From: Pyropia yezoensis
Lineage: Eukaryota; Rhodophyta; Bangiophyceae; Bangiales; Bangiaceae
NCBI GenBank assembly: GCA_009829735.1
Contig: CM020620.1
Span: 3,165,447 to 3,229,446 of the forward strand
Length of the DNA: 64,000 nucleotides
Direction: 5' to 3'
In this document: positions 1 to 64,000 of the stretch, piece after piece
Numbering within the stretch: position 1 is the stretch's first letter
Layout of the letters: each line of letters begins with the position of its first letter
Translations under genes and position numbers: made by a program
Notes under the pieces: generated by a model
What the model was told of the DNA's origin: nothing
The model's database searches: none
Seen by the model: the letters and a program-made list of their open reading frames with translations, nothing else

Positions 1-1115
1 GAACACTAGTGTCTATTCTACCGACCGGATTCCAGAATCCTCTCCGAATTCTAGAATCCGGTTTTTCGACTACTGTTTTCTCAGACTTCCTGCCGTCCGT
101 TGCTCATTCTGACGCCAGAAACGGACTCAGCGCATTTGAGTTGACCTTGGGGCAACTCCAGTGCATCCCACGCCGAGGAGAACCCGCGCCAAATAGTTTT
201 CTCTTATGTGCGCAGCCGCCCCGCCATCATACCCCACAAAGGGACGCCAGAGGCTCCTTTGGCTGTCTTCAGAAGCAGTGACGGCATCCGGATGAAGCTC
301 GGGCTGCGAAGGACGCGCCAGTGATCACCAGGCGCGCTGCGACCCCACCCATTGTCATCCACCGCTGTCATCACCGACAGTACTCGCTTCTGTGTCCACA
401 ATTCCTTTCCCTCTTCCACACTTGGCTGTTCTGTCACGTGGTGGGGTGGCGCGCGACCCAGCAGTCGATGTCCAGGGACGGGGGGGGGGGCGCCCCCCCC
501 ATCGCCGTTGCCCGCATCGCGACCACCGCTGCCCTCGGCGGCATCGCCAAGCAGTGACTGCCGCAGACAGCTCACCTACCTGCACCCCACTACTGGCAGC
601 GGGGGCGCGTGCACTGGCCGCGACGCGGCGCCGCCGCCATTCCCGCCTGGTGGGCACTATCCGGTCGCTGGCTTGTACGCGCGTGCGGCGGGGGTCGCCC
701 ACAACCGCGTCCGAAAGAGCCGTCAGACGGCAGCAGCGGCCAGCAGCAGGACGCCAGACGCTTCAAAAACGCATGGGGGGGGAAGGACACAGCCACTGGC
801 CGCCCATGGCCGCCGTCGCCGCGGACGGCGCCTGCTGCTGCCGCTCGCCGCTGCCGCTGCCGGCCGCCGATGCCGTCACCGCCGCCGCAGCCGCTGCCGC
901 TACCGCCGCCACCCACTACCCGCCGCCCGCAGCCTGCCGCGCACAGTCCGCACACGGTGCCGCCCGCCGCCGTCGCGGTCATGCCACGCGCGGACGCGAG
1001 GCCACGACCGCGCGTCGCGCGGCGGACCCAGGGTGCCGGGAGGGGGGAAAGAAAGGGCTGCCCGGCCGCCGCGGAGGCGCCCCGTAGACTCCGCGTCGAG
1101 CGCCTAACGGGTGGG
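1..1115. other. GC-rich, triplet-repeat-rich flank, no supported gene
   Basis: The stretch left of element A is very GC-rich and full of GCC/GCT/CCG-type imperfect triplet runs, strongest at about 790-960, with a G-run/C-run pair near 480-500. Long open frames exist on both strands here, but they overlap one another, consist of Arg/Pro/Ala runs and have no recognisable domain, so they look like a by-product of composition. It may be host DNA that A landed in. No promoter or RNA gene was recognised. Confidence 0.55.
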
Positions 1116-1756
1116 TGTTGTGGGTATCTGGGCGTACGCCCACACCAACGGGGTACCTTATCCTCCTGAAGGAGAATGCTGGGGAACCCGGGGATAAACC
1201 CTAGAGTGAGAACCGCCGGAACGTAAAGCTCCACGTGAAGGTGGAAGCGTCCGGGACGGGGAACACGAGGGTAACGCAAGGTTGATTTTTTGTGAGGGGG
1301 AAGCAACGGGCACAGCCCCAGGCGCAGATATCCCTCTTTGGCCCGCCGGTCCAGGGCCCGCTGTGGGACCCCGGAGTGCGGGCCAACACTCCCTACACTA
1401 AACACCCAATCAAAACACTCAGAACCCTCCAACACATCTCTCCACGCAAAACACGCTCAGTGGTGGGATCTCACTAAATCTCGGCCAGATTGGGGCGGAA
1501 GTAGCCCGCCCTAGGTAACTTCCCTTCACTGGCCAGAAGGCCAATTCCAATCGGGTGGGCGTAATCGCTCGGCCCGATATTATCTTATCTCCCCCCCCCA
1601 TTCATGGGGGTATCCAGCGAGGATGACGTGGCGTGCCCCTCCCGAGGGAGGAGCGACCCCCTCCTGCCCCCGATTGGTCAGGGGCAGAGGTCGCCACGAT
1701 CCGCCTCCCCCTGAAGGGGGATGCCCCTAGTCCCAGGGGTGCGGTAAACCCCCACA
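1116..1756 (-). repeat. 3' LTR of element A
   Basis: A direct repeat of 10746-11387, beginning TGTTGTGGG and ending ACCCCCACA as read on the plus strand, with the usual TG...CA ends. It marks the 3' end of the minus-strand element. Confidence 0.93.
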
Positions 1757-2265
1757 CTGCCCACGCCTTAAGGCCACGCGTCCCGTGTGGCATATGCCGA
1801 CACTGACGAGAAGGGGTTGTGTGACGCACCCCTCAAAGGGAGTGCCGCTTTGGGACGGCCATCGTACCCCCTCCCCACCCTGGGCAACCCCCTTCAGGGA
1901 GGTGCTTTCAGACGGAGCGCACGGGGGGTGCACACACACACCCCCTGCTTGCCGCCCTTCAACCGGGGTAACCAACCCACGTGCCCCCATCCGGGGGCAC
2001 CGGGCCTGCGCCGAACGGGTGCGACCCGGGTTTTCCCGGGCGTCTTCGCTCATCGCACCCTCATACGAGGGTGCAACCGCGGGGCTTGTAGGGGAGAGAG
2101 GGTGTCACTCCTCCCCTACTTGTCGACCACGTCCTTGGCGCCACCATACGGTGGAGCCACCGGCCTCCTTGTGGGACTCCACCGTTTCTCGGCGGGGCAC
2201 CTTGGCCCTTTGAGGTACTCGCCCCCCCTTCTTCCCCCCTTTAAAGGGGGGTCTCCGCTCGGAGT
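1757..2265. other. Element A spacer between 3' LTR and antisense gene
   Basis: About 500 bp belonging to element A. It contains the polypurine-tract area next to the 3' LTR and several short palindromes, including a perfect 18-bp one at 2234-2251 (CCCCCCTTT followed by its complement). The plus strand is open here in two frames, but no protein similarity was seen. It could hold the promoter and leader of the antisense gene, an inference from position only. Confidence 0.4.
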
Positions 2266-4623
2266 GTGCCGGCGTTCCGGGCGGCCACCATCGGCTCCTC
2301 TGTGCGCCGCCGCTGCGAGCGCGCACCGCTTCCTCGGCGCGCCGCCGCTGCGGGTGCGCACCTCTTCCTCGGCGCGCCGCCGCTGCGGGCGGGCACCGTT
2401 GCTGTGGTCCGGCCGCTGTGGGCCGGCGTTGTCGTGGCCGCGCTGCCGCTGCGGGCGCGCGGCTCTGCTGTTGTCCGGCCGCTGTGGGCCGGCCCTGTCG
2501 TCCTTCTTGCGGCGCCGCTATGGGCGGTCGCCGTTGTCTTTGTCCGGCCGCTGTGGGCCGGCGCTGTTGTTGTAGCTGCGCCGCCGCTGTCGGCGCGCCT
2601 CTTCCTCCCCGTCGCGCCGCCACCAAGGGCGGGCGCTCCTGTTGTCGTCGCGCCCCCTCTGTGGGCGGGCAACGTCTTGCCGGGCGCGTCGCCGCTGTGG
2701 GCGGGCGCCTGTTTCCTTGTTGCAGGGCCGCCCTTCTGGGCGGCCGCTATGTCGTCTCCGGGAGACCACCCCCCTATGGGGGTGGATGACATACCGGAGG
2801 GTGACCGTGGGTCAACCCCTGATGGGGTTGACACCTACCTGGGCGTACCCCTTATCGCTATCGATGAGGATCGGTACGACTCAACCAGGGGTCCCCGGTC
2901 ATCTAGTATTTCACACCTACGGTATCAAGCCGTCGGTGTACTCCCGATGGTTAACATCTGGCGCAACCTGCGCATGCAGTACGGCACGGTTTGTACCGTG
3001 TCGGAGGTGCTGCCATCGGACTTACCCTTTTACAGGGGTCGGCTCGACATAGACCTCCTTTAGAGGGTCGAGGAGATACTGGCGGGTCCCCCCTTTACAG
3101 GGGAGGGACCATGCACTGACCTTCGGTACTACCCGGGGCCTATCCCCACTCTCGGCCTGGACGACCCCGGGTATTATATCCGGGGCGCTCTGGCGGAGTG
3201 GCGCCTACTGGAATTTCCTGGACTCCTCATTAATGGGGAGCAGAAGGAGTACCATCACGTCCCCACCCCTATGAGTGGGGGGCTCTACCCGGCCGTGCCC
3301 CCGTGGTGGTCCTCCTTGGAGGTTCCACGGGGAAAGGCTTGCCTTCTTCCGTCGTTCTTCCTCCTACGAGGAAGTCACCTTGTCTGCTCCCCTTTAGGGG
3401 GGCGGGAAAATGCCATGGCCTCCACTTCCTGGTTGGTGGAGGTGGCGGACATCTTTTTGTCCGCCGTCACGTTTCATGGCCATTTATGGCTTTTGAACGA
3501 GCCCATTCTTGAGGCTCTTTCTGCGTTGGACACTTCCCTCCTCTTTAAAGAGGAGGACTCTGCCAAGGCGGGTCTCTTTGACGAGGCCCTTCAACTCCTT
3601 CGGCGGGTGAGGTCGCTCGTACCTGACGAGCGCCTCCGCGATCAAGGCGGCCGCCGAGGACTCGTCTTGGTCTCCCGGGAGCGTTCCCCCGGGGATCAGC
3701 GGCTCCTCCTTACTGAGGGGCTTGACATCCCGACCCTCCCTTACGGGGAGGGTGTTACTGCATCCACTCGGGTTCTCAACCCCGAGGTGCAGATGTGCCG
3801 GGAGGGCCCAAGGCTCTTCCCCGAGTTGGGGGAGGTCGTCCCTCCCGGGGAGCGTCCCTCCCATACGGGAGGGGGCTCCTCGCTCTGGGGATCCGATCGG
3901 ATCCCCTGTGACCCAGCCCGGCCGCCGGGGGCAGGAGCTCCTCGCGCTGGCGCGGGAGCCACCACCGGGCAACCTGCGGCGACCTCGGCCTGGAAAGGCC
4001 AGGATGGGGCTTCCTCCCGGGGAGCTTCCGGTCGAGGCCGAGCTGGCCTTGATGCGGGTTATGGGGGTAGCCGTCTGGTTGCCCCCCCGAGGGTCCCACC
4101 CTTTCGGTGGAACCCCGAACTTCGTCTGGAGGTGGGGGGCACTATGTCCCACCAACTTTTGTTCGGGATGAGGGCCTCCTTTGGGGAGGACCTCCCGGCC
4201 GAGTTTACCTTTGCCACCCAGTCAGTACTGACTGTGGCGTTATTACGAGCCTACACAGGCTTGGCCAACGACATGGCTGGCGTGTTGGCGGGTGCCTCTC
4301 CTCCCCAACGCCAGGCCGCTTTAGCGGACCTGTCGGCGGAGAATCTCACGACGCGTATGCGTCGTGAGTTGGGGGTCGCGACTTCTGAGACGCGGGCCCT
4401 GGTGGACATGCAAGCCCTCCACACCCAGGCACTACGGGCTCGGGCTTCATCACCGGCCACTCCTTATGGAGAGGCCGCGGGAGCCGCATATGGTTGGGCC
4501 CCCGCTTCAGCGGGGGGCCGCTCTTCGGGTACCGACCGTGGGGAGGAGTCCCAAGCAGGTCCGTACCGTTCCCCCGGGTATAGGACCTACCCCCCTTCAT
4601 CCCCCCATTATCTGAGGTATTGA
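2266..4623 (+). pseudogene. Antisense gene of element A (aORF-A), broken
   Basis: This lies between pol and the 3' LTR of A but on the opposite strand, ending about 110 bp from the 3' end of pol, tail to tail. The N-terminal part is a 12-residue Ala/Val/Pro repeat around PLWAG. The middle (about 3290-3520) contains PPWWSSLEVPRGKACLLP, then WLVEV, then 13 residues later LWLL. These align without gaps to PEWWPQVEVPYGFPALLP, WLLEV and LWHL of the antisense protein of element D. A further match is LVLVSRE against FVWVARE. No signal peptide or membrane segment was seen. The C-terminal third is rich in Ala, Ser and Gly. Function is unknown; as a relative of the D, C and B antisense proteins it is unlikely to be a chance frame. 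It has a small number of breaks and the true start was not determined. Confidence 0.6.
2296..2745 (+). repeat. Degenerate 36-bp tandem repeat in aORF-A
   Basis: Units of about 36 bp, rich in GCCGCTGTGGGC, recur roughly a dozen times with variation. In the plus frame they give a 12-residue unit of the form PLWAGxVVxxAP. The unit length is a multiple of three, so length changes would keep the frame open. The minus strand is also open here, which follows from the repeat. Confidence 0.7.
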
Positions 4624-4734
4624 GGGTTGTACTCCCGGCTTGAGCCGGGGTGCTTTGTTTCTTTTCAATAGGAGTTTACCCCGAGGGGCAAGGTTTGCGT
4701 AGGTCCGCGTGAGGGCATGTAAAGACGGCTCCCA

Positions 4735-7700
4735 TCAGAGTAGAAGCTGTTGTCCCTTACTTCTCAGTGCCGTTGCATAAAAGAAGATGCCACTCGGGGT
4801 AACCCGAATTTTGAGCTTCCTTCTTCTGCAATATTTTCGCACGGCTTCAGCCGGCAAACCCGTTGCTAGCCGCCAAGTATCATCCTGGGGGCCATAGCCG
4901 AACCAGCGTATGCGTAGTTCAAGCGCGCCCTCCGCATTAAAGCGGTGGTCCACAAACTTCTCGAACACGTACTCTTTGCCATCCCCTGTACTCGGGGAGG
5001 GCTGAGCCACTTTAAAGTTGGCTCGTGTTGCCTCGGCACGTGCCCAGGCAGGATGGCCTGCTTGGGGTGTCGGGGCACGAGTGGCATGGTTACTCGTCAC
5101 CGTTCGGATCCCTGATGGGGTCTCCACAGTGAAACGTCGCCCATCGGTCCTTAAGACCATGTAGGGGCCCACGCTCTTATGAGCGAGCTTAGACCGCTTA
5201 CGGGCATGGGAGGCCAGGAAAACCCAGTCTCCCTCCCGTAGGTCCTTATTCTTCTCCGCGACAGTGGCGTCAAAGGTTTTCTTATACGCCTCCTGCGCCT
5301 TGGCCATGTGCTTACGCACCTGGGGGATAATGCTCTTCAAGTCTTCCACAAACCGTAAGGCTGCGGTCTAGGAGTCCTCGTCCTCGCCTTCCCCCAAGTC
5401 TTCCTTCTCCTTAAGGGGACGGAGCTTCGGGAGGCGCTCGACCCCCATTGTTGGGAGCCGCCTTGGGCTCACAGACATAAGGGGGGCCTGTCCAGGGCTA
5501 GAATGCACTTGAGTGTTATAGGCCGTTGTGAGGAGTGAGACATAACGGTCCCACTCCTTTGGGTGCTCCGCGGAATAAACCCGGAGCTGCCTCATAATAG
5601 TGCGATTATATCGCTCCACCTGCCCATTTGTTTGGGGGTGGTAAGGCGTCGTATACTTCGCCTCAATCCCTAGGAGTCCTAAGACCCCCTGGAAAAAGAC
5701 GGAAGCAAGCTGCGGACCGTTATCGGTCAGCGTTGTGTCGGGTATGCCATAAGACGCTACCCAGACGTCAATGAAGGCCGAAGCCACTGCCACCGCGGTA
5801 ATCTCCTTCATGGGGACCGCCCGGGTGAGCTTACTAAAACGGTCTACCATAACAAGTATAAACCTGTTACCGTCTTCAGAAGCGGGTAAGGGTCCGAGAA
5901 TATCCATCGCCAGGCTGGCGAAGGGCTCGTTGGCTGGGAATAGCTTGAGCGTAGACGTATGCCTACGCTCATCCAGCCTATTCCGAGCACACCCCGTGCA
6001 CTGGGAGACGTGTTTGTACACGTCTACAATCATAATGGGCCAGTAGACCCTACGCCTCAGCGTGGCGTACATCCGGCGAGCCCCAGGATGGGCCGCCAAA
6101 GGTAATTCATGGTGGTACGTCATAAGACGCTCCCGTAGAGATGAGGGGATCACCATCTGAGTGGTGTCCAGGAAGAAGGACCTCCGGCATAGTATTCCTT
6201 CTTCGTTCTCAAAGAAGAAAGCCTTCCTGGCCCATTTTGGGTCAGGGGGAGGTACCGACTCCCATTCCTTCCGCCGTTCCAGGCAGAAGGTGTCCTCAGC
6301 CTGAGCTTTGATAAGCTCCTCTACCGTAATAGGCCCCAAAGGGCGATGCTTCTCGCTCCGCCCGGCCAAAGCCTGAGCAGATCGGGTCACCGTTGTGAGG
6401 ACCGGAAGGTCCTCATCTATAGGAGCATTGTCAGGCTCGTCCGTGGGCAAGCGTGACGAAGCGTCGGCCACCTTATGGTCGTCCCCCGGTTTATACCGGA
6501 GTTTGTAGGTAAACTCAGACAGCCGAAGCCGCCAACGGTTAATCCGTATATTCGGGCTATTTGTAGCCAGCGCGGACAAAAGGGCACGGTGATCACACCT
6601 TATTACAAATTCCTCCCCTTCAAGGTAGGATCGTAGGTGTGTCACGGCCCATACGAAACCAAGCGCTTCAATCTCTGTGACGTGATAATTTCTCTCGGCC
6701 GGGTTCAACGGCCGGGAGTAATATCCTACAGGGAGGTATTCCCCGTCGGGTTGCTGTTGTAATAAGCAGCAGCCGGGCGGCTCATAGCTCGCGTCCACGT
6801 CCACCATATAGTGGCCGCCCATCCGAGGTATCGCTAACACGGGGGGTGAGAGAAGTAGCCCCCGTAGCGTCTCGAAAGCGTTCCTCTCCACCTCTGTGGG
6901 GGGAGATAGCTTCGTAGGAAGCTTGGTACTCGTCAGCGCGGTTAGGGGCTTCGCTACTTTGGCGAAGTCCCGTACGAAGCGCCGATAGACGCCGCACATC
7001 CCCCAAAAAAAAACTTTTCATCTGGGTTTGTGTACGAGGGTATTGCAACCCTCGTAGCGCTCTCGTACTTTTCTCGTTAACGAGAACGCGGCCAGGTCTT
7101 ATGACATGGCCGAGGTAGTCGACCTCCTCTTAAAAGAGGTGACACTTGTTGGCCTTGAGGGAAACCCCATGAGCCTTGAGGAGGGAGAGCACCGTCTCAA
7201 GGTGCTCTAAATGATCCTCCGCCGACTTGGAAAAGACAATAACGTCATCCAAGTAGACGAGGCATATCTGCCACTTCACGCCTGCCAGGATCATGTCCAT
7301 GGCACGCTGAAAGGTGGCTGGCGCGTTGCACAACCCAAAAGGGAGGCGCTTGCACTGCCAAGTGCCAGAGTGGCATGTAAAGGCCGTTAACGGCCGGTCC
7401 TCCTTGGCTACCGGTATTTGCCAGTAGCCAGCATTAAAATCCAACGTCGAAAAGACGTTGGCGTTTCCGAGTGAATCTAAGCACTCGTCCATACGCGGGA
7501 TAGGATATGCATCCTTCACCGTCATCTTATTAAGACGACGGTAGTCGATGCAAAATCGTTTGCCGCCCCCAGGCTTGGGGACGATTACCACGCGGCTAGC
7601 CCATTCTCCGTGGGAGGGTTCTATGACCCCGAGAGAGTCCATTAATCGGACTTGTTCCTCTTCCACTAGACGGGTCCTAGGACCAGACTTATAGGGATGT

Positions 7701-8749
7701 TGTCGGACGGGGACCGCTCCTGGCTTAAGCCGGGTACGGTGTACCGTCTGTTTGATCGTTCCGAGGGTGCCATCCCAGAGAGAATTATATCTCTCGAAAA
7801 GCGCCGTGAGCTTAGCTCGTAGGCCTTCGCGCACCTTCCCCAGGTCTATACCTGGGGCGAGGGAGGATTCCTTCGGAGCCGGTTTCGGCTCCGGATCCTT
7901 CAACTCCTCGGTGGAAGCCTCTTGGCTGACGCCATCAAACACAGTAATGTGTCCTATGGCCATGCCGGCACGTAAACGTGCCGGCCGCTTGGTCGGATTC
8001 ATAACCTGTACCGTAGTAGGCTGGCCAGGCTTAAGCGTGGCGGGCCCCTCGGCCAGTTGCGCTCCATTAATGGAGTGCAATGTGCTCTTGCCACGGATGT
8101 ATCCGTGGCCTTGAAAGTTGCCACGCACTTGAACGTGCGCAATCGTACCTGGGCGCATAAGCGTCTTCTGGGTAAGGACCAGGCGGGCGTCCCCCCCCCG
8201 GGGACACGCACACACCGCCTCCCCGTTCGGCTTGCGGCGGGGGTTCTTCTGAACCCCCCGCAGGATGGGGACAATCTCCCCCGATAAGAGGGTGACCGTC
8301 TGGTCCTCCGAGTTAATACTCTTAGTTTTGTGGTCCACGAATGTGTTCCTCAGGATAACAGGGACGCACATATTCTGAACCACGCCAAAGGATATGTATG
8401 AGATTTATTTTCCCACACAGACCCCCAGGGTGACGCTTCCCACTATGGGGAGCCATCCCCCGTTCACATCATAAAACCTTAAGGTTTACAGGTCTCCCAG
8501 GGGTTCCATAGGGAACCCCCGAGGTAATGCCTGCTTCCGGACGAGTGAAGAGCCACTCCCGGGATTGAGGATGGCCCTCGTCGCCCATTCATATCCCTTA
8601 GTAATAAAAAGCCGTACGGCTAATTGATATGCCGTGGGTGGTGACACTAATGCCACCATCCGAGCTGCTTGTTTAGCTTCGTCCTTCCCTTCAGGGCGGA
8701 TCATCTTACGCTTCACCCCACGAGGCCGGGGTAAGATGCGTTTCAACAC
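4735..8749 (-). pseudogene. pol: pol region of element A (PR-RT-RNase H-integrase-chromodomain)
   Basis: Reading on the minus strand from the right: a protease-like segment (about 8490-8600); reverse transcriptase with FCIDYRRLN, LPFGLCNAPATFQRAMD and the catalytic YLDD (about 7244-7255); RNase H with VDVDASY and the LIRCDH-type block (about 6440-6830); integrase with the H2C2 zinc module HPGARRMY...CTGCARN (about 5985-6125) and the DDE core MDILGPLP / DNGPQLAS / YHPQTNGQVERYNR (about 5600-5930); and a chromodomain ending in RIRWFGYGPQDDTW (about 4840-4990). This domain order is that of Ty3/Gypsy chromoviruses, where the chromodomain guides integration to chromatin. The region is broken in several places. 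Confidence 0.88.
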
Positions 8750-10599
8750 GACCTCCTCTTCCCCGGGGGAGGAATCATCCTCATCAGGCCTTCTCCTGAA
8801 TCGTTTTTTGAGGAGGGGGTATCCTCAGATGAAGAGTCCTCTGACTCTTCAATATTCCCCTGGGGGCCAGGCCCCCCTTTAGGGGAGCCAGAAGGCCTCC
8901 CCTCAGTGACAGCCGCTACGGGCTGCGCTGTCCCCGCCGTACCCCGCGGGGTACGGCCCTCAATCCGTGCGCGCTCCTTAAGGGCTTTCTCAAACTTAGC
9001 CCGCGTCTCGACACTAAGGTCGGGACAGTGGCGCGTAAAATGCTCGTGGCTATTACAAGCCAGGCAGGGGTAGCGATTTAAACGCTCCCTCCCCGCATCA
9101 GCGCCAACTTTGGCCTTCCCCCCGTACGACGAAGTTACGGAGGAACCGCTGGGGGTAGTAGCCACCCCCGCTGCGATGCCTTTAGAGGCATTGCGCCGAG
9201 CCCGACGCTCCGCGGCGTCTGCGGACCATTGGGCCCGCAGCTCCTCATCGCGCCGGCGACATATGTCGCCTTTGCGTTGAGCATAGCGTACCAACGCCTC
9301 TATGGGCGTGTCTGGTGTATTAAATTCACGGACATCAGTCCGTACCTCCCACCAGACCCCTTGCATAAAGCGGCCTTTAAGTTTGCTCGCAGTATGAATA
9401 TAGCCGCAGAGCGCATTTGCGTCGCGGACGCGCCGGTAAAAGGCGGTCTCGGTTTCATCCTCCTCTTGGGCAACGTTTTTAAACGCTGCAACTTGGAATG
9501 ATATTACTTCCTCATCCGCATAACTGCGGAGGAGCCAGTTAACCAGCTCCAGATACGAAGTGACCTCTCCCGCTCGTCCTCCCGCCTTAGAAGGGATAAG
9601 GGAGAGGAGCTCCTTCTTGAGTTCCCCTTTGGTAAACTCCGGAAGGAGGTACATAGCCCGACCTTCTGAGAGGTCGTTGTCATCGCTAGCCTTACGGAAG
9701 CGATTTAGGAATTCGAACACCCCTAGAGGGGGGGTCCCGTCCCAGAGGGCGTCACGCCCAAACGTGAGGGATATCTCTTTGCGCTTCCGGCCTAAGCCGT
9801 GAGCCATCTCTTCATCATAGCGTACGCTCTTATTGGCGAGTGCATAAGCCTCGAAATCCAGGATACCTTTGAAGGTATCATCATCGGGTATTATTTAGAG
9901 CGGGATAACCCGCTCCGGTTCCCCGTTACGTCCGGGGGATAGCACACGGGCTACCCGGCGGTGGGTCGAAGCGCTTAAGCGCCTCGCGCCACGTCTCTCA
10001 GGATCAACGTCACTTGCCTCTGAAGAGGAAGATGTCTGCGAATAACCGTGGGGTCGGCGGCGAGTCCGCCGACCAGATCGAGAGATTGAACCCTCGACCT
10101 CATCGAGTCGAGCAGAAATTGGTGACACCACCTCAGTCAACATCTGGCGGAAAGCCGCCAGAGGAACAGCTCCCATTGCCGTGGAGGACGACCCCCCCAC
10201 AGCGGGTTCGCCCCCCAAAGGGGCGCCTCTAAAATTATCCGTATCCATACGGTCCTGGGTGGGCGATGGAAACGTACCCCCACCCGCGGGTGAGGCCCAG
10301 GCTCCCCACTCACGGGAGGTAAAGGTAGAGCGGTCGCCGAAGCCGTGGGCTGCCTCCCCATCAGGGGTCGCGCCTGGAGTGGCTTGTACCAGGCCGGGAG
10401 CCTCACCGGCGCCTGGCACTCCACCCGGAGGCAGGTCCAAACGGGACAAACTCGTGCGTTCCCGCTGAGCGGCCGACTCAACACCAGGGTTGGTCCGTGA
10501 GGCGCCACCGGGAACTTCGCCGGTGCCTGCTGTCACGTTTGACGTCTCCACAGGTGTAGGACCTCCTCCTTGAGGAGGAGCAGAAGTATCAGACTGCAT
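8743..10599 (-). pseudogene. gag: gag region of element A
   Basis: The right part, coding for the N-terminus, is low complexity and carries a basic run RRTRRRPHG followed by an SSSSE tract (about 10000-10075). The capsid-like part has FLNRFRKASDDNDLSEGRAM and YLELVNWLLRSY, typical of retrotransposon gag proteins. The nucleocapsid knuckle is CLACNSHEHFTRHC (CX2CX4HX4C) at about 9024-9075. It forms the particle and binds element RNA. It is upstream of pol in the normal order and is broken. Confidence 0.8.
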
Positions 10600-10725
10600 C
10601 TTGACCCACCTGTAAAGACTAGAAAGAAATGGTACCAGGGGTCACAACCCAGCGACAGAGCACTCGACCAAGAAACCATCCAACAAAAGGAGAGGAGACT
10701 CCACCAGAAGGCGGAGCGAATCCCC

Positions 10726-10743
10726 TCCCGTGCTGCTCCACCA
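10726..10743 (-). promoter_or_regulatory. Primer-binding site of element A
   Basis: On the minus strand this reads TGGTGGAGCAGCACGGGA, two bases inside the 5' LTR. TGG followed by the complement of a tRNA acceptor stem is the standard start of minus-strand DNA synthesis. The same 18-mer, with small changes, is found in families B, C and D. Confidence 0.8.
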
Positions 10744-10745
10744 AA

Positions 10746-11387
10746 TGTGGTGGTTATCTGGGCGTAAGCCCACACCAACGGTGTACCTTATCCTCCTGAA
10801 GGAGAATGCTGGGGAGCCCGGGGTACAAAACCTAGAGTGAGAACCGCCGGAACGTAAAGCTCCACGTGAAGGTGGAAGCGTCCGGGACGGGGAACACGAG
10901 GGTAGCGCAAGGTTGATTTTTTGTGAGGGGGAAGCAACGGGCACAGCCCCAGGCGCAGATATCCCTCTTTGGCCCGCCGGTCCAGGGCCCGCTGTGGGAC
11001 CCCGGAGTGCGGGCCAACACTCCCTACACTAAACACCCAATCAAAACACTCAGAACCCTCCAACACATCTCTCCACGCAAAACACGCTCAGTGGTGGGAT
11101 CTCACTAAATCTCGGCCAGATTGGGGCGGAAGTAGCCCGCCCTAGCTAACTTCCCTTCACTGGCCAGAAGGCCAATTCCAATCGGGCGGGCGTAATCGCT
11201 CGGCCCGATATTATCTTATCTCCCCCCCCCATTCATGGGGGTATCCAGCGAGGATGACGTGGCGTGCCCCTCCCGAGGGAGGAGCGACCCCCTCCTGCCC
11301 CCGATTGGTCAGGGGCAGAGGTCGCCACGATCCGCCTCCCCCTGAAGGGGGATGCCCCTGGTCCGAGGGGTGCGGTAAACCCCCACA
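10746..11387 (-). repeat. 5' LTR of element A
   Basis: A direct repeat of 1116-1756. It includes a G+C-rich segment with GGGGGAAGCAACGGGCAC shared by both copies. It is next to the primer-binding site and so is the 5' LTR, where transcription of the element would start. Confidence 0.92.
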
Positions 11388-13128
11388 GTTGGGATGGTGT
11401 CCGAGTGGGGGGGGCGTGGCGTCACTGGCGGCGGAGGGTGTCGTCCGTATGCGCACTCGCTGAGTAAATGTTTTTTTTTTTTTTCTGGCCGTGGGGTGCC
11501 TCACACTGGACAGATTCCACGTTTCTCCTGAGGATTTCAGATTCCTCAGAGGCGGATTCTGGAATCCTCTCAAGCGGTGAAATAGACAGTAGGAGAGGTC
11601 GCAGCTGGTTCCTGCGACGCCTGTTACCTCTTCGATGTGGGCAGAAATCTCGAGAAAGTCTTATATCGCACTGCTTTCACACTAACGCGGAGCACTCATT
11701 TGTCAGTAGTGCGCCATCTGAGGCATGCCATTGGCCTGTTGTGGGCCTATTGTTGTTATGGTCGTCATGAGACAAAATTCGGGGTACTGCAATACTGCTG
11801 ACTGGCCATTGTCATGGCTGCCTTCCCCCTCCTTGTTACCTTTTTCAATGGGGGGACGTCGCGCGCTGGTGTGCTTTTCTGCTCTTCCGTATCCCTTGAT
11901 TGCATTTCATCCGGCTATGATTAACCCTGCCCCCGTCCTCCCCCCATATTGTAGCGCGCTCACTGCTCCGTTTTTTGAGAAACAGGAAGGCGCGAGAGGG
12001 GATGCTTGTTGGCACCGTGCGTTTGCGTCTGATGTTTTCTCTCATCTAGCAACGTCTACCCTTCCCACTCCCCGCCCCCGCCCAGAAGTTTCCCCGCCTT
12101 CCTCTCCCCGACGAGGGCACCGAGCCAGTGATCGCCCCGCCTCGCTACCATGTTATTCTACCCCACCACTACTTGCCCCCCTCCCGAATGCTTACGTGTG
12201 CTGATGCCCCCCCCGCTATGCATGCCGGCCACCGCTACTATCTCCCCCTGCACTGCCTGGCCTGTGTCCCTCCCCCTCTGACAAACTGCGCGCAACTTCC
12301 ACAGCCTCCTCTTGCCTCCTTCAGGCGGGCGCCATCTACGCGGGGGATGTCAAGAGACCGCGCGCCCTCTCTCGGTGACGAACCCTTCACAATGCGCAGG
12401 AGTTCCTCCCGCGCTTTCTTCTGCAGCCCCTTTGTGCCACCACGTTTTGTACTTTCTGAGTGCTTGCCCTCCACCTGCCGCACCCCGTCCAGAGTGAGTC
12501 CGTCGCCCCGCGGCCTGTTGCCGGGCGCGCACTCGCGACGATCCTCTCCCGCGTTCAGGAGAGTGCTCCCCCGTGCCAATGCTCTCTTGCCACCGCCGTA
12601 TTCTTCTCTACATTGCGTACGCCTGCGACGCCCGCCCCCCCCTCACAGTGTACCACCATCTGCTCCCGCCACCTGATCTCCGACTCTCTCTTTCTTCTAC
12701 TTTGCATCTGATTGGAACACCTTCTCTCAACCCCTCTGATTTTTCAGTTCCGTGCGGGGAAAGGCCCCGCCGCATTTATTTGTCACCTCACCGCCCCCCA
12801 CTGTTTGCATCAGAGCTCCGCCCGCCCCCATCTGTCCACAACCGCTTCGCCTGGCCAAGCGTGCACAGGTGCCCTCAAACTGGGGGGGGAACAGTGGATG
12901 GCGCGAGATCAGCGCCAGTCTGCACTGTTCTTTTGTTTTTTTCTCGATCGCTGTACCCCCCCGTCTGTTCTCCCACCCTCACTCCCCGCCCCCCAACGTG
13001 TTCCTGATTGCCCAACTCCCGTCATTATACCAAGCTCTTCTGCCGCCACTTGTTGGCGGGCACCGGGTTGCACCCTAGGGCGGGGTACTGGCCAGGCGCC
13101 TTAGCCACCCATCTGTACCAGCCGGTGG
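11388..13128. other. Pyrimidine-rich single-copy stretch, no supported gene
   Basis: About 1.7 kb between element A and the first D LTR. It has a T15-type run near 11470-11484, a strongly C/T-rich plus strand from about 12050 onward, and no resemblance to the LTRs or to gag-pol. Several open frames of 100-180 codons occur on the plus strand, but they overlap and have Pro/Ser/Arg-rich, domain-free products. It may be host intergenic DNA. No RNA gene, terminator or promoter could be supported. Confidence 0.5.
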
Positions 13129-13595
13129 TGTGGCAGTATTGACCCCAGGTAGGGGGCAGCACGTGCCATACAAAGGACGGCAGGCAGGTAGTCTGACCGG
13201 TTTCTCCCCATGCATTTGGGTCCATATTCCCCAAGTTAGGGATAGCTATCTTAGTAGTAAGTTCAACTTGGACTTGAGGGTTTTCTACATTTTATCGTCT
13301 TGAATTTTCTTGTGGCCCGGTGGGCAGGTGCTGGGTTGGGAGATTCGGAGTGGCGAGATTTTTAGGGACCCTGGAGGGATAAGGGGAGGGACAGCGGGGC
13401 TTGGCCCTGCTTCCCCATCCCGACCAAGAAACTGTTTGCCCACACACCATCCTCTTGTTCCGTGGTGTGGCGTTTGCCCCACAGCAGGGGCAGCGTCGGT
13501 GCGGCTGGCACTTCTTCCGGTTCTCAACGTTACGAGAGGCACCCTCACCGTTGCCACGAACTTGGTGGAGGTTACTGTGAGCGGGTTTTGCCACA
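13129..13595 (+). repeat. D-family LTR (5' of D4)
   Basis: Starts TGTGGCAGTATTGACCCC and ends GTTTTGCCACA. It is the plus-orientation relative of the D LTRs at 27749-28218 and 56503-56971, and is followed directly by a primer-binding site. Confidence 0.88.
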
Positions 13596-13597
13596 TA

Positions 13598-13615
13598 TGG
13601 TGGAGCAGCAGGGGA
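13598..13615 (+). promoter_or_regulatory. Primer-binding site of D4
   Basis: TGGTGGAGCAGCAGGGGA just inside the LTR, identical to the site in C and C'. Confidence 0.8.
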
Positions 13616-13953
13616 TGGAGGTAAACTTTACCGCCGGGGGCGCCGGGAAGTAGAACGCACTTCCGTCTCTTTCCTTTGCTCGCAACGTGAGAATCGGTAG
13701 CCAACACGGCTGCGTCGGACCCTCCGACGTTCGGTAAGCTCTCCGGTGACAACTTTACTCCGGAGCCTTTCAATACTGGCAAGACACAGGGTGTTCCTGG
13801 GGTCGCGGAGGTGCTCGAGGCACTCCAGCTAGCAGGGCCGTGGGTATCGGTGCGGGTGGTATGCCATCCCGACAAAGTCGGGTGTTCACCCTGAAAGTTC
13901 TCCTCGGACCGGTGGTTCGCACTTCGGACATCGGGTGGTACACTCAAAGGGAA

Positions 13954-14646
13954 TGTTGTAGTGGTTTTACGTACCTTAGGCACGTAGCACCCAGAAGACA
14001 CAGAGAAGGAACCCACCAAGAACGCGGGGAGACAGGAGAGATACCGATCCGCCGACCACCTGGCTTGGTCACGCGGGGATCCGCGACCAGGACGACAGTG
14101 TTCAAGCACACGCATGTCTGTTTTTTTCGAAGGGGGAAGCAGCGCGCACCCCCACGCACACTCTTTTCCTCTCTCACCCGCACCCAGAAACGCTCCACAC
14201 CGGGCCACGTGCGGGCCAATCAAAACCCCCCCAGCATGTCCGGAGGGCCCCCTACCCCACGGATCATCCCCGCCAGCAGGGCAGGAATCTCCAAGATACG
14301 GGAAGAGGAGCCCCGCCGGACATCAGTGCCAACACTCCAGATCTCCCCAATCTCACAATCACGCAAAGTACACAATCACAATCCAAGCCCGAAATGCATC
14401 CCATCCCGGATCATTGACCAAAGTCCAATTCCGGTCAGGGGGAATTCCCCTACACTGGGAATCCCAATATGAGCCCAAGAACCAATGGCGACCCGGTCCC
14501 ATCTCCAAAGGAGCGGACGAATCGGAAGCCAGTAAATTCCCGAGGGGCCAAATACGTCCCGTCCTCCTCACTAGGAAGGTGGGCACAGGGATACGATGCG
14601 ATCTCTACGAGGTCCCCACACGTCGAGGACCCATAGGGTCCCTACA
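13954..14646 (-). repeat. A-like solo LTR inserted in D4 gag
   Basis: D gag sequence is colinear up to about 13953 and resumes at about 14650. The intervening roughly 690 bp starts TGTTGTAG, and carries a T-run followed by GGGGGAAGCAGCGCGCAC, closely like GGGGGAAGCAACGGGCAC of the A LTR. There is no internal element sequence, so it is best read as a solo LTR of an A relative. The right end is approximate and a clean target duplication is not seen. Confidence 0.5.
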
Positions 14647-15279
14647 AATGTCCCGAGGTGAGAGGATTGTCCACGCGAGATCCACTCGGGTTGGATTCAA
14701 CTTTGGCGTAGAGCCATCGCCAACTACGCGGGTCGAGGACGGCGGACCTTCTCTCGTTGGTGATAGGCTCGAGCCTGTGATTGGGGTCGTAGTAAGCTTT
14801 TACCCCCGCCACCTTCAAGTAAAGTATTTTTGATGGGAGCGTAATGCCCCTTGGGGTGTATATCTCGGGTCTAGTACACTATACTAGATCCTGGGGACCA
14901 GGAACTTCGGGCCCCTTATGAAAGTGACGCATGTGGATGGGTTGCTGTATGCACAAGTGATGCGTGGACACGTCCCGCACTGCCTTACTGCGTGCAGCAC
15001 CCCTTACAGGACTTTGTCAGAGACCGGACCGCAGTTTGTGTCCGTTTTGTTCCAAGGAGCATTGGACAGGCCGGAAAAGTCACGCGCTCGGGGCACGTGT
15101 TGAACCCCGAGGCGGCAGAGACCAAGAAGTACTTTTCCCTGACAGTAGACGTAGTTGCGAAGGCCCAGATTGAGAATCCCTTCTGGAAATCGCAGAGGGA
15201 GGCGCTGCGCACAGTCGCGGAAACACGATTCTTTGCCGGATAGTGATGGCCTCCCACTGAGTAAAGGGGCGGTCCAGGG

Positions 15280-15746
15280 TGTCGCAGTAATGACCCCAGG
15301 TTGGGGGCAACACGTGCAATGCAAGGAACGGCAGGCCGCTAGTCTGACCGGTTTCTCCCCATGCATTTGGGTCCATATTCCCCAAGTGAGGGATAGCTAT
15401 CTTAGTAGTAAGTCCAACTTGAACTTGAGGGTTTTCTACATTTTATCGTCTTGAATTTTCGTGTGGCCCGGTGGGCAGGCGCGGGGGTGGGAGATCTTGA
15501 GTGGCGAGATTTTGATGGATCCGGGGGGGATAAGGGGAGGGACCGCGGGGCTTGGCCCTGCTTCCCCATCCCGACCAAGAAGCTGTTTGCCCACACACCA
15601 TCCTCTTGTTCCGTGGTGTGGGGTTTGCCCCACAGCAGGGGCAGCGTCGGTGCGGCTGGCACTTCTTCCGGTTCTCAACGTTATGAGAGGCACCCTCACC
15701 GTTGCCACGAACTTGGTGGAGGATACTGTGAGCGAGTTTTGCCACA
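15280..15746 (+). repeat. D-family LTR shared by D4 and D3
   Basis: 467 bp, starting TGTCGCAGTAATGACCCC and ending GAGTTTTGCCACA. It has the same length as the LTR at 13129. Confidence 0.85.
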
Positions 15747-15859
15747 CAGGGGACTGAACAACTCGTTGGCCCCGAATCTCTTAAGGTTACTAACCTTTAG
15801 CGGCAGCATAACGCTACTAGAGGTGGACACCTGGGGTGTAGTAAACTTTCCCAGACCCT

Positions 15860-17105
15860 GAGGACCAGGTACTACTGGCCCTTCATGGTGGTGGACATCT
15901 ACAGTTGAGTGGCTGCATGCACAAGTGGTGCACAGAACCGCCTGATGGAACGGCGGTCTACTACGGCTATGCTTCTGTTCCCGGCCAAGGGGACCTTTGC
16001 CGCGTTGGCGATGGACATTCAGGCGGTACGAGCAAACTTTGCCACTCCCTACTACGCACAAGCTATTGGGCAGGCGGAGTGCTTCAACACGACTATTGCT
16101 AGGCGGCTGCACCACTGTGTGAGTGAGCACGTGGAAACGTGGGACAAATACATTTTTTCCTTGACTACGGCCTACAACCCGCAGGTTCACTCTTCTACGG
16201 GGGAAGCACCCCTTTCATTCGTGACTCCGCGCGGCGTGCGGTCTATTGCTGTACAGCGGCCGCTCCCAACTAGGAAGACCGGTGGCAGGAAGCCTACTCC
16301 TACTGAGAGTAAGGTGGAGTTTGCTGCTAGGCTAGAGAACCTCATCCCTAAAGTCAGGGCTGACGTGGACAGGGCGCAGAGACGCAATAAGCGTACTTTC
16401 GACAAAACAGTGCGTAACGCCAAGTTCGTCCCCAAGCAGGGTGACTGGGTGCTGGCACAATCACATACCCCAACTGGGGGTAAGCTAGTGGTCCGAACGA
16501 AGCGACCCTACCAAGTCCTTCGTACGGATGGGCGACGGTTCACCATCGCAAGTGACGATGGGATCCGTACATTAAGCGGACAGGACGTGGTGAAAGCTTC
16601 ACCACCTCCTCCAGGCGGCCCGGTCTGGGCGCATGCGCTGAAAGTGTGGCGTTTGCCTTCGCTGCCTGGGAGCAACAATGGCGCGCAGGAGTTTGCGGTT
16701 GATGAGTTCATCGACCACGGCTGGGATGAGGATACTGAACACCTCATGTTGAGGGTGCGTTGGTTTGGCTGTCGTGCCAAGGACTATACTTGGGAGTATG
16801 CAGAGGAACTTCCGGCTGACAAGGTCCGGGCCTACTGCGCCCGGAACGATATCGGCCCTGACCGTCCTCCCTCATTGCTAGGGAAGGTCGAGTGGTTGTA
16901 CCAAGAGAGTGCTTCAAGTCGAAGTGGTACGCAATGTCGCTTTTACTGCATCCCTAAGCCGCTCACTCTCTTAACAAAAGCAAATGCCAACCAGGCACGC
17001 ATGCTCGACTCCCCACCCTCACGTGAAGGGGAACGGCGAGACCCACGTCGACAGCGATCCCCGCTAGTCGGCGGAGCCGGCGGTTCCAAGTCGGAACCGT
17101 CGTGA
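15860..17105 (+). pseudogene. pol: Integrase and chromodomain remnant of D3
   Basis: After a degraded zinc-module region (about 15880-16000) the frame reads QAIGQAECFNTTIARRLHHC, matching the NGQVERFNKTIVRQLRHY block of element D integrase. Then comes the GKL/GPY-like linker with TGGKLVVRTKRPYQVLRTDG (about 16470-16530), and a chromodomain with LMLRVRWFGCRAKDYTWEYA (about 16744-16800). It is a broken fossil of D pol. Confidence 0.75.
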
Positions 17106-17227
17106 CCAACACAGTCGCGAGTACGACGACGACTGCGGTTGGTAGCCTGCTTGGTATTGCACGCAGGCTGGCGACGCAGACGCCGGACCGACTCGGTCTC
17201 GGACGGGGTGGATGACTCCGACTCGGA

Positions 17228-18455
17228 CTAAGACAACGCGTCCTCCGACACGGAGGGAGAACGCTGCGAGTGGTGGCGATGACGACGAGGAGGCGAGTAC
17301 GCTCGGCTCTCCCGACGCCTGCCGCACCCAAGTGGGGCCGACAAAGACATGATGGAGCCGATACGAGCCAGCTCGGCCGTCATAAACTCTGCAACCGACT
17401 TGCAACTAGCAGTCGAGACGACAGTGCGATCGCGCTCCTGAAGTTGAGTAGCCTCCGACGTTTGGAGGGTGGCAGCCGACGCGGCCATCCACGAAAGGGT
17501 GCGCACCAACGTGGTGATTAGCATCTCCGAAGTCAAGGGCGCGGACGGCAACACTAACTTGTGGTAGACCTTGAGTAGAGTAGCTCCCAAGTTCGGAGAC
17601 ACAGGCGTGGATGACTCAACCGCAACGACGATCGGGATGTCCCCGTGCGGCTAGAACTGAACAGGAGGAAGACGAGGGGCTCGCCGACTCGGTGGAGCCC
17701 GAAGGTAGCCGCGACCCCGAGGCGGGGTCGACGAAGCGCCTTGCACCAGATACTCTTTGTGAGTCGCTACGCCTAGCACCGTCTCCTTGTCCGGGGGCGG
17801 CGCACTGTGGCTTCGGGATGTTCCCGTGTGGCTGGAACGGGACGGAAGGAAGAGATGGGAGTCTCCGAGTGGGCGGAGCCCGATGGTAGCCGCGACCTCG
17901 ATTTGAGGCCGCCGCCTTGCCTTGCGCCAGGTACTCTACGTGCGTAGCTACGCCCACCGCCGACCTCTTGTCTGGACGCATTGCAGTGTGGCGCTTCACC
18001 CCTGGGGCATACGGGTAGTCCCCGATGCCCAATTGCTCCTTGAGTACCACCCGGCCGGCGTGAAGTTCACGACCGACCCAGACGAACTGCCTTAGTGAGC
18101 CTTCCTCCTTGGACCCGTTGGAGGATCGGCGCAACTTCTGCTCGATGCTCCCCCACTCGATGAGTTTATGGAGTCTCAGCATCTCCTCATGAAGAGAGAG
18201 CTGGCTCGCCGGGCATCCCTCAGCAACTAGCCGAGGGGTGAGCTCCTAAAACCTTGGATCAGGCGGGGTGACAAGCGCACCAACAAACCCGCGTCGCTGT
18301 ACGCACGCTACCGAGACCGACATGACCTCGAGGAGCCACGGTGTTGCCAACATGGCGAACACTAACTGGTCCGGGCTAGCCGTCAACATCACGGAGCCAA
18401 AGTTATCAACCAACTCCGGCAACATTGCCGGGAACCCAATAGGGACCGGAACTTG
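17228..18455 (-). pseudogene. Antisense gene of D3, partial
   Basis: On the minus strand, reading from 18455 leftward, it matches the D antisense protein at 28558-30522: LRQFVWVGRELHAGRVVL against LRQFVWVARELHDGRVVL, then IGDYPYAPGV. Nearer 17228 lie the Ser/Arg-rich tail and SVSEDALS. The N-terminal part is absent because C' was inserted. It ends about 120 bp from the 3' end of the D3 pol remnant and is convergent with it. Broken, function unknown. Confidence 0.7.
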
Positions 18456-18459
18456 AGGC

Positions 18460-19032
18460 TGTAGCATCCTTGGACCTGACTTGGCGTCGACCCGGGATGG
18501 CGACCAGGGGACACCAGGTTCTATAACACGCCCGCCGTGTGGGGATCGTTGGTGGCCGTGGCCCGTGCCCGGCACTGGGAAGCGGTGGACGACGCTACCG
18601 ACACGTGAGAGAGGGACTTCTGATGGGTTTTTGCATAGTTGTAAGGGACCGGATTTGAGAGAATTTGAGTGTGAGATTAGTGAGGGAGAATAGATTTAGT
18701 AGTGATAGTGGCCCCCGACCTGACGAGGTTAGACTGGGGTCGGGCCACTCGGGTGTAAGGGGGGGGGCTACCTGGTCAACGTGCCGGGGCTCCCCCAAAT
18801 GCATGTTAAGAGCGACAGCGAGGGGCCCTTGGCCCACTCCCTCAGGGAAAAAGACAACGGCGCGTTAGCTTTCCTCTTCCCCGTGTGCACTACCGTGCGT
18901 ATCTGTTGGCTCTGCCGACAGGCACGTAAGGCAACAGGCATACCACTCCCGTAGTTCCCCTTTCTGTGCTACCTGTCCCATTCCCCTGAAGGATACTGAC
19001 ACGTGTCTGAGAGGATCGAGTTTTATACCACA
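18460..19032 (+). repeat. 5' LTR of C'
   Basis: 573 bp, TGTAGCATCCTTGG to TTTTATACCACA. A homologue of the two 572-bp LTRs of element C. Confidence 0.88.
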
Positions 19033-19036
19033 TATT

Positions 19037-19054
19037 TGGTGGAGCAGCAGGGGA
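19037..19054 (+). promoter_or_regulatory. Primer-binding site of C'
   Basis: TGGTGGAGCAGCAGGGGA, four bases after the LTR end. Confidence 0.8.
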
Positions 19055-19241
19055 TTTGGAGTAATTGAGAAGAGACATTTGGGAGCAGCGGTTGGGTTTT
19101 CTCGTTCTGTCCTCTTCTGTGGTATGGGAATTATTGGCACCCGTTCACGGGAATCCCTTCCCTGGCTCTCCAACCACTCTCTTGTAGTCTGACGATCTTT
19201 GGACACGCTGGCAACTGGACTGAGGAAGTCAAAAGACCAAC

Positions 19242-19497
19242 ATGGCTACCCTCCCTGGCACGACGGTGCCCGAAGGGGTAGACCCTGCGTCCCTTGACGC
19301 ATCCCCGGTCACCGCGGGGGACGGTGTCCAACTCGGCGTTGTCCCCGCGGGAAAAGCAGACCTGGGCGCGACACGCGGTAGCGGGCTGGAATGTACAGGC
19401 GGCCAAGTACCTCCTGCTCCGGTTCCTCCGGCTGTCCGTCCTGCGGCAGCAACCCCGGGATCAACAGCGCTCGAGACACTCGAAGCAGACGACTCCC
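19242..19497 (+). pseudogene. gag: gag N-terminus of C', cut by B2
   Basis: Begins MATLPGTTVPEGVDPASLDA, identical in this stretch to the start of C gag at 42193, then a Gly/Pro/Ala-rich linker. The frame ends where the B2 LTR starts. Confidence 0.75.
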
Positions 19498-19860
19498 TGT
19501 AGCACAATAGGTATCCGCTGCACGTCCACTCTCAGGGAACACTCACCACGGGGGATCGGCACCAACGTCACCGGGAGGCCAAGGTTGCTGTCCTTCGAGC
19601 GCAAGCCACGGGACCAAGATGGGAGCCCAAATGGGAGGGGTTTGTTGATCTACCATGGCCGGCGGTGGATTCGTCGCCGGCTCCCTCGTTATAAACCCTC
19701 GGTGACACTACTAACTACCCTCCACCCCAAGATGCAAGTCCCTCTGGTCATAAGTAACTTATAAATACCGTGACCAGTACGGACTCCCAAATTGAAAGTT
19801 AAGGGTTAGAAGTAGCCCCTTTAATATTAGGGTCACAATACGGACAACCATATTGCTACA
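19498..19860 (-). repeat. 3' LTR of B2
   Basis: 363 bp, TGTAGCACAATAGG to CATATTGCTACA on the plus strand; the reverse complement of the B LTRs. A C-rich run directly to its right (TATCCCCCCCTTAG) is the polypurine tract read on the minus strand. Confidence 0.92.
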
Positions 19861-20455
19861 TATCCCCCCCTTAGATTCGGCCCGTCCTCGGGTCGAGTTG
19901 CATTCGGGGTTCCGAGTGTAAGTGGGTCGCGTGACCGTTTACCAGTCGGGTGGGGCTTTGCGCCCTGTCGCGACAGACACCCCTTTTCGAGGTTGTCTGA
20001 GGGGGGTGCCCCCCTTTGTGTGGTACACACACGATCCGTTTTCCGGACCGTTGAATTCCCGATGCGGGTTTCTGTTCACGACCCCCCTTTCCGGGGGGTG
20101 GTGCAAGCGGATCCGCCACCAGGCGTCTGGTGGTAGGGGGAACCCCTCTCGCGGGACGATTGAGTGGGTGGCGGGGGTTGCGCGCGTTGCGTGGGGGCGG
20201 TTGGGGGTGACCCCCCCCCCCTTTGATTACCCCGTGTAGGGGGGCGTGGCCCCGATCCGGGTGCCTGGGTGGAGCGCCCTCGTAGCTCGGCTGCCGCGGG
20301 TCGTCCCGCGCTACCGTATCGCTCGTGCTGAGCTGTGTGGTTATAAGCGCGGGTGCCCGCGCTTCCCTGGCTCGTCCGCGCGAGCGTTTCTTGTACCGGG
20401 TCGAGCCGGCTGCGGCTTTTTTGGCACGGGGCGCCCCTGCTACCCCGGCTTCACC
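19861..20455. other. B2 spacer between 3' LTR and antisense gene
   Basis: This contains the polypurine tract at its left edge and then GC-rich sequence with poly-C and poly-G runs. The plus strand is open in the antisense frame upstream of the chosen ATG, but that part is low complexity. It is the only place where a promoter for the antisense gene could lie within the element apart from the LTR. Confidence 0.4.
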
Positions 20456-22825
20456 ATGTCGGACCCCCAGGTACCCGGGGGCGAGGACGACCTCCTGCTT
20501 GAGGAGGAGGAAGAGGTGATGGTGGACGACGTTCCCGTCTCTGCCACCGCCGCCGAGTGCTTTTTGGAGAGCTCGTCGGAGAACGAAGGCGACCGGGTGA
20601 CCGTTCGTGTGGCCCCGGGAGGTGCGCCGGGCGGATTGTCGTCCGTGTGCAGCGGCACGACGGCTCCGTCGGGTGGCGGGCAACCGCGTGTAGCGGCTGC
20701 CTCCACCCCTACCCCTCCGGCGGCCCGGATGGCTCCTGTCGCCGGTGCCGGCGCGGCTCTACCTCAAGACGGCGTCGCCGGCGTGTCGGACGGTCGTGGC
20801 GGCACCCCGGACGGGACGGCGGGTCAAGACGGCGCGGGTGCCCGCCCGGTTCGTGTGTCCGCGGCGGCGGGTAACGGGTCTACTCCTGCTGCCCCCGTGG
20901 TGCCCACGTCGGGCCCGGGTGGCAGCGATGCTCTGCCCGCGGTGCCGCGGACGCTTGGTGGTCAAGAAGTGTCTACCCCGATGGCAGTGGACTCCGGGAG
21001 CTACTCCGGGCGGGCGCCCGCCCTTCTTCTTCCTCCTCGGCCCCGTGCTCCTCCGGTGCCGGCCCATCTGCCGGTGGGGCTCCCCCCGGCGCCCCCGATT
21101 CTTCCTGGTCCTGCCCGGGTTGCCCCGTTGGGTGGCGGCGTCGCCTTGGCGGCAGGTCAACCCGCCCTGTCGATGTCCGACTTGGTGGCTCGGGTTCGAG
21201 GCATGACTGTGCAAGAGTCGATGGAGTCCGCTGGGCGGATGCGGGTGGACTTCCACCAGCCGCGTCTCCCTGGAGAGACCTCCCGGCGCGTCAGGGTGGA
21301 CCCGAGTTGGGAGCGGGAGTTGGTGCGGCTGGTCAACTAGCCGAACGCGGTCCGAGTGGAGCATCATTGGATCCTGAGCCAGCCGGACGACCGGCATGCG
21401 CAGCTCTGGCGCACCCGGATTGGGCGGGATGAGGTCTACCTCGACTCCGCCTTCGGGATATGCGACTTGATTGCCCCCGCGTTGCCGCGGGAGGTTGACT
21501 ACCCGGCTAGTGCTCGGGGGGTTGCGGCGGCGGCGGTGCCGGTGGCGTTTGGGGAGACGGTGTGTGATACCGGCCGGTATCCCGGGTTCGAGTACTTCCC
21601 GGGGGTATCCCCGTACCTGACGTTGACGGCTCCGTACCCGCCCATGGCGGGGTTGAAGTCGGCGTCGAGCTGGCGACGCAACCATGGTGTCATGGCGGAT
21701 GCGTTCCGCACCGATATAACGTGTGCGTTGCAGACCGGTAACGGTCGTGCGCCGGTGTACACCGCCGTGCGCCCGCCTCTGTGGCAGGAGGGGTGGGAAC
21801 CCGCCCCTGCTTTCAGGTTTGAAACCGGCTCCTGTCTCCGATACTTCAGGAGTGTGTTGGCCTCCCGGCCGGTCCACCCGTTACAGGGGACCTTCACCCT
21901 TGAGGTTCCCCTCGGGCAGGCTTCCTCCTTCTTGCTGTCCGTCCGCCGGCAGGGGCGCCTGTTTCATCTTCCGACGGTTGTCCGTCGGCATATCGGGCAG
22001 TTGGGCGTGGACATGATCGCTGCAAAGTCCGGGTTGGCTCGGGAGTTCGAGGCTCTGCTGGCTGTTCACGATGCCGTGAACTGGGCTGGGGTGTTGGCCC
22101 TTCCCCCGTACCAGGACCCGCAGGCTGGGGCTTCCCCCTTGGCTCGTCACTCGTTGCGTATCCGGCGTACTCAGCCGGGCGAGCCCAATTGCCATGGGTG
22201 GGCGTCCACCGAGGCTGTTGCTGACCTGGGTATTCCCATGGTTATCCATGACCCTCTTCAGATCCTTGCCCCGTGGTTCGGGTACTCGATACCGGTGGCG
22301 GTTGGCCGTCGTCCCCGAGAGTGGGGCTCTGCGGGTGGGGAGCGTGAGGTGTCCAGTCGTCGGGCGGAGCCCCGCCGGGTTTACGGTGGAGCCCCTTCAG
22401 TAGGGACCTACCGGGCCTCGTATCAGGCGCCACCGGCTCCGGCGGTAGCCGTGTCGGCTCCTGTGGCTCCTCTGGCTGCGCCAGTGTCACCTCCCGCCCC
22501 TTTCCTGCGTGATGGGGGTCCCCGTCTATGATATGATGGCGTTGACGCCCTTATTGCCCGTGAGATGCGGGAGGGTCTCTCTGTTAGCTGGGGGGATATC
22601 CCTCCAGGTGCTGCGCTGGTTGGGTCCGCGCGTTGCTTCGGTGGCGTGCTTGACCGCTTCCAGTCTGCTCTGGCGGACGTGGAGGCTGGCCGCAGCACCC
22701 TCGTCCAGCTATGCACCGAGGTAACTCGGGTGATTGACCGTCGTGAGATTGCCGGCCGGTGGAGCATGGAGGTGTACGCGCTTACGCGTGAGTGGCCTCC
22801 CTCCGGCAGTGGGTCTACCCACTGA
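20456..22825 (+). pseudogene. Antisense gene of B2 (aORF-B type)
   Basis: The start was chosen at an ATG in good context (TCACCATGTCG) shared in position with the B copy; both copies span 2370 bp. The N-terminus has an acidic run LLLEEEEEVMVDD, then about 250 residues of Ala/Pro/Gly-rich linker. A folded-looking middle follows with WERELVRLVN, HHWILSQPD, LWQEGWEPAPAF, LEVPLGQASSFLLSVRRQG and LFHLP. LEV, the RxG and LFHLP align with WLLEV, RRG and LWHLP of the D antisense protein. The end has a helical segment CTEVTRVIDRREIAGRWSME. No membrane segment was seen. It is convergent with pol, which ends about 450 bp away. Function unknown; about one or two breaks. Confidence 0.65.
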
Positions 22826-23275
22826 GGAGTGCTATTGTTAGTGAGGGAGAGGGACCCGGTGACCCTTTTGGTGGCCGGGTAGTAGTCAGTATAAACTCAT
22901 CCCCCGTTGGGGCGTTTGTATGATACTAATGCCTGCCCTTGGGGAGTACCCCGTCTGACTTAGCCGTGGCCTGCCTCGGTTCCTTCTCGCGCCCCCAACT
23001 CATGCTGGTTGGTTAATACTCCTGAAGGTCAACCTTCCTTGGTCCGTCACCCGCCCCATGGATGAAGGTTTACATTGGTGTAAGCCTCAGGTCACTTTGA
23101 CATTATCGGAGTTAGATATCTCCTTCAAGTAAACTTGTAAAGGTCAGTACCTTACTTAGTTTGCCTAAGTCCGCTCCAACTTAGTGAACCTAAGTCTTGC
23201 CGAATCCATTGGACACCCCACTTAGTAGGTATAAGCCTCACCCCCCAACACCCGAAGTCGGTGTCGGTTGGGTTG
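22826..23275. other. B2 gap between antisense gene and pol
   Basis: About 450 bp of element sequence between the converging 3' ends. It is repeated in B (52262-52737). It includes several copies of the short motif CTTAGTNNGCCTAAG/TTAGTGAACCTAAGT near 23150-23200, forming weak inverted repeats. It has no protein-coding signal. Transcript ends for both directions would be expected here. Confidence 0.45.
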
Positions 23276-26200
23276 TTACAGTAGGCGTCGTCGCCTCATG
23301 TAAGGCATGGAGAGTTGGCGGGGTATATTCGCCGCCTGTTCCCAGGTGGGTGAGTCGTATCCGACCCACATCACCTTGACGTCCCAGGGTCCTGGTAGGT
23401 CCGGGTCGTTGTGTGTCCGACCACGCTCTCTACTTGGTATGGAATCCCATCCGGTCCCACCGGTCATCTGACCGGTGAGTTGTAAGAGCTTGATGTAGCA
23501 ACCCAGCCGGTACCGGCTGAGGCTGTTCCGGCTTCGGAGCAGGTGTCACATCATTGAGGTTGATGCGTTGTATCTCCATAGCGGAGTGCAGGATTACAGA
23601 GTGATCATCTCTGTATAAGATCTGGTACGGTCCCTTGACCGGTTGCATAAGCTTGTTCCCGCGGAACTTCTGGTGTCTGATATAGACCCAGTCACCTGTT
23701 ACCAGGGTTGCGTTGCGTACCCGTAGCCGGGCGTCAAAGTTCTTCTTGTATCGAAGTTTTGTACGGTCATGGGCACCGTTGGGCTGGGGTATCATCCACG
23801 ATAGCTTGGCCAACCAATCTAAGTGGATCCGTTCGGCCGGTCGGCCCTTCGGTATGTCACACCGAGTGCACCTGCCCGGTGGCAGCGTCAGGTTCCCGAC
23901 GCCCATTGGCATGACCCATTCCAGTGGTGCAATGCTGGTACTGCGGTGGGGCCTGGCATTGTATGCCAGGGTCAAGACGGACAGAAGCCTGTCCCACGTC
24001 TTCGTGTGCTCCGCCACATAGCATTGGAGCATCTTGACGATGGTGCGGTTGGACCGCTCCACCTGCCCGTTGGATTGCGGGTGGTAGTCGGCGGCCCGAC
24101 GGGGTTCGATACCGAACATGCCCAGGAACTTGGTGCAGAATGCTGACGCAAGGTTTGCTCCGTTATCGGAGAGGAGTTGCTTCATTACTCCGTACGCACT
24201 GATCCAGTGGTCAACCACTGCCTTCATGATGGTGTAGGCCGTATCGTCCGGGATTGCTACTGCCCGCGACAGCTTAGTAAAGCGATCTGACATGACCAGG
24301 ATGTACCTGTTCCCCTCTTCCGTTACCGGAAGCGGTCCGAGTATGTCGATAGCGACTTGCTCGTTGGGCCCATCCGGGTGGAACAGTTTCATAGCGGATA
24401 CCCGCCTATGAAGACTCATACGATTCCGTGCACACGGGTGGCATCCCCGCACGTGGTCGACTACATCGACAGCCATTGCTGGCCAGTAGAAGAACCTTCG
24501 CATTGCTGCGAACATGCGCGGGCCCCCTGGGTGTCCGGCTGTGGGGTTCTCGTGTTCTCATTCCATGACGGCTTGCCGTAAGGACACGGGAACCACGACC
24601 TGATGCCGTCCATCGGCGGGTGCCCGCCGGTATATGAGTCCGTCCTCGTTCTCGGAGAAGATGCCGGCCGTGCCGGCCAGGAGGTTAGCACGATGGCGTT
24701 TACTGTCATCGTCATTGGCCTGTGCCTCGCGGAAGTCCGCGAGGGTCAATGGGCACGCAAGGTGTGCCATGATATGGTCAACCATACCTTGGGTAGCATT
24801 ACCCACCATGCACACCGGTACAACCGGGATGTCTTCGTCCACCTGTCGGGTATCCCCGCTCGGTATATCGAGTCGCGACAGCGCGTCTCTCAGATGATGG
24901 GTAGAGCCGGCCTGATATATGGTCCGGTAGTCGTGCTCGGCCATCTTCAGCCTCCACCGGGCTAGCCGACCGTGGCTGTCGGAATCCTTGTCACCAAGGT
25001 TGAGAAGCCATCGTAAAGGTTCGTGGTCGGACCTTACGATGAACCTGGAACCTTCCAGGTATGGCCGGAGAAGTTGCACTGCCCATATGACTCCGAGGCA
25101 CTCGCTCTCGGTGGCACTATAGTTACGCTCAGCCGGGTTGAGTGTCCGGCTGATGTACCCTACCGGATGTAGGTCCGGGATAGCATTATCGGTACCGATG
25201 ATGGTCTCTCCCTGTAACAGGGTGCATCCTACTTGGGTATCCCAGGCATCGACGTCGATGACGAAGGTCCCGCGTCTATGCGGCAACGCAAGCACGGGTG
25301 GGGCTAGAAGAGCTTGCTTGAGCAGCTCGAAGGCCTCTCCCTCGCTGGGCGAGGGAGGTTGGAGTACCTTTGGGGAGGCACTGCTCGTCAGAGCCGTTAA
25401 CGGTTTGGCTATACGAGCGAAGTCCTTGACGAACCGTCGGCATACGTTGCACATCCCCAGGAAGCTTTTCAGCTGTGTCTGGGTGGTCGGGTATCGCGCA
25501 TCCCGGAGTGCCCGGGTATTAGCTTCGAGTCCTCCCAGTTTACCTGGTGTGATCTGGTGACCCAGATACTCGACTGTGTGCTGGAAGAAGGCGCACTTCT
25601 TGAGGCGCAGGGTTACCCCGGCGTTCCGCAAGAGGGTGAGTACCTCATCGACATGTCGCACATGGTCATCCATGTTACGCGAAAGGACGATGACGTCGTC
25701 CAAGTACACCAGGCAGTTGCGCCACTCGACTCCCGACAGTATAATGCCGATGGCCCGTTGGAATGTGGCGGGGGCGTTGGACAATCCGAAGGGCATCCTT
25801 AGGAACTCATACACGCCACTGTGACAGACGAACGCCGTCTTGGGGATATCCTCCCCCGCAACGGGAATCTGCCAGTACCCGGCATTGCAGTCGATAGTGG
25901 TAAACACTGTGGCTTCCCCCAGGGAATCGATGCACTCGTCCATCCTTGGTAAAGGGTATGAGTCCTTCTTGGTAACCAAGTTGAGGCGTCGATAATCGAT
26001 GCAAAACCGAGGGGTTTGATCCTTCTTCGGTACGATCACGACTGGGGCACCCCACTCCGACATCGAAGGTCGGATCACCTTAGCTTCGCTCATCCTCTTC
26101 ACTTCTCCATCAACGATCTCTCGTTGCATCGGTCCCGCGCGATGCGGTTGCGACCGCGCTGGTCGAGCACCTGGTACCAGGTCTATACGGTGTTGGGCTG

Positions 26201-27368
26201 CCCCAATGGTACCCAGCGCCCCGCCGGTCCACATGACATCATGCTTTCTCAGCATCCGTCGTACTCCTTCAGCTACCGAAGAGGAAAGGTGGTCGAGGTC
26301 AGCCTCGGCCAGTGCCCTCAAGGCTTCTTTGTCTCTTGGCGGCATGTCCGCCGGAGCTGTCGATGGGCTAGGCTTCCCGTCATGGGGTTGCTGCCGCTCG
26401 GTGGTCTCGGCGACCGCCAGTACCTCAAGTGGTTCCACTTGACCTTCCTTGTCAGGGCTAAGGATGTCTCCTTCGTAGAGCTCGGCAATCCCGAGGATAG
26501 TTCCTTTCGGAAGGGTACCTGCCTTACGGCGATAGTTCGCCATCACCAGCAGTGATGACCCCCCCGCTGGGAGGTCTACGATACCATTGGCCATTGTCAA
26601 TCCATGGCGCTTGTAGGTTCGTAGGTTGGACTGGACTCTGCAGATGCCTGCGAGGTCACAGTTAACCGGGAGGACGGTCTCCGATAACGGCTCAAAGCGA
26701 GTCCGCTTGGCCAGCCGGAGTGTCTTCGGCTCTACGTTTGCGTATACCTCAGCCACGTTGACGTGGCTCCCTTGTAGCGTCAGGTCCCTGACGATAGCTG
26801 TCTGTCCTCACTTCGTCCCGTCGGCCTCTTGCAGCTCGACGGTCCTCCGGCCCGGCCGGATTGCATCAACGTGAACGTTGATGAAGGTGCACCCCAGTAT
26901 TCAGGGCACAGATAGAGTCTCACATACCAGGAAGTCAACTTCCGTAGTAAGCTCCCCGATGGTGACCTGCAGCGACATCGCTGCGGTCGTACGAATGAGA
27001 CGACCATTCGCATCCTTGATCGTGGGTCCCCGAGCAAATCTGACTCGCGGGAGCCACTTGTCCGGGAGAGTATCCTTCCGGATCAAATTAGGTCTAGCCC
27101 CTGTATCCAGTACGGGGTAGTACGATCGGGTCGACTGGGGGTCAACCCCCAGTGTGGCTGATACCTTGAAGCTCTCCAAGGTGAACAGCACGTGGCCTAC
27201 ACCAATATCCGGTGTACCTCGGGCATCCTGAACAGGGCCCTTGTCTGGTTCCATGTGACGGGGCTTCCCGTCCTTTCCTCCCAACCTTGGAGGTTGGTCA
27301 TGAATCCCCTGACGCCGTGTCGTCGGGGCCGGAAGGTGTACCCGGGGGTTGATGCGGCGTCGGCTCAA
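23276..27368 (-). pseudogene. pol: pol region of B2
   Basis: On the minus strand: protease with DTGARPNLIRKDTLPDKW (about 27060-27130), reverse transcriptase with FCIDYRRLNLVTKKDSYPLP, MPFGLSNAPATFQRAI and YLDD (about 25560-26060), RNase H with DVDAWDTQVGC and FIVRSDHEPLRWLL (about 24900-25300), and integrase with HPCARNR zinc module and DILGPLPV / DNGANLAS / YHPQSNGQVERSNR core (about 23900-24560). A short chromodomain follows with VKVMWVGYDSPTWEQA (about 23310-23400). It is nearly identical to B pol. Mostly open, with a few breaks. Confidence 0.88.
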
Positions 27369-27451
27369 CCGCGCTCTCCGTGGGGCTTTCCCCGCGGCAG
27401 TCCGGGGTGGCTTGCTAGGGTTACCCCAGCGACCCCGTGTCGTCCTTTCTC

Positions 27452-27743
27452 TTACTCGTTTGCCGTGCTCGGCCGGGTACTATCTTCCGGGATATCCGGG
27501 AGAGGAGGTGCCTCCTCGGCTGCCAGCACCCCTCCTGGAGCTTGCTGCCTACCCGGTGCCGGGCCTCTGGCGGGATACCCACCAATGCATGCCTTGCGTT
27601 GCGCCGCTGCCCATCGAGACTCCTCCGGGATGAGCGGGCATGAGGACACCCAGTGTTGGGGGTCTCCGCACGACATACACCCGGACGTGCCGGCCGTCCC
27701 GGGCGTCCGCGTCGGGTCGGCTCCATAGGTCCGGTTGCCTGCC
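27452..27743 (-). pseudogene. gag: gag C-terminus of B2 (knuckle end)
   Basis: The 3' part of B2 gag, with the nucleocapsid knuckle CMSCGDPQHWVSSC (CX2CX4HX4C) at about 27645-27690. The rest of gag is on the far side of element D, at 56977-58850. Confidence 0.8.
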
Positions 27744-27748
27744 TCGGG

Positions 27749-28218
27749 TGTGGCAAAAGCCTCTCGCGCTCGCGACACCCAAGTTGGGGCAGAGTACAAG
27801 GGCTGCCTACCGTGTCGGGGGGAACCGGAAGAAGTGCAAGTCGCACACACTCTATCCCTGTTGTGGGGCAATCTTCCGACTGACAAACAAAAAGATGGTG
27901 TGTGGTCCAACAGTTTCTTGGTCGGGACGGGGAAGCAGGGCCAAGCCCCGCTGTCCCTCCCATTTTCCCCCCAGGGTCCCCTCAGAATCTCGCCTCTCAG
28001 AATCTCCCACCCCAGCACCTGCCCACCGGGCCACACGAAAATTCAAGACGATAAATGCAGAAAACCCTCAAATCCAAGTTGGATTTACTACCAAGCAAAC
28101 TATCCCAAACTTAGGGAATATGGACCCAAATGCAGGGGGAGGAACGGATGAGGCTAGTGGCCTGCCGCCCCTTGCATGGCACCTGTTGCTCCCCTACCTG
28201 GGGGTCAATACTGCCACA
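27749..28218 (-). repeat. 3' LTR of D
   Basis: 470 bp, TGTGGCAAAAGCC to ATACTGCCACA on the plus strand. It pairs with 56503-56971. Confidence 0.92.
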
Positions 28219-28557
28219 CTGCCCTCTCCTCATTTCCAACCGACCCGGTCGGCCCTGTGAGGGGGTGCGTAAACGCGCGTCTCGGCGTTGGGGGGCGCGA
28301 CTTGCTGTCCCCCCTTGAGTACGTAACGTGGACGTGGAGGCGGTCACGTTGACCGCCCCTCTCCTCAAGCTTGCCCACTCGGCAGCTTGCTCCCCCCGGT
28401 TCGCACTTAACCACCACCAACACATCCCCTTCACCTTCCCGTTGGCCACCCCACGCTGGGGAGGCCACCCATCTACCCACGATCCGAGCCCCCCTCAACT
28501 CGAGGCGGGTCTCGTGCCGCTGTAGCAAGGGCGTCTCTCCCCAACTTGGGGAGAGCC
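28219..28557. other. D spacer between 3' LTR and antisense gene
   Basis: About 340 bp. The purine-rich minus-strand sequence next to the LTR (rc of CTGCCCTCTCCTC) is the likely polypurine tract. Just before the antisense ATG lies a tight hairpin, 28535-28555, with arms CTCTCCCCAA and TTGGGGAGAG around one base. In an antisense mRNA this would sit in the 5' leader against the start codon. Confidence 0.55.
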
Positions 28558-30522
28558 ATGGCGACCCCGAGGGTGGAGACGGACTCTCTCGACGAACGTA
28601 TGGAGGACACGTCCTACGGTGCAGCGCCCGCCGGGACTTCCGGCGGGGGCTCCGCGATCGCTCCGGGGGATGGGACTCCCGCGTCACCCGGCTTTGGATT
28701 GACGGCGGGATCTCCCCCGGAGGCGGGACAAGTTGTCCCGCGTGAGGCCTTGGGGCGGTGGTCTTATCCCGCTTGGCCTCTATATGAGGAGGGGTTGACT
28801 GTTCTTCGCTGTGGCCGACTTGGCGCAGCGATGGGTCGGGTATGGGACCGCCTACGGGAGAGGTATCCCCGTAGGGTCGGGTTCCCCGCCGGCTTCAGGA
28901 CGGACCATTTTGCCTTCCTGGACGATGAGGAGGTCGAAGACGTACAGCGGGCCAAGGCCATGGTGGACCTCGGGGGAACTATCCCGGGTCCCGGCAACAT
29001 GCCGACCTTTACCTGGGACGCGGTGGCAACTCGCCCCCCGTACCTTCACGAGGCCGATTCGCACACTCATCACTTTGATGTGCGGATGGAGAAGGACTTC
29101 CGGCGAGGTCCCTACTTGGTGACCCCGGCTCAACTTGAGTTTCCTCAACAGTCTGCTGCCCGTAAGGAGCAGTACTATCCGATGAAGCCCGAGTGGTGGC
29201 CTCAAGTTGAGGTCCCCTACGGGTTCCCGGCGTTGCTGCCACGGTTACTTGACAACTTCGGTTCCGTCATGTTGATGGCTGGCCCTAATCACCTGGTGTG
29301 GGCCATGTTGGCCACCCAGTGGCTCCTCGAGGTCATGTCGACCTGGGTGTCTTGTGTTCAGCGGCGGGGGATGCTCTGGCATCTCCCCCCCCGGCTTATC
29401 CAAGGTTTGGAACAGCTCACCCCTCAGCTAGTTGCTGAGGGGTGCTTATCAGGACAACTCACTCTACTTGAGGAGATGCTCCGCCTCCACAAGTTTATCG
29501 AGTGGGAGAGCATCGAACACAAGTTGCGCCGCCCCACTCGTGGGCCCAAGGACGATGGCGCACTTCGCCAGTTCGTATGGGTCGCTCGTGAACTTCATGA
29601 CGGCCGTGTGGTTCTACCAGAAGGGTTGGGCATCGAGGACTACCCGTATGCCCCGGGGGTGGATCGCTACACTGCGCCACCCCCTGACAAGGCCATAGTT
29701 ATGGCCGTGCCCTCACATGATGACCATATGACTCAACCCACTGCGGGGGCCCCAAGTCAGGGTCGCAGTTACACCCGGGTCCCGCCACCTCGGCGTGCCC
29801 CTCCGCTTCCTCCTGTCCCCTACCAGCCGCACGGGGACATCCCGATTAGCGTGGCCGTTGAGTCGTCCACCCCGGTGTCCCCCAACTTGGGGGCCACCCT
29901 CCTGACGGTATACCCCAAGTTGGTGTTACCGCCCACGCCTCTCACCTCAGTGATGATGATCAACACGTTGGTGCGCACCATTTCCTGGTTGGCCGCGTCG
30001 ACCGCAACCCTTCAAACTTCCGAGACTCCTCTACTTGAGGAGCGCGTTCGTACTGCAGTGGCGACCGCGAGTTTCGAGTCGGTGGCGGAGTTTATGACGG
30101 CCGAGTTGGCTCGCATCGGGGCTATTATGCCACAGCCAGCACCACTTGGGCGTGGCAAACGTCGTGCCAGCCGGGCATACTCGCCTTCTCGCCGTCGTCG
30201 CCGGCGCTCGCGGCGCTCTCCCTCCGTGTCGGAAGACGAGTTGTCTTACTCCGTCTCGGAGTCCTCGCCTCCGTCAGAGTCGGAGTCGGTCCGGCGTCTG
30301 CGTCGCCAACTTGCGCGCGAGACTAAGCAGAAGAGCAGCCGCGGTCGTCGCCACTTGCGCGACCGTGAGGGGCGCGACGGGTCCGACTTGGAGCCGTTGC
30401 CCCCCCAACGAGTGGTGACCGTGATCGGCGTTGGTCTCGCCGCTGGCCTCCACGTGAGGGCGAGGGCCGGGGGGTTGGAGAGTCTAGCATGCATGCCTAG
30501 TTGGCAGCTGCCTTTGTTGTGA
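28558..30522 (+). CDS. Antisense gene of D (aORF-D), open throughout
   Basis: A 654-residue frame open from ATG (GCCATGGCG, good context) to stop, opposite and convergent with D pol, with a gap of about 90 bp. Residues 1-60 are Gly/Pro/Ser-rich. Residues 60-400 look folded: YYPMKPEWWPQVEVPYGF (from 206), WLLEV (255-259), RRGMLWHLP (about 269-277), LLEEMLRLHKFIEWESIEHK and LRQFVWVARELHDGRVVLPE. A Pro-rich linker follows, then a predicted helix with FMTAELARIG. The C-terminus (about 530-620) is Arg/Ser-rich with RRRRRRSRRSPSVSEDE, resembling RS or nuclear-localisation tails. No signal peptide, membrane span or enzyme motif was seen. Its core is shared with the antisense proteins of A, B and C. 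I do not recognise the family; a nuclear or RNA-binding role is only a suggestion from the tail. Confidence 0.75.
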   Translation: MATPRVETDSLDERMEDTSYGAAPAGTSGGGSAIAPGDGTPASPGFGLTAGSPPEAGQVVPREALGRWSYPAWPLYEEGLTVLRCGRLGAAMGRVWDRLRERYPRRVGFPAGFRTDHFAFLDDEEVEDVQRAKAMVDLGGTIPGPGNMPTFTWDAVATRPPYLHEADSHTHHFDVRMEKDFRRGPYLVTPAQLEFPQQSAARKEQYYPMKPEWWPQVEVPYGFPALLPRLLDNFGSVMLMAGPNHLVWAMLATQWLLEVMSTWVSCVQRRGMLWHLPPRLIQGLEQLTPQLVAEGCLSGQLTLLEEMLRLHKFIEWESIEHKLRRPTRGPKDDGALRQFVWVARELHDGRVVLPEGLGIEDYPYAPGVDRYTAPPPDKAIVMAVPSHDDHMTQPTAGAPSQGRSYTRVPPPRRAPPLPPVPYQPHGDIPISVAVESSTPVSPNLGATLLTVYPKLVLPPTPLTSVMMINTLVRTISWLAASTATLQTSETPLLEERVRTAVATASFESVAEFMTAELARIGAIMPQPAPLGRGKRRASRAYSPSRRRRRRSRRSPSVSEDELSYSVSESSPPSESESVRRLRRQLARETKQKSSRGRRHLRDREGRDGSDLEPLPPQRVVTVIGVGLAAGLHVRARAGGLESLACMPSWQLPLL

Positions 30523-30611
30523 GAGTGTGAGGGTTAGGGCTGTAGTTAAAAGCCACTCTGCGTACCACTTCGACTTGAAGCACTCTCTTGGCACTGTTAC
30601 TCCGCCTTTTC

Positions 30612-33600
30612 TCACGTTGAGGGAAGACTGTTAGGGTCTATCTCATTCCGGGCACAGGATGCCCGGACCTTCTCAGCGGGAAGGTCCTCCACATACTCCC
30701 ACATATCATCGTTGGCCTTATAGCCGAACCAACGCACCATCAACATGAGGCGGTTAGTGTCCTCATCCCAGCCGTGGTCGATGATCTTATCGAACACGTA
30801 CTCCTGCGGGCCCTGTTTGGCCGCAGGCAGTGAGGGGAGGCGCCACGCTTCCAACGCACGCGCCTAAGCTGGGTGGCCTGCAGGAGGTGGTGCAACTTTA
30901 ACCACATCCTGTCCGTTCACTGTGCGGACCCCATCGTCACTTTCGATGGTGAAGCGCCGCCCATCCGTACGAAGGACCTGGTACGGCCCCGTCGTCTGGA
31001 ATACTAACTTACCCCCAGTTGGGGTGTGTGAGTGGACCAATACCTAGCCACCCTGTTCGGGGACATGCTTGGCGTTGCGAACCTTTTTGTCAAAAGTACG
31101 CTTGTCGCGCTTTCGTGCTTTGTCCATCTCAGCCCTGACTTTAGGGATGACGTTTTCAAGCCTAGCAGCGAACTCCGCCTTACTCTCAGTAGTAGTAGGC
31201 GTCCTGCCACCATCCTCCCTAGTTGGGAGCGACCGCCGCACAGCAATAGACCGCACGCGACGGGGGGTCACAAAAGCGAGGGGTACTTCCCCGGTAGATG
31301 AGTGAACCTGCGAATTGTAGGCAGTGGTAAGAATAGAAATGTATTGGTCCCACGTTTTCACGTGCTCACTCACATAGTGGCGCAGCTGCCTGACAATAGT
31401 TTTGTTGAAGCGCTCAACCTGCCCATTAGTTTGTGGGTGGTAGGGGGTGGCATAGTTTGCCCGCACCCGCAACATATGCAGCACTCCCTGAAACAGTACA
31501 GACGCAGATTGCGGTCCATTGTCCGATAGTGTACTATCCGGAATGCCATACGCGGCAACCCAGTGATCTAGGAAGGCTGACACGACCGACATGGCCGTGA
31601 TCTCTGCCAGTGGGATCGCTCGCGTAAGCTTAGTGAAGCGGTCACAGATAACCAGGAGGTACTGGTTGCCCTCCTCGGTCACTGGCAGTGGCCCAAGGAC
31701 GTCCATCGCTAACGCGGCAAAGGGCTCCTTGGCCGGGAACAATAGCATAGCCGTAGTAGGCCGCCGTTCCATCAGACGGTTCTGTGCACAACTTGTGCAG
31801 GTAGCCACCCAACTGTAGATGTCCACCACCATGGACGGCCAGTAGTACCGTGGTCACAGCGGATGAGGAACTTCTCACCCTCTAGGTATTGACGAAGTGA
31901 CGTCACCGCCCACACCACTGCGAGTCCTTCCAACTCGGTGACTCCGTAGTTCTTCTCGGCCGAGTTCAGCCGCTCGCTGAAGTATCCCACCGGCACGTAC
32001 TCCTTATTCGGCTGCTGCTGAAGCAACACACAACCAAGTTGGTCGTAGCTAGCGTCCACATCCAGGATTTAATGGCCTCCCAACCTGGGTATAGCCAGGA
32101 AAAGGGGGCTTCAGCAGAAGGTCCCGAAAAGTCTCAAAGAATTACTGCTCCGCCCGACTTGCGGGAGTCAGGTTCTTCGGTAGCGTAGAGGTAACTGGCT
32201 CATTCAACGGTTTCGCCACCTTGGCAAAGCCCTTGGTGAAGCGTCGGTACACGTTACACATCCCGAGGACGCTCCTCATCTGGGTCTGGGTCCGGGGGTA
32301 CTGAGTCTCACGGATGGCCCTCAAGTTCTTCTCGTTGACACTGAGGCGCCCCCGACGGACAACATGTCCCAAGTATTCCACCTCTTGAGTGAAGAGGTGG
32401 CACTTACTCGCCTGCAGTGACACACCGGCGTCAGCAAGTAGCTAGAACACCTGGCCAAGATGGCCAATGTGTTCCTCCGGACTTCGGGAGAACACAATGA
32501 TATCGTCTAGATACACGAGACAGATCTGCCACCGTACTCCGGCCAGAATCATGTCCATAGCGCGCTGTAAAGTTGCCGGCGCGTTGCACAGTCCAAACGG
32601 TAGTCGCTTGCACTGGTAGGTACCACAGTGACAGGTAAAGGTAGTTTTATGCCTGTCTTCCGGGGCAATGGGAATTTGACAGTACCCCGCGTTGCAGTCC
32701 AGGGTAGAGAACACGTTTGCCTCCCCCAGAGAGTCCAGACAGTCGTCCATCCTAGGTCGGGGATAACTGTCCTTCACCGTGCTCTCGTTGAGCTTACGGT
32801 AGTCGATACAGAACCGGGGGGTCCCATCAACTTTGGGGACGATAACCACCGGACTCGCCCACTCGGCGTTGCTGGCCTCGATCACATCGAGGGCCTCCAT
32901 GCGAGCAACTTGCTCCTTGACGAGGGCCCTTGAACGGGGCCCTCCCCTATACGGTTGTTGGCGTATAGGGGGTGCACCGGGCTTCAACTCGATCCGGTGT
33001 TGGGTGGCTCTCATGAGTACCAATTGGCCATCCCACAACTTGTGATATTGGTCCAAGAGGCGTTCAACTTGAACCCTCAACCTGGGTGGGACACCCTCCA
33101 TGTTCACATAGGGCCGAGGAGAGGCGGCCGACTTGGCTTGATGCTTCTCCTTCCCGGACTTCGGGTCGCTACTCGCGCCCGCGTTGAGGGTGACCGCTAC
33201 TACCGGTCCCTCGTGTTGGTCGATATAGCCGAACTTGGCTCCCGACTTGAAGTACTTGGGCGACGAGCTCAGGTTCATCACCTGGATCCTCCACGGGACT
33301 CCGGCTTTGGAGTCCATCGTGCCAAGGGCAACATGCACTTGGTGCTTGCGAGCAAGACGGGGGTGAGGGTGCACCAACCCGTTCCCCGTATAATCAGTTA
33401 CAACGTCAACGTGCGCCACCGAGTTGGGGGGCAACGTGACTTTACGGGCTAAACGCAGGGTAGCAGTAAACCCTTCTCTCACAGAGCAAACAGGCTTCGA
33501 CTGTGAGACTGTCACAGGAGCCACAGACTTTCCCTTACCAAGGATGGGGATGGTCTCCCCATTCTTCAACTTGACCCAATACTCAGGGCCACAAATCAAA

Positions 33601-34082
33601 GGCACTTGTGTAACAACATAAGGGGTACCCAGAAGCAGGGGTACCGATATATTCTCACCTACTCCATAGGTCACGTCGACCTCATGGGTCCCCAACCTTG
33701 TCGGTAGGGTCACGGCACCAACGATGGGAAGTACCCCACCATTGATATCGATCAGATGGTCAGCTTTAGACCTCCAGCGTTGGAGCTTCACCTCCTTTGG
33801 TAATAGCGACTTGCGTATAAAGGAGGCCCCTGACCCGGTATCAAGTACGATACGGGCACAGCAGGCACGGACGGGGGCAAGTTGCACCCGTCCAGCCACC
33901 TGGACGTTCTCACCCGTCAGCACCGCGATGACCCGACGTGGGTTTACGTTCTTGGGGAGTCCTACCCGAGGTGGGCGGACTCTCTTAGGTCGCCGCAGTA
34001 TCCGGCACGGTTGGTTCGTCCTCTTGACCCACTTGGCCGAGGCTGCCGTTGTGAGCTTTGGACAGTCAGCTCCAACGGTCAT
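30612..34082 (-). pseudogene. pol: pol region of D
   Basis: Minus strand: protease DTGSGASFIRKSLLP (about 33800-33845), LGTPYVVTQVPLICGPEYW linker, reverse transcriptase FCIDYRKLNESTVKDSYPRP / LPFGLCNAPATLQRAMD / YLDD (32440-32870, YLDD near 32502-32513), RNase H with MDASYDQLGCVLLQQQP (about 31870-32140), integrase core DVLGPLPVTEEG / DNGPQSAS / YHPQTNGQVERFNK (about 31300-31740), and chromodomain EYVFDKIIDHGWDED...RWFGYKANDDMW (about 30680-30815). Broken in several places. Confidence 0.85.
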
Positions 34083-35671
34083 TCGTTTCCCGCCGACTTG
34101 GCGTCCGAATCTGAGGACGAAGGGGAAGACGACGAGTCCGAGGACGACGTGTCCGCCCCCTCCGCCGAGGGTGTGGCGACCGCCACTACCGGTCGAGGCC
34201 CACCCTCGCGGCGTGAACGTACTTCGTTCGTAGCCGACTTCCTACTCGCATTCCTAAAAAGTTGTTGAATGCTTTTACTCAACTTGGGGCAATCCTATGC
34301 CCAGTGTCCATCGGAGTTGCAGTTCCAACACCGATTATCAGTTCCCGGACGGGTCTTCCCAGCTGGGAAAGACGAAGAGGTACCCTGGGAAGTTCCCACG
34401 GTAGCTACCACCCTCTCCTCGCGGATTCGACGTGCCGCTCTCAACTCTCTGGCCTGGCGCGCCTCCTCCCGTTCCTTGGCCAACTCGGCTTGACGCTCCT
34501 GGCGATGTTCCTCCCGCAACTTGCGGTAGGCCTCGCCTCTGCGGTAGGCGAGCCTAGCCAACTTGGCCAGGGTCGCCCGGGCAGTGTTATGCTCCCGGGT
34601 CCCCATCCGGACTGACCAATGGAGTCCCTCCACAAATTGACTTTTCACCACAGCTTGTGGATGAAGAAACCCACGAAGATTGTTGAGCTTACGGACTTTC
34701 TCCGCAAAGGACAACTCGTCCTCCGCCTCTTCCTGATGGGCTTGCGTAAACTCCTCGACTTGAGAAGCCAACGCCGCTTCATCAACCATGGCCCTCAACA
34801 ACCAGTTGACGAGCTCCAAATAGGACGTCACCTCCCCAGCGCCTCCACTTGAGGAGCTGGGCATAACGGACATAAGTTCTGTCCGCAGGCCTCCCTTCGT
34901 AAACTCCTGTAGCATGAAAAATGCCACGCGTTCACTTATGGGATTGTCGTCACAGGCTTTTATGAAGCGACGTAGAAACTGAAAGAAACGGAGGGGGGGA
35001 GTTCCATCCCACTCCGCTTTGTGCCCTAAAGAGTGACGTGCATTCTTCTTCGCAAGGCCCATAGCTCACGCCTGAATAGGACCGTACGCCACCGACTTGT
35101 TGTCGAGGGCGTAGGTCTCACAGTCAAAGAATCTCTGGTAGACCGGGTTGGCTACCTGGATCTTGGGCGGCACCTCACGTTGAGGGAACAGCCGCTGTGG
35201 CACTGGGGTAAGGTGCCCATCAGTGCCTGTAGTCTGGCGCGGCGAGCTTGGTATAGCCGCCGGCGTTTCGGTGGGAAACTCCCACGTGAAGGGCGTACGC
35301 CCCGCTGAGAATGGTGTGGCTCCCTCGTTGGGAGTCACAGGTGTCGCCTCCTGTTCGGGGCGACCCGCGATACGCGTGAGGAGAGATTTCCCCTGCGCCT
35401 GCGGGCTCGAATGCCCCGATCCGGTCTGGACATTAAGGCCATCTGGCAAACTCGCCACAATCTGATTCAGAATAGTATTCGTCATCGTGACCACCAGGTC
35501 CGGCAAAGTCTGCCGCAACACATTGTTCGCCTCCCGACGGACAGTTTCCGCGAGGAGTGGATTGTCGACTCCAGTTGAGTCTCGGTCCGCCTCCGGGAGT
35601 CTACCTGAGGGGTAACCACATTCCTCAGGGGTCTCAACCAGGGGCATGGGCGCGAGACCATCGCCGACCAA
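34079..35671 (-). pseudogene. gag: gag region of D (main part)
   Basis: On the minus strand: linker with FTWEFPTETPA, capsid-like region with FLRRFIKACDDNPISERVAFF and YLELVNWLLRAMVDE, a long KxR-rich helix (EERQAELAKEREEARQ), and the knuckle start CWNCNSDGHW near 34290-34330. The C-terminus is Ser/Asp-rich (SSSDSSSSPSSSDSD). Capsid and helix match A gag. The N-terminus is across element B at 56035-56383. Broken. Confidence 0.8.
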
Positions 35672-35681
35672 CGGAGGTCCG

Positions 35682-36045
35682 TGTAGCGATATGATCGGCC
35701 GTATTGCGACCCTAATATTAGGGGGGCTACTTCTAATCCTTGACTTTCAATTTGTGAGTCCGTACTGGTCACGGTATCTATAAGTTACTTATGACCAGAG
35801 GGACTTGCATCTTGGGGTGGAGGGTAGTTAGTAGCGTCTCCGAGGGTTTATAACGAGGGGGCCGGCGGCGAATCCACCGCCGGCCAAGGTAGAACAACAA
35901 ACCCCTCCCATTTGGGCTCCCATCTTGGTCCCGTGGCTTGCGCTCCACGGACAGCAACCTTGGCCTCCCGGTGACGTTGGTGCCGATCCCCCGTGGTGAG
36001 TGTTCCCTGAGAGTGGACGTGCAGCGGATACCCTATTGTGCTACA
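35682..36045 (+). repeat. 5' LTR of B
   Basis: 364 bp, TGTAGCGATATGATC to TATTGTGCTACA. It includes a TATA-like GGGTTTATAACGAGG (about 35843-35857) followed by a hairpin with 9-bp arms GGCCGGCGG / CCGCCGGCC (35860-35885). Both are kept in all four B-type LTRs of the window. Confidence 0.93.
35843..35885 (+). promoter_or_regulatory. TATA-like box and GC hairpin in the B LTR
   Basis: TTTATAA followed within 10 bp by an inverted repeat of nine G/C bases with an 8-base loop. It is present at the same place in the LTRs at 55671, 19498 and 59083. Likely the LTR core promoter with a structured RNA start; inferred from sequence only. Confidence 0.5.
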
Positions 36046-36064
36046 TGGGTGGAGCAGCACGGGA
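36046..36064 (+). promoter_or_regulatory. Primer-binding site of B
   Basis: TGGGTGGAGCAGCACGGGA immediately after the 5' LTR; the same site as in A, C and D with slight divergence. Confidence 0.7.
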
Positions 36065-36263
36065 CAGGTCTCCGTTACCCTTGTGGTGACGCCGTCTTCG
36101 GCCCTGGTACACGGATAGGGATCCAGTCCTTTTCTTGTACTTGTGGTGCTGCGATCTGTTGAATGTTTAGAGTGGTTGCGTTTGACTGCGATCTACGGTT
36201 ACTCTCCTTCAACTCCCCCCTCGCTCTCTTATTCGTGGTGACTGTTACGTCGGTTGACTGCTT

Positions 36264-38448
36264 GTGACTATGTCTACCCAAGAGACAGGGAACGTCCAAG
36301 GTGACAGATCGGCGTCGACGCCGACCCCGGAGCTGATCCCGGGAACCGGGATCGGTAACCCGATCGACAACATTGAGACGCCGATGCTCTCCGGTGCCGG
36401 ATCGACGTTTGGTACGGCACGGACGGCCGGGGGCGGCGGACCGCCGCAACTGTCCTCTGCCGACCTCACGCCGCCGCCACCATCACCAGGGGATTCCCTG
36501 ATGGCATCATTGGCTCGCATCGAAGCTTTGTTCACCGGGCTCGACGCCCGTCAAGAGCGTACGGAGGACGCAATGGCGGTGCTGCTGTCAGCACGCCATA
36601 CGACGGTACCCCGTCGGGTCCCCCCCACACTGGTACGGTTCGAACCGGCCTGACTACCTTCGGAGGCCACCAGGGTCAACCCCGGTGTTGCTACTCCTGG
36701 ACAACCCCCGGACACGGCGGGTTATGGATCCGACTCGTCGGGTGTGTTGGAACGTAGCCATACGGAGCGCTACGCTCGGAGCACCCAGAGCGGGCTCCTC
36801 GGACATGGTCCGGCGGACACTTACGCCGGAACAGAGTCGGCGATGGGGGGAAACAGTACCGTCTCGCAGTACGCAATCGACGAAGGGAGCCAAGCAACTC
36901 GGGTACCCGAGGCGCCGACGCCGGAAGTCCCAGCGTCACTGATGCAAGCGATGACAGCGCAGGTTACGGCGAGCTTACTGAAGCGGTTGGAGTCCGATGA
37001 GTTCACTCATCAATTGGCCAAGCGACTGGATATCCAGGACGCAGACACGGAGATTGTCAACGAAGTCTTCAGGTCGGTACTGACTCCCGAACGTTGTCAT
37101 TTGGAGGACCGATCCACTGCCGTATCGGAATCGATGCGTACGACCTCGCACCGAGCGATTCGCTCTATGCAGACCCTTATGAAGGGAGTCCCTATGTTCG
37201 GGGGCCCCAACGGACGCCCGTTGGCAGTCATCGGCTTCTTGACTAGGTTGAAGGCAGCCGCAGACAAGGCACTCGTCAACGAGGGGCTGGCGCTGGAGAT
37301 GCTCCCGTTCTTCGTTGACGAGCGGGTTCGAGGCATCCTCCGCCAGGCATCCCCGATTCCGGGAATGAGGGTCGCAGCCACCCCCATGGATTACCGTGGT
37401 ATATTGAAGGAGTTGCTTAGAAGCTACCTCAGTGAGGACAAGTGCAAAGACCACTATCGGGCCCTTCGCACCGCCACCGCCCAGTCCTGGGAGGATGAGG
37501 AGATGCTTGGACGCCGGATCCAAGAGCTCGACTACGAGCTGGGGAAGCTCCTCGGTGAAGGGGAACTAAGGGCCATCCTGTTCGCAGGAGTACCCAACTA
37601 CGCGCGGATATCCGCACGGGGAGCCAATACGGCCCGGACGAACTTCAGGCGACTGATGCACATGTGCAAGTCCCTAGAGGACGCCTACCGGGTGCTACAC
37701 CCGGAATGTGCCTTGGCCCCGAAGCCCAAGGGTGAGGGATGCAATCCCAGTCTTACCCCGGTACCAAGGAAAGAGAAAGGTGGAGCGCAAGGTCGCACCA
37801 GTACTGGTGGCGACCAAACATACCCCTTCGGGCGAGGAGGAACCTCTAGTCGCCCAACAGGGCCACCTGTTGCTACCGGCGACGCCGGTGATTGATGAGC
37901 ATGGTACGGTAGCGTACATCGCCCCGGCTGGGACTCAGTTCCAGGTCAACGAGGGAGCGGGTTGGCACGTCCCGTATGTGCGGACTACGGGGTATGCCCC
38001 GGTTACGGGTAACCCCCACCAGCCCCTGCCGACATGGGCAGTACGTACGGAGGCACCTCCGCACATCGCTGGTAGAGCCAACCGGTTGGGGGAGTCCATG
38101 TTCCGGCTGGCCCCGGGACCCAAGGCCTACCAAGGGGCGGGCACTCGGGCGCCCGAGGCAGGCAACCGGACCTATGGAGCCAACCCGACGCGGACGCCCG
38201 GGACGGCCGGCACGTCCGGATGTTTGTTGTGCGGAGACCCCCAACACTGGGTGTCCTCATGCCCGCTCATCCCGGAGGAGTCTAGACGGGCAGCGGCGCA
38301 ACGCAAGGCCTCCGTCGGGGGGTTTCCCACCGAAAGCCCGGCACCGGGTAGGCAGCAAGCTCCAGGAGGAGTACTGGCAGTCGAGGAGGCACCCCCTCTC
38401 TCGGATGTCCCGGAGGACAGTACCCGGCCGAGCACGGCAAACGAGTAA
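36264..38448 (+). pseudogene. gag: gag region of B
   Basis: Begins MSTQETGNVQGDRSASTPTP, followed by a Pro/Gly-rich linker, then a capsid-like helical part with ASLLKRLESDEFTHQLAKRL, MQTLMKGVPMFGGPNGRPLA, LLRSYLSEDKCKDHYRAL and GRRIQELDYELGKLL. The knuckle is CLLCGDPQHWVSSC at about 38220-38262. The capsid differs a lot from A and D gag, so B is a separate lineage. A few breaks. Confidence 0.8.
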
Positions 38449-38531
38449 GAGAAAGGACGACACGGGGTCGCTGGGGTAACCCTAGCAAGCCACCCCGGAC
38501 TGCCGCGGGGAAAGCCCCACGGAGAGCGCGG

Positions 38532-41346
38532 TTGAGCCGACGCCGCATCAACCCCCGGGTACACCTTCCGGCCCCGACGACACGGCGTCAGGGGATTCAT
38601 GACCAACCTCCAAGGTTGGGAGGAAAGGACGGGAAGCCCCGTCACATGGAACCAGACAAGGGCCCTGTTCAGGATGCCCGAGGTACACCGGATATTGGTG
38701 TAGGCCACGTGCTGTTCACCTTGGAGAGCTTCAAGGTATCAGCCACACTGGGGGTTGACCCCCAGTCGACCCGATCGTACTACCCCGTACTGGATACAGG
38801 GGCTAGACCTAACTTGATCCGGAAGGATACTCTCCCGGACAAGTGGCTCCCGCGAGTCAGATTTGCTCGGGGACCCACGATCAAGGATGCGAATGGTCGT
38901 CTCATTCGTACGACCGCAGCGATGTCGCTGCAGGTCACCATCGGGGAGCTTACTACGGAAGTTGACTTCCTGGTATGCGACACGCTATCTGTGCCCTGCA
39001 TACTGGGGTGCATGCACCTTCATCAACGTTCACGTTGATGCAATCCGGCCGGGCCGGAGGACCGTCGAGCTGCAAGAGGCCGACGGGACGAAGTGAGGAC
39101 AGACAGCTATCGTCAGGGACCTGACGCTACAAGGGAGCCACGTCAACGTGGCTGAGGTATACGCAAACGTAGAGCCGAAGACACTCCGGCTGGCCAAGCG
39201 GACTCGCTTTGAGCCGTTATCGGAGACCGTCCTCCCGGTTAACTGTGACCTCGCAGGCATCTGCAGAGTCCAGTCCAACCTACGGACCTACAAGCGCCAT
39301 GGATTGACCATGGCCAATGGTATCGTAGACCTCCCAGCGGGGGGGTCATCACTGCTGGTGATGGCGAACTATCGCCGTAAGGCAGTCACCCTCCCGAAGG
39401 GAACTATCCTCGGGATTGCCGAGCTCTACAAAGGAGAGATCCTTAGCCCTGACAAGGAAGGTCAAGTGGAACCACTTGAGGTACTGGCGGTCGCCGAGAC
39501 CACCGAGCGGCAGCAACCCCATGACGGGAAGCCTAGCCCATCGACAGCTCCGGCGGACATGCCGCCAAAAGACAAAGAAGCCTTGAGGGCACTGGCCGAG
39601 GCTGACCTCGACCACCTTTCCTCTTCGGTAGCTGAAGGAGTACGACGGATGCTGAGAAAGCATGATGTCATGTGGACCGGCGGGGCGCTGGGTACCATTG
39701 GGGCAACCCAACACCGTATAGACCTGGTACCAGGTGCTCGACCAGCGCGGTCGCAACCGCATCGCGCGGGATCTATGCAACGAGAGATCGTTGATGGGAA
39801 AGTGAAGAGGATGAGTGAAGCTAAGGAGATCCGACCTTCGATGTCGGAGTGGGGTGCCCCAGTCGTGATCGTACCGAAGAAGGATCAAACCCCTCGGTTT
39901 TGCATCGATTATCGACGCCTCAACTTGGTTACCAAGAAGGACTCATACCCTTTACCAAGGATGGACGAGTGCATCGATTCCCTGGGGGAAGCCACAGTGT
40001 TTACCACTATCGGCTGCAATGCCAGGTACTGGCAGATTGCCGTTGCGGGGGAGGATATCCCCAGGACGGCGTTCGTCTGTCACAGTGGCGTGTATGAGTT
40101 CCTAAGGATGCCCTTCGGATTGTCCAACGCCCCCGCCACATTCCAACGGGCCATCGGCATTATACTGTCGGGAGTCAAGTGGCGGAACTGCCTGGTGTAC
40201 TTGGACGACGTCATCGTCTTCTCGCGTAACATGGATGACCATGTGCAACATGTCGACGAGGTACTCACCCACTTGCGGAACGCCGGGGTAACCCTGCCCC
40301 TCAAGAAGTGCGCCTTCTTCCAGCAGACAGTCGAGTATCTGGGTCACCAGATCACACCAGGTAAACTGGGAGGACTCGAAGCTAATACCCGGGCACTCCG
40401 GGATGCGCGATACCCGACCACCCAGACACAGCTGAAAAGCTTCCTGGGGATGTGCAACGTATGCCGACGGTTCGTCAAGGACTTCGCTCGTATAGCCAAA
40501 CCGTTAACGGCTCTGACGAGCAGTGCCTCGCCAAAGGTACTCCAACCTCCCTCGCCCAGCGAGGGAGAGGCCTTCGAGCTGCTCAAGCAAGCTCTTCTAG
40601 CCCCACCCGTGCTTGCGTTGCCGCATAGACGCGGGACCTTCGTCATCGACGTCGATGCCTGCGACACCCAAGTGGGATGCACCCTGCCACAGGGAGAGAC
40701 CATCATCGGTACCGATAATGCTATCCCGGACCTACATCCGGTAGGGTACATCAGCCGGACACTCAACCCGGCTGAGCGTAACTATAGTGCCACCGAGAGC
40801 GAGTGCCTCGGAGTCATATGGGCAGTGCAACTTCTCCGGCCATACCTGGAAGGTTCCAGGTTCATCGTAAGGCCCGACCACGAACCTTTACGATGGCTTC
40901 TCAACCTTGGTGACAAGGATTCCGACAGCCACGGTCGGCTAGCCCGGTGGAGGCTGAAGATGGCCGAGCACGACAACCCGGACCATATATCAGGCCGGCT
41001 CTACCCATCATTTGGGAGACGCGCTGTCGCGACTCGATATACCGAGCGGGGATACCCGACAGGTGGACGAAGACATCCCGGTTGTACCGGTGTGCATGGT
41101 GGGTAATGCTACCCAAGGTATGGTTGACCATATCATGGCACACCTTGCGTGCCCATTGACCCTCGCGGACTTCCGCGAGGCACAGGCCAATGACGATGAC
41201 AGTAAACGCCATCGTGCTAACCTCCTGGCCGGCACGGCCGGCATCGTCTCCGAGAACAAGGACGGACTCATATACCGGCGGGCACCCGCCGATGGACGGC
41301 ATCAGGTCGTGGTTCCCGTGTCCTTACGGCAAGCCGTCATGGAATG
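38532..41346 (+). pseudogene. pol: pol region of B, part 1 (PR, RT, RNase H)
   Basis: Protease VLDTGARPNLIRKDTLPDKW (about 38785-38850), reverse transcriptase FCIDYRRLNLVTKKDSYPLP / MPFGLSNAPATFQRAI / YLDD (about 39890-40330; YLDD near 40198-40210), and RNase H with DVDACDTQVGC and TESECLGVIWAVQLL (about 40630-41010). Element C interrupts the integrase that follows; the rest is at 51069-52260. A few breaks. Confidence 0.88.
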
Positions 41347-41409
41347 AGAACACGAGAACCCCACAGCCGGACACCCAGGGGGCCCGCGCATGTTCGCAGC
41401 AATGCGAAG

Positions 41410-41981
41410 TGTAGCATCCCTGGCCCCGACTTGGCGCCGACCCGGGCCTGCGACCAGAGGGCACCAGGTGCCAGTACACGCCCGCCGCGTGGTGATGGTT
41501 GGCGGCCGTGGCCCGTGCCCGGCACTGGGATGCGGTGGACTACGCTATCCACACGCGAGAGAGGGATTTCTGATGTGTTTTTGCATACTTGTGAGGGACT
41601 TGAGTTGAGAGAAATTGAGTGTGAGATTAGCGAGTGGGAATAGAATTAGTAGTGATAGTGGCCCCCGACCTGACGAGGTTAGACTCGGGTCGGGGCCACT
41701 CGGGGGTATGGGGGGGCTACCTGGCCAACGTGCCGAGGCTCCCCCAGATGCACGTTAAGAGGGACAGCGAGGCGCTCTTGGCCTGCGCCCTCAGGGAAAA
41801 AGACAACTGCGCGTTTGCTTTCCTCTTCCCCGTGTGCACTACCGTGCGTATCTGTTTGCCCTGCGAGCAGGCACGTGAGGCAACAGGCATACCATTCTCG
41901 TAGTTCCCCTTTCTGTGTTACCTGTCCCTTTCCCCCGAGGGATATTGACACGTGTCTGAGAGGATCGAGTTTTATACCACA
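41410..41981 (+). repeat. 5' LTR of C
   Basis: TGTAGCATCCCTGG to TTTTATACCACA, 572 bp. Confidence 0.95.
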
Positions 41982-41985
41982 TATT

Positions 41986-42003
41986 TGGTGGAGCAGCAGG
42001 GGA
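41986..42003 (+). promoter_or_regulatory. Primer-binding site of C
   Basis: TGGTGGAGCAGCAGGGGA, four bases after the LTR. Confidence 0.85.
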
Positions 42004-42192
42004 TAGTGGAGTGTTTGGGAAGAGACAATTGGGAGCAGCGGTTGGGTTGTTCCTGTTCTGTCTTTTTCTGTGGCTTGGGAATTATTTGCAACCGTTCACG
42101 GGAATCCCATTCCTGGCTCTCGAACCCCTCTCTTGTGGTCTTGCGATCTTTGGACACGCAGGCAACTGGGTTGTGGCTGTCAAGAGACCAAC

Positions 42193-43954
42193 ATGGCTAC
42201 CCTCCCTGGCACGACGGTGCCCGAAGGGGTAGACCCCGCGTCCCTTGACGCAACCCTGGTCACCGCGGGGGACGGTGCGCAACCCGGCGTTCTCCCTACG
42301 GGTAAAGCAGACCTGGGCGTGACATCCGGTAGCGGACTGGAGTCTACAGGCGGCCAAGTACCTCCTGCTCCCGTTCCTCCGGCTGTTCCTCCTGTGGGAG
42401 CCACCCCGGGGTCAACGGCGTTTGAGTCCGCTCGCAGCAGACGTCTCCCTCCTGTCGGTTCTACTCCTCAACCTCCAGGGATAGCCCCTGGTGTGTTTAC
42501 TCCTGGACCCACACATGGCAGCTGGGTGTATACACCTCTTCCTGTGGGCACTAGCAGTGCCAGAGGCACCGCTATGACTGGTTCTACGGGTCTTCCTGAG
42601 ACTTCGACTCCTGGGACCGGCCAAGCTTTTCCTTCCCTTGCATCCTATGGGGCGGGGAGCTCCAAGACCGGTAACCGGAACAGCCGTAGGCGTCGGCGTC
42701 GTCGCCGTCGCTCTAGCACCAGCGAGACGAGTTCCTCCAGCTCTGAGGAGGGATATGACTGGGATGCATCTCCCGGTCCTACCAGGCGCAGGCTGGTCGA
42801 GTTCGACTTCCCTGCCCACCAAGTGGGAGATGCCACCCTGAACAAGGTCACGTATTGGGGTAACTACCGGCTGGAGAACCAAGACCAAGGTTACACCCGG
42901 AAGATGGCCAAGAAGATGGCATCCCTGAACCGGCGAATGCAGCCGAGCTTTGGGGGACATCCTAAGTTTTCCGGGAAGAAACCGGCGCTTATCCTTGCCT
43001 TCCTGCGCCGGTTTGTCAAGGCATGCAATGACAACGATGTGTCCGAGGGCAAGGCTCTCTATCTCCTGGTGAACTTCATGACCGGAGAGGCGGAACAGCG
43101 GTTTGCACAGGTTCTACCAGACTCTGCCGGACCCATTGTCGGGCGTACCGTTGCGAGTTACCCGGAGGCGGTCAACTGGCTCCTGTCCAACTACGCTGAC
43201 GCGGACTCCCTGCGTAAGGCAGTCGGCAGGTTGAACCGGGCAGCCATGGAGAGACAAGAGACTCCAGAGGCATTCGCTCGTCGTGTCCGGGAGATGAGCG
43301 AGGCTTGTGGCAACGTTTGCCCTGAGGACAGGCTCAAGATGATCTTCTCGGAAGGGCTTCCTGAATATCTTCAAGTGGATGCGGAGAACTACAACCAGAT
43401 ACATCAAGAACATACCTTCCAGCAGTTGATGGCCTACACCCAGGGAAAGTACCCGCAAGCCAAGGCCCTCCAAGCTCCCATGGTATCAACTCCCAACCCT
43501 TTTGTCGCGAGTTCGTCCCGGACCCGACAAGTATAAGGGAGGTGATAGCCCTGAAACGGTACTCGCAGTCGGCGAGGCCTCACCCATGGAGTCAAGGGAC
43601 AAGTGGGGCGGCTTCGTTTCTAAGCAGCAACCTTCCCTGGTCACCCCCAAGCAGGTAAAGAACCAGCGGTTCCGGTCTTGCTGGCTGTGCCAGAAGGAGG
43701 ACCACATGTCCTACCAGCGCCCGACCATCCCCAAGGACCTCCAGGAGAAACTCAAGCGTCAAGGACTGGTGTTTGCAAAGGCGGTCAACTGGTCTGACCG
43801 GCGGGCACCCTCCAAGATGGACAAGGCACAGGTACACGCAATCCGGGTGGCAACCTTGCAGAGCATCACGGAGGCTCTGGCAAGGGAAGCTCCTACGGAC
43901 TTCGACCTGGAGACCGAAACCTCTAAGGACTCCTCGGACCCGGGAAACGAGTAG
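42193..43954 (+). pseudogene. gag: gag region of C
   Basis: Start at MATLPGTTVPEGVD (ACATGG). About 160 residues of Pro/Gly/Thr-rich linker follow, then a basic run of nine Arg followed by SSTSETSSSSSEE (about 42684-42750). The capsid part has GHPKFSGKKPALILAFLRRF, KACNDNDVSEGKALYLLVNF and YPEAVNWLLSNYAD, homologous to A and D gag. The zinc-knuckle block CWLCQKEDHMSYQ is at about 43678-43720. The C-terminus is acidic (DFDLETETSKDSSDPG). About one break. Confidence 0.82.
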
Positions 43955-44082
43955 GGCAGGCGCTCTCCCCAAGTGTCTTCCCGAATCTCCGACGGCAGGG
44001 TACTTCTACCCGTTCTCCCCTTGCGTGCCGGGAGAAAGGACGGCAGCTACATGCTCAACCGGTAGCCGCCTGGACACCCTGT

Positions 44083-47000
44083 TTGTTCAAGGGGACCTTG
44101 CTTGTCCTGCGTAAGGAAAACCTCAAGATCAATGCTCGTATGCGTGTGGGGGATAGCCTCCCTCAAGCTGTTACTCCGGTTGTTGACACGGGAGCCGGAC
44201 CAAGCGTCATCACTGAGAACCTGCTACCTCCAGGCTGGCGTCAACATGCCTGTAGAGCGCCTACCAAGACCCAGATTGTAGACGCTTCGGGTCAAATCCT
44301 ACGACCGCTTGGCCGTCTTCCTGTCGCCATCTATGCCAACAATGAAACAATGCTTTTTCCCTTTCTAGTAGGCAAGACTCTATTAGTCCCCCTCATCCTA
44401 GGCTGGGACTTCCAGAAGCAGCATGTCAAGAGTATCCTGCCCGGAGAAGGAAAGGTGCAGTTCAACCATGGGTTTGTGTCACCGGTGCTGGAGCGTCTGG
44501 GCGCCAAGGTTCGTGTGGTCAAGAACAAGAAGGAACGTATCCCACCCTCTACCTTGACTCTCTTCAAACCGGTGCTCCTACCTCCTCGTTCGGAGACCAA
44601 GGTTCAAGTCACGACCCGGACTGCAGGCCAATGCCTGATCTACGGACGCAAGGAATTTCTGGCGAAACACCGATTACACCTAGCCCACGGACATCACAAG
44701 AAGGTGGAGAGGCACACCCCGTTCTCGGTGCTGATCGTCAACGTGAGCCGGAAGCCAATCACCCTCGCCAAGGGCACCTGAGTTGGTACAGCAGAGCCTT
44801 ACCGGGGGTCCGCCCGTGCTATGAGCAAGGAGGACCTCTTGAACCTGCAACAAGAGTTGGCATCCAACTTGACGGCCTCAGACGTATCTCCGGAACAAGA
44901 GCAGGCTGACAGTGCTACTCCGAAGCCCGAACCAGCACCCCCCGGGATGCCAAAGGTCAACCAAGAAAATGTCCCTCCCGACTTGAAGGAGACACTGGAG
45001 AAGCTTCTCCAGGAATATCGGCACCTGTGGTCCGGAGAGCTGGGCAAGATGGACGCCACCCTACACCGGATTCAACTCAAGCCAGGTGCCAAGCCAGTGC
45101 ACATGCAACCATATCGGGCTGGACCTCATCGCCGGGATGAGATTGAGAAACAGGTTAACAAGATGCTCAAGATGGATGTTATCGAGCCGTCGGATGGCGA
45201 GTGGGCTTTCCCGGTGGTAGTCGTCCCGAAAACCGGCGGTCACTTCCGTTTCTGCGTTGACTACCGGCGCCTGAACGAGATGACGGTCAAGGATGTATAC
45301 CCGATACCCCGGATGGATGATTGCATCGACTTTCTTGGTGATGCCACCCTCTTCTCGACGCTGCATTGTAGTGCCGGTTACTGGCAGATCCCTCTTGCTG
45401 ACGAGGATAAGGACAAGACTACCTTCACGTGCCACTTGGGACTATTCCGGTGCAAGCGTCTTCCTTTTGGTCTCACCAATGCCCCGGCAACCTTTCAGAG
45501 AGCCATTGACATCATCCTGTCGAGGCTAAGGTGGAGAACATGTTTGGTCTACCTGGACGATATTATTGTTTTCTCCAAGACCCCGGCGGGACACCTAGCG
45601 CACCTACGAGAGGTTCTGGCTCTCGCGTCCAAGGCTGGAGCTACCCTGAAGGCCGAGAAGTGCCACCTGTTTGAGACTGAAGTGGAATACCTGGGGCACG
45701 TGCTGAGTCCGGGGGAGCTCCGGGTCAACGAGAAAAACATCAAGGCCCTCCGGCATGCACGGCAACCAAAGACCCAGACGGAACTCAAGAGCTTCCCGGG
45801 TATGTGCAACGTCTATCGCCGGTCCGTACGGGACTATGCCCTGATTGCCCGGCCATTGACCAAGCTCACCAGCAGTAAGCTCCCCGTACAACTCCCGGTG
45901 TTCGACGAGAAGCAGACCGCTGCCTTCGAAGAGCTCAAGAAGCGCCTGACCACGACTCCAGTACTGCCGTTACCCAAGCGAGAGGGCCAGTTTGTCCTGA
46001 AGACTGAAGCCTGTGGCGTCCAGATGGGGTGCTCTCTACTCCAGCAGCAACCTCATGGGCACTTCCTCCCGATAGGCTACTACAGTCGCGTCTTGACTCC
46101 AGCCGAGAAGAATTATTCCACGACGGAGCGCGAGTGCTTGGCAGTCGTCTGGGCTTGCGTCCTGTTACGGCCATATCTTGAAGGACAAGAGTTCCTCATC
46201 CGGACGGACCACGCCAGTCTAAGGTGGCTACTATGCATGGACAGCAGCCAAGAAAGGGTCGCTCGGTGGCGCCTACGCCTTTCGGAGTTCAAGTACAAGG
46301 TGTGCACCAGAGCAGGGAGGGAGCACCACTGCGCCGACACCATGTCCCGGCTGGAGACTCCTGCAGCCGACACCGGTCCTATCCCGGAGGAAATACCTTG
46401 CTTCATCCCCCCGAATGTCGGACGTGGCTGGCATGCTCCCCTGTATGAGACACCTGAAGCTCATCAACCGGTAACCATTCACCGGATGCTGGAGGCACAA
46501 CTGACGGACCCTCAATGCTTGGAGCTTCGCCACCAAATGGACCTGAACCGGAACAGTCGCTTCTCCGAGTCTACAGATGGACTCCAGATACGGGTGTCAC
46601 CCTTCGATGGGGCAACTCAAGTCTACGTACCCCGGAGTCTACGGGCTGACATTCTACGCCTGGAGCACTCGTCTCCCCAGGCCGGACATCCTGGTATCAA
46701 TCGGATGTATGCTTCCATGAGACGACACTATTACTGGGAAACCATGGCCAGTGACGTCCATAAGTACCTGGAGGCTTGTGTTTCTTGTGCGAGGAACCGG
46801 TTGTCCCAGAGGAAGAAGACTTCCAAGCTACGCCTACTCCCTGCGGCGGAACCCTTTGCAAGCTTAAGCACGGACATCCTGGGGCCCCTACCTGAAACAT
46901 CCAGTGGCAACATATACCTGCTCATCATTTGCGACCGGTTCTCCAAGTTCACTCGAGCGATCCCGCTGAGGACCATCACGGCTCTGGATGTCACATCGGC

Positions 47001-48042
47001 CTTCTGCGAGTACTGGATAGCTGCCTACGGCCCTCCAGACTCCGTCTTAACTGATAATGGTCCCCAGTTTGCATCCCTGTTCTTCCAAGGAGTCTGTGAC
47101 CTGATGGGCATCAAGAACTTGTACACCACGACGTACCATCCTCAAACGAACGGCCAGGTGGAACGATTCAACCGGACCCTAGTGGACATGTTACGACACT
47201 ACGTGGAGGAGCACCAAGAAGACTGGGACGAGCTCCTGGCTGTCCTCACTCTAGCCTACAACTCCCGAGTTCACCGGACAACGGGAGTCGCTCCACTCGA
47301 CTTTGTCACCCCAAGGCGGCTGACCAACTTCTCCCTGGAAAGAATACCGGATGGTCTCCAGCCTGCACTGAAGTCAGGTCCCAAGGCAAAGGATGAGTTC
47401 CTGGAACAACTGAAACTCCTGCTCCCAAGAGTCAAGGAGTCAATCTCGAAGACCCAGGAGCGCTATAAGCGGGACTATGACAAGGGCGTTCGGGAAAAGA
47501 ACAAGGAACTGGGTGGTGGCGACTGGGTTTTTGTGGACAACCATAGCAAGACCCGGGGGAAGCTGGACTCGAAGACGGATGGACCATATGAGATCCCGAA
47601 TACGGATAGCTGGACCTTCCTTCTAGACGTGGATGGTTCCCCGTACCGGGTGAGCAGCGACCATGTCACCCGAGCTCCACCGCCAAGCAAGCGGGACTTG
47701 ACCCGGCGCAAGCGGGCCGCAGTACCCTGGCTATCCCAAAAAGAAGGCCGGGAATATGTCTACGTCAAGTTTGTCGACCATGCCTGGAGAGACGGGCGCT
47801 TGTACCTGCGAGTACGCTGGTTCGGTTTTAACCCGGCAGATGATACCTGGGAACCCTCAAACCGGTTACCCATTGCGGACGTCTGTGCCTACACGCGACG
47901 GAACGGGATAGAGGGCACTCCAGTGGCCAGAGCCGGCAAGACCCTGGAGTTGGACGCGGAGGAGGACCCGGAGGATGGGGCTGATCAAGACCATCGGGAC
48001 GAGACGAGCTCACCCGCAACGGATGCGGAACAAGAGGATTGA
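44083..48042 (+). pseudogene. pol: pol region of C (PR-RT-RNase H-integrase-chromodomain)
   Basis: Protease VVDTGAGPSVITENLLPPGW (about 44180-44240) and LILGWDFQKQ; reverse transcriptase FCVDYRRLNEMTVKDVYPIP, LPFGLTNAPATFQRAID, YLDD (about 45550-45561); RNase H with KTEACGVQMGC and LIRTDHASLRWLL (about 45990-46330); integrase zinc module HPGINRMY...CVSCARN (about 46680-46800) and core STDILGPLPE / DNGPQFAS / YHPQTNGQVERFNR (about 46865-47180); chromodomain EYVYVKFVDHAW...RVRWFGFNPADDTWEP (about 47750-47855). From reverse transcriptase to chromodomain the frame stays open, in keeping with recent insertion. A small number of breaks near the front. Confidence 0.92.
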
Positions 48043-48205
48043 GAAGAAGGGAACGGGTGTATCAAGGAAAACACGCAATGCATGCAAGGAACAATCAAGA
48101 AAAACAAACACCCGCTCGAGCAACCCTTCTCTCCGCCTCTACCCTCCTCGCTTCTCCCAAGACTCTCACCTTCCTTGCCTCCAAGAAATACTCCCAGCGC
48201 GGACG

Positions 48206-50305
48206 CTAAGCCGCGGGAGCGTCCGTCAGCGCTGCCTCTGCGGCACGACGGGAACCGGAAGAAGACGGGATGACGTAGTGCGGTGGACGCGAGGCATCCC
48301 GGTATGACGCCATCGGGGTAGTACCGGTAGTTGCCGGGGGCTCCCGCTCATCCAGATATGCCCGTCGGCGCCCCTGGAAGCCAGTAAAGGTCTCTGACCA
48401 CCGCTGGGCCAAGCCATGCCGCGTCAAGGTCGCCAGAAGTTCGCCAACCACCGGGCTGTTCGACATCTGGCCGCTGTCCGCGCACGAAAACACCCGGTCG
48501 ACCACGTCGTTCAAGACGCTGGCATAAGTGCCCAGCACCAGGGAGGACCCAACGCATTCAACCTGCCCCGGAAGACGACCCAGCTGGTCTTCAATCATAC
48601 CGACGTCGTACTGGTCGCAGGTCGGACCACCTTGGATCAGGTACCAGTCAGGCACCCGGAAGCGGGTAAGGCGCAGAGTTGGCGCCGGAATCTCGAACCT
48701 CCCCGAGGATGACACTACCGGACGGTCCACAACGGCCCCAGAAACCGGAGTACCCAACTCCAGCGGAGGCACAGCGCCGCCGGCGTTGGAAGAAGGCGTC
48801 CGAGGCAGAGCGGCCGGAGTAGTCGGCGACCGCACGGCCACCCCCAGACTCGCTGCGGACAAGCGCGGTGCCGGAGGAGCCTGAAGCACCGGCACAGCCG
48901 GAGCAGGGCGCGGACGCGCCGGCGACGGTTCAGGCGAGGCCACCGGGGCGACAGGTGCAACAGGAGGAAGCGGAGCCGCCGCAGACGCCTGACCGACCGC
49001 CGCGGCCCATTCCGACTCTTGCACCGGCGGCCCGGCTGGCAGAAGATCAAGGGCGACCGGAGCAGGAAAGCTGCCCAGCTGCGGCCACGCCGGAAACGGT
49101 GTCGCGAGCTGCACCTTAGCCGGAGAAGACTGGTAGACCACCTGCGCCCAACCGGAGCCATCCCGACGCGGGCGGTTCTGGTCGGCAATCGCGTTCAAGA
49201 AGTTCCGGTCATGCACCGGCACTAGACGCCGGAAGTCAATCATCGCCTGGAAGAGCCCCTTGTACTCCTCGTCCTGGCTGCACAGGAAGTCGACGGTCAA
49301 CTTGTCGACAATCCAGACCATCAGGAGGTCGGGGAGAAACCAAAGCCGGTTGGACACCAAGACCTCGTGAAACCAGTGGTTGGCCGCCAAGACTGTCATC
49401 TCGGACGTGTACATCATGTACGGGATTGAGTGGAAGAAGCCCTTGATCGACGCCTGGGTCAAGGCGTCCAAGAAGTACCAGGTGAAGGGGATGCTAGAAG
49501 GAGCAAACCCGACCGGGATCTCGACTTCCTGCTGCTGCGGGATGACCTTGGGGTAGTACGCCGCCCGGTTAGCCTTGTCCAGCTTCCAGAACTCTTGGTG
49601 GTTGCAGCTCCCGAGGAAGTCACGCTGACGCCCGCGTCGCTCACCCTGCTCCCGTGCCGGCGACAACTTGGAGTACTTCCGGGTCAGGAAGGGCGGCTCC
49701 AGAGCGACCATACTCGGACGGGGATCGCAGTTCAGGCTCCCCGACCCCTTGAGCGCCTCGTCCCAGACCTTGAGTGCCCGGTGGACGTACCCTTCCTCCT
49801 CCGGCCACCGGAGAACGGACGCGGACACGCGACGCTCGGTCAAGGGTAGATCCAGCACCAGCGCGAAGGGGAGATCCTCCAGACGAGCAACCCAAGAGGA
49901 ACCCGAGAAGCTCTGGAAGCGGTCTTGTGCCAGGCGCATCTGGTCCGCCGTGTGAAGACGAGCCTTATCCATCTCGGTCAAGACCCCGCGCTGGAGTTCC
50001 TTGCGCCAGAGGTCCAAGCAATCCTGCTGGCACCGGGCCGCGCCGGCGTTGCCGACCACCGTGGAGTAACGCCGGGCCGCCAGGGGGTCCTGCCCAAGAA
50101 GCATCTCCGGGAGACCCACCGGGGGGGTCTCGATCGGGTGCAACGCAGAAGCCGGGGGAACCCGATCCGTCTCCGCCGTAGCAGCCGGCGCCGGCACCGA
50201 CATCCGAGGAACCGGAGGCAGGAGAAGGGCGCGACTACCCGAGTTCTCCTCCGCAACGCTCGCCGCCGGAACCACGGGCCCAGCTTGAATCTTGGAACTG
50301 GACAT
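48206..50305 (-). CDS. Antisense gene of C (aORF-C), open throughout
   Basis: A 699-residue frame from ATG at 50305 to stop, convergent with C pol (gap about 160 bp). The N-terminus is Ala/Pro-rich. Residues about 60-340 look folded: RYSTVVGNAGAARCQQDCLD, LARLEDLPFALVLDLPLTER-type strands, YYPKVIPQQQEVEIPVGF (from about 250), HWFHEV (about 310) and LWFLPDLL. YYP...VE-P-G-F is gap-free against YYPMKPEWWPQVEVPYGF of D (9 of 18 identical), and HEV...LWFLP matches WLLEV...LWHLP. A long Ala/Pro linker follows, then FRVPDWYLIQGGPTCDQYDV and a helical end LATLTRHGLAQRWSETF. No membrane span or enzyme motif. Function unknown; conservation across families argues for a real protein. Confidence 0.75.
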   Translation of the reverse strand: MSSSKIQAGPVVPAASVAEENSGSRALLLPPVPRMSVPAPAATAETDRVPPASALHPIETPPVGLPEMLLGQDPLAARRYSTVVGNAGAARCQQDCLDLWRKELQRGVLTEMDKARLHTADQMRLAQDRFQSFSGSSWVARLEDLPFALVLDLPLTERRVSASVLRWPEEEGYVHRALKVWDEALKGSGSLNCDPRPSMVALEPPFLTRKYSKLSPAREQGERRGRQRDFLGSCNHQEFWKLDKANRAAYYPKVIPQQQEVEIPVGFAPSSIPFTWYFLDALTQASIKGFFHSIPYMMYTSEMTVLAANHWFHEVLVSNRLWFLPDLLMVWIVDKLTVDFLCSQDEEYKGLFQAMIDFRRLVPVHDRNFLNAIADQNRPRRDGSGWAQVVYQSSPAKVQLATPFPAWPQLGSFPAPVALDLLPAGPPVQESEWAAAVGQASAAAPLPPVAPVAPVASPEPSPARPRPAPAVPVLQAPPAPRLSAASLGVAVRSPTTPAALPRTPSSNAGGAVPPLELGTPVSGAVVDRPVVSSSGRFEIPAPTLRLTRFRVPDWYLIQGGPTCDQYDVGMIEDQLGRLPGQVECVGSSLVLGTYASVLNDVVDRVFSCADSGQMSNSPVVGELLATLTRHGLAQRWSETFTGFQGRRRAYLDEREPPATTGTTPMASYRDASRPPHYVIPSSSGSRRAAEAALTDAPAA

Positions 50306-50491
50306 GACGTCCAGGCTCCGGGGGGAACGAGAGGGCCAACGTGAAGGAGAAAGGGGAGGGGGCAGAACCGGAGCAGGTGATCGAGACCGGGGGGAAGACG
50401 CTCGACCTCGGCACCGGTGTGGACGTGCTCGAGGCTGTGCACGGTGGCACCTGGTTCGGCCCGAGGACGAACCGGACTAGGGAGGGAGCTA

Positions 50492-51063
50492 TGTAGCATC
50501 CCTGGCCCCGACTTGGCGCCGACCTGGGACTGCAACCAGAGGGCACCAGGTGCCAGTACACGCCCGCCGTGTGGTGATGATTGGCGGCCGTGGCCCGTGC
50601 CCGGCACTGGGATGCGGTGGACTACGCTATCCACACGCGAGAGAGGGATTTCTGATGTGTTTTTGCATACTTGTGAGGGACTTGAGTTGAGAGAAATTGA
50701 GTGTGAGATTAGTGAGTGGGAATAGAATTAGTAGTGATAGTGGCCCCCGACCTGACGAGATTAGACTCGGGTCGGCGCCACTCGGGGGTATGGGGGGGCT
50801 ACCTGGCCAACGTGCCGAGGCTCCCCCAGATGCACGTTAAGAGGGACAGCGAGGCGCCCTTGGCCTGCGCCCTCAGGGAAAAAGACAACTGCGCGTTTGC
50901 TTTCCTCTTCCCCGTGTGCACTACCGTGCGTATCTGTTTGCCCTGCGAGCAGGCACGTGAGGCAACAGGCATACCATTCTCGTAGTTCCCCTTTCTGTGT
51001 TACCTGTCCCTTTCCCCCGAGGGATATTGACACGTGTCTGAGAGGATCGAGTTTTATACCACA
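50492..51063 (+). repeat. 3' LTR of C
   Basis: 572 bp, a direct repeat of 41410-41981, preceded by the purine-rich AGGGAGGGAGCTA polypurine tract (about 50479-50491). Confidence 0.95.
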
Positions 51064-51068
51064 CGAAG

Positions 51069-52260
51069 GTTCTTCTACTGGCCAGCAATGGCTGTCGATG
51101 TAGTCGACCACGTGCGGGGATGCCACCCGTGTGCACGGAATCGTATGAGTCTTCATAGGCGGGCATCCGCTATGAAACTGTTCCACCCGGATGGGCCCAA
51201 CGAGCAAGTCGCTATCGACATACTCGGACCGCTTCCGGTAACGGAAGAGGGGAACAGGTACATCCTGGTCATGTCAGATCGCTTTACTAAGCTGTCGCGG
51301 GCAGTAGCAATCCCGGACGATACGGCCTACACCATCATGAAGGCAGTGGTTGACCACTGGATCAGTGCGTACGGAGTAATGAAGCAACTCCTCTCCGATA
51401 ACGGAGCAAACCTTACGTCAGCATTCTGCACCAAGTTCCTGGGCATGTTCGGTATCGAACCCCGTCGGGCCGCCGACTACCACCCGCAATCCAACGGGCA
51501 GGTGGAGCGGTCCAACCGCACCATCGTCAAGATGCTCCAATGCTATGTGGCGGAGCACACGAAGACGTGGGACAGGCTTCTGTCCGTCTTGACCCTGGCA
51601 TACAATGCCAGGCCCCACCGCAGTACCAGCATTGCACCACTGGAATGGGTCATGCCAATGGGCGTCGGGAACCTGACGCTGCCACCGGGCAGGTGCACTC
51701 GGTGTGACATACCGAAGGGCCGACCGGCCGAACGGATCCACTTAGATTGGTTGGCCAAGCTATCGTGGATGATACCCCAGCCCAACGGTGCCCATGACCG
51801 TACACAACTTCGATACAAGAAGAACTTTGACGCCCGGCTACGGGTACGCAACGCCACCCTGGTCACAGGTGACTGGGTCTATATCAGACACCAGAAGTTC
51901 CGCGGGAACAAGCTTATGCAACCGGTCAAGGGACCGTACCAGATCTTACACAGAGATGATAAGTCTGTAATCCTGCACTCCGATACGGAGATACAACGCA
52001 TCAACCTCAATGATTTGACACCTGCTCCGAAGCCGGAACAGCCTCAGCCGGTACCGGCTGGGTTGCTACATCAAGCTCTTACAACCCACCGGTCAGATGA
52101 CCCGGTGGGACCGGATGGGATTCCATACCAAGTAGAGAGCGTGGTCGGACTCACCGACCCAGACCTACCAGGACCCTGGTACGTCAAGGTGATGCAGGTC
52201 TGATACGACTCACCCACCTGGGGACAAGCGGCAAATGTACCCCGCCATCATCTCATGCCT
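51069..52260 (+). pseudogene. pol: pol region of B, part 2 (integrase, chromodomain)
   Basis: It resumes directly after C: zinc-module end VVDHVRGCHPCARNR (about 51095-51140), core IDILGPLPVTEEG, DNGANLTSAF, YHPQSNGQVERSNR (about 51214-51520), then a linker with GDWVYIRHQKFRGNKL, and at the end a short chromodomain-like segment with YVKVM (about 52170-52200). It matches B2 pol almost throughout. Confidence 0.85.
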
Positions 52261-52261
52261 T

Positions 52262-52737
52262 ACATGAGGCGACGACGCCTGCTGTAACAACCCAACCGAC
52301 ACCGACTTCGGCTGTTGGGGGGTGAGGCTTATACCTACTAAGTAGGGTGTCACATGGATTCGGCAAGACTTAGGTTCACTAAGTTGGAGCGGACTTAGGC
52401 AAACTAAGTAAGCGACTGACCTTTACAAGTTTACTTGAAGGAGATATCTAACTCCGATAATTTCAAAGTGACCTGAGGCTTACACCAATGTAAAGCCTCA
52501 TCCATGGGGCAAGTGACGGACCGAGAAGGTTGTTCTTCATGAGTATTAACCAACCAGGATGGGTTGGGGGATGTAAGAAAGAACCGAGGCAAGCCACGAC
52601 TAAGTCAGACGGGGTACTCCCCAATGGCAGGCATTGGTATCATGCAAACGCCCCAGCGGGGGATGAGTTTATACTCACTACTAGCCGGCCCCCATAAGGG
52701 TCACCGGGGCCCTCTCCCTCACAAACAATGGCACTCC
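52262..52737. other. B gap between pol and antisense gene
   Basis: About 475 bp, homologous to 22826-23275 of B2. It has short inverted repeats around TTAGGTTCACTAAGTTGG and no coding signal. It holds the converging 3' ends of the two transcription units. Confidence 0.45.
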
Positions 52738-55107
52738 TCAGTGGGTAGACCCACTGCCCGAGGGAGGCCACTCACGCGTAAGCGCGTACACCTCCATGCT
52801 CCACCGGTCGGCAATCTCGCGACGGTCAACCGCCCGAGTTACCTCGGTGCATAGCTGGACGAGGGTGCTGCGGCCAGCCTCCACGTCCTCCAGAGCTATC
52901 TGGAGGCGGTCAAGCACGCCACCGAAGCAACGCGCTGACCCAACCAGCGCAGCACCTGGGGGGATATCCCCCCAGCTAACAGAGAGACCCCCCCGCATCG
53001 CGCGGGCAATAAGGGCGTCAACGCCCTCATACCATAGACGGGGACCCCCGTCAGGCATGAAAGGGGCGGGAGGTGACACGGGCGCAGCCAGGGGAGCCAC
53101 AGGAGCCGACACGGCTACCACCGGAGCCGGTGGCACCTAATACGAGGCCCGGTAGGACCCTATTGAAGGGGCTCCACCGTAAACCCGGCGGGGCTCCGCC
53201 CGACGACTGGACACCTCACGCTCCCCACCCGCAGAGCCCCACTCTCGGGGACGACGGCCAACCGCCGCCGGTGTCGGGTTACCGAACCACGGGGCAAGGA
53301 TCTGAAGAGGGTCATGGATAACCATGGGAATACCCAGGTCAGCAACAGCCTCGGTGGACGCCCACCCATGGCAATTGGGCTCGCCCGGCTGAGTACGCCG
53401 GATACGCAACGAGTGACGAGGCAAGGGGGATGCCCCAGCCTGCGGATCCCGGTACGGGGGAAGGGCTAACACCCCAGCCCAGTTCACGGCATCGTGAACA
53501 GCCAGCAGGGCCTCGAACTCCCGGGCCAACCCGGTCTTGGCGGCTATCATGTCCACGCCCAACTGCGCGATGTGCCGACGGACACCCGTCGGAATATGAA
53601 ACAGGCGCCCCTGCCGGCGGACGGACAGCAAGAAGGAGGAAGCCTGCCCGAGGGTAACCTCAAGGGTGAAGGTCCCCTGTGACAGGTGGACCGGCCGGGA
53701 GGCCAACACACTCCCGAAGTATCGGAGACAGGAGCCGGTTTCAAACCGGAAAGCAGGGGCGGGTTCCCACCCCTCCTGCCACAGAGGCGGGCGCACGGGA
53801 GTGTATACCTGCGCACGACCGTTGCCAGTCCTCAACGCACATGTTATATCGGTGCGAAACGCATCCGCCATGACACCATGGTTGCGTCGCCAGCTCGACG
53901 CCGACTTCAACCCCGCCATGGGCGGGTACGGAGCCGTCAACGTCAGGTACGGGGATACCCCCAGGAAGTACTCGAACCCGGGATACCGGCCGGTATCACC
54001 CACCGTCTCCCCAAACTCAACCGGCTCCGCCGCCGCCGCAACCCCCCGAGCACTAGCCGGGTAGTCAACCTCCCGCGGCAACGCGGGGACAATCAAGTCG
54101 CATATCCCGAAGGCGGAGTCGAGGTAGACCTCACCCCGCCCAATCTGGGTGCGCCAGAGCTGCGCATGCCGGTTGTCCGGCTGGCTCAGGATCCAATGAT
54201 GCTCCACTCGGACCGCGTTCGGCTGGTTGACCAGCCGCACCAACTCCCGCTCCCAACTCGGGTCCACCCTGACGCGCCGGGAGGTCTCTCCAGGGAGACG
54301 CGGCTGGTGGAAGTCCACCCGCATCCGCCCAGCGGACTCCATCGACTCTTGCACAGTCATGCCTCGAACCCGAGCCACCAAGTCGGACATCGACAGGGCG
54401 GGTTGACCTGCCGCCAAGGCGACGCCGCCACCCAACGGGGCAACCCGGGCAGGACCAGGAAGAATCGGGGGCGCCGGGGGATGCCCCACTGGCAGATGGG
54501 CCGGTGCCGGAGGTGCACGGGGCCGAGGAGGAAGAAGAAGGGCGGGCGCCCGCCCGGAGTAGCTCCCGGAGTTCACTGCCATCGGGGTAGACACTTCTTG
54601 ACCACCAAGCGTCCGCGGCACCGCGGGCAGAGCATCGCCGCCACCCGGGCCCGACGTGGGCACCACGGGGGCAGCAGGGGTAGACCCGTTACCCGCCGCC
54701 GCGGACACACCAACCGGGCGGGCACCCGCGCCGTCTTGACCCGCCGTCCCGGCCGGGGTGCCGCCACGACCGTCCGACACGCCGGCGACGCCGTCTTGAG
54801 GTAGAGCCACGCCGGCACCGGCGACGGGAGCCATCCGGGCCGCCGGAGGGGTAGGGGTAGAGGCAGCCGCTACACGCGGTTGCCCGCCACCCGACGGAGC
54901 CGTCGTGCCGCTGCACACGGACGACAGTCCGCCCGGCGCACCTTCCGGGGCCACGCGGACGGTCACCCGGTCGCCCTCGTCGTCGGACGAGCTCGCCAAG
55001 AAGCACTCGGCAGCGGTGGCAGAGACGGGAACGTCGTCCACCATCACCTCTTCCTCCTCCTCAAGCAGGAGGTCGTCCTCGCCCCCGGGTACCCGGGGGT
55101 CCCACAT
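52738..55107 (-). pseudogene. Antisense gene of B (aORF-B)
   Basis: The same 2370-bp span as the B2 copy, start ATG at 55107. The N-terminus is GGEDDLLLEEEEEVMVDD, then a long Ala/Pro/Gly linker. The folded part has RVDPSWERELVRLVNQPN, DSAFGICDLIVPALPREVDY, LWQEGWEPAPAF, FTLEVTLGQASSFLLSVRRQG, LFHIPTGVRRHIAQL, and a helical end with LVQLCTEVTRAVDRREIADR. RQGRLFHIP...QL corresponds to RRGMLWHLP...QL of D. No signal or membrane segment. It is nearly open throughout. Function unknown. Confidence 0.7.
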
Positions 55108-55670
55108 GGTGGAACCGGGGTAGCAGGGGCGCCCCGTGCAGAAAAGCCGCAGCCGGCTCGACCCGGTACAAGAAGCGCTCGCGCGGACGAGCCAGGGAAG
55201 CGCGGGCACCCGCGCTTATAACCACACAGCTCAGCACGAGCGATACGGCAGCGCGGGACGACCCGCGCCAGCCGGGCTACGAGGGCGCTCCACCCAGGCA
55301 CCCGGATCGGGGCAACGCTCCCCCCACACGGGGTTATCAAGGGGGGTCACCCCCAACCGCCCCCCACTCAATCGTTCACACGAGAGGGGCCCCCCTACCA
55401 CCAGACACCTGGTGGCGGATCCGCTTGCACCACCCCTCGGAAAGGGGGGTCGTGAACAGAAACCCGCATCGGGAATTTACCGGTCCGGAAAACGGATCGT
55501 GTGTGTACTACACAAAGGGGGGCACCCCCCTCAGACAACCTCGAAAAGGGGTGTCTGTCGCGACAGGGCGCAAAGCCCCACCCGACTGGTAAACGGTCAC
55601 GCGACCCACTTACATTCGGCAACCCGAATGCAACTCGACCCGAGGACGGGCCGAATCTGAGGGGGGGATA
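55108..55670. other. B spacer between antisense gene and 3' LTR
   Basis: Homologous to 19861-20455 of B2. It ends in the plus-strand polypurine tract GAGGGGGGGATA at 55660-55670, right before the LTR. The antisense frame is open upstream of the chosen ATG but low complexity. Confidence 0.5.
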
Positions 55671-56034
55671 TGTAGCAATATGGTCGGCCGTATTGTGACC
55701 CTAATATTAGGGGGGCTACTTCTAATCCTTGACTTTCAATTTGGGAGTCCGTACTGGTCACGGTATCTATAAGTTACGTATGACCAGAGGGACTTGCATC
55801 TTGGGGTGGAGGGTAGTTAGTAGTTTCTCCGAGGGTTTATAACGAGGGGGCCGGCGGCGAATCCACCGCCGGCCAAGGTAGAACAACAAACCCCTCCCAT
55901 TTGGGCTCCCATCTTGGTGCTGTGGCTTGCGCTCCAAGGACTGCAACCTTGGCCTCCCGGTGACGTTGGTGCTGATCCCCCGTGGTGAGTGTTCCCTGAG
56001 AGTGGACGTGCAGCGGATACCCCATTGTGCTACA
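55671..56034 (+). repeat. 3' LTR of B
   Basis: 364 bp, TGTAGCAATATGG to CATTGTGCTACA, followed by the GTCCG duplication. Confidence 0.93.
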
Positions 56035-56383
56035 GTCCGCCGTCTTCCGAAAGCCTAGTTGGCGACGGCTCCAAGCCAAAGTTGGCTCCAGCCCGAGTGG
56101 AGCCCGCGGGGACAGTCCTCAACCCTTGGGGCGTTCCCGTTGAGTGTACCACACGGTGGCCAGACTTCGGCCCACCCACATCAGAAGTGTCACCCGAGTG
56201 AGCTCCCTACTGAGTCGGGCTGGCCTGTTGCCCGCCCGCACTTCCAGTCCTGCTGGCTTGAGGGACCTCTCGTCCCTCTGCGACCCCAGGGAAGCCCACC
56301 TGTGTCTCACCAGTAATAGAAGGCACTGACGTACGTGCGTCACCCGTGTACTCCCCGGACGGCGGGGGGTCCGAACTAGCCAT
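56035..56383 (-). pseudogene. gag: gag N-terminus of D
   Basis: Begins MASSDPPPSGEYTGDARTSV on the minus strand and has a Gly/Ser/Thr-rich linker GFPGVAEGREVPQASRTGSA. It joins, across element B, the gag part ending at 35671. The same N-terminus is found in D4 (13740-13953) and D5 (63767 onward). Confidence 0.75.
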
Positions 56384-56482
56384 GTTGGCTGACGATCCGT
56401 TTGACACGGTCCAAGTCCACCGCTCCTCTGAGATAGCGGGCCCCCTACACCAGGGCGCACCCGGAGGTAAAGTTAACCTCTG

Positions 56483-56500
56483 TCCCCTGCTGCTCCACCA
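56483..56500 (-). promoter_or_regulatory. Primer-binding site of D
   Basis: On the minus strand TGGTGGAGCAGCAGGGGA, two bases inside the 5' LTR. Confidence 0.82.
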
Positions 56501-56502
56501 AA

Positions 56503-56971
56503 TGTGGCAAAACTCTCTCGCACACGCGACACCCAAGTTGGGGCGGTGTACAGGGGCTGCCTCCCGTGTCGGGGGGAACCGGAAGAAGTGCAAGTCGCAC
56601 ACACTCTATCGCTGTTGTGGGGCAATCCCCTCACTGACAAACAAGAAGATGGTGTGTGGGCCAACAGTTTCTTGGTCGGGACGGGGAAGCAGGGCCAAGC
56701 CCCGCTGTCCCTCCCCTTATCCCCCCAGGGTCCCCTCAGAAGCTCGCCACTCAGAATCTCCCACCCCAGCACCTGCCCACCGGGCCTCACCAAAATTCAA
56801 GACGATAAATGCAGAAAACCCTCAAATCCAAGTTGGATTTACTACTAAGCTAACTATCCCAAACTAAGGGAATATGGACCCAAGTGCAGGGGGAGGAACG
56901 GGTCAGGCTAGTGGCCTGCCGCCCCATGCATGGCACGTGCTGCCCCGCACTTGGGGGTCAATACTGCCACA
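56503..56971 (-). repeat. 5' LTR of D
   Basis: 469 bp, TGTGGCAAAACTC to ATACTGCCACA on the plus strand, followed by the TCGGG duplication and B2 gag. Confidence 0.92.
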
Positions 56972-56976
56972 TCGGG

Positions 56977-58850
56977 CGCCCGAGTGCCTGCCCCTTGGTA
57001 GGCCTTGGGCCCCGGTGCCAACCGGAACATGGACTCCCCCAGCCGGTTGGTTCTACCAGCGATGTGCGGAGGTGCCTCCGTGCGCACTGCCCATGTCGGC
57101 AGGGGTTGGTGAGGGTTACCCGTAACCGGGGCATACCCCGTAGTCCAAACATATGGGACGTGCCGACCCGCTCCCTCGCTGACCTGGAACTGGGTCCCAG
57201 CCGGGACGATATACGCTACCGTACCATGCTCATCAATCACCGGCGTCGCCGGTAGCAACAGGTGGCCCTGTTGGGCGACTAGAGGTTCCTCCTCGCCCGT
57301 AGGGGTATGTTTGGTCGCCACCAGTACTGGTGCGACCTTACGCTCCACCTTCTCTTGCCTTGGTACCGAGGCAAGACTGGGCTTGCATCCCTCACCCTTG
57401 GGCTTCGGGGCCAAGGAACATTCCGGGTGTAGCACCCAGTAGGCGTCCCCTAGGGACTTGCACATGTGCATCAGTCGCCTGAAGTTCGTCCGGGCCGTAT
57501 TGGCTCCCCGTGCGGATATCCGCGCGTAGTTGGGTACTCCTGCGAACAGGATGGCCCTTAGTTCCCCTTCACCGAGGAGCTTCCCCAGCTCGTAGTCGAG
57601 CTCTTGGATCCGGCGTCCAAGCATCTCCTCATCCTCCCAGGACTGGGCGGTGGCGGTGCGAAGGGCCCGATAGTGGTCTTCGCACTTGGCCTCACTGAGG
57701 TAGCTGCTAAGCAGCTCCTTCAGTATACAACGGTTATCCATGGGGGTGGCCGCGACCCTCATTCCCGGAATCGGGGATGCCTGGCGGAGAATGCCCCGGA
57801 ACCGTTCATCCACAAAGAACGCGAGGATCTCCAGTGCCAGCCCCTCGTTGACGAGTGTCTTGTCCGCGGCTGCCTTCAAGCTAGTCAAGAAGCCAATGAC
57901 TGCCAGCGGGCGTCCGTTAGGGCCCCCGAACATAGGGACTCCCTTCATAAGGGTCTGCATAGAGCGGATCGCTCGGTGCGAGGTCGTACGCATCGATTCC
58001 GATACGGCAGTGGATCGGTCCTCCAAACGATAACGTTCAGGAGCCAGCACCGACCTGAAGACTTCGTTGACAATCTCCGTGTCCGCGTCCTGGATACCCA
58101 GTCGCTTGGCCAATTGATGAGTAAGCTCATCGGACTCCATCCGCTTCAGTAAGCTTGCAGTAACCTGCGCTGTCATTGCTTGCATCAGTGACGCTGGGAC
58201 TTCCGGCGTCGGCGCCTCGGGTACCCGAGTTGCTTGGCTCCCTTCGTCGATTGCGTACTGCGAGACGGTACCGCCTCCCCCCATCGCCGACTCTGTTCCG
58301 GCGTAAGTATCCGCCGGATCATGTCCGTGGAGCCCGCTCTGGGTGCTCCGAGCGTAGCGCTCCGTATGGCTACGTTCCAACACACCCGACGAGTCGGATC
58401 CATAACCCGCCGTGTCCGGGGGTTGTCCAGGAGTAGCAACACCGGGGTTGACCCTGGTGGACTCCGAAAGTAGTCCAGCCGGTTCGAACCGTACCAGTGT
58501 GGGAGGAACCCGACGGGGTACCGTCGTATGGCGTGCTGACATCAGCACAGCCATTGCGTCCTCCGTACGCTCTTGACGGGCGTCGAGCCCGGTGAACAAA
58601 GCTTCGATGCGAGCCAATGATGCCATCAGGGAATCCCCTGGTGAAGGTGGCGGCGGCGTGAGGTCGGCAGAGGACAGTGGCGGCGGTCCGCCGCCTCGGG
58701 CCGTCCGTGCCGTACCAGACGTCGATCCGGCACTGGAGAGCATCGGCGTCTCAATGTTGTCGATCGGGTTACCGATCCCGGTTCCCGGGATCAGCTCCGG
58801 GGTCGGCGTCGACGCCGATCCGTCATCTTGAAAGTTCCCCGTCTTTTAGG
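56977..58850 (-). pseudogene. gag: gag region of B2 (N-terminal and capsid part)
   Basis: On the minus strand: Pro/Gly-rich N-terminus, VSASLLKRMESDELTHQLAK-type helix, MQTLMKGVPMFGGPNGRPLA and GRRIQELDYELGKLLGEGE, as in B. The knuckle end is across element D at 27452-27743. Few breaks. Confidence 0.82.
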
Positions 58851-59063
58851 TAGACGAAGTCACAATCAGTCAACCAATGTAACAGTCACCACAAATAAGA
58901 GAGCGAGGGGGGAGTTGAAGGAGAGTAACCGTAGATCGCAGTCAAACGCAACCACTCAAAACAATCAAACAGATCGCAGCACCAAGAGTACAAGAAAAGG
59001 ACTGGATCCCTTTCCGTGTGCCAGAGCCGACGACGGCGTCACCGCAAGGGTGACGGAGACCCG

Positions 59064-59081
59064 TCCCCTGCTGCTCCACCA
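59064..59081 (-). promoter_or_regulatory. Primer-binding site of B2
   Basis: On the minus strand TGGTGGAGCAGCAGGGGA, adjoining the 5' LTR. Confidence 0.82.
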
Positions 59082-59082
59082 A

Positions 59083-59444
59083 TGTAGCTCAATAGGTATC
59101 CGCTGCACGTCCACTCTCAGGAAACGCTCACCAAGGGGGATCGGCACCAACGTCACCGGGAGGCCAAGGTTGCTGTCCTTGGAGCGCAAGCCACGGGACC
59201 AAGATGGGAGCCCAAATGGGAGGGGTTCGTTGTTCTACTAGGCCGGCGGTGGATTCGCCGCCGGCCCCCTCGTTATAAACCCTCGGAGAAACTACTAACT
59301 ACCCTCCGCCCCAAGATGCAAGTCCATCTGGTCATACGTAGCTTATAAATACCGTGACCAGTACGCACTCCCAAATTGAAAGTCAAGGATTAGAAGTAGC
59401 CCCCCTAATATTAGGGTCACAATACGGCCAACCATATTGCTACA
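59083..59444 (-). repeat. 5' LTR of B2
   Basis: 362 bp, TGTAGCTCAATAGG to CATATTGCTACA on the plus strand. Confidence 0.92.
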
Positions 59445-62400
59445 TGTAGGCTAGAGTGAGGACGGCCAAGAGCTCATCCCAGTCTTCTTGATGCTCATCA
59501 ACGTACTGTCGTAGCATGTCCACCAGGGTCCGGTTGAATCGTTTCACCTGGCCGTTCGTTTGTGGGTGATACGTCGTGGTGAACCAGTTCTTGATACCTA
59601 TCAGGTCACAGACTCGTTGGAAGCCCAGGGATGCAAACTGGGGGCCATTGTCGGTTAAGAGGGAGCCTGGAGGGCCGTAGGCAGCTATCCAGTACTCGCA
59701 GAACGCTGACGTGACATCCAGGGCCGTGATGGTCCTCAGCGGGATCGCTCGAGTGAACTTGGAGAACCGGTCGCAAATGATGAGCAGGTATATGTCGCCA
59801 CTGGATGTTTCAGGTAGGGGCCCCAGGATGTCCGTGCTTAAGCTTCCAAAGGGCTCCGCCTTCGGGAACGGGCGTAGCTGAGAAGTCTTCTTCCTCTGGG
59901 AAAACCGGTTCCTTGCACAGGAGACACAAGCCTCAAGGTGCTTGTGGACGTCACTGGCCATGGTTTCCCAGTAGTAGTGCCGTCGCATCGAGGCATACAT
60001 CCGGTTGATGCCAGGATGTCCGGCCTGGGGAGACGAGTGCTCCAGGCGGAGGATGTGAGCTCGTAGACTCCGGGGTACGTAGACTTGAGTTGCCCCATCG
60101 AAGGGTGACACCCGTATCAGGAGTCCATCTGTAGACTCGGAGAAGCGACTATTCCGGTTCAGGTCCATTTGGTGGCGAAGCTCCAAGCACTGAGGGTCCG
60201 TCAGTTGTGCCTCCAGCATCCGGTGAATGGTTACCGGTTGATGAGCTTCAGGTGTCTCATATAGGGGATCATGCCAGCCACGATCGACATTCGGGAGGAT
60301 GAAACAAGGTGTTTCCTCCGGGAAAGGGCCGGTGTCGGCTGCAGAAGTTTCCAGCCAGGACATGGTGTCGGCGCTGTGGTGCTTCCTCCCTGCTCTGGTG
60401 CACACCTTGTACTTGAATTCCGAAAGGCGTAGGCGCCACCGAGCGACCCTTCCTTGGCTGCTGTCCATGCATAGCAGCCACCTTAGACTGGCGTGATCCG
60501 TCCGGGTAAAGAACTCTTGTCCTTCAAGGTAGGAGCGTAACAGGAAGCAAGCCCAGACGACTGCCAAGCACTCGCGCTCCGTCGTGGAATAATTTTTCTC
60601 GGCTGGAGTCAAGACGCGACTGTAGTAGCCTATCGGGAGGAAGTGCCCATGAGGTTGCTGCTGGAGTAGAGAGCACCCCATCTGGACGCCACAGGCTTCA
60701 GTCTTCAGGACAAACTGGCCCTCTCGCTTGGGTAACGGCAGTACTGGAGTCGTGGTCAGGCGCTTCTTGAGCTCTTCGAAGGCAGCGGTCTGCTTCTCGT
60801 CGAACACCGGGAGTTGTACGGGGAGCTTATTGCTGGTGAGCTTGGTCAATGGCCGGGCAATCAGGGCATAGTCCCGTACGAACCGGCGATAGACGTTGCA
60901 CATACCCGGGAAGCTCTTGAGTTCCGTCTGGGTCTTTGGTTGCCGTGCATGCCGGAGGGCCTTGATGTTTTTCTCGTTGACCCGGAGCTCCCCCGGACTC
61001 AGCACGTGCTCCAGGTATTCCACTTCAGTCTCAAACAGGTGGCACTTCTCGGCCTTCAGGGTAGCTCCAGCCTTGGACGCGAGAGCCAGAACCTCTCGTA
61101 GGTGCGCTAGGTGTCCCGCCGGGGTCTTGGAGAAGACGATAATGTCGTCCAAGTAAAACAGACATGTCCTCCAGCTTAGTCCCGACAGGATGGTGTCAGT
61201 TGCTCTCTGGCATGTAGCCGGAGCATTAGTGAGGCAGAATGGAAGACGCTTGCACCGGAATAGCCCGATATGGCACGTGAAGGTGGTTTTGTCCTTGACA
61301 TCGTCAGCCAGAGGGATCTGCCAGTAACCGGCACTACAATGCAGCGTCGAGAAGAGGGTGGCATCACCAAGAAAGTCGATGCAATCGTCCATCCGGGGTA
61401 TCGGGTATACATCCTTGACTGTCATCTCGTTCAGGCGCCTGTAGTCAACGCATAAACGGAAGTGACCGCCAGGTTTCGGGACGACTACCACCGGGAAGGC
61501 CCACTCGCCATCAGACGGCTCGATAACATTCATCTTGAGCATTTTGTTAACCTGCTTCTCGATCTCATTCCGGCGATGAGGTCCAGGCCGATACGGTTGC
61601 AGGTGTACTGGCTTTGCATCTGGCCTGAGTTGAATCGGGTGTAGGGTGGCGTCCATCTTGCCCAGCTCTCCAGACCACAGGTGCCGATATTCCTGGAGAA
61701 GCTTCTCCAGGGCCTCCTTCAAGTCGGGAGGGACATTTTCTTGGTCGACTTTCGGCATCCCGGGTGGTGCTTGATCGGGCTTCGGGGTGACGCTGCCAGC
61801 TTGCTCTTGCTCCGGAGGTACGTCTAAGGCCGTTAGGTTGGATGCCAGTTCTTGTTGCAGGTTCAAGAGGTCCTCCTTGCTCATGGCACGGGCAGACCCC
61901 CGGTAAGGCTCTGCTGTTCCAACTCGAGTGCACGTGGCGAGAGTAATCGGCTTCCCGCTCACGTTGACGATTAGCACCGAGAATGGGGTGTGCCTTTCCA
62001 CCTTCTTGTGATGTCCGTGGGCCAAGTATAACCGGTGTTTCGCCAGAAATTCCTTACGTCCATAGATCAGGCATTGGCCCGTAGTCCGGGTGGTTACTTG
62101 AACCTTGGTCTCCGAACGAGGAGGTAGGAGCACCGGTTTGAAGAGAGTCAAGGTAGAGGGTGGGATACGTTCCTTCTTGTTCTTGACCACACGAACCTTG
62201 GCGCCCAGACGCTCCAGCACCGGTGACACAAACCCATGGTTGAACTGCACCTTTCCTTCTCCGGGCAGGATACTCTTGACATGCTGCTTCTGGAAGTCCC
62301 AGCCTAGGATGAGGGGGACTAATAGAGTCTTGCCTACTAGAAAGGGAAAAAGCATTGTTTCATTGTTGGCATAGATGGCGACAGGAAGACGGCCAAGCGG

Positions 62401-62622
62401 TCGTAGGATTTGACCCGAAGCGTCTACAATCTGGGTCTTGGTAGGCGCTCTACAGGCATGTTGACGCCAGCCTGGAGGTAGCAGGTTCTCAGTGATGACG
62501 CTTGGTCCGGCTCCCGTGTCAACAACCGGAGTAACAGCTTGAGGGAGGCTATCCCCCACACGCATACGAGCATTGATCTTGAGGTTTTCCTTACGCAGGA
62601 CAAGCAAGGTCCCCTTGAACAA
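59445..62622 (-). pseudogene. pol: pol region of C2
   Basis: On the minus strand: protease VVDTGAGPSVITENLLPPGW (about 62460-62530), reverse transcriptase with YRRLNEMTVKDVYPIP and YLDD (about 61020-61460), RNase H with KTEACGVQMGC (about 60400-60720), and integrase zinc module HPGINRMY and core DILGPLPE / DNGPQFAS / YHPQTNGQV, ending at the B2 LTR. Largely open. Confidence 0.87.
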
Positions 62623-62750
62623 ACAGGGTGTCCAGGCGGCTACCAGCTGAGCATGTAGCTGCCGTCCTTTCTCCCGGCACGCAAGGGGAGAACGGGTAGA
62701 AGTACCCTGCCGTCGGAGATTCGGGAAGACACTTGGGGAGAGCGCCTGCC

Positions 62751-63220
62751 CTACTCGTTTCCCGGGTCCGAGGATTCCTTGGAGGTCTCGGTCTCCAGGT
62801 CAAAGTCCGTAGGAGCTTCCCTTGCCAGAGCCTCCGTGATGCTCTGCAAGGTTGCCACCCGGATTGCATGTACCTGTGCCTTGTCCATCTTGGAGGGTGC
62901 TCGCCGGTCAGCCCCGTTGACTGCCTTCGCAAGCACCAGTCCTTGACGCTTGAGCGTCTCCTGGAGGTCCTTGGGGATGGTCGGGCACTGGTAGGACATG
63001 TGGTCCTCCTTCTGGCACAGCCAACAAGACCGGAAGCGCTGGTTCTTGACCTGCTTGGGGGCGACTAGGGAAGGTTGCTCCTTAGAAACGAAGCCGCCCC
63101 ACTTGTCCCCTGACCCCACGGGTGACGCCTCGCCAACTGCGAGTACCGGTACAGGGCTATCACCTCCCTTATACTTGTCGGGTCCGGGACGAGCTCGTGA
63201 CAAAGGCTTGGGAGTCGATA
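62751..63220 (-). pseudogene. gag: gag C-terminal part of C2
   Basis: The knuckle CWLCQKEDHMSYQC is at about 62990-63035 on the minus strand, after RARPGPDKYKGG. The acidic tail has DFDLETETSKESSDPG. The capsid part is absent. Confidence 0.75.
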
Positions 63221-63221
63221 C

Positions 63222-63647
63222 TGGGACGGGAGACAACTGGTCTGACCCGTTTCTCTCTTTGCATTCGATCCCGAATTTCCCGGAGTCCGGGACCCTTTGC
63301 TAGATAGAAAATCCAACATGGATTTGATGGTTTTCTGCATTTTTGTCGTCTTGAAGTTTTGTGTGGCCCGGTGGGCAGGTGCTGGGGTGGAAGATTCTGT
63401 GTGGCAAGACTCTGAAAGGACCCTGGGGGGATAATGCGAGGGACAGCGGGGCTTGGCCTCGCTTCCCCGTCCCGACCAAGAAGCCGTTGGCCCACACACC
63501 ATCTTCTTGTCTACTGGTGGGGGGACTGCCCCGCAACAGAGACAGCGTGTGTGCGACTTGCATTCCATTCGGTTCCCCCGACACGGGATGCAGCTCTTGT
63601 CCACCACCCCAACTTGGGTGCTGGGTGCGCAAATGGTTTTTGCCACG
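63222..63647 (+). repeat. D-family LTR of D5, incomplete
   Basis: It shares the central block with the LTRs at 13129 and 15280: TGTGTGGCCCGGTGGGCAGG, then the CCGACCAAGAAGC block, ending GTTTTTGCCACG. The left boundary with C2 is approximate. Confidence 0.75.
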
Positions 63648-63766
63648 TTCGGTGGAGCTGCAGGGGACGAAGTTAAAATTTACCTCCGGTTGCACCCGGG
63701 TGGAAATGGCCCTCTGTCTCAGAGGAACGGTTTTCTTGGACTGTGTCGTAGTTATCGTTAGTCGAC

Positions 63767-64000
63767 ATGGCTGGATCGGACCCCCCGTCGTCCGCGGAGC
63801 ACACGGGTGATGCACGTACTTCAGTGCCTTTGAATACTGGTGAGGCACAGGTAGGTGTACCTAGGGTCGCGGAGGGGCTAGAGGTCCCTCAAGCAAGAAG
63901 GACTGGGAGTACAGGCGGGCAACTGGCCACCCTGACTCAGTCCGGAGTTCTTTCGGGTGACACTTCTGATGTTGGTGGGCCAAAGTCCGGCCACCGTGTG
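63767..64000 (+). CDS. gag: gag N-terminus of D5, partial at window edge
   Basis: ATG at 63767: MAGSDPPSSAEHTGDARTSV, matching D gag MASSDPPPSGEYTGDARTSV. It is open to the window end and carries the Gly/Thr/Ser-rich linker typical of this gag N-terminus. Whether the element is whole cannot be seen. Confidence 0.65.
   Translation, partial: MAGSDPPSSAEHTGDARTSVPLNTGEAQVGVPRVAEGLEVPQARRTGSTGGQLATLTQSGVLSGDTSDVGGPKSGHRV

Follow-up and report, generated by a model that had tools for sequence, protein, structure and literature searches.

Whether the antisense open reading frames (ORFs) of retrotransposons code for protein has often been left open, and the D antisense gene raises this question for red algae: is it a gene, to what is it related, and what would its product do? 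In each of four Ty3/Gypsy families of Pyropia yezoensis (A, B, C and D), all of them present in the 64,000-nucleotide stretch of DNA analysed here (the window), a long frame of this kind separates pol from the 3' LTR and runs opposite gag-pol. Coding is backed in this case by frame-specific selection together with homology across the four families. We favour, with a probability of roughly 0.55, the reading that these frames are a selected, trans-acting antisense accessory gene of related red-algal chromovirus-like families, with a product that is likely nuclear.

Position of the antisense genes and structure of their host elements

In intact copies of families A-D the antisense frame spans 654-825 codons. 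The original prediction had listed long antisense genes in A, B, B2, C and D; position and strand held for all five and the D and C genes proved open, but A, B and B2 carry stops. A further partial copy of the D gene, D3, had been placed at 17228-18455; it is indeed a partial D copy, found broken into pieces.

28558..30522, + strand: D antisense gene, 654 codons, uninterrupted, starting MATP, 339 bp inside the 3' LTR
48206..50305, - strand: C antisense gene, uninterrupted over 699 codons, separated by 163 bp from the pol end and by 186 bp from the 3' LTR
2749..4623, + strand: A antisense gene, counted from the first conserved ATG at 2749, one in-frame stop at 3061
52738..55107, - strand: B antisense gene, read from 55107 down to 52738, one stop at 53139-53137
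20456..22825, + strand: B2 antisense gene, start as originally predicted, stops at 21338 and 22529
17231..18459, - strand: D3, partial broken copy of the D antisense gene, in pieces (self-comparison, profile search)

In L069, another copy of the B family, no stop interrupts the antisense frame for 825 codons, counted between its bounding stops. The first conserved antisense ATG lies inward of the 3' LTR, at a distance of 186 bp in C, 339 bp in D, 563 bp in B and 992 bp in A; the genes and pol converge at their 3' ends, with 111-534 bp between the antisense gene and the last pol ORF identified. We also searched the 107.5 Mb genome, for which the genome report gives 48.0% repeats, mostly LTR elements (PMC7423979). 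This genome also encodes light-harvesting proteins (14 matches). Among the best-scoring matches listed, with the antisense gene alone scored, the matched stretch was without a stop in 62 of 67 cases for D, 58 of 64 for C and 40 of 64 for B. The open frames of many young copies are not themselves evidence of coding.

The LTR pairs of the four families were obtained from a self-comparison of the window, and the main features of the host elements are as follows.

27749..28218, - strand: D 3' LTR, TCGGG at its outer side (27744-27748)
56503..56971, - strand: D 5' LTR, 92.8% identical to 27749-28218, TCGGG at its outer side (56972-56976)
31044..31832, - strand: D integrase ORF (rve, E 2.1e-10)
32442..34082, - strand: D ORF with reverse transcriptase domain (domain scan)
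34295..35062, - strand: D gag-like ORF, 42% identical to the A gag-like ORF
41410..41981, + strand: C 5' LTR, 98.4% identical to the C 3' LTR, CGAAG directly outside (41405-41409)
50492..51063, + strand: C 3' LTR, CGAAG directly outside (51064-51068)
42070..43536, + strand: C gag-like ORF (ORF list, gag comparison)
44821..48042, + strand: C pol ORF with reverse transcriptase, RNase H, integrase and a weak chromodomain match
1116..1756, - strand: A 3' LTR, 98.0% identical to 10746-11387
10746..11387, - strand: A 5' LTR (self-comparison)
4735..5349, - strand: A ORF with chromodomain match (E 7.1e-5, 23.1 bits, below the cut-off of 25.1)
5368..6999, - strand: A RNase H and integrase ORF (domain scan)
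7130..8383, - strand: A reverse transcriptase ORF (domain scan)
8743..9807, - strand: A gag-like ORF (gag comparison)
35682..36045, + strand: B 5' LTR, GTCCG at its outer side (35677-35681)
55671..56034, + strand: B 3' LTR, 96.4% identical to the B 5' LTR, GTCCG at its outer side (56035-56039)
36744..37895, + strand: B gag-like ORF (gag comparison)
39148..41106, + strand: B reverse transcriptase and RNase H ORF (domain scan)
51064..52203, + strand: B integrase ORF, its listed start at 51034 falling in the C LTR, without chromodomain match

Three of these elements form a nest at 27749-56971, with C in B and B in D, each bordered by a 5-bp target duplication (CGAAG for C, GTCCG for B, TCGGG for D); the C insertion splits B at the junction 41409/51064. 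When five D copies were compared with L016, alignment was gained some 750-900 bp ahead of the antisense ATG, consistent with the edge of the D LTR. B2 sequence adjoins D on both sides (19497-27748 and 56972-59445), and D is therefore probably itself inside B2. Further D-type LTRs at 13127-13595, 15278-15746 and 63223-63646 are 80-84% alike to 27749-28218, and some of them may be solo LTRs. An open pol ORF at 59440-62622 (- strand, 1060 aa) is C-family-like and stands directly beside a B-type LTR; the stretch 59445-63204 is 94% complementary to 43501-47260.

Adjoining the 5' LTR of A, B, C and D is the 12-mer GGTGGAGCAGCA, which resembles a primer site and is common to the four families; we treat it as a putative shared primer site. 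It occurs at seven places in the window (36048, 41987, 19038 and 13599 on the + strand; 10731, 56488 and 59069 on the - strand), each just inside an LTR.

Selection in the antisense frame

The antisense genes could be chance open frames in GC-rich DNA, or the shadow of selection on the gag-pol strand. Two observations lean towards this: the GC content of seven antisense genes is 63-68%, and dN/dS is also low in frame -3 of the opposite strand (0.30-0.68). We calculated dN/dS by NG86 for 16 pairs and then for four more among B, B2, L069, D and D3. In the first set, the antisense frame gave 0.14-0.524 in 15 of 16 pairs (one was saturated), frames +2, +3, -1 and -2 gave 0.876-2.706, and frame -3 gave 0.299-0.647. 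The four further pairs (B, D-D3) gave 0.292-0.454 in the antisense frame versus 0.802-1.857 in frames +2, +3, -1 and -2, with frame -3 at 0.438-0.68. Considering that frame -3 has its third positions in common with the antisense frame, lies above it in dN/dS in all 19 defined pairs and is full of stops (11-27 in seven genes), we regard its low values as a shadow.

Random placement of the same substitutions never produced as few residue changes as observed (0 of 1000 placements in each of nine copy pairs). Stop counts as low as those observed were reached in 0-97 of 1000 placements, so stop avoidance alone is weak evidence. After dinucleotide shuffling, none of 300 sequences was open throughout for any of five genes, which is a strict criterion; the longest frames were 363-491 aa. 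The comparison of antisense with sense frames, which had been put forward as a check, thus locates purifying selection in the antisense frame, as judged from both dN/dS and random placement. Likewise, the argument that chance frames would not persist on this strand is borne out by the shuffles and by significant homology. Given that the similarity of D to A also sits in the antisense frame (see below), we reject chance or shadow frames on the shuffles, the frame comparison and the random placements, and leave them with next to no probability. That a selected antisense protein gene is present is, in our judgement, nearly certain.

Selection on this strand might instead act on an RNA, for example one that forms double-stranded RNA with genomic RNA, and an antisense-RNA role has been proposed as possible for plant antisense ORFs in a review (PMC7264820). 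The constraint seen here, however, falls on amino acids, and third codon positions are the most variable, which makes RNA as the working product very unlikely. An antisense-RNA role may exist beside that of the protein.

Homology of the antisense proteins

The protein encoded by D was compared with those of the other families by single-subject BLASTP, which gave E 1e-19 for D-A, 5e-7 for D-B and 2e-6 for D-C; C-A gave no match, and C-B and B-A did no better than E 0.29. Family profiles aligned with hhalign matched at E 2.8e-23 over 409 columns for D-A, 3e-5 for A-C, 1.3e-5 for D-B and 1.5e-4 for D-C. The profile-profile check envisaged with the original prediction therefore succeeded among D, A and C and between D and B; it was weak for A-B (E 0.0085) and found no match for C-B (E 0.34). 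A ten-sequence A/D profile reached C at E 7e-7 (probability 92%) and B at E 1.7e-5 (probability 78%). For D-C, D-B, A-C and A-B, the real score was reached by none of 40 locally shuffled targets each.

To these protein comparisons we added tblastx at a threshold of E 1e-3. Matches of D to A, Ap and Ap2 were confined to the antisense frame, the A-Ap match was by far strongest there, and D-Ap3 showed one further frame (E 9e-4). For D-C the antisense frame was best (9e-5), with two other frames at 2e-4, and D-B gave no match at E 1e-3. Other pairs with C, B or B2 produced scattered weak matches in several frames (E 5e-5 to 9e-4), which we take as compositional. Because the C-B profile comparison is null, A-B is weak and tblastx matches are scattered or absent, B and C appear to join the family mainly through D and the A/D profile, in protein and profile comparison. 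With D matching A, B and C significantly by BLASTP and the A/D profile extending to B and C, the proposal of one antisense family shared by all four is upheld, and on sequence comparison we conclude that the four proteins are homologous. The motif said to link D and A is identical at 10 of 18 positions, as predicted; the corresponding D-C motif has 8 of 18 identities, one fewer than had been claimed.

The proteins consist of an N-terminal part, a conserved core of about 170-200 residues with the pattern Y-P..P.WW...EVP.G ... W..EV ... LW.LP, and a Pro/Ala-rich linker. A and D also have a common C-terminal block. The comparisons did not show a C-terminal domain common to all four: C-B gave E 0.016-0.05, and the A/D block gave E 0.26-0.73 when set against C or B. 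The C-terminus of D is Arg/Ser-rich and basic, a feature absent from the other families examined. In a tree of the antisense core the deep forks are weak and A is not placed with D; this tree neither confirms nor excludes inheritance of the gene with its element.

Known domains and relatives in other assemblies

No significant match to the antisense proteins was found in Pfam (best E 0.21) or among PDB sequences (best E 0.11, PLRG1); the protein family thus has no described relative at a significant level in these libraries. A run of G..L..PN residues in D resembles that of Retand and prompted a comparison with TRP28 (PF04195). The genome yielded no PF04195 candidates at E<=10, and the domain was absent from eight window ORFs and 13 family members scanned at E<=1. 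The conserved Retand positions G21, P25, L34, P46, N47 and F55, taken in their spacing, were matched at best at three or four of six in each of ten antisense proteins. Homology to TRP28 is not supported by these searches.

Nor did an origin from Gag find support: comparison of five antisense proteins with the gag-like ORFs of the four families gave nothing at E 0.1 save one match of 33 residues between the C gag and the B antisense protein (E 0.005), which we take as compositional. The same comparison bears on the idea that the antisense strand encodes a structural or particle protein, be it a second capsid-like, an envelope-like or a cell-to-cell movement protein. The length of the protein and its conserved core with linkers would suit such a role, but so little resemblance to gag-like ORFs speaks against it, as does the expectation that a late structural product would come from the sense transcript. 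We consider it unlikely. A suppressor of host silencing, or a factor controlling copy number in trans, would be in keeping with a protein that is diverged yet constrained and with the many stop-free copies among the matches listed. The Pfam scans, however, returned no domain or motif for such a role, and we give this account the same low standing as a structural protein.

Three protein searches, each scored on the best 8000 candidates, recovered P0006 (93% identical to the D antisense protein and starting at the same ATG), P0007 (76% to L059), P0014 (63% to part of D) and P0008-P0013, which come from other assemblies and are 31-39% identical to L059. P0006-P0014 carry neither a Pfam domain nor a name in their source database. 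Five of these proteins were tried against the families (P0008, P0009, P0010, P0011 and P0013): each matched D as well as A, and B and C were matched by none at 0.01. Within the Pyropia yezoensis genome, P0010 finds at best a 38% identical match, so it is no copy from this genome. P0008-P0010 stand on the A side of the antisense core tree (87/94 support), and our guess is that their hosts are other Bangiales. Starts of the form M-(A/S)-x-P occur in D, A, L059 and P0009 and are absent from P0008 and P0010. Viral contigs scanned with P0010 and P0002 contained no relative.

Chromodomains and relationships of the host elements

Reverse transcriptase, RNase H and integrase follow the Gypsy order, in one pol ORF in C and in separate ORFs in A, B and D (RNase H being identified in A, B and C). 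The elements had been described as chromodomain-bearing. A, D3 and C gave matches of 23.1, 20.8 and 20.2 bits (E 7e-5 to 6e-4), all under the Pfam cut-off of 25.1; among the integrase ORFs examined, those of B, B2 and D had no such match. To the eye, the final part of the B integrase frame (52100-52260, + strand) looks like a decayed chromodomain, but it has no Pfam match. Across the genome, 150 chromodomain matches were scored, in retrotransposons or elsewhere. An earlier survey records no retrotransposon chromodomain for Porphyra yezoensis (PMC3350952).

The integrases of A, B, C and D are mutually 45-65% identical. They are split with 100/100 support from those of L001, L002, L004, L006 and L008 in a 10-row tree whose root was not tested, and are 26-33% identical to them. 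Gag-like ORFs are 42% identical between A and D, 34-35% for A-C and C-D, and 23-29% for pairs with B. By integrase and gag together, A and D are thus closest and B furthest, an order that fits inheritance of the antisense gene with the element, as far as sequence comparison goes. Reverse transcriptase identities (A-D 48% over 406, A-C 56% over 266, C-D 59% over 243) were left out of this order because the aligned spans differ.

L001-L008, the eight best chromodomain matches of the genome, represent a second chromodomain lineage with stronger chromodomain scores. The antisense family profile matched none of the eight, each searched to 1.5 kb downstream of the chromodomain. The five included in the integrase tree are 89-99% alike and all eight may be one lineage, so they do not amount to eight independent cases without the gene. 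Within this genome they provide a counterpart to A-D, a second chromodomain lineage that yielded no match to the antisense gene (0 of 8 loci, perhaps one lineage).

Proposed role of the antisense protein

Of the functions weighed, a nuclear accessory protein is our best guess, owing to the analogy with Grande and other antisense genes; on that analogy, we would give a nuclear regulatory or helper role even odds. Transcription of the antisense gene would start at a promoter within the 3' LTR or next to it. Its protein would act in trans, most likely in the nucleus, where it might regulate or assist the expression, RNA export or integration of its own element, as has been proposed for maize Grande gene23 and is known for retroviral antisense proteins.

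Comparison with known antisense genes

Antisense genes at this site are already known in plants and fungi; what is new here is the red-algal chromovirus-like lineage. Extra ORFs in chromoviruses are reportedly rare and situated only 5' of gag (Steinbauerova et al.). Among the open-licence literature matches listed, there was no report of antisense genes in red-algal retrotransposons. The present genes extend antisense accessory genes to a chromodomain lineage of red algae.

In a review, antisense genes between pol and the 3' LTR are given for Grande, RIRE2, Retand, PvRetro13 and the fungal Boty (PMC7264820). The plant representatives, termed aORF-3R (Grande gene23, RIRE2, Retand ORF4, PvRetro13), resemble the algal genes in being long antisense ORFs between pol and the 3' LTR that occur in most copies of a family, and some of them are described as common to several species (PMC7264820, PMC11963269). 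Grande gene23 is portrayed in the same review as a nuclear protein with antisense transcription from an antisense promoter upstream of gene23 (PMC7264820). The Grande and PvRetro13 proteins are likened to the algal ones by described position alone. Retand differs in being a non-chromovirus of flowering plants; its antisense ORFs carry TRP28 (PF04195) in 97% of clusters, a domain known in flowering plants only (PMC11963269), whereas PF04195 has no match here. The original comparison with plant Tat-lineage elements thus holds for position. It does not extend to TRP28, which had no match, and a gene of this type is present in fungal Boty too.

The gene in question is brtn of the Boty-like retrotransposons of Botrytis cinerea, an additional antisense gene counted as aORF-3R in the review (PMC7264820) and the subject of Zhao et al. 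2011, a work cited in PMC8365987. Its host is a fungus, and it is likened to the algal genes by description, not by sequence. HBZ of HTLV-1 and APH-2 of HTLV-2 are also proteins from the strand opposite gag-pol; published accounts describe an antisense promoter in the 3' LTR and nuclear products (PMC11963269, PMC7264820). They differ in coming from retroviruses of primates and, again, are likened by description. Both are of the bZIP type and much shorter than the algal antisense proteins.

Set beside these systems, the algal genes suggest, as a tentative view that we hold at less than even odds, a red-algal chromovirus clade with an antisense regulatory gene peculiar to it, which would predate the divergence of no fewer than four element families and share no ancestry with TRP28. 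Such genes would then have arisen repeatedly in Ty3/Gypsy elements (Retand, red-algal chromoviruses, perhaps Boty). If this is true, the antisense side of the 3' LTR would be a site where proviral regulators generally reside, as they do in HTLV.
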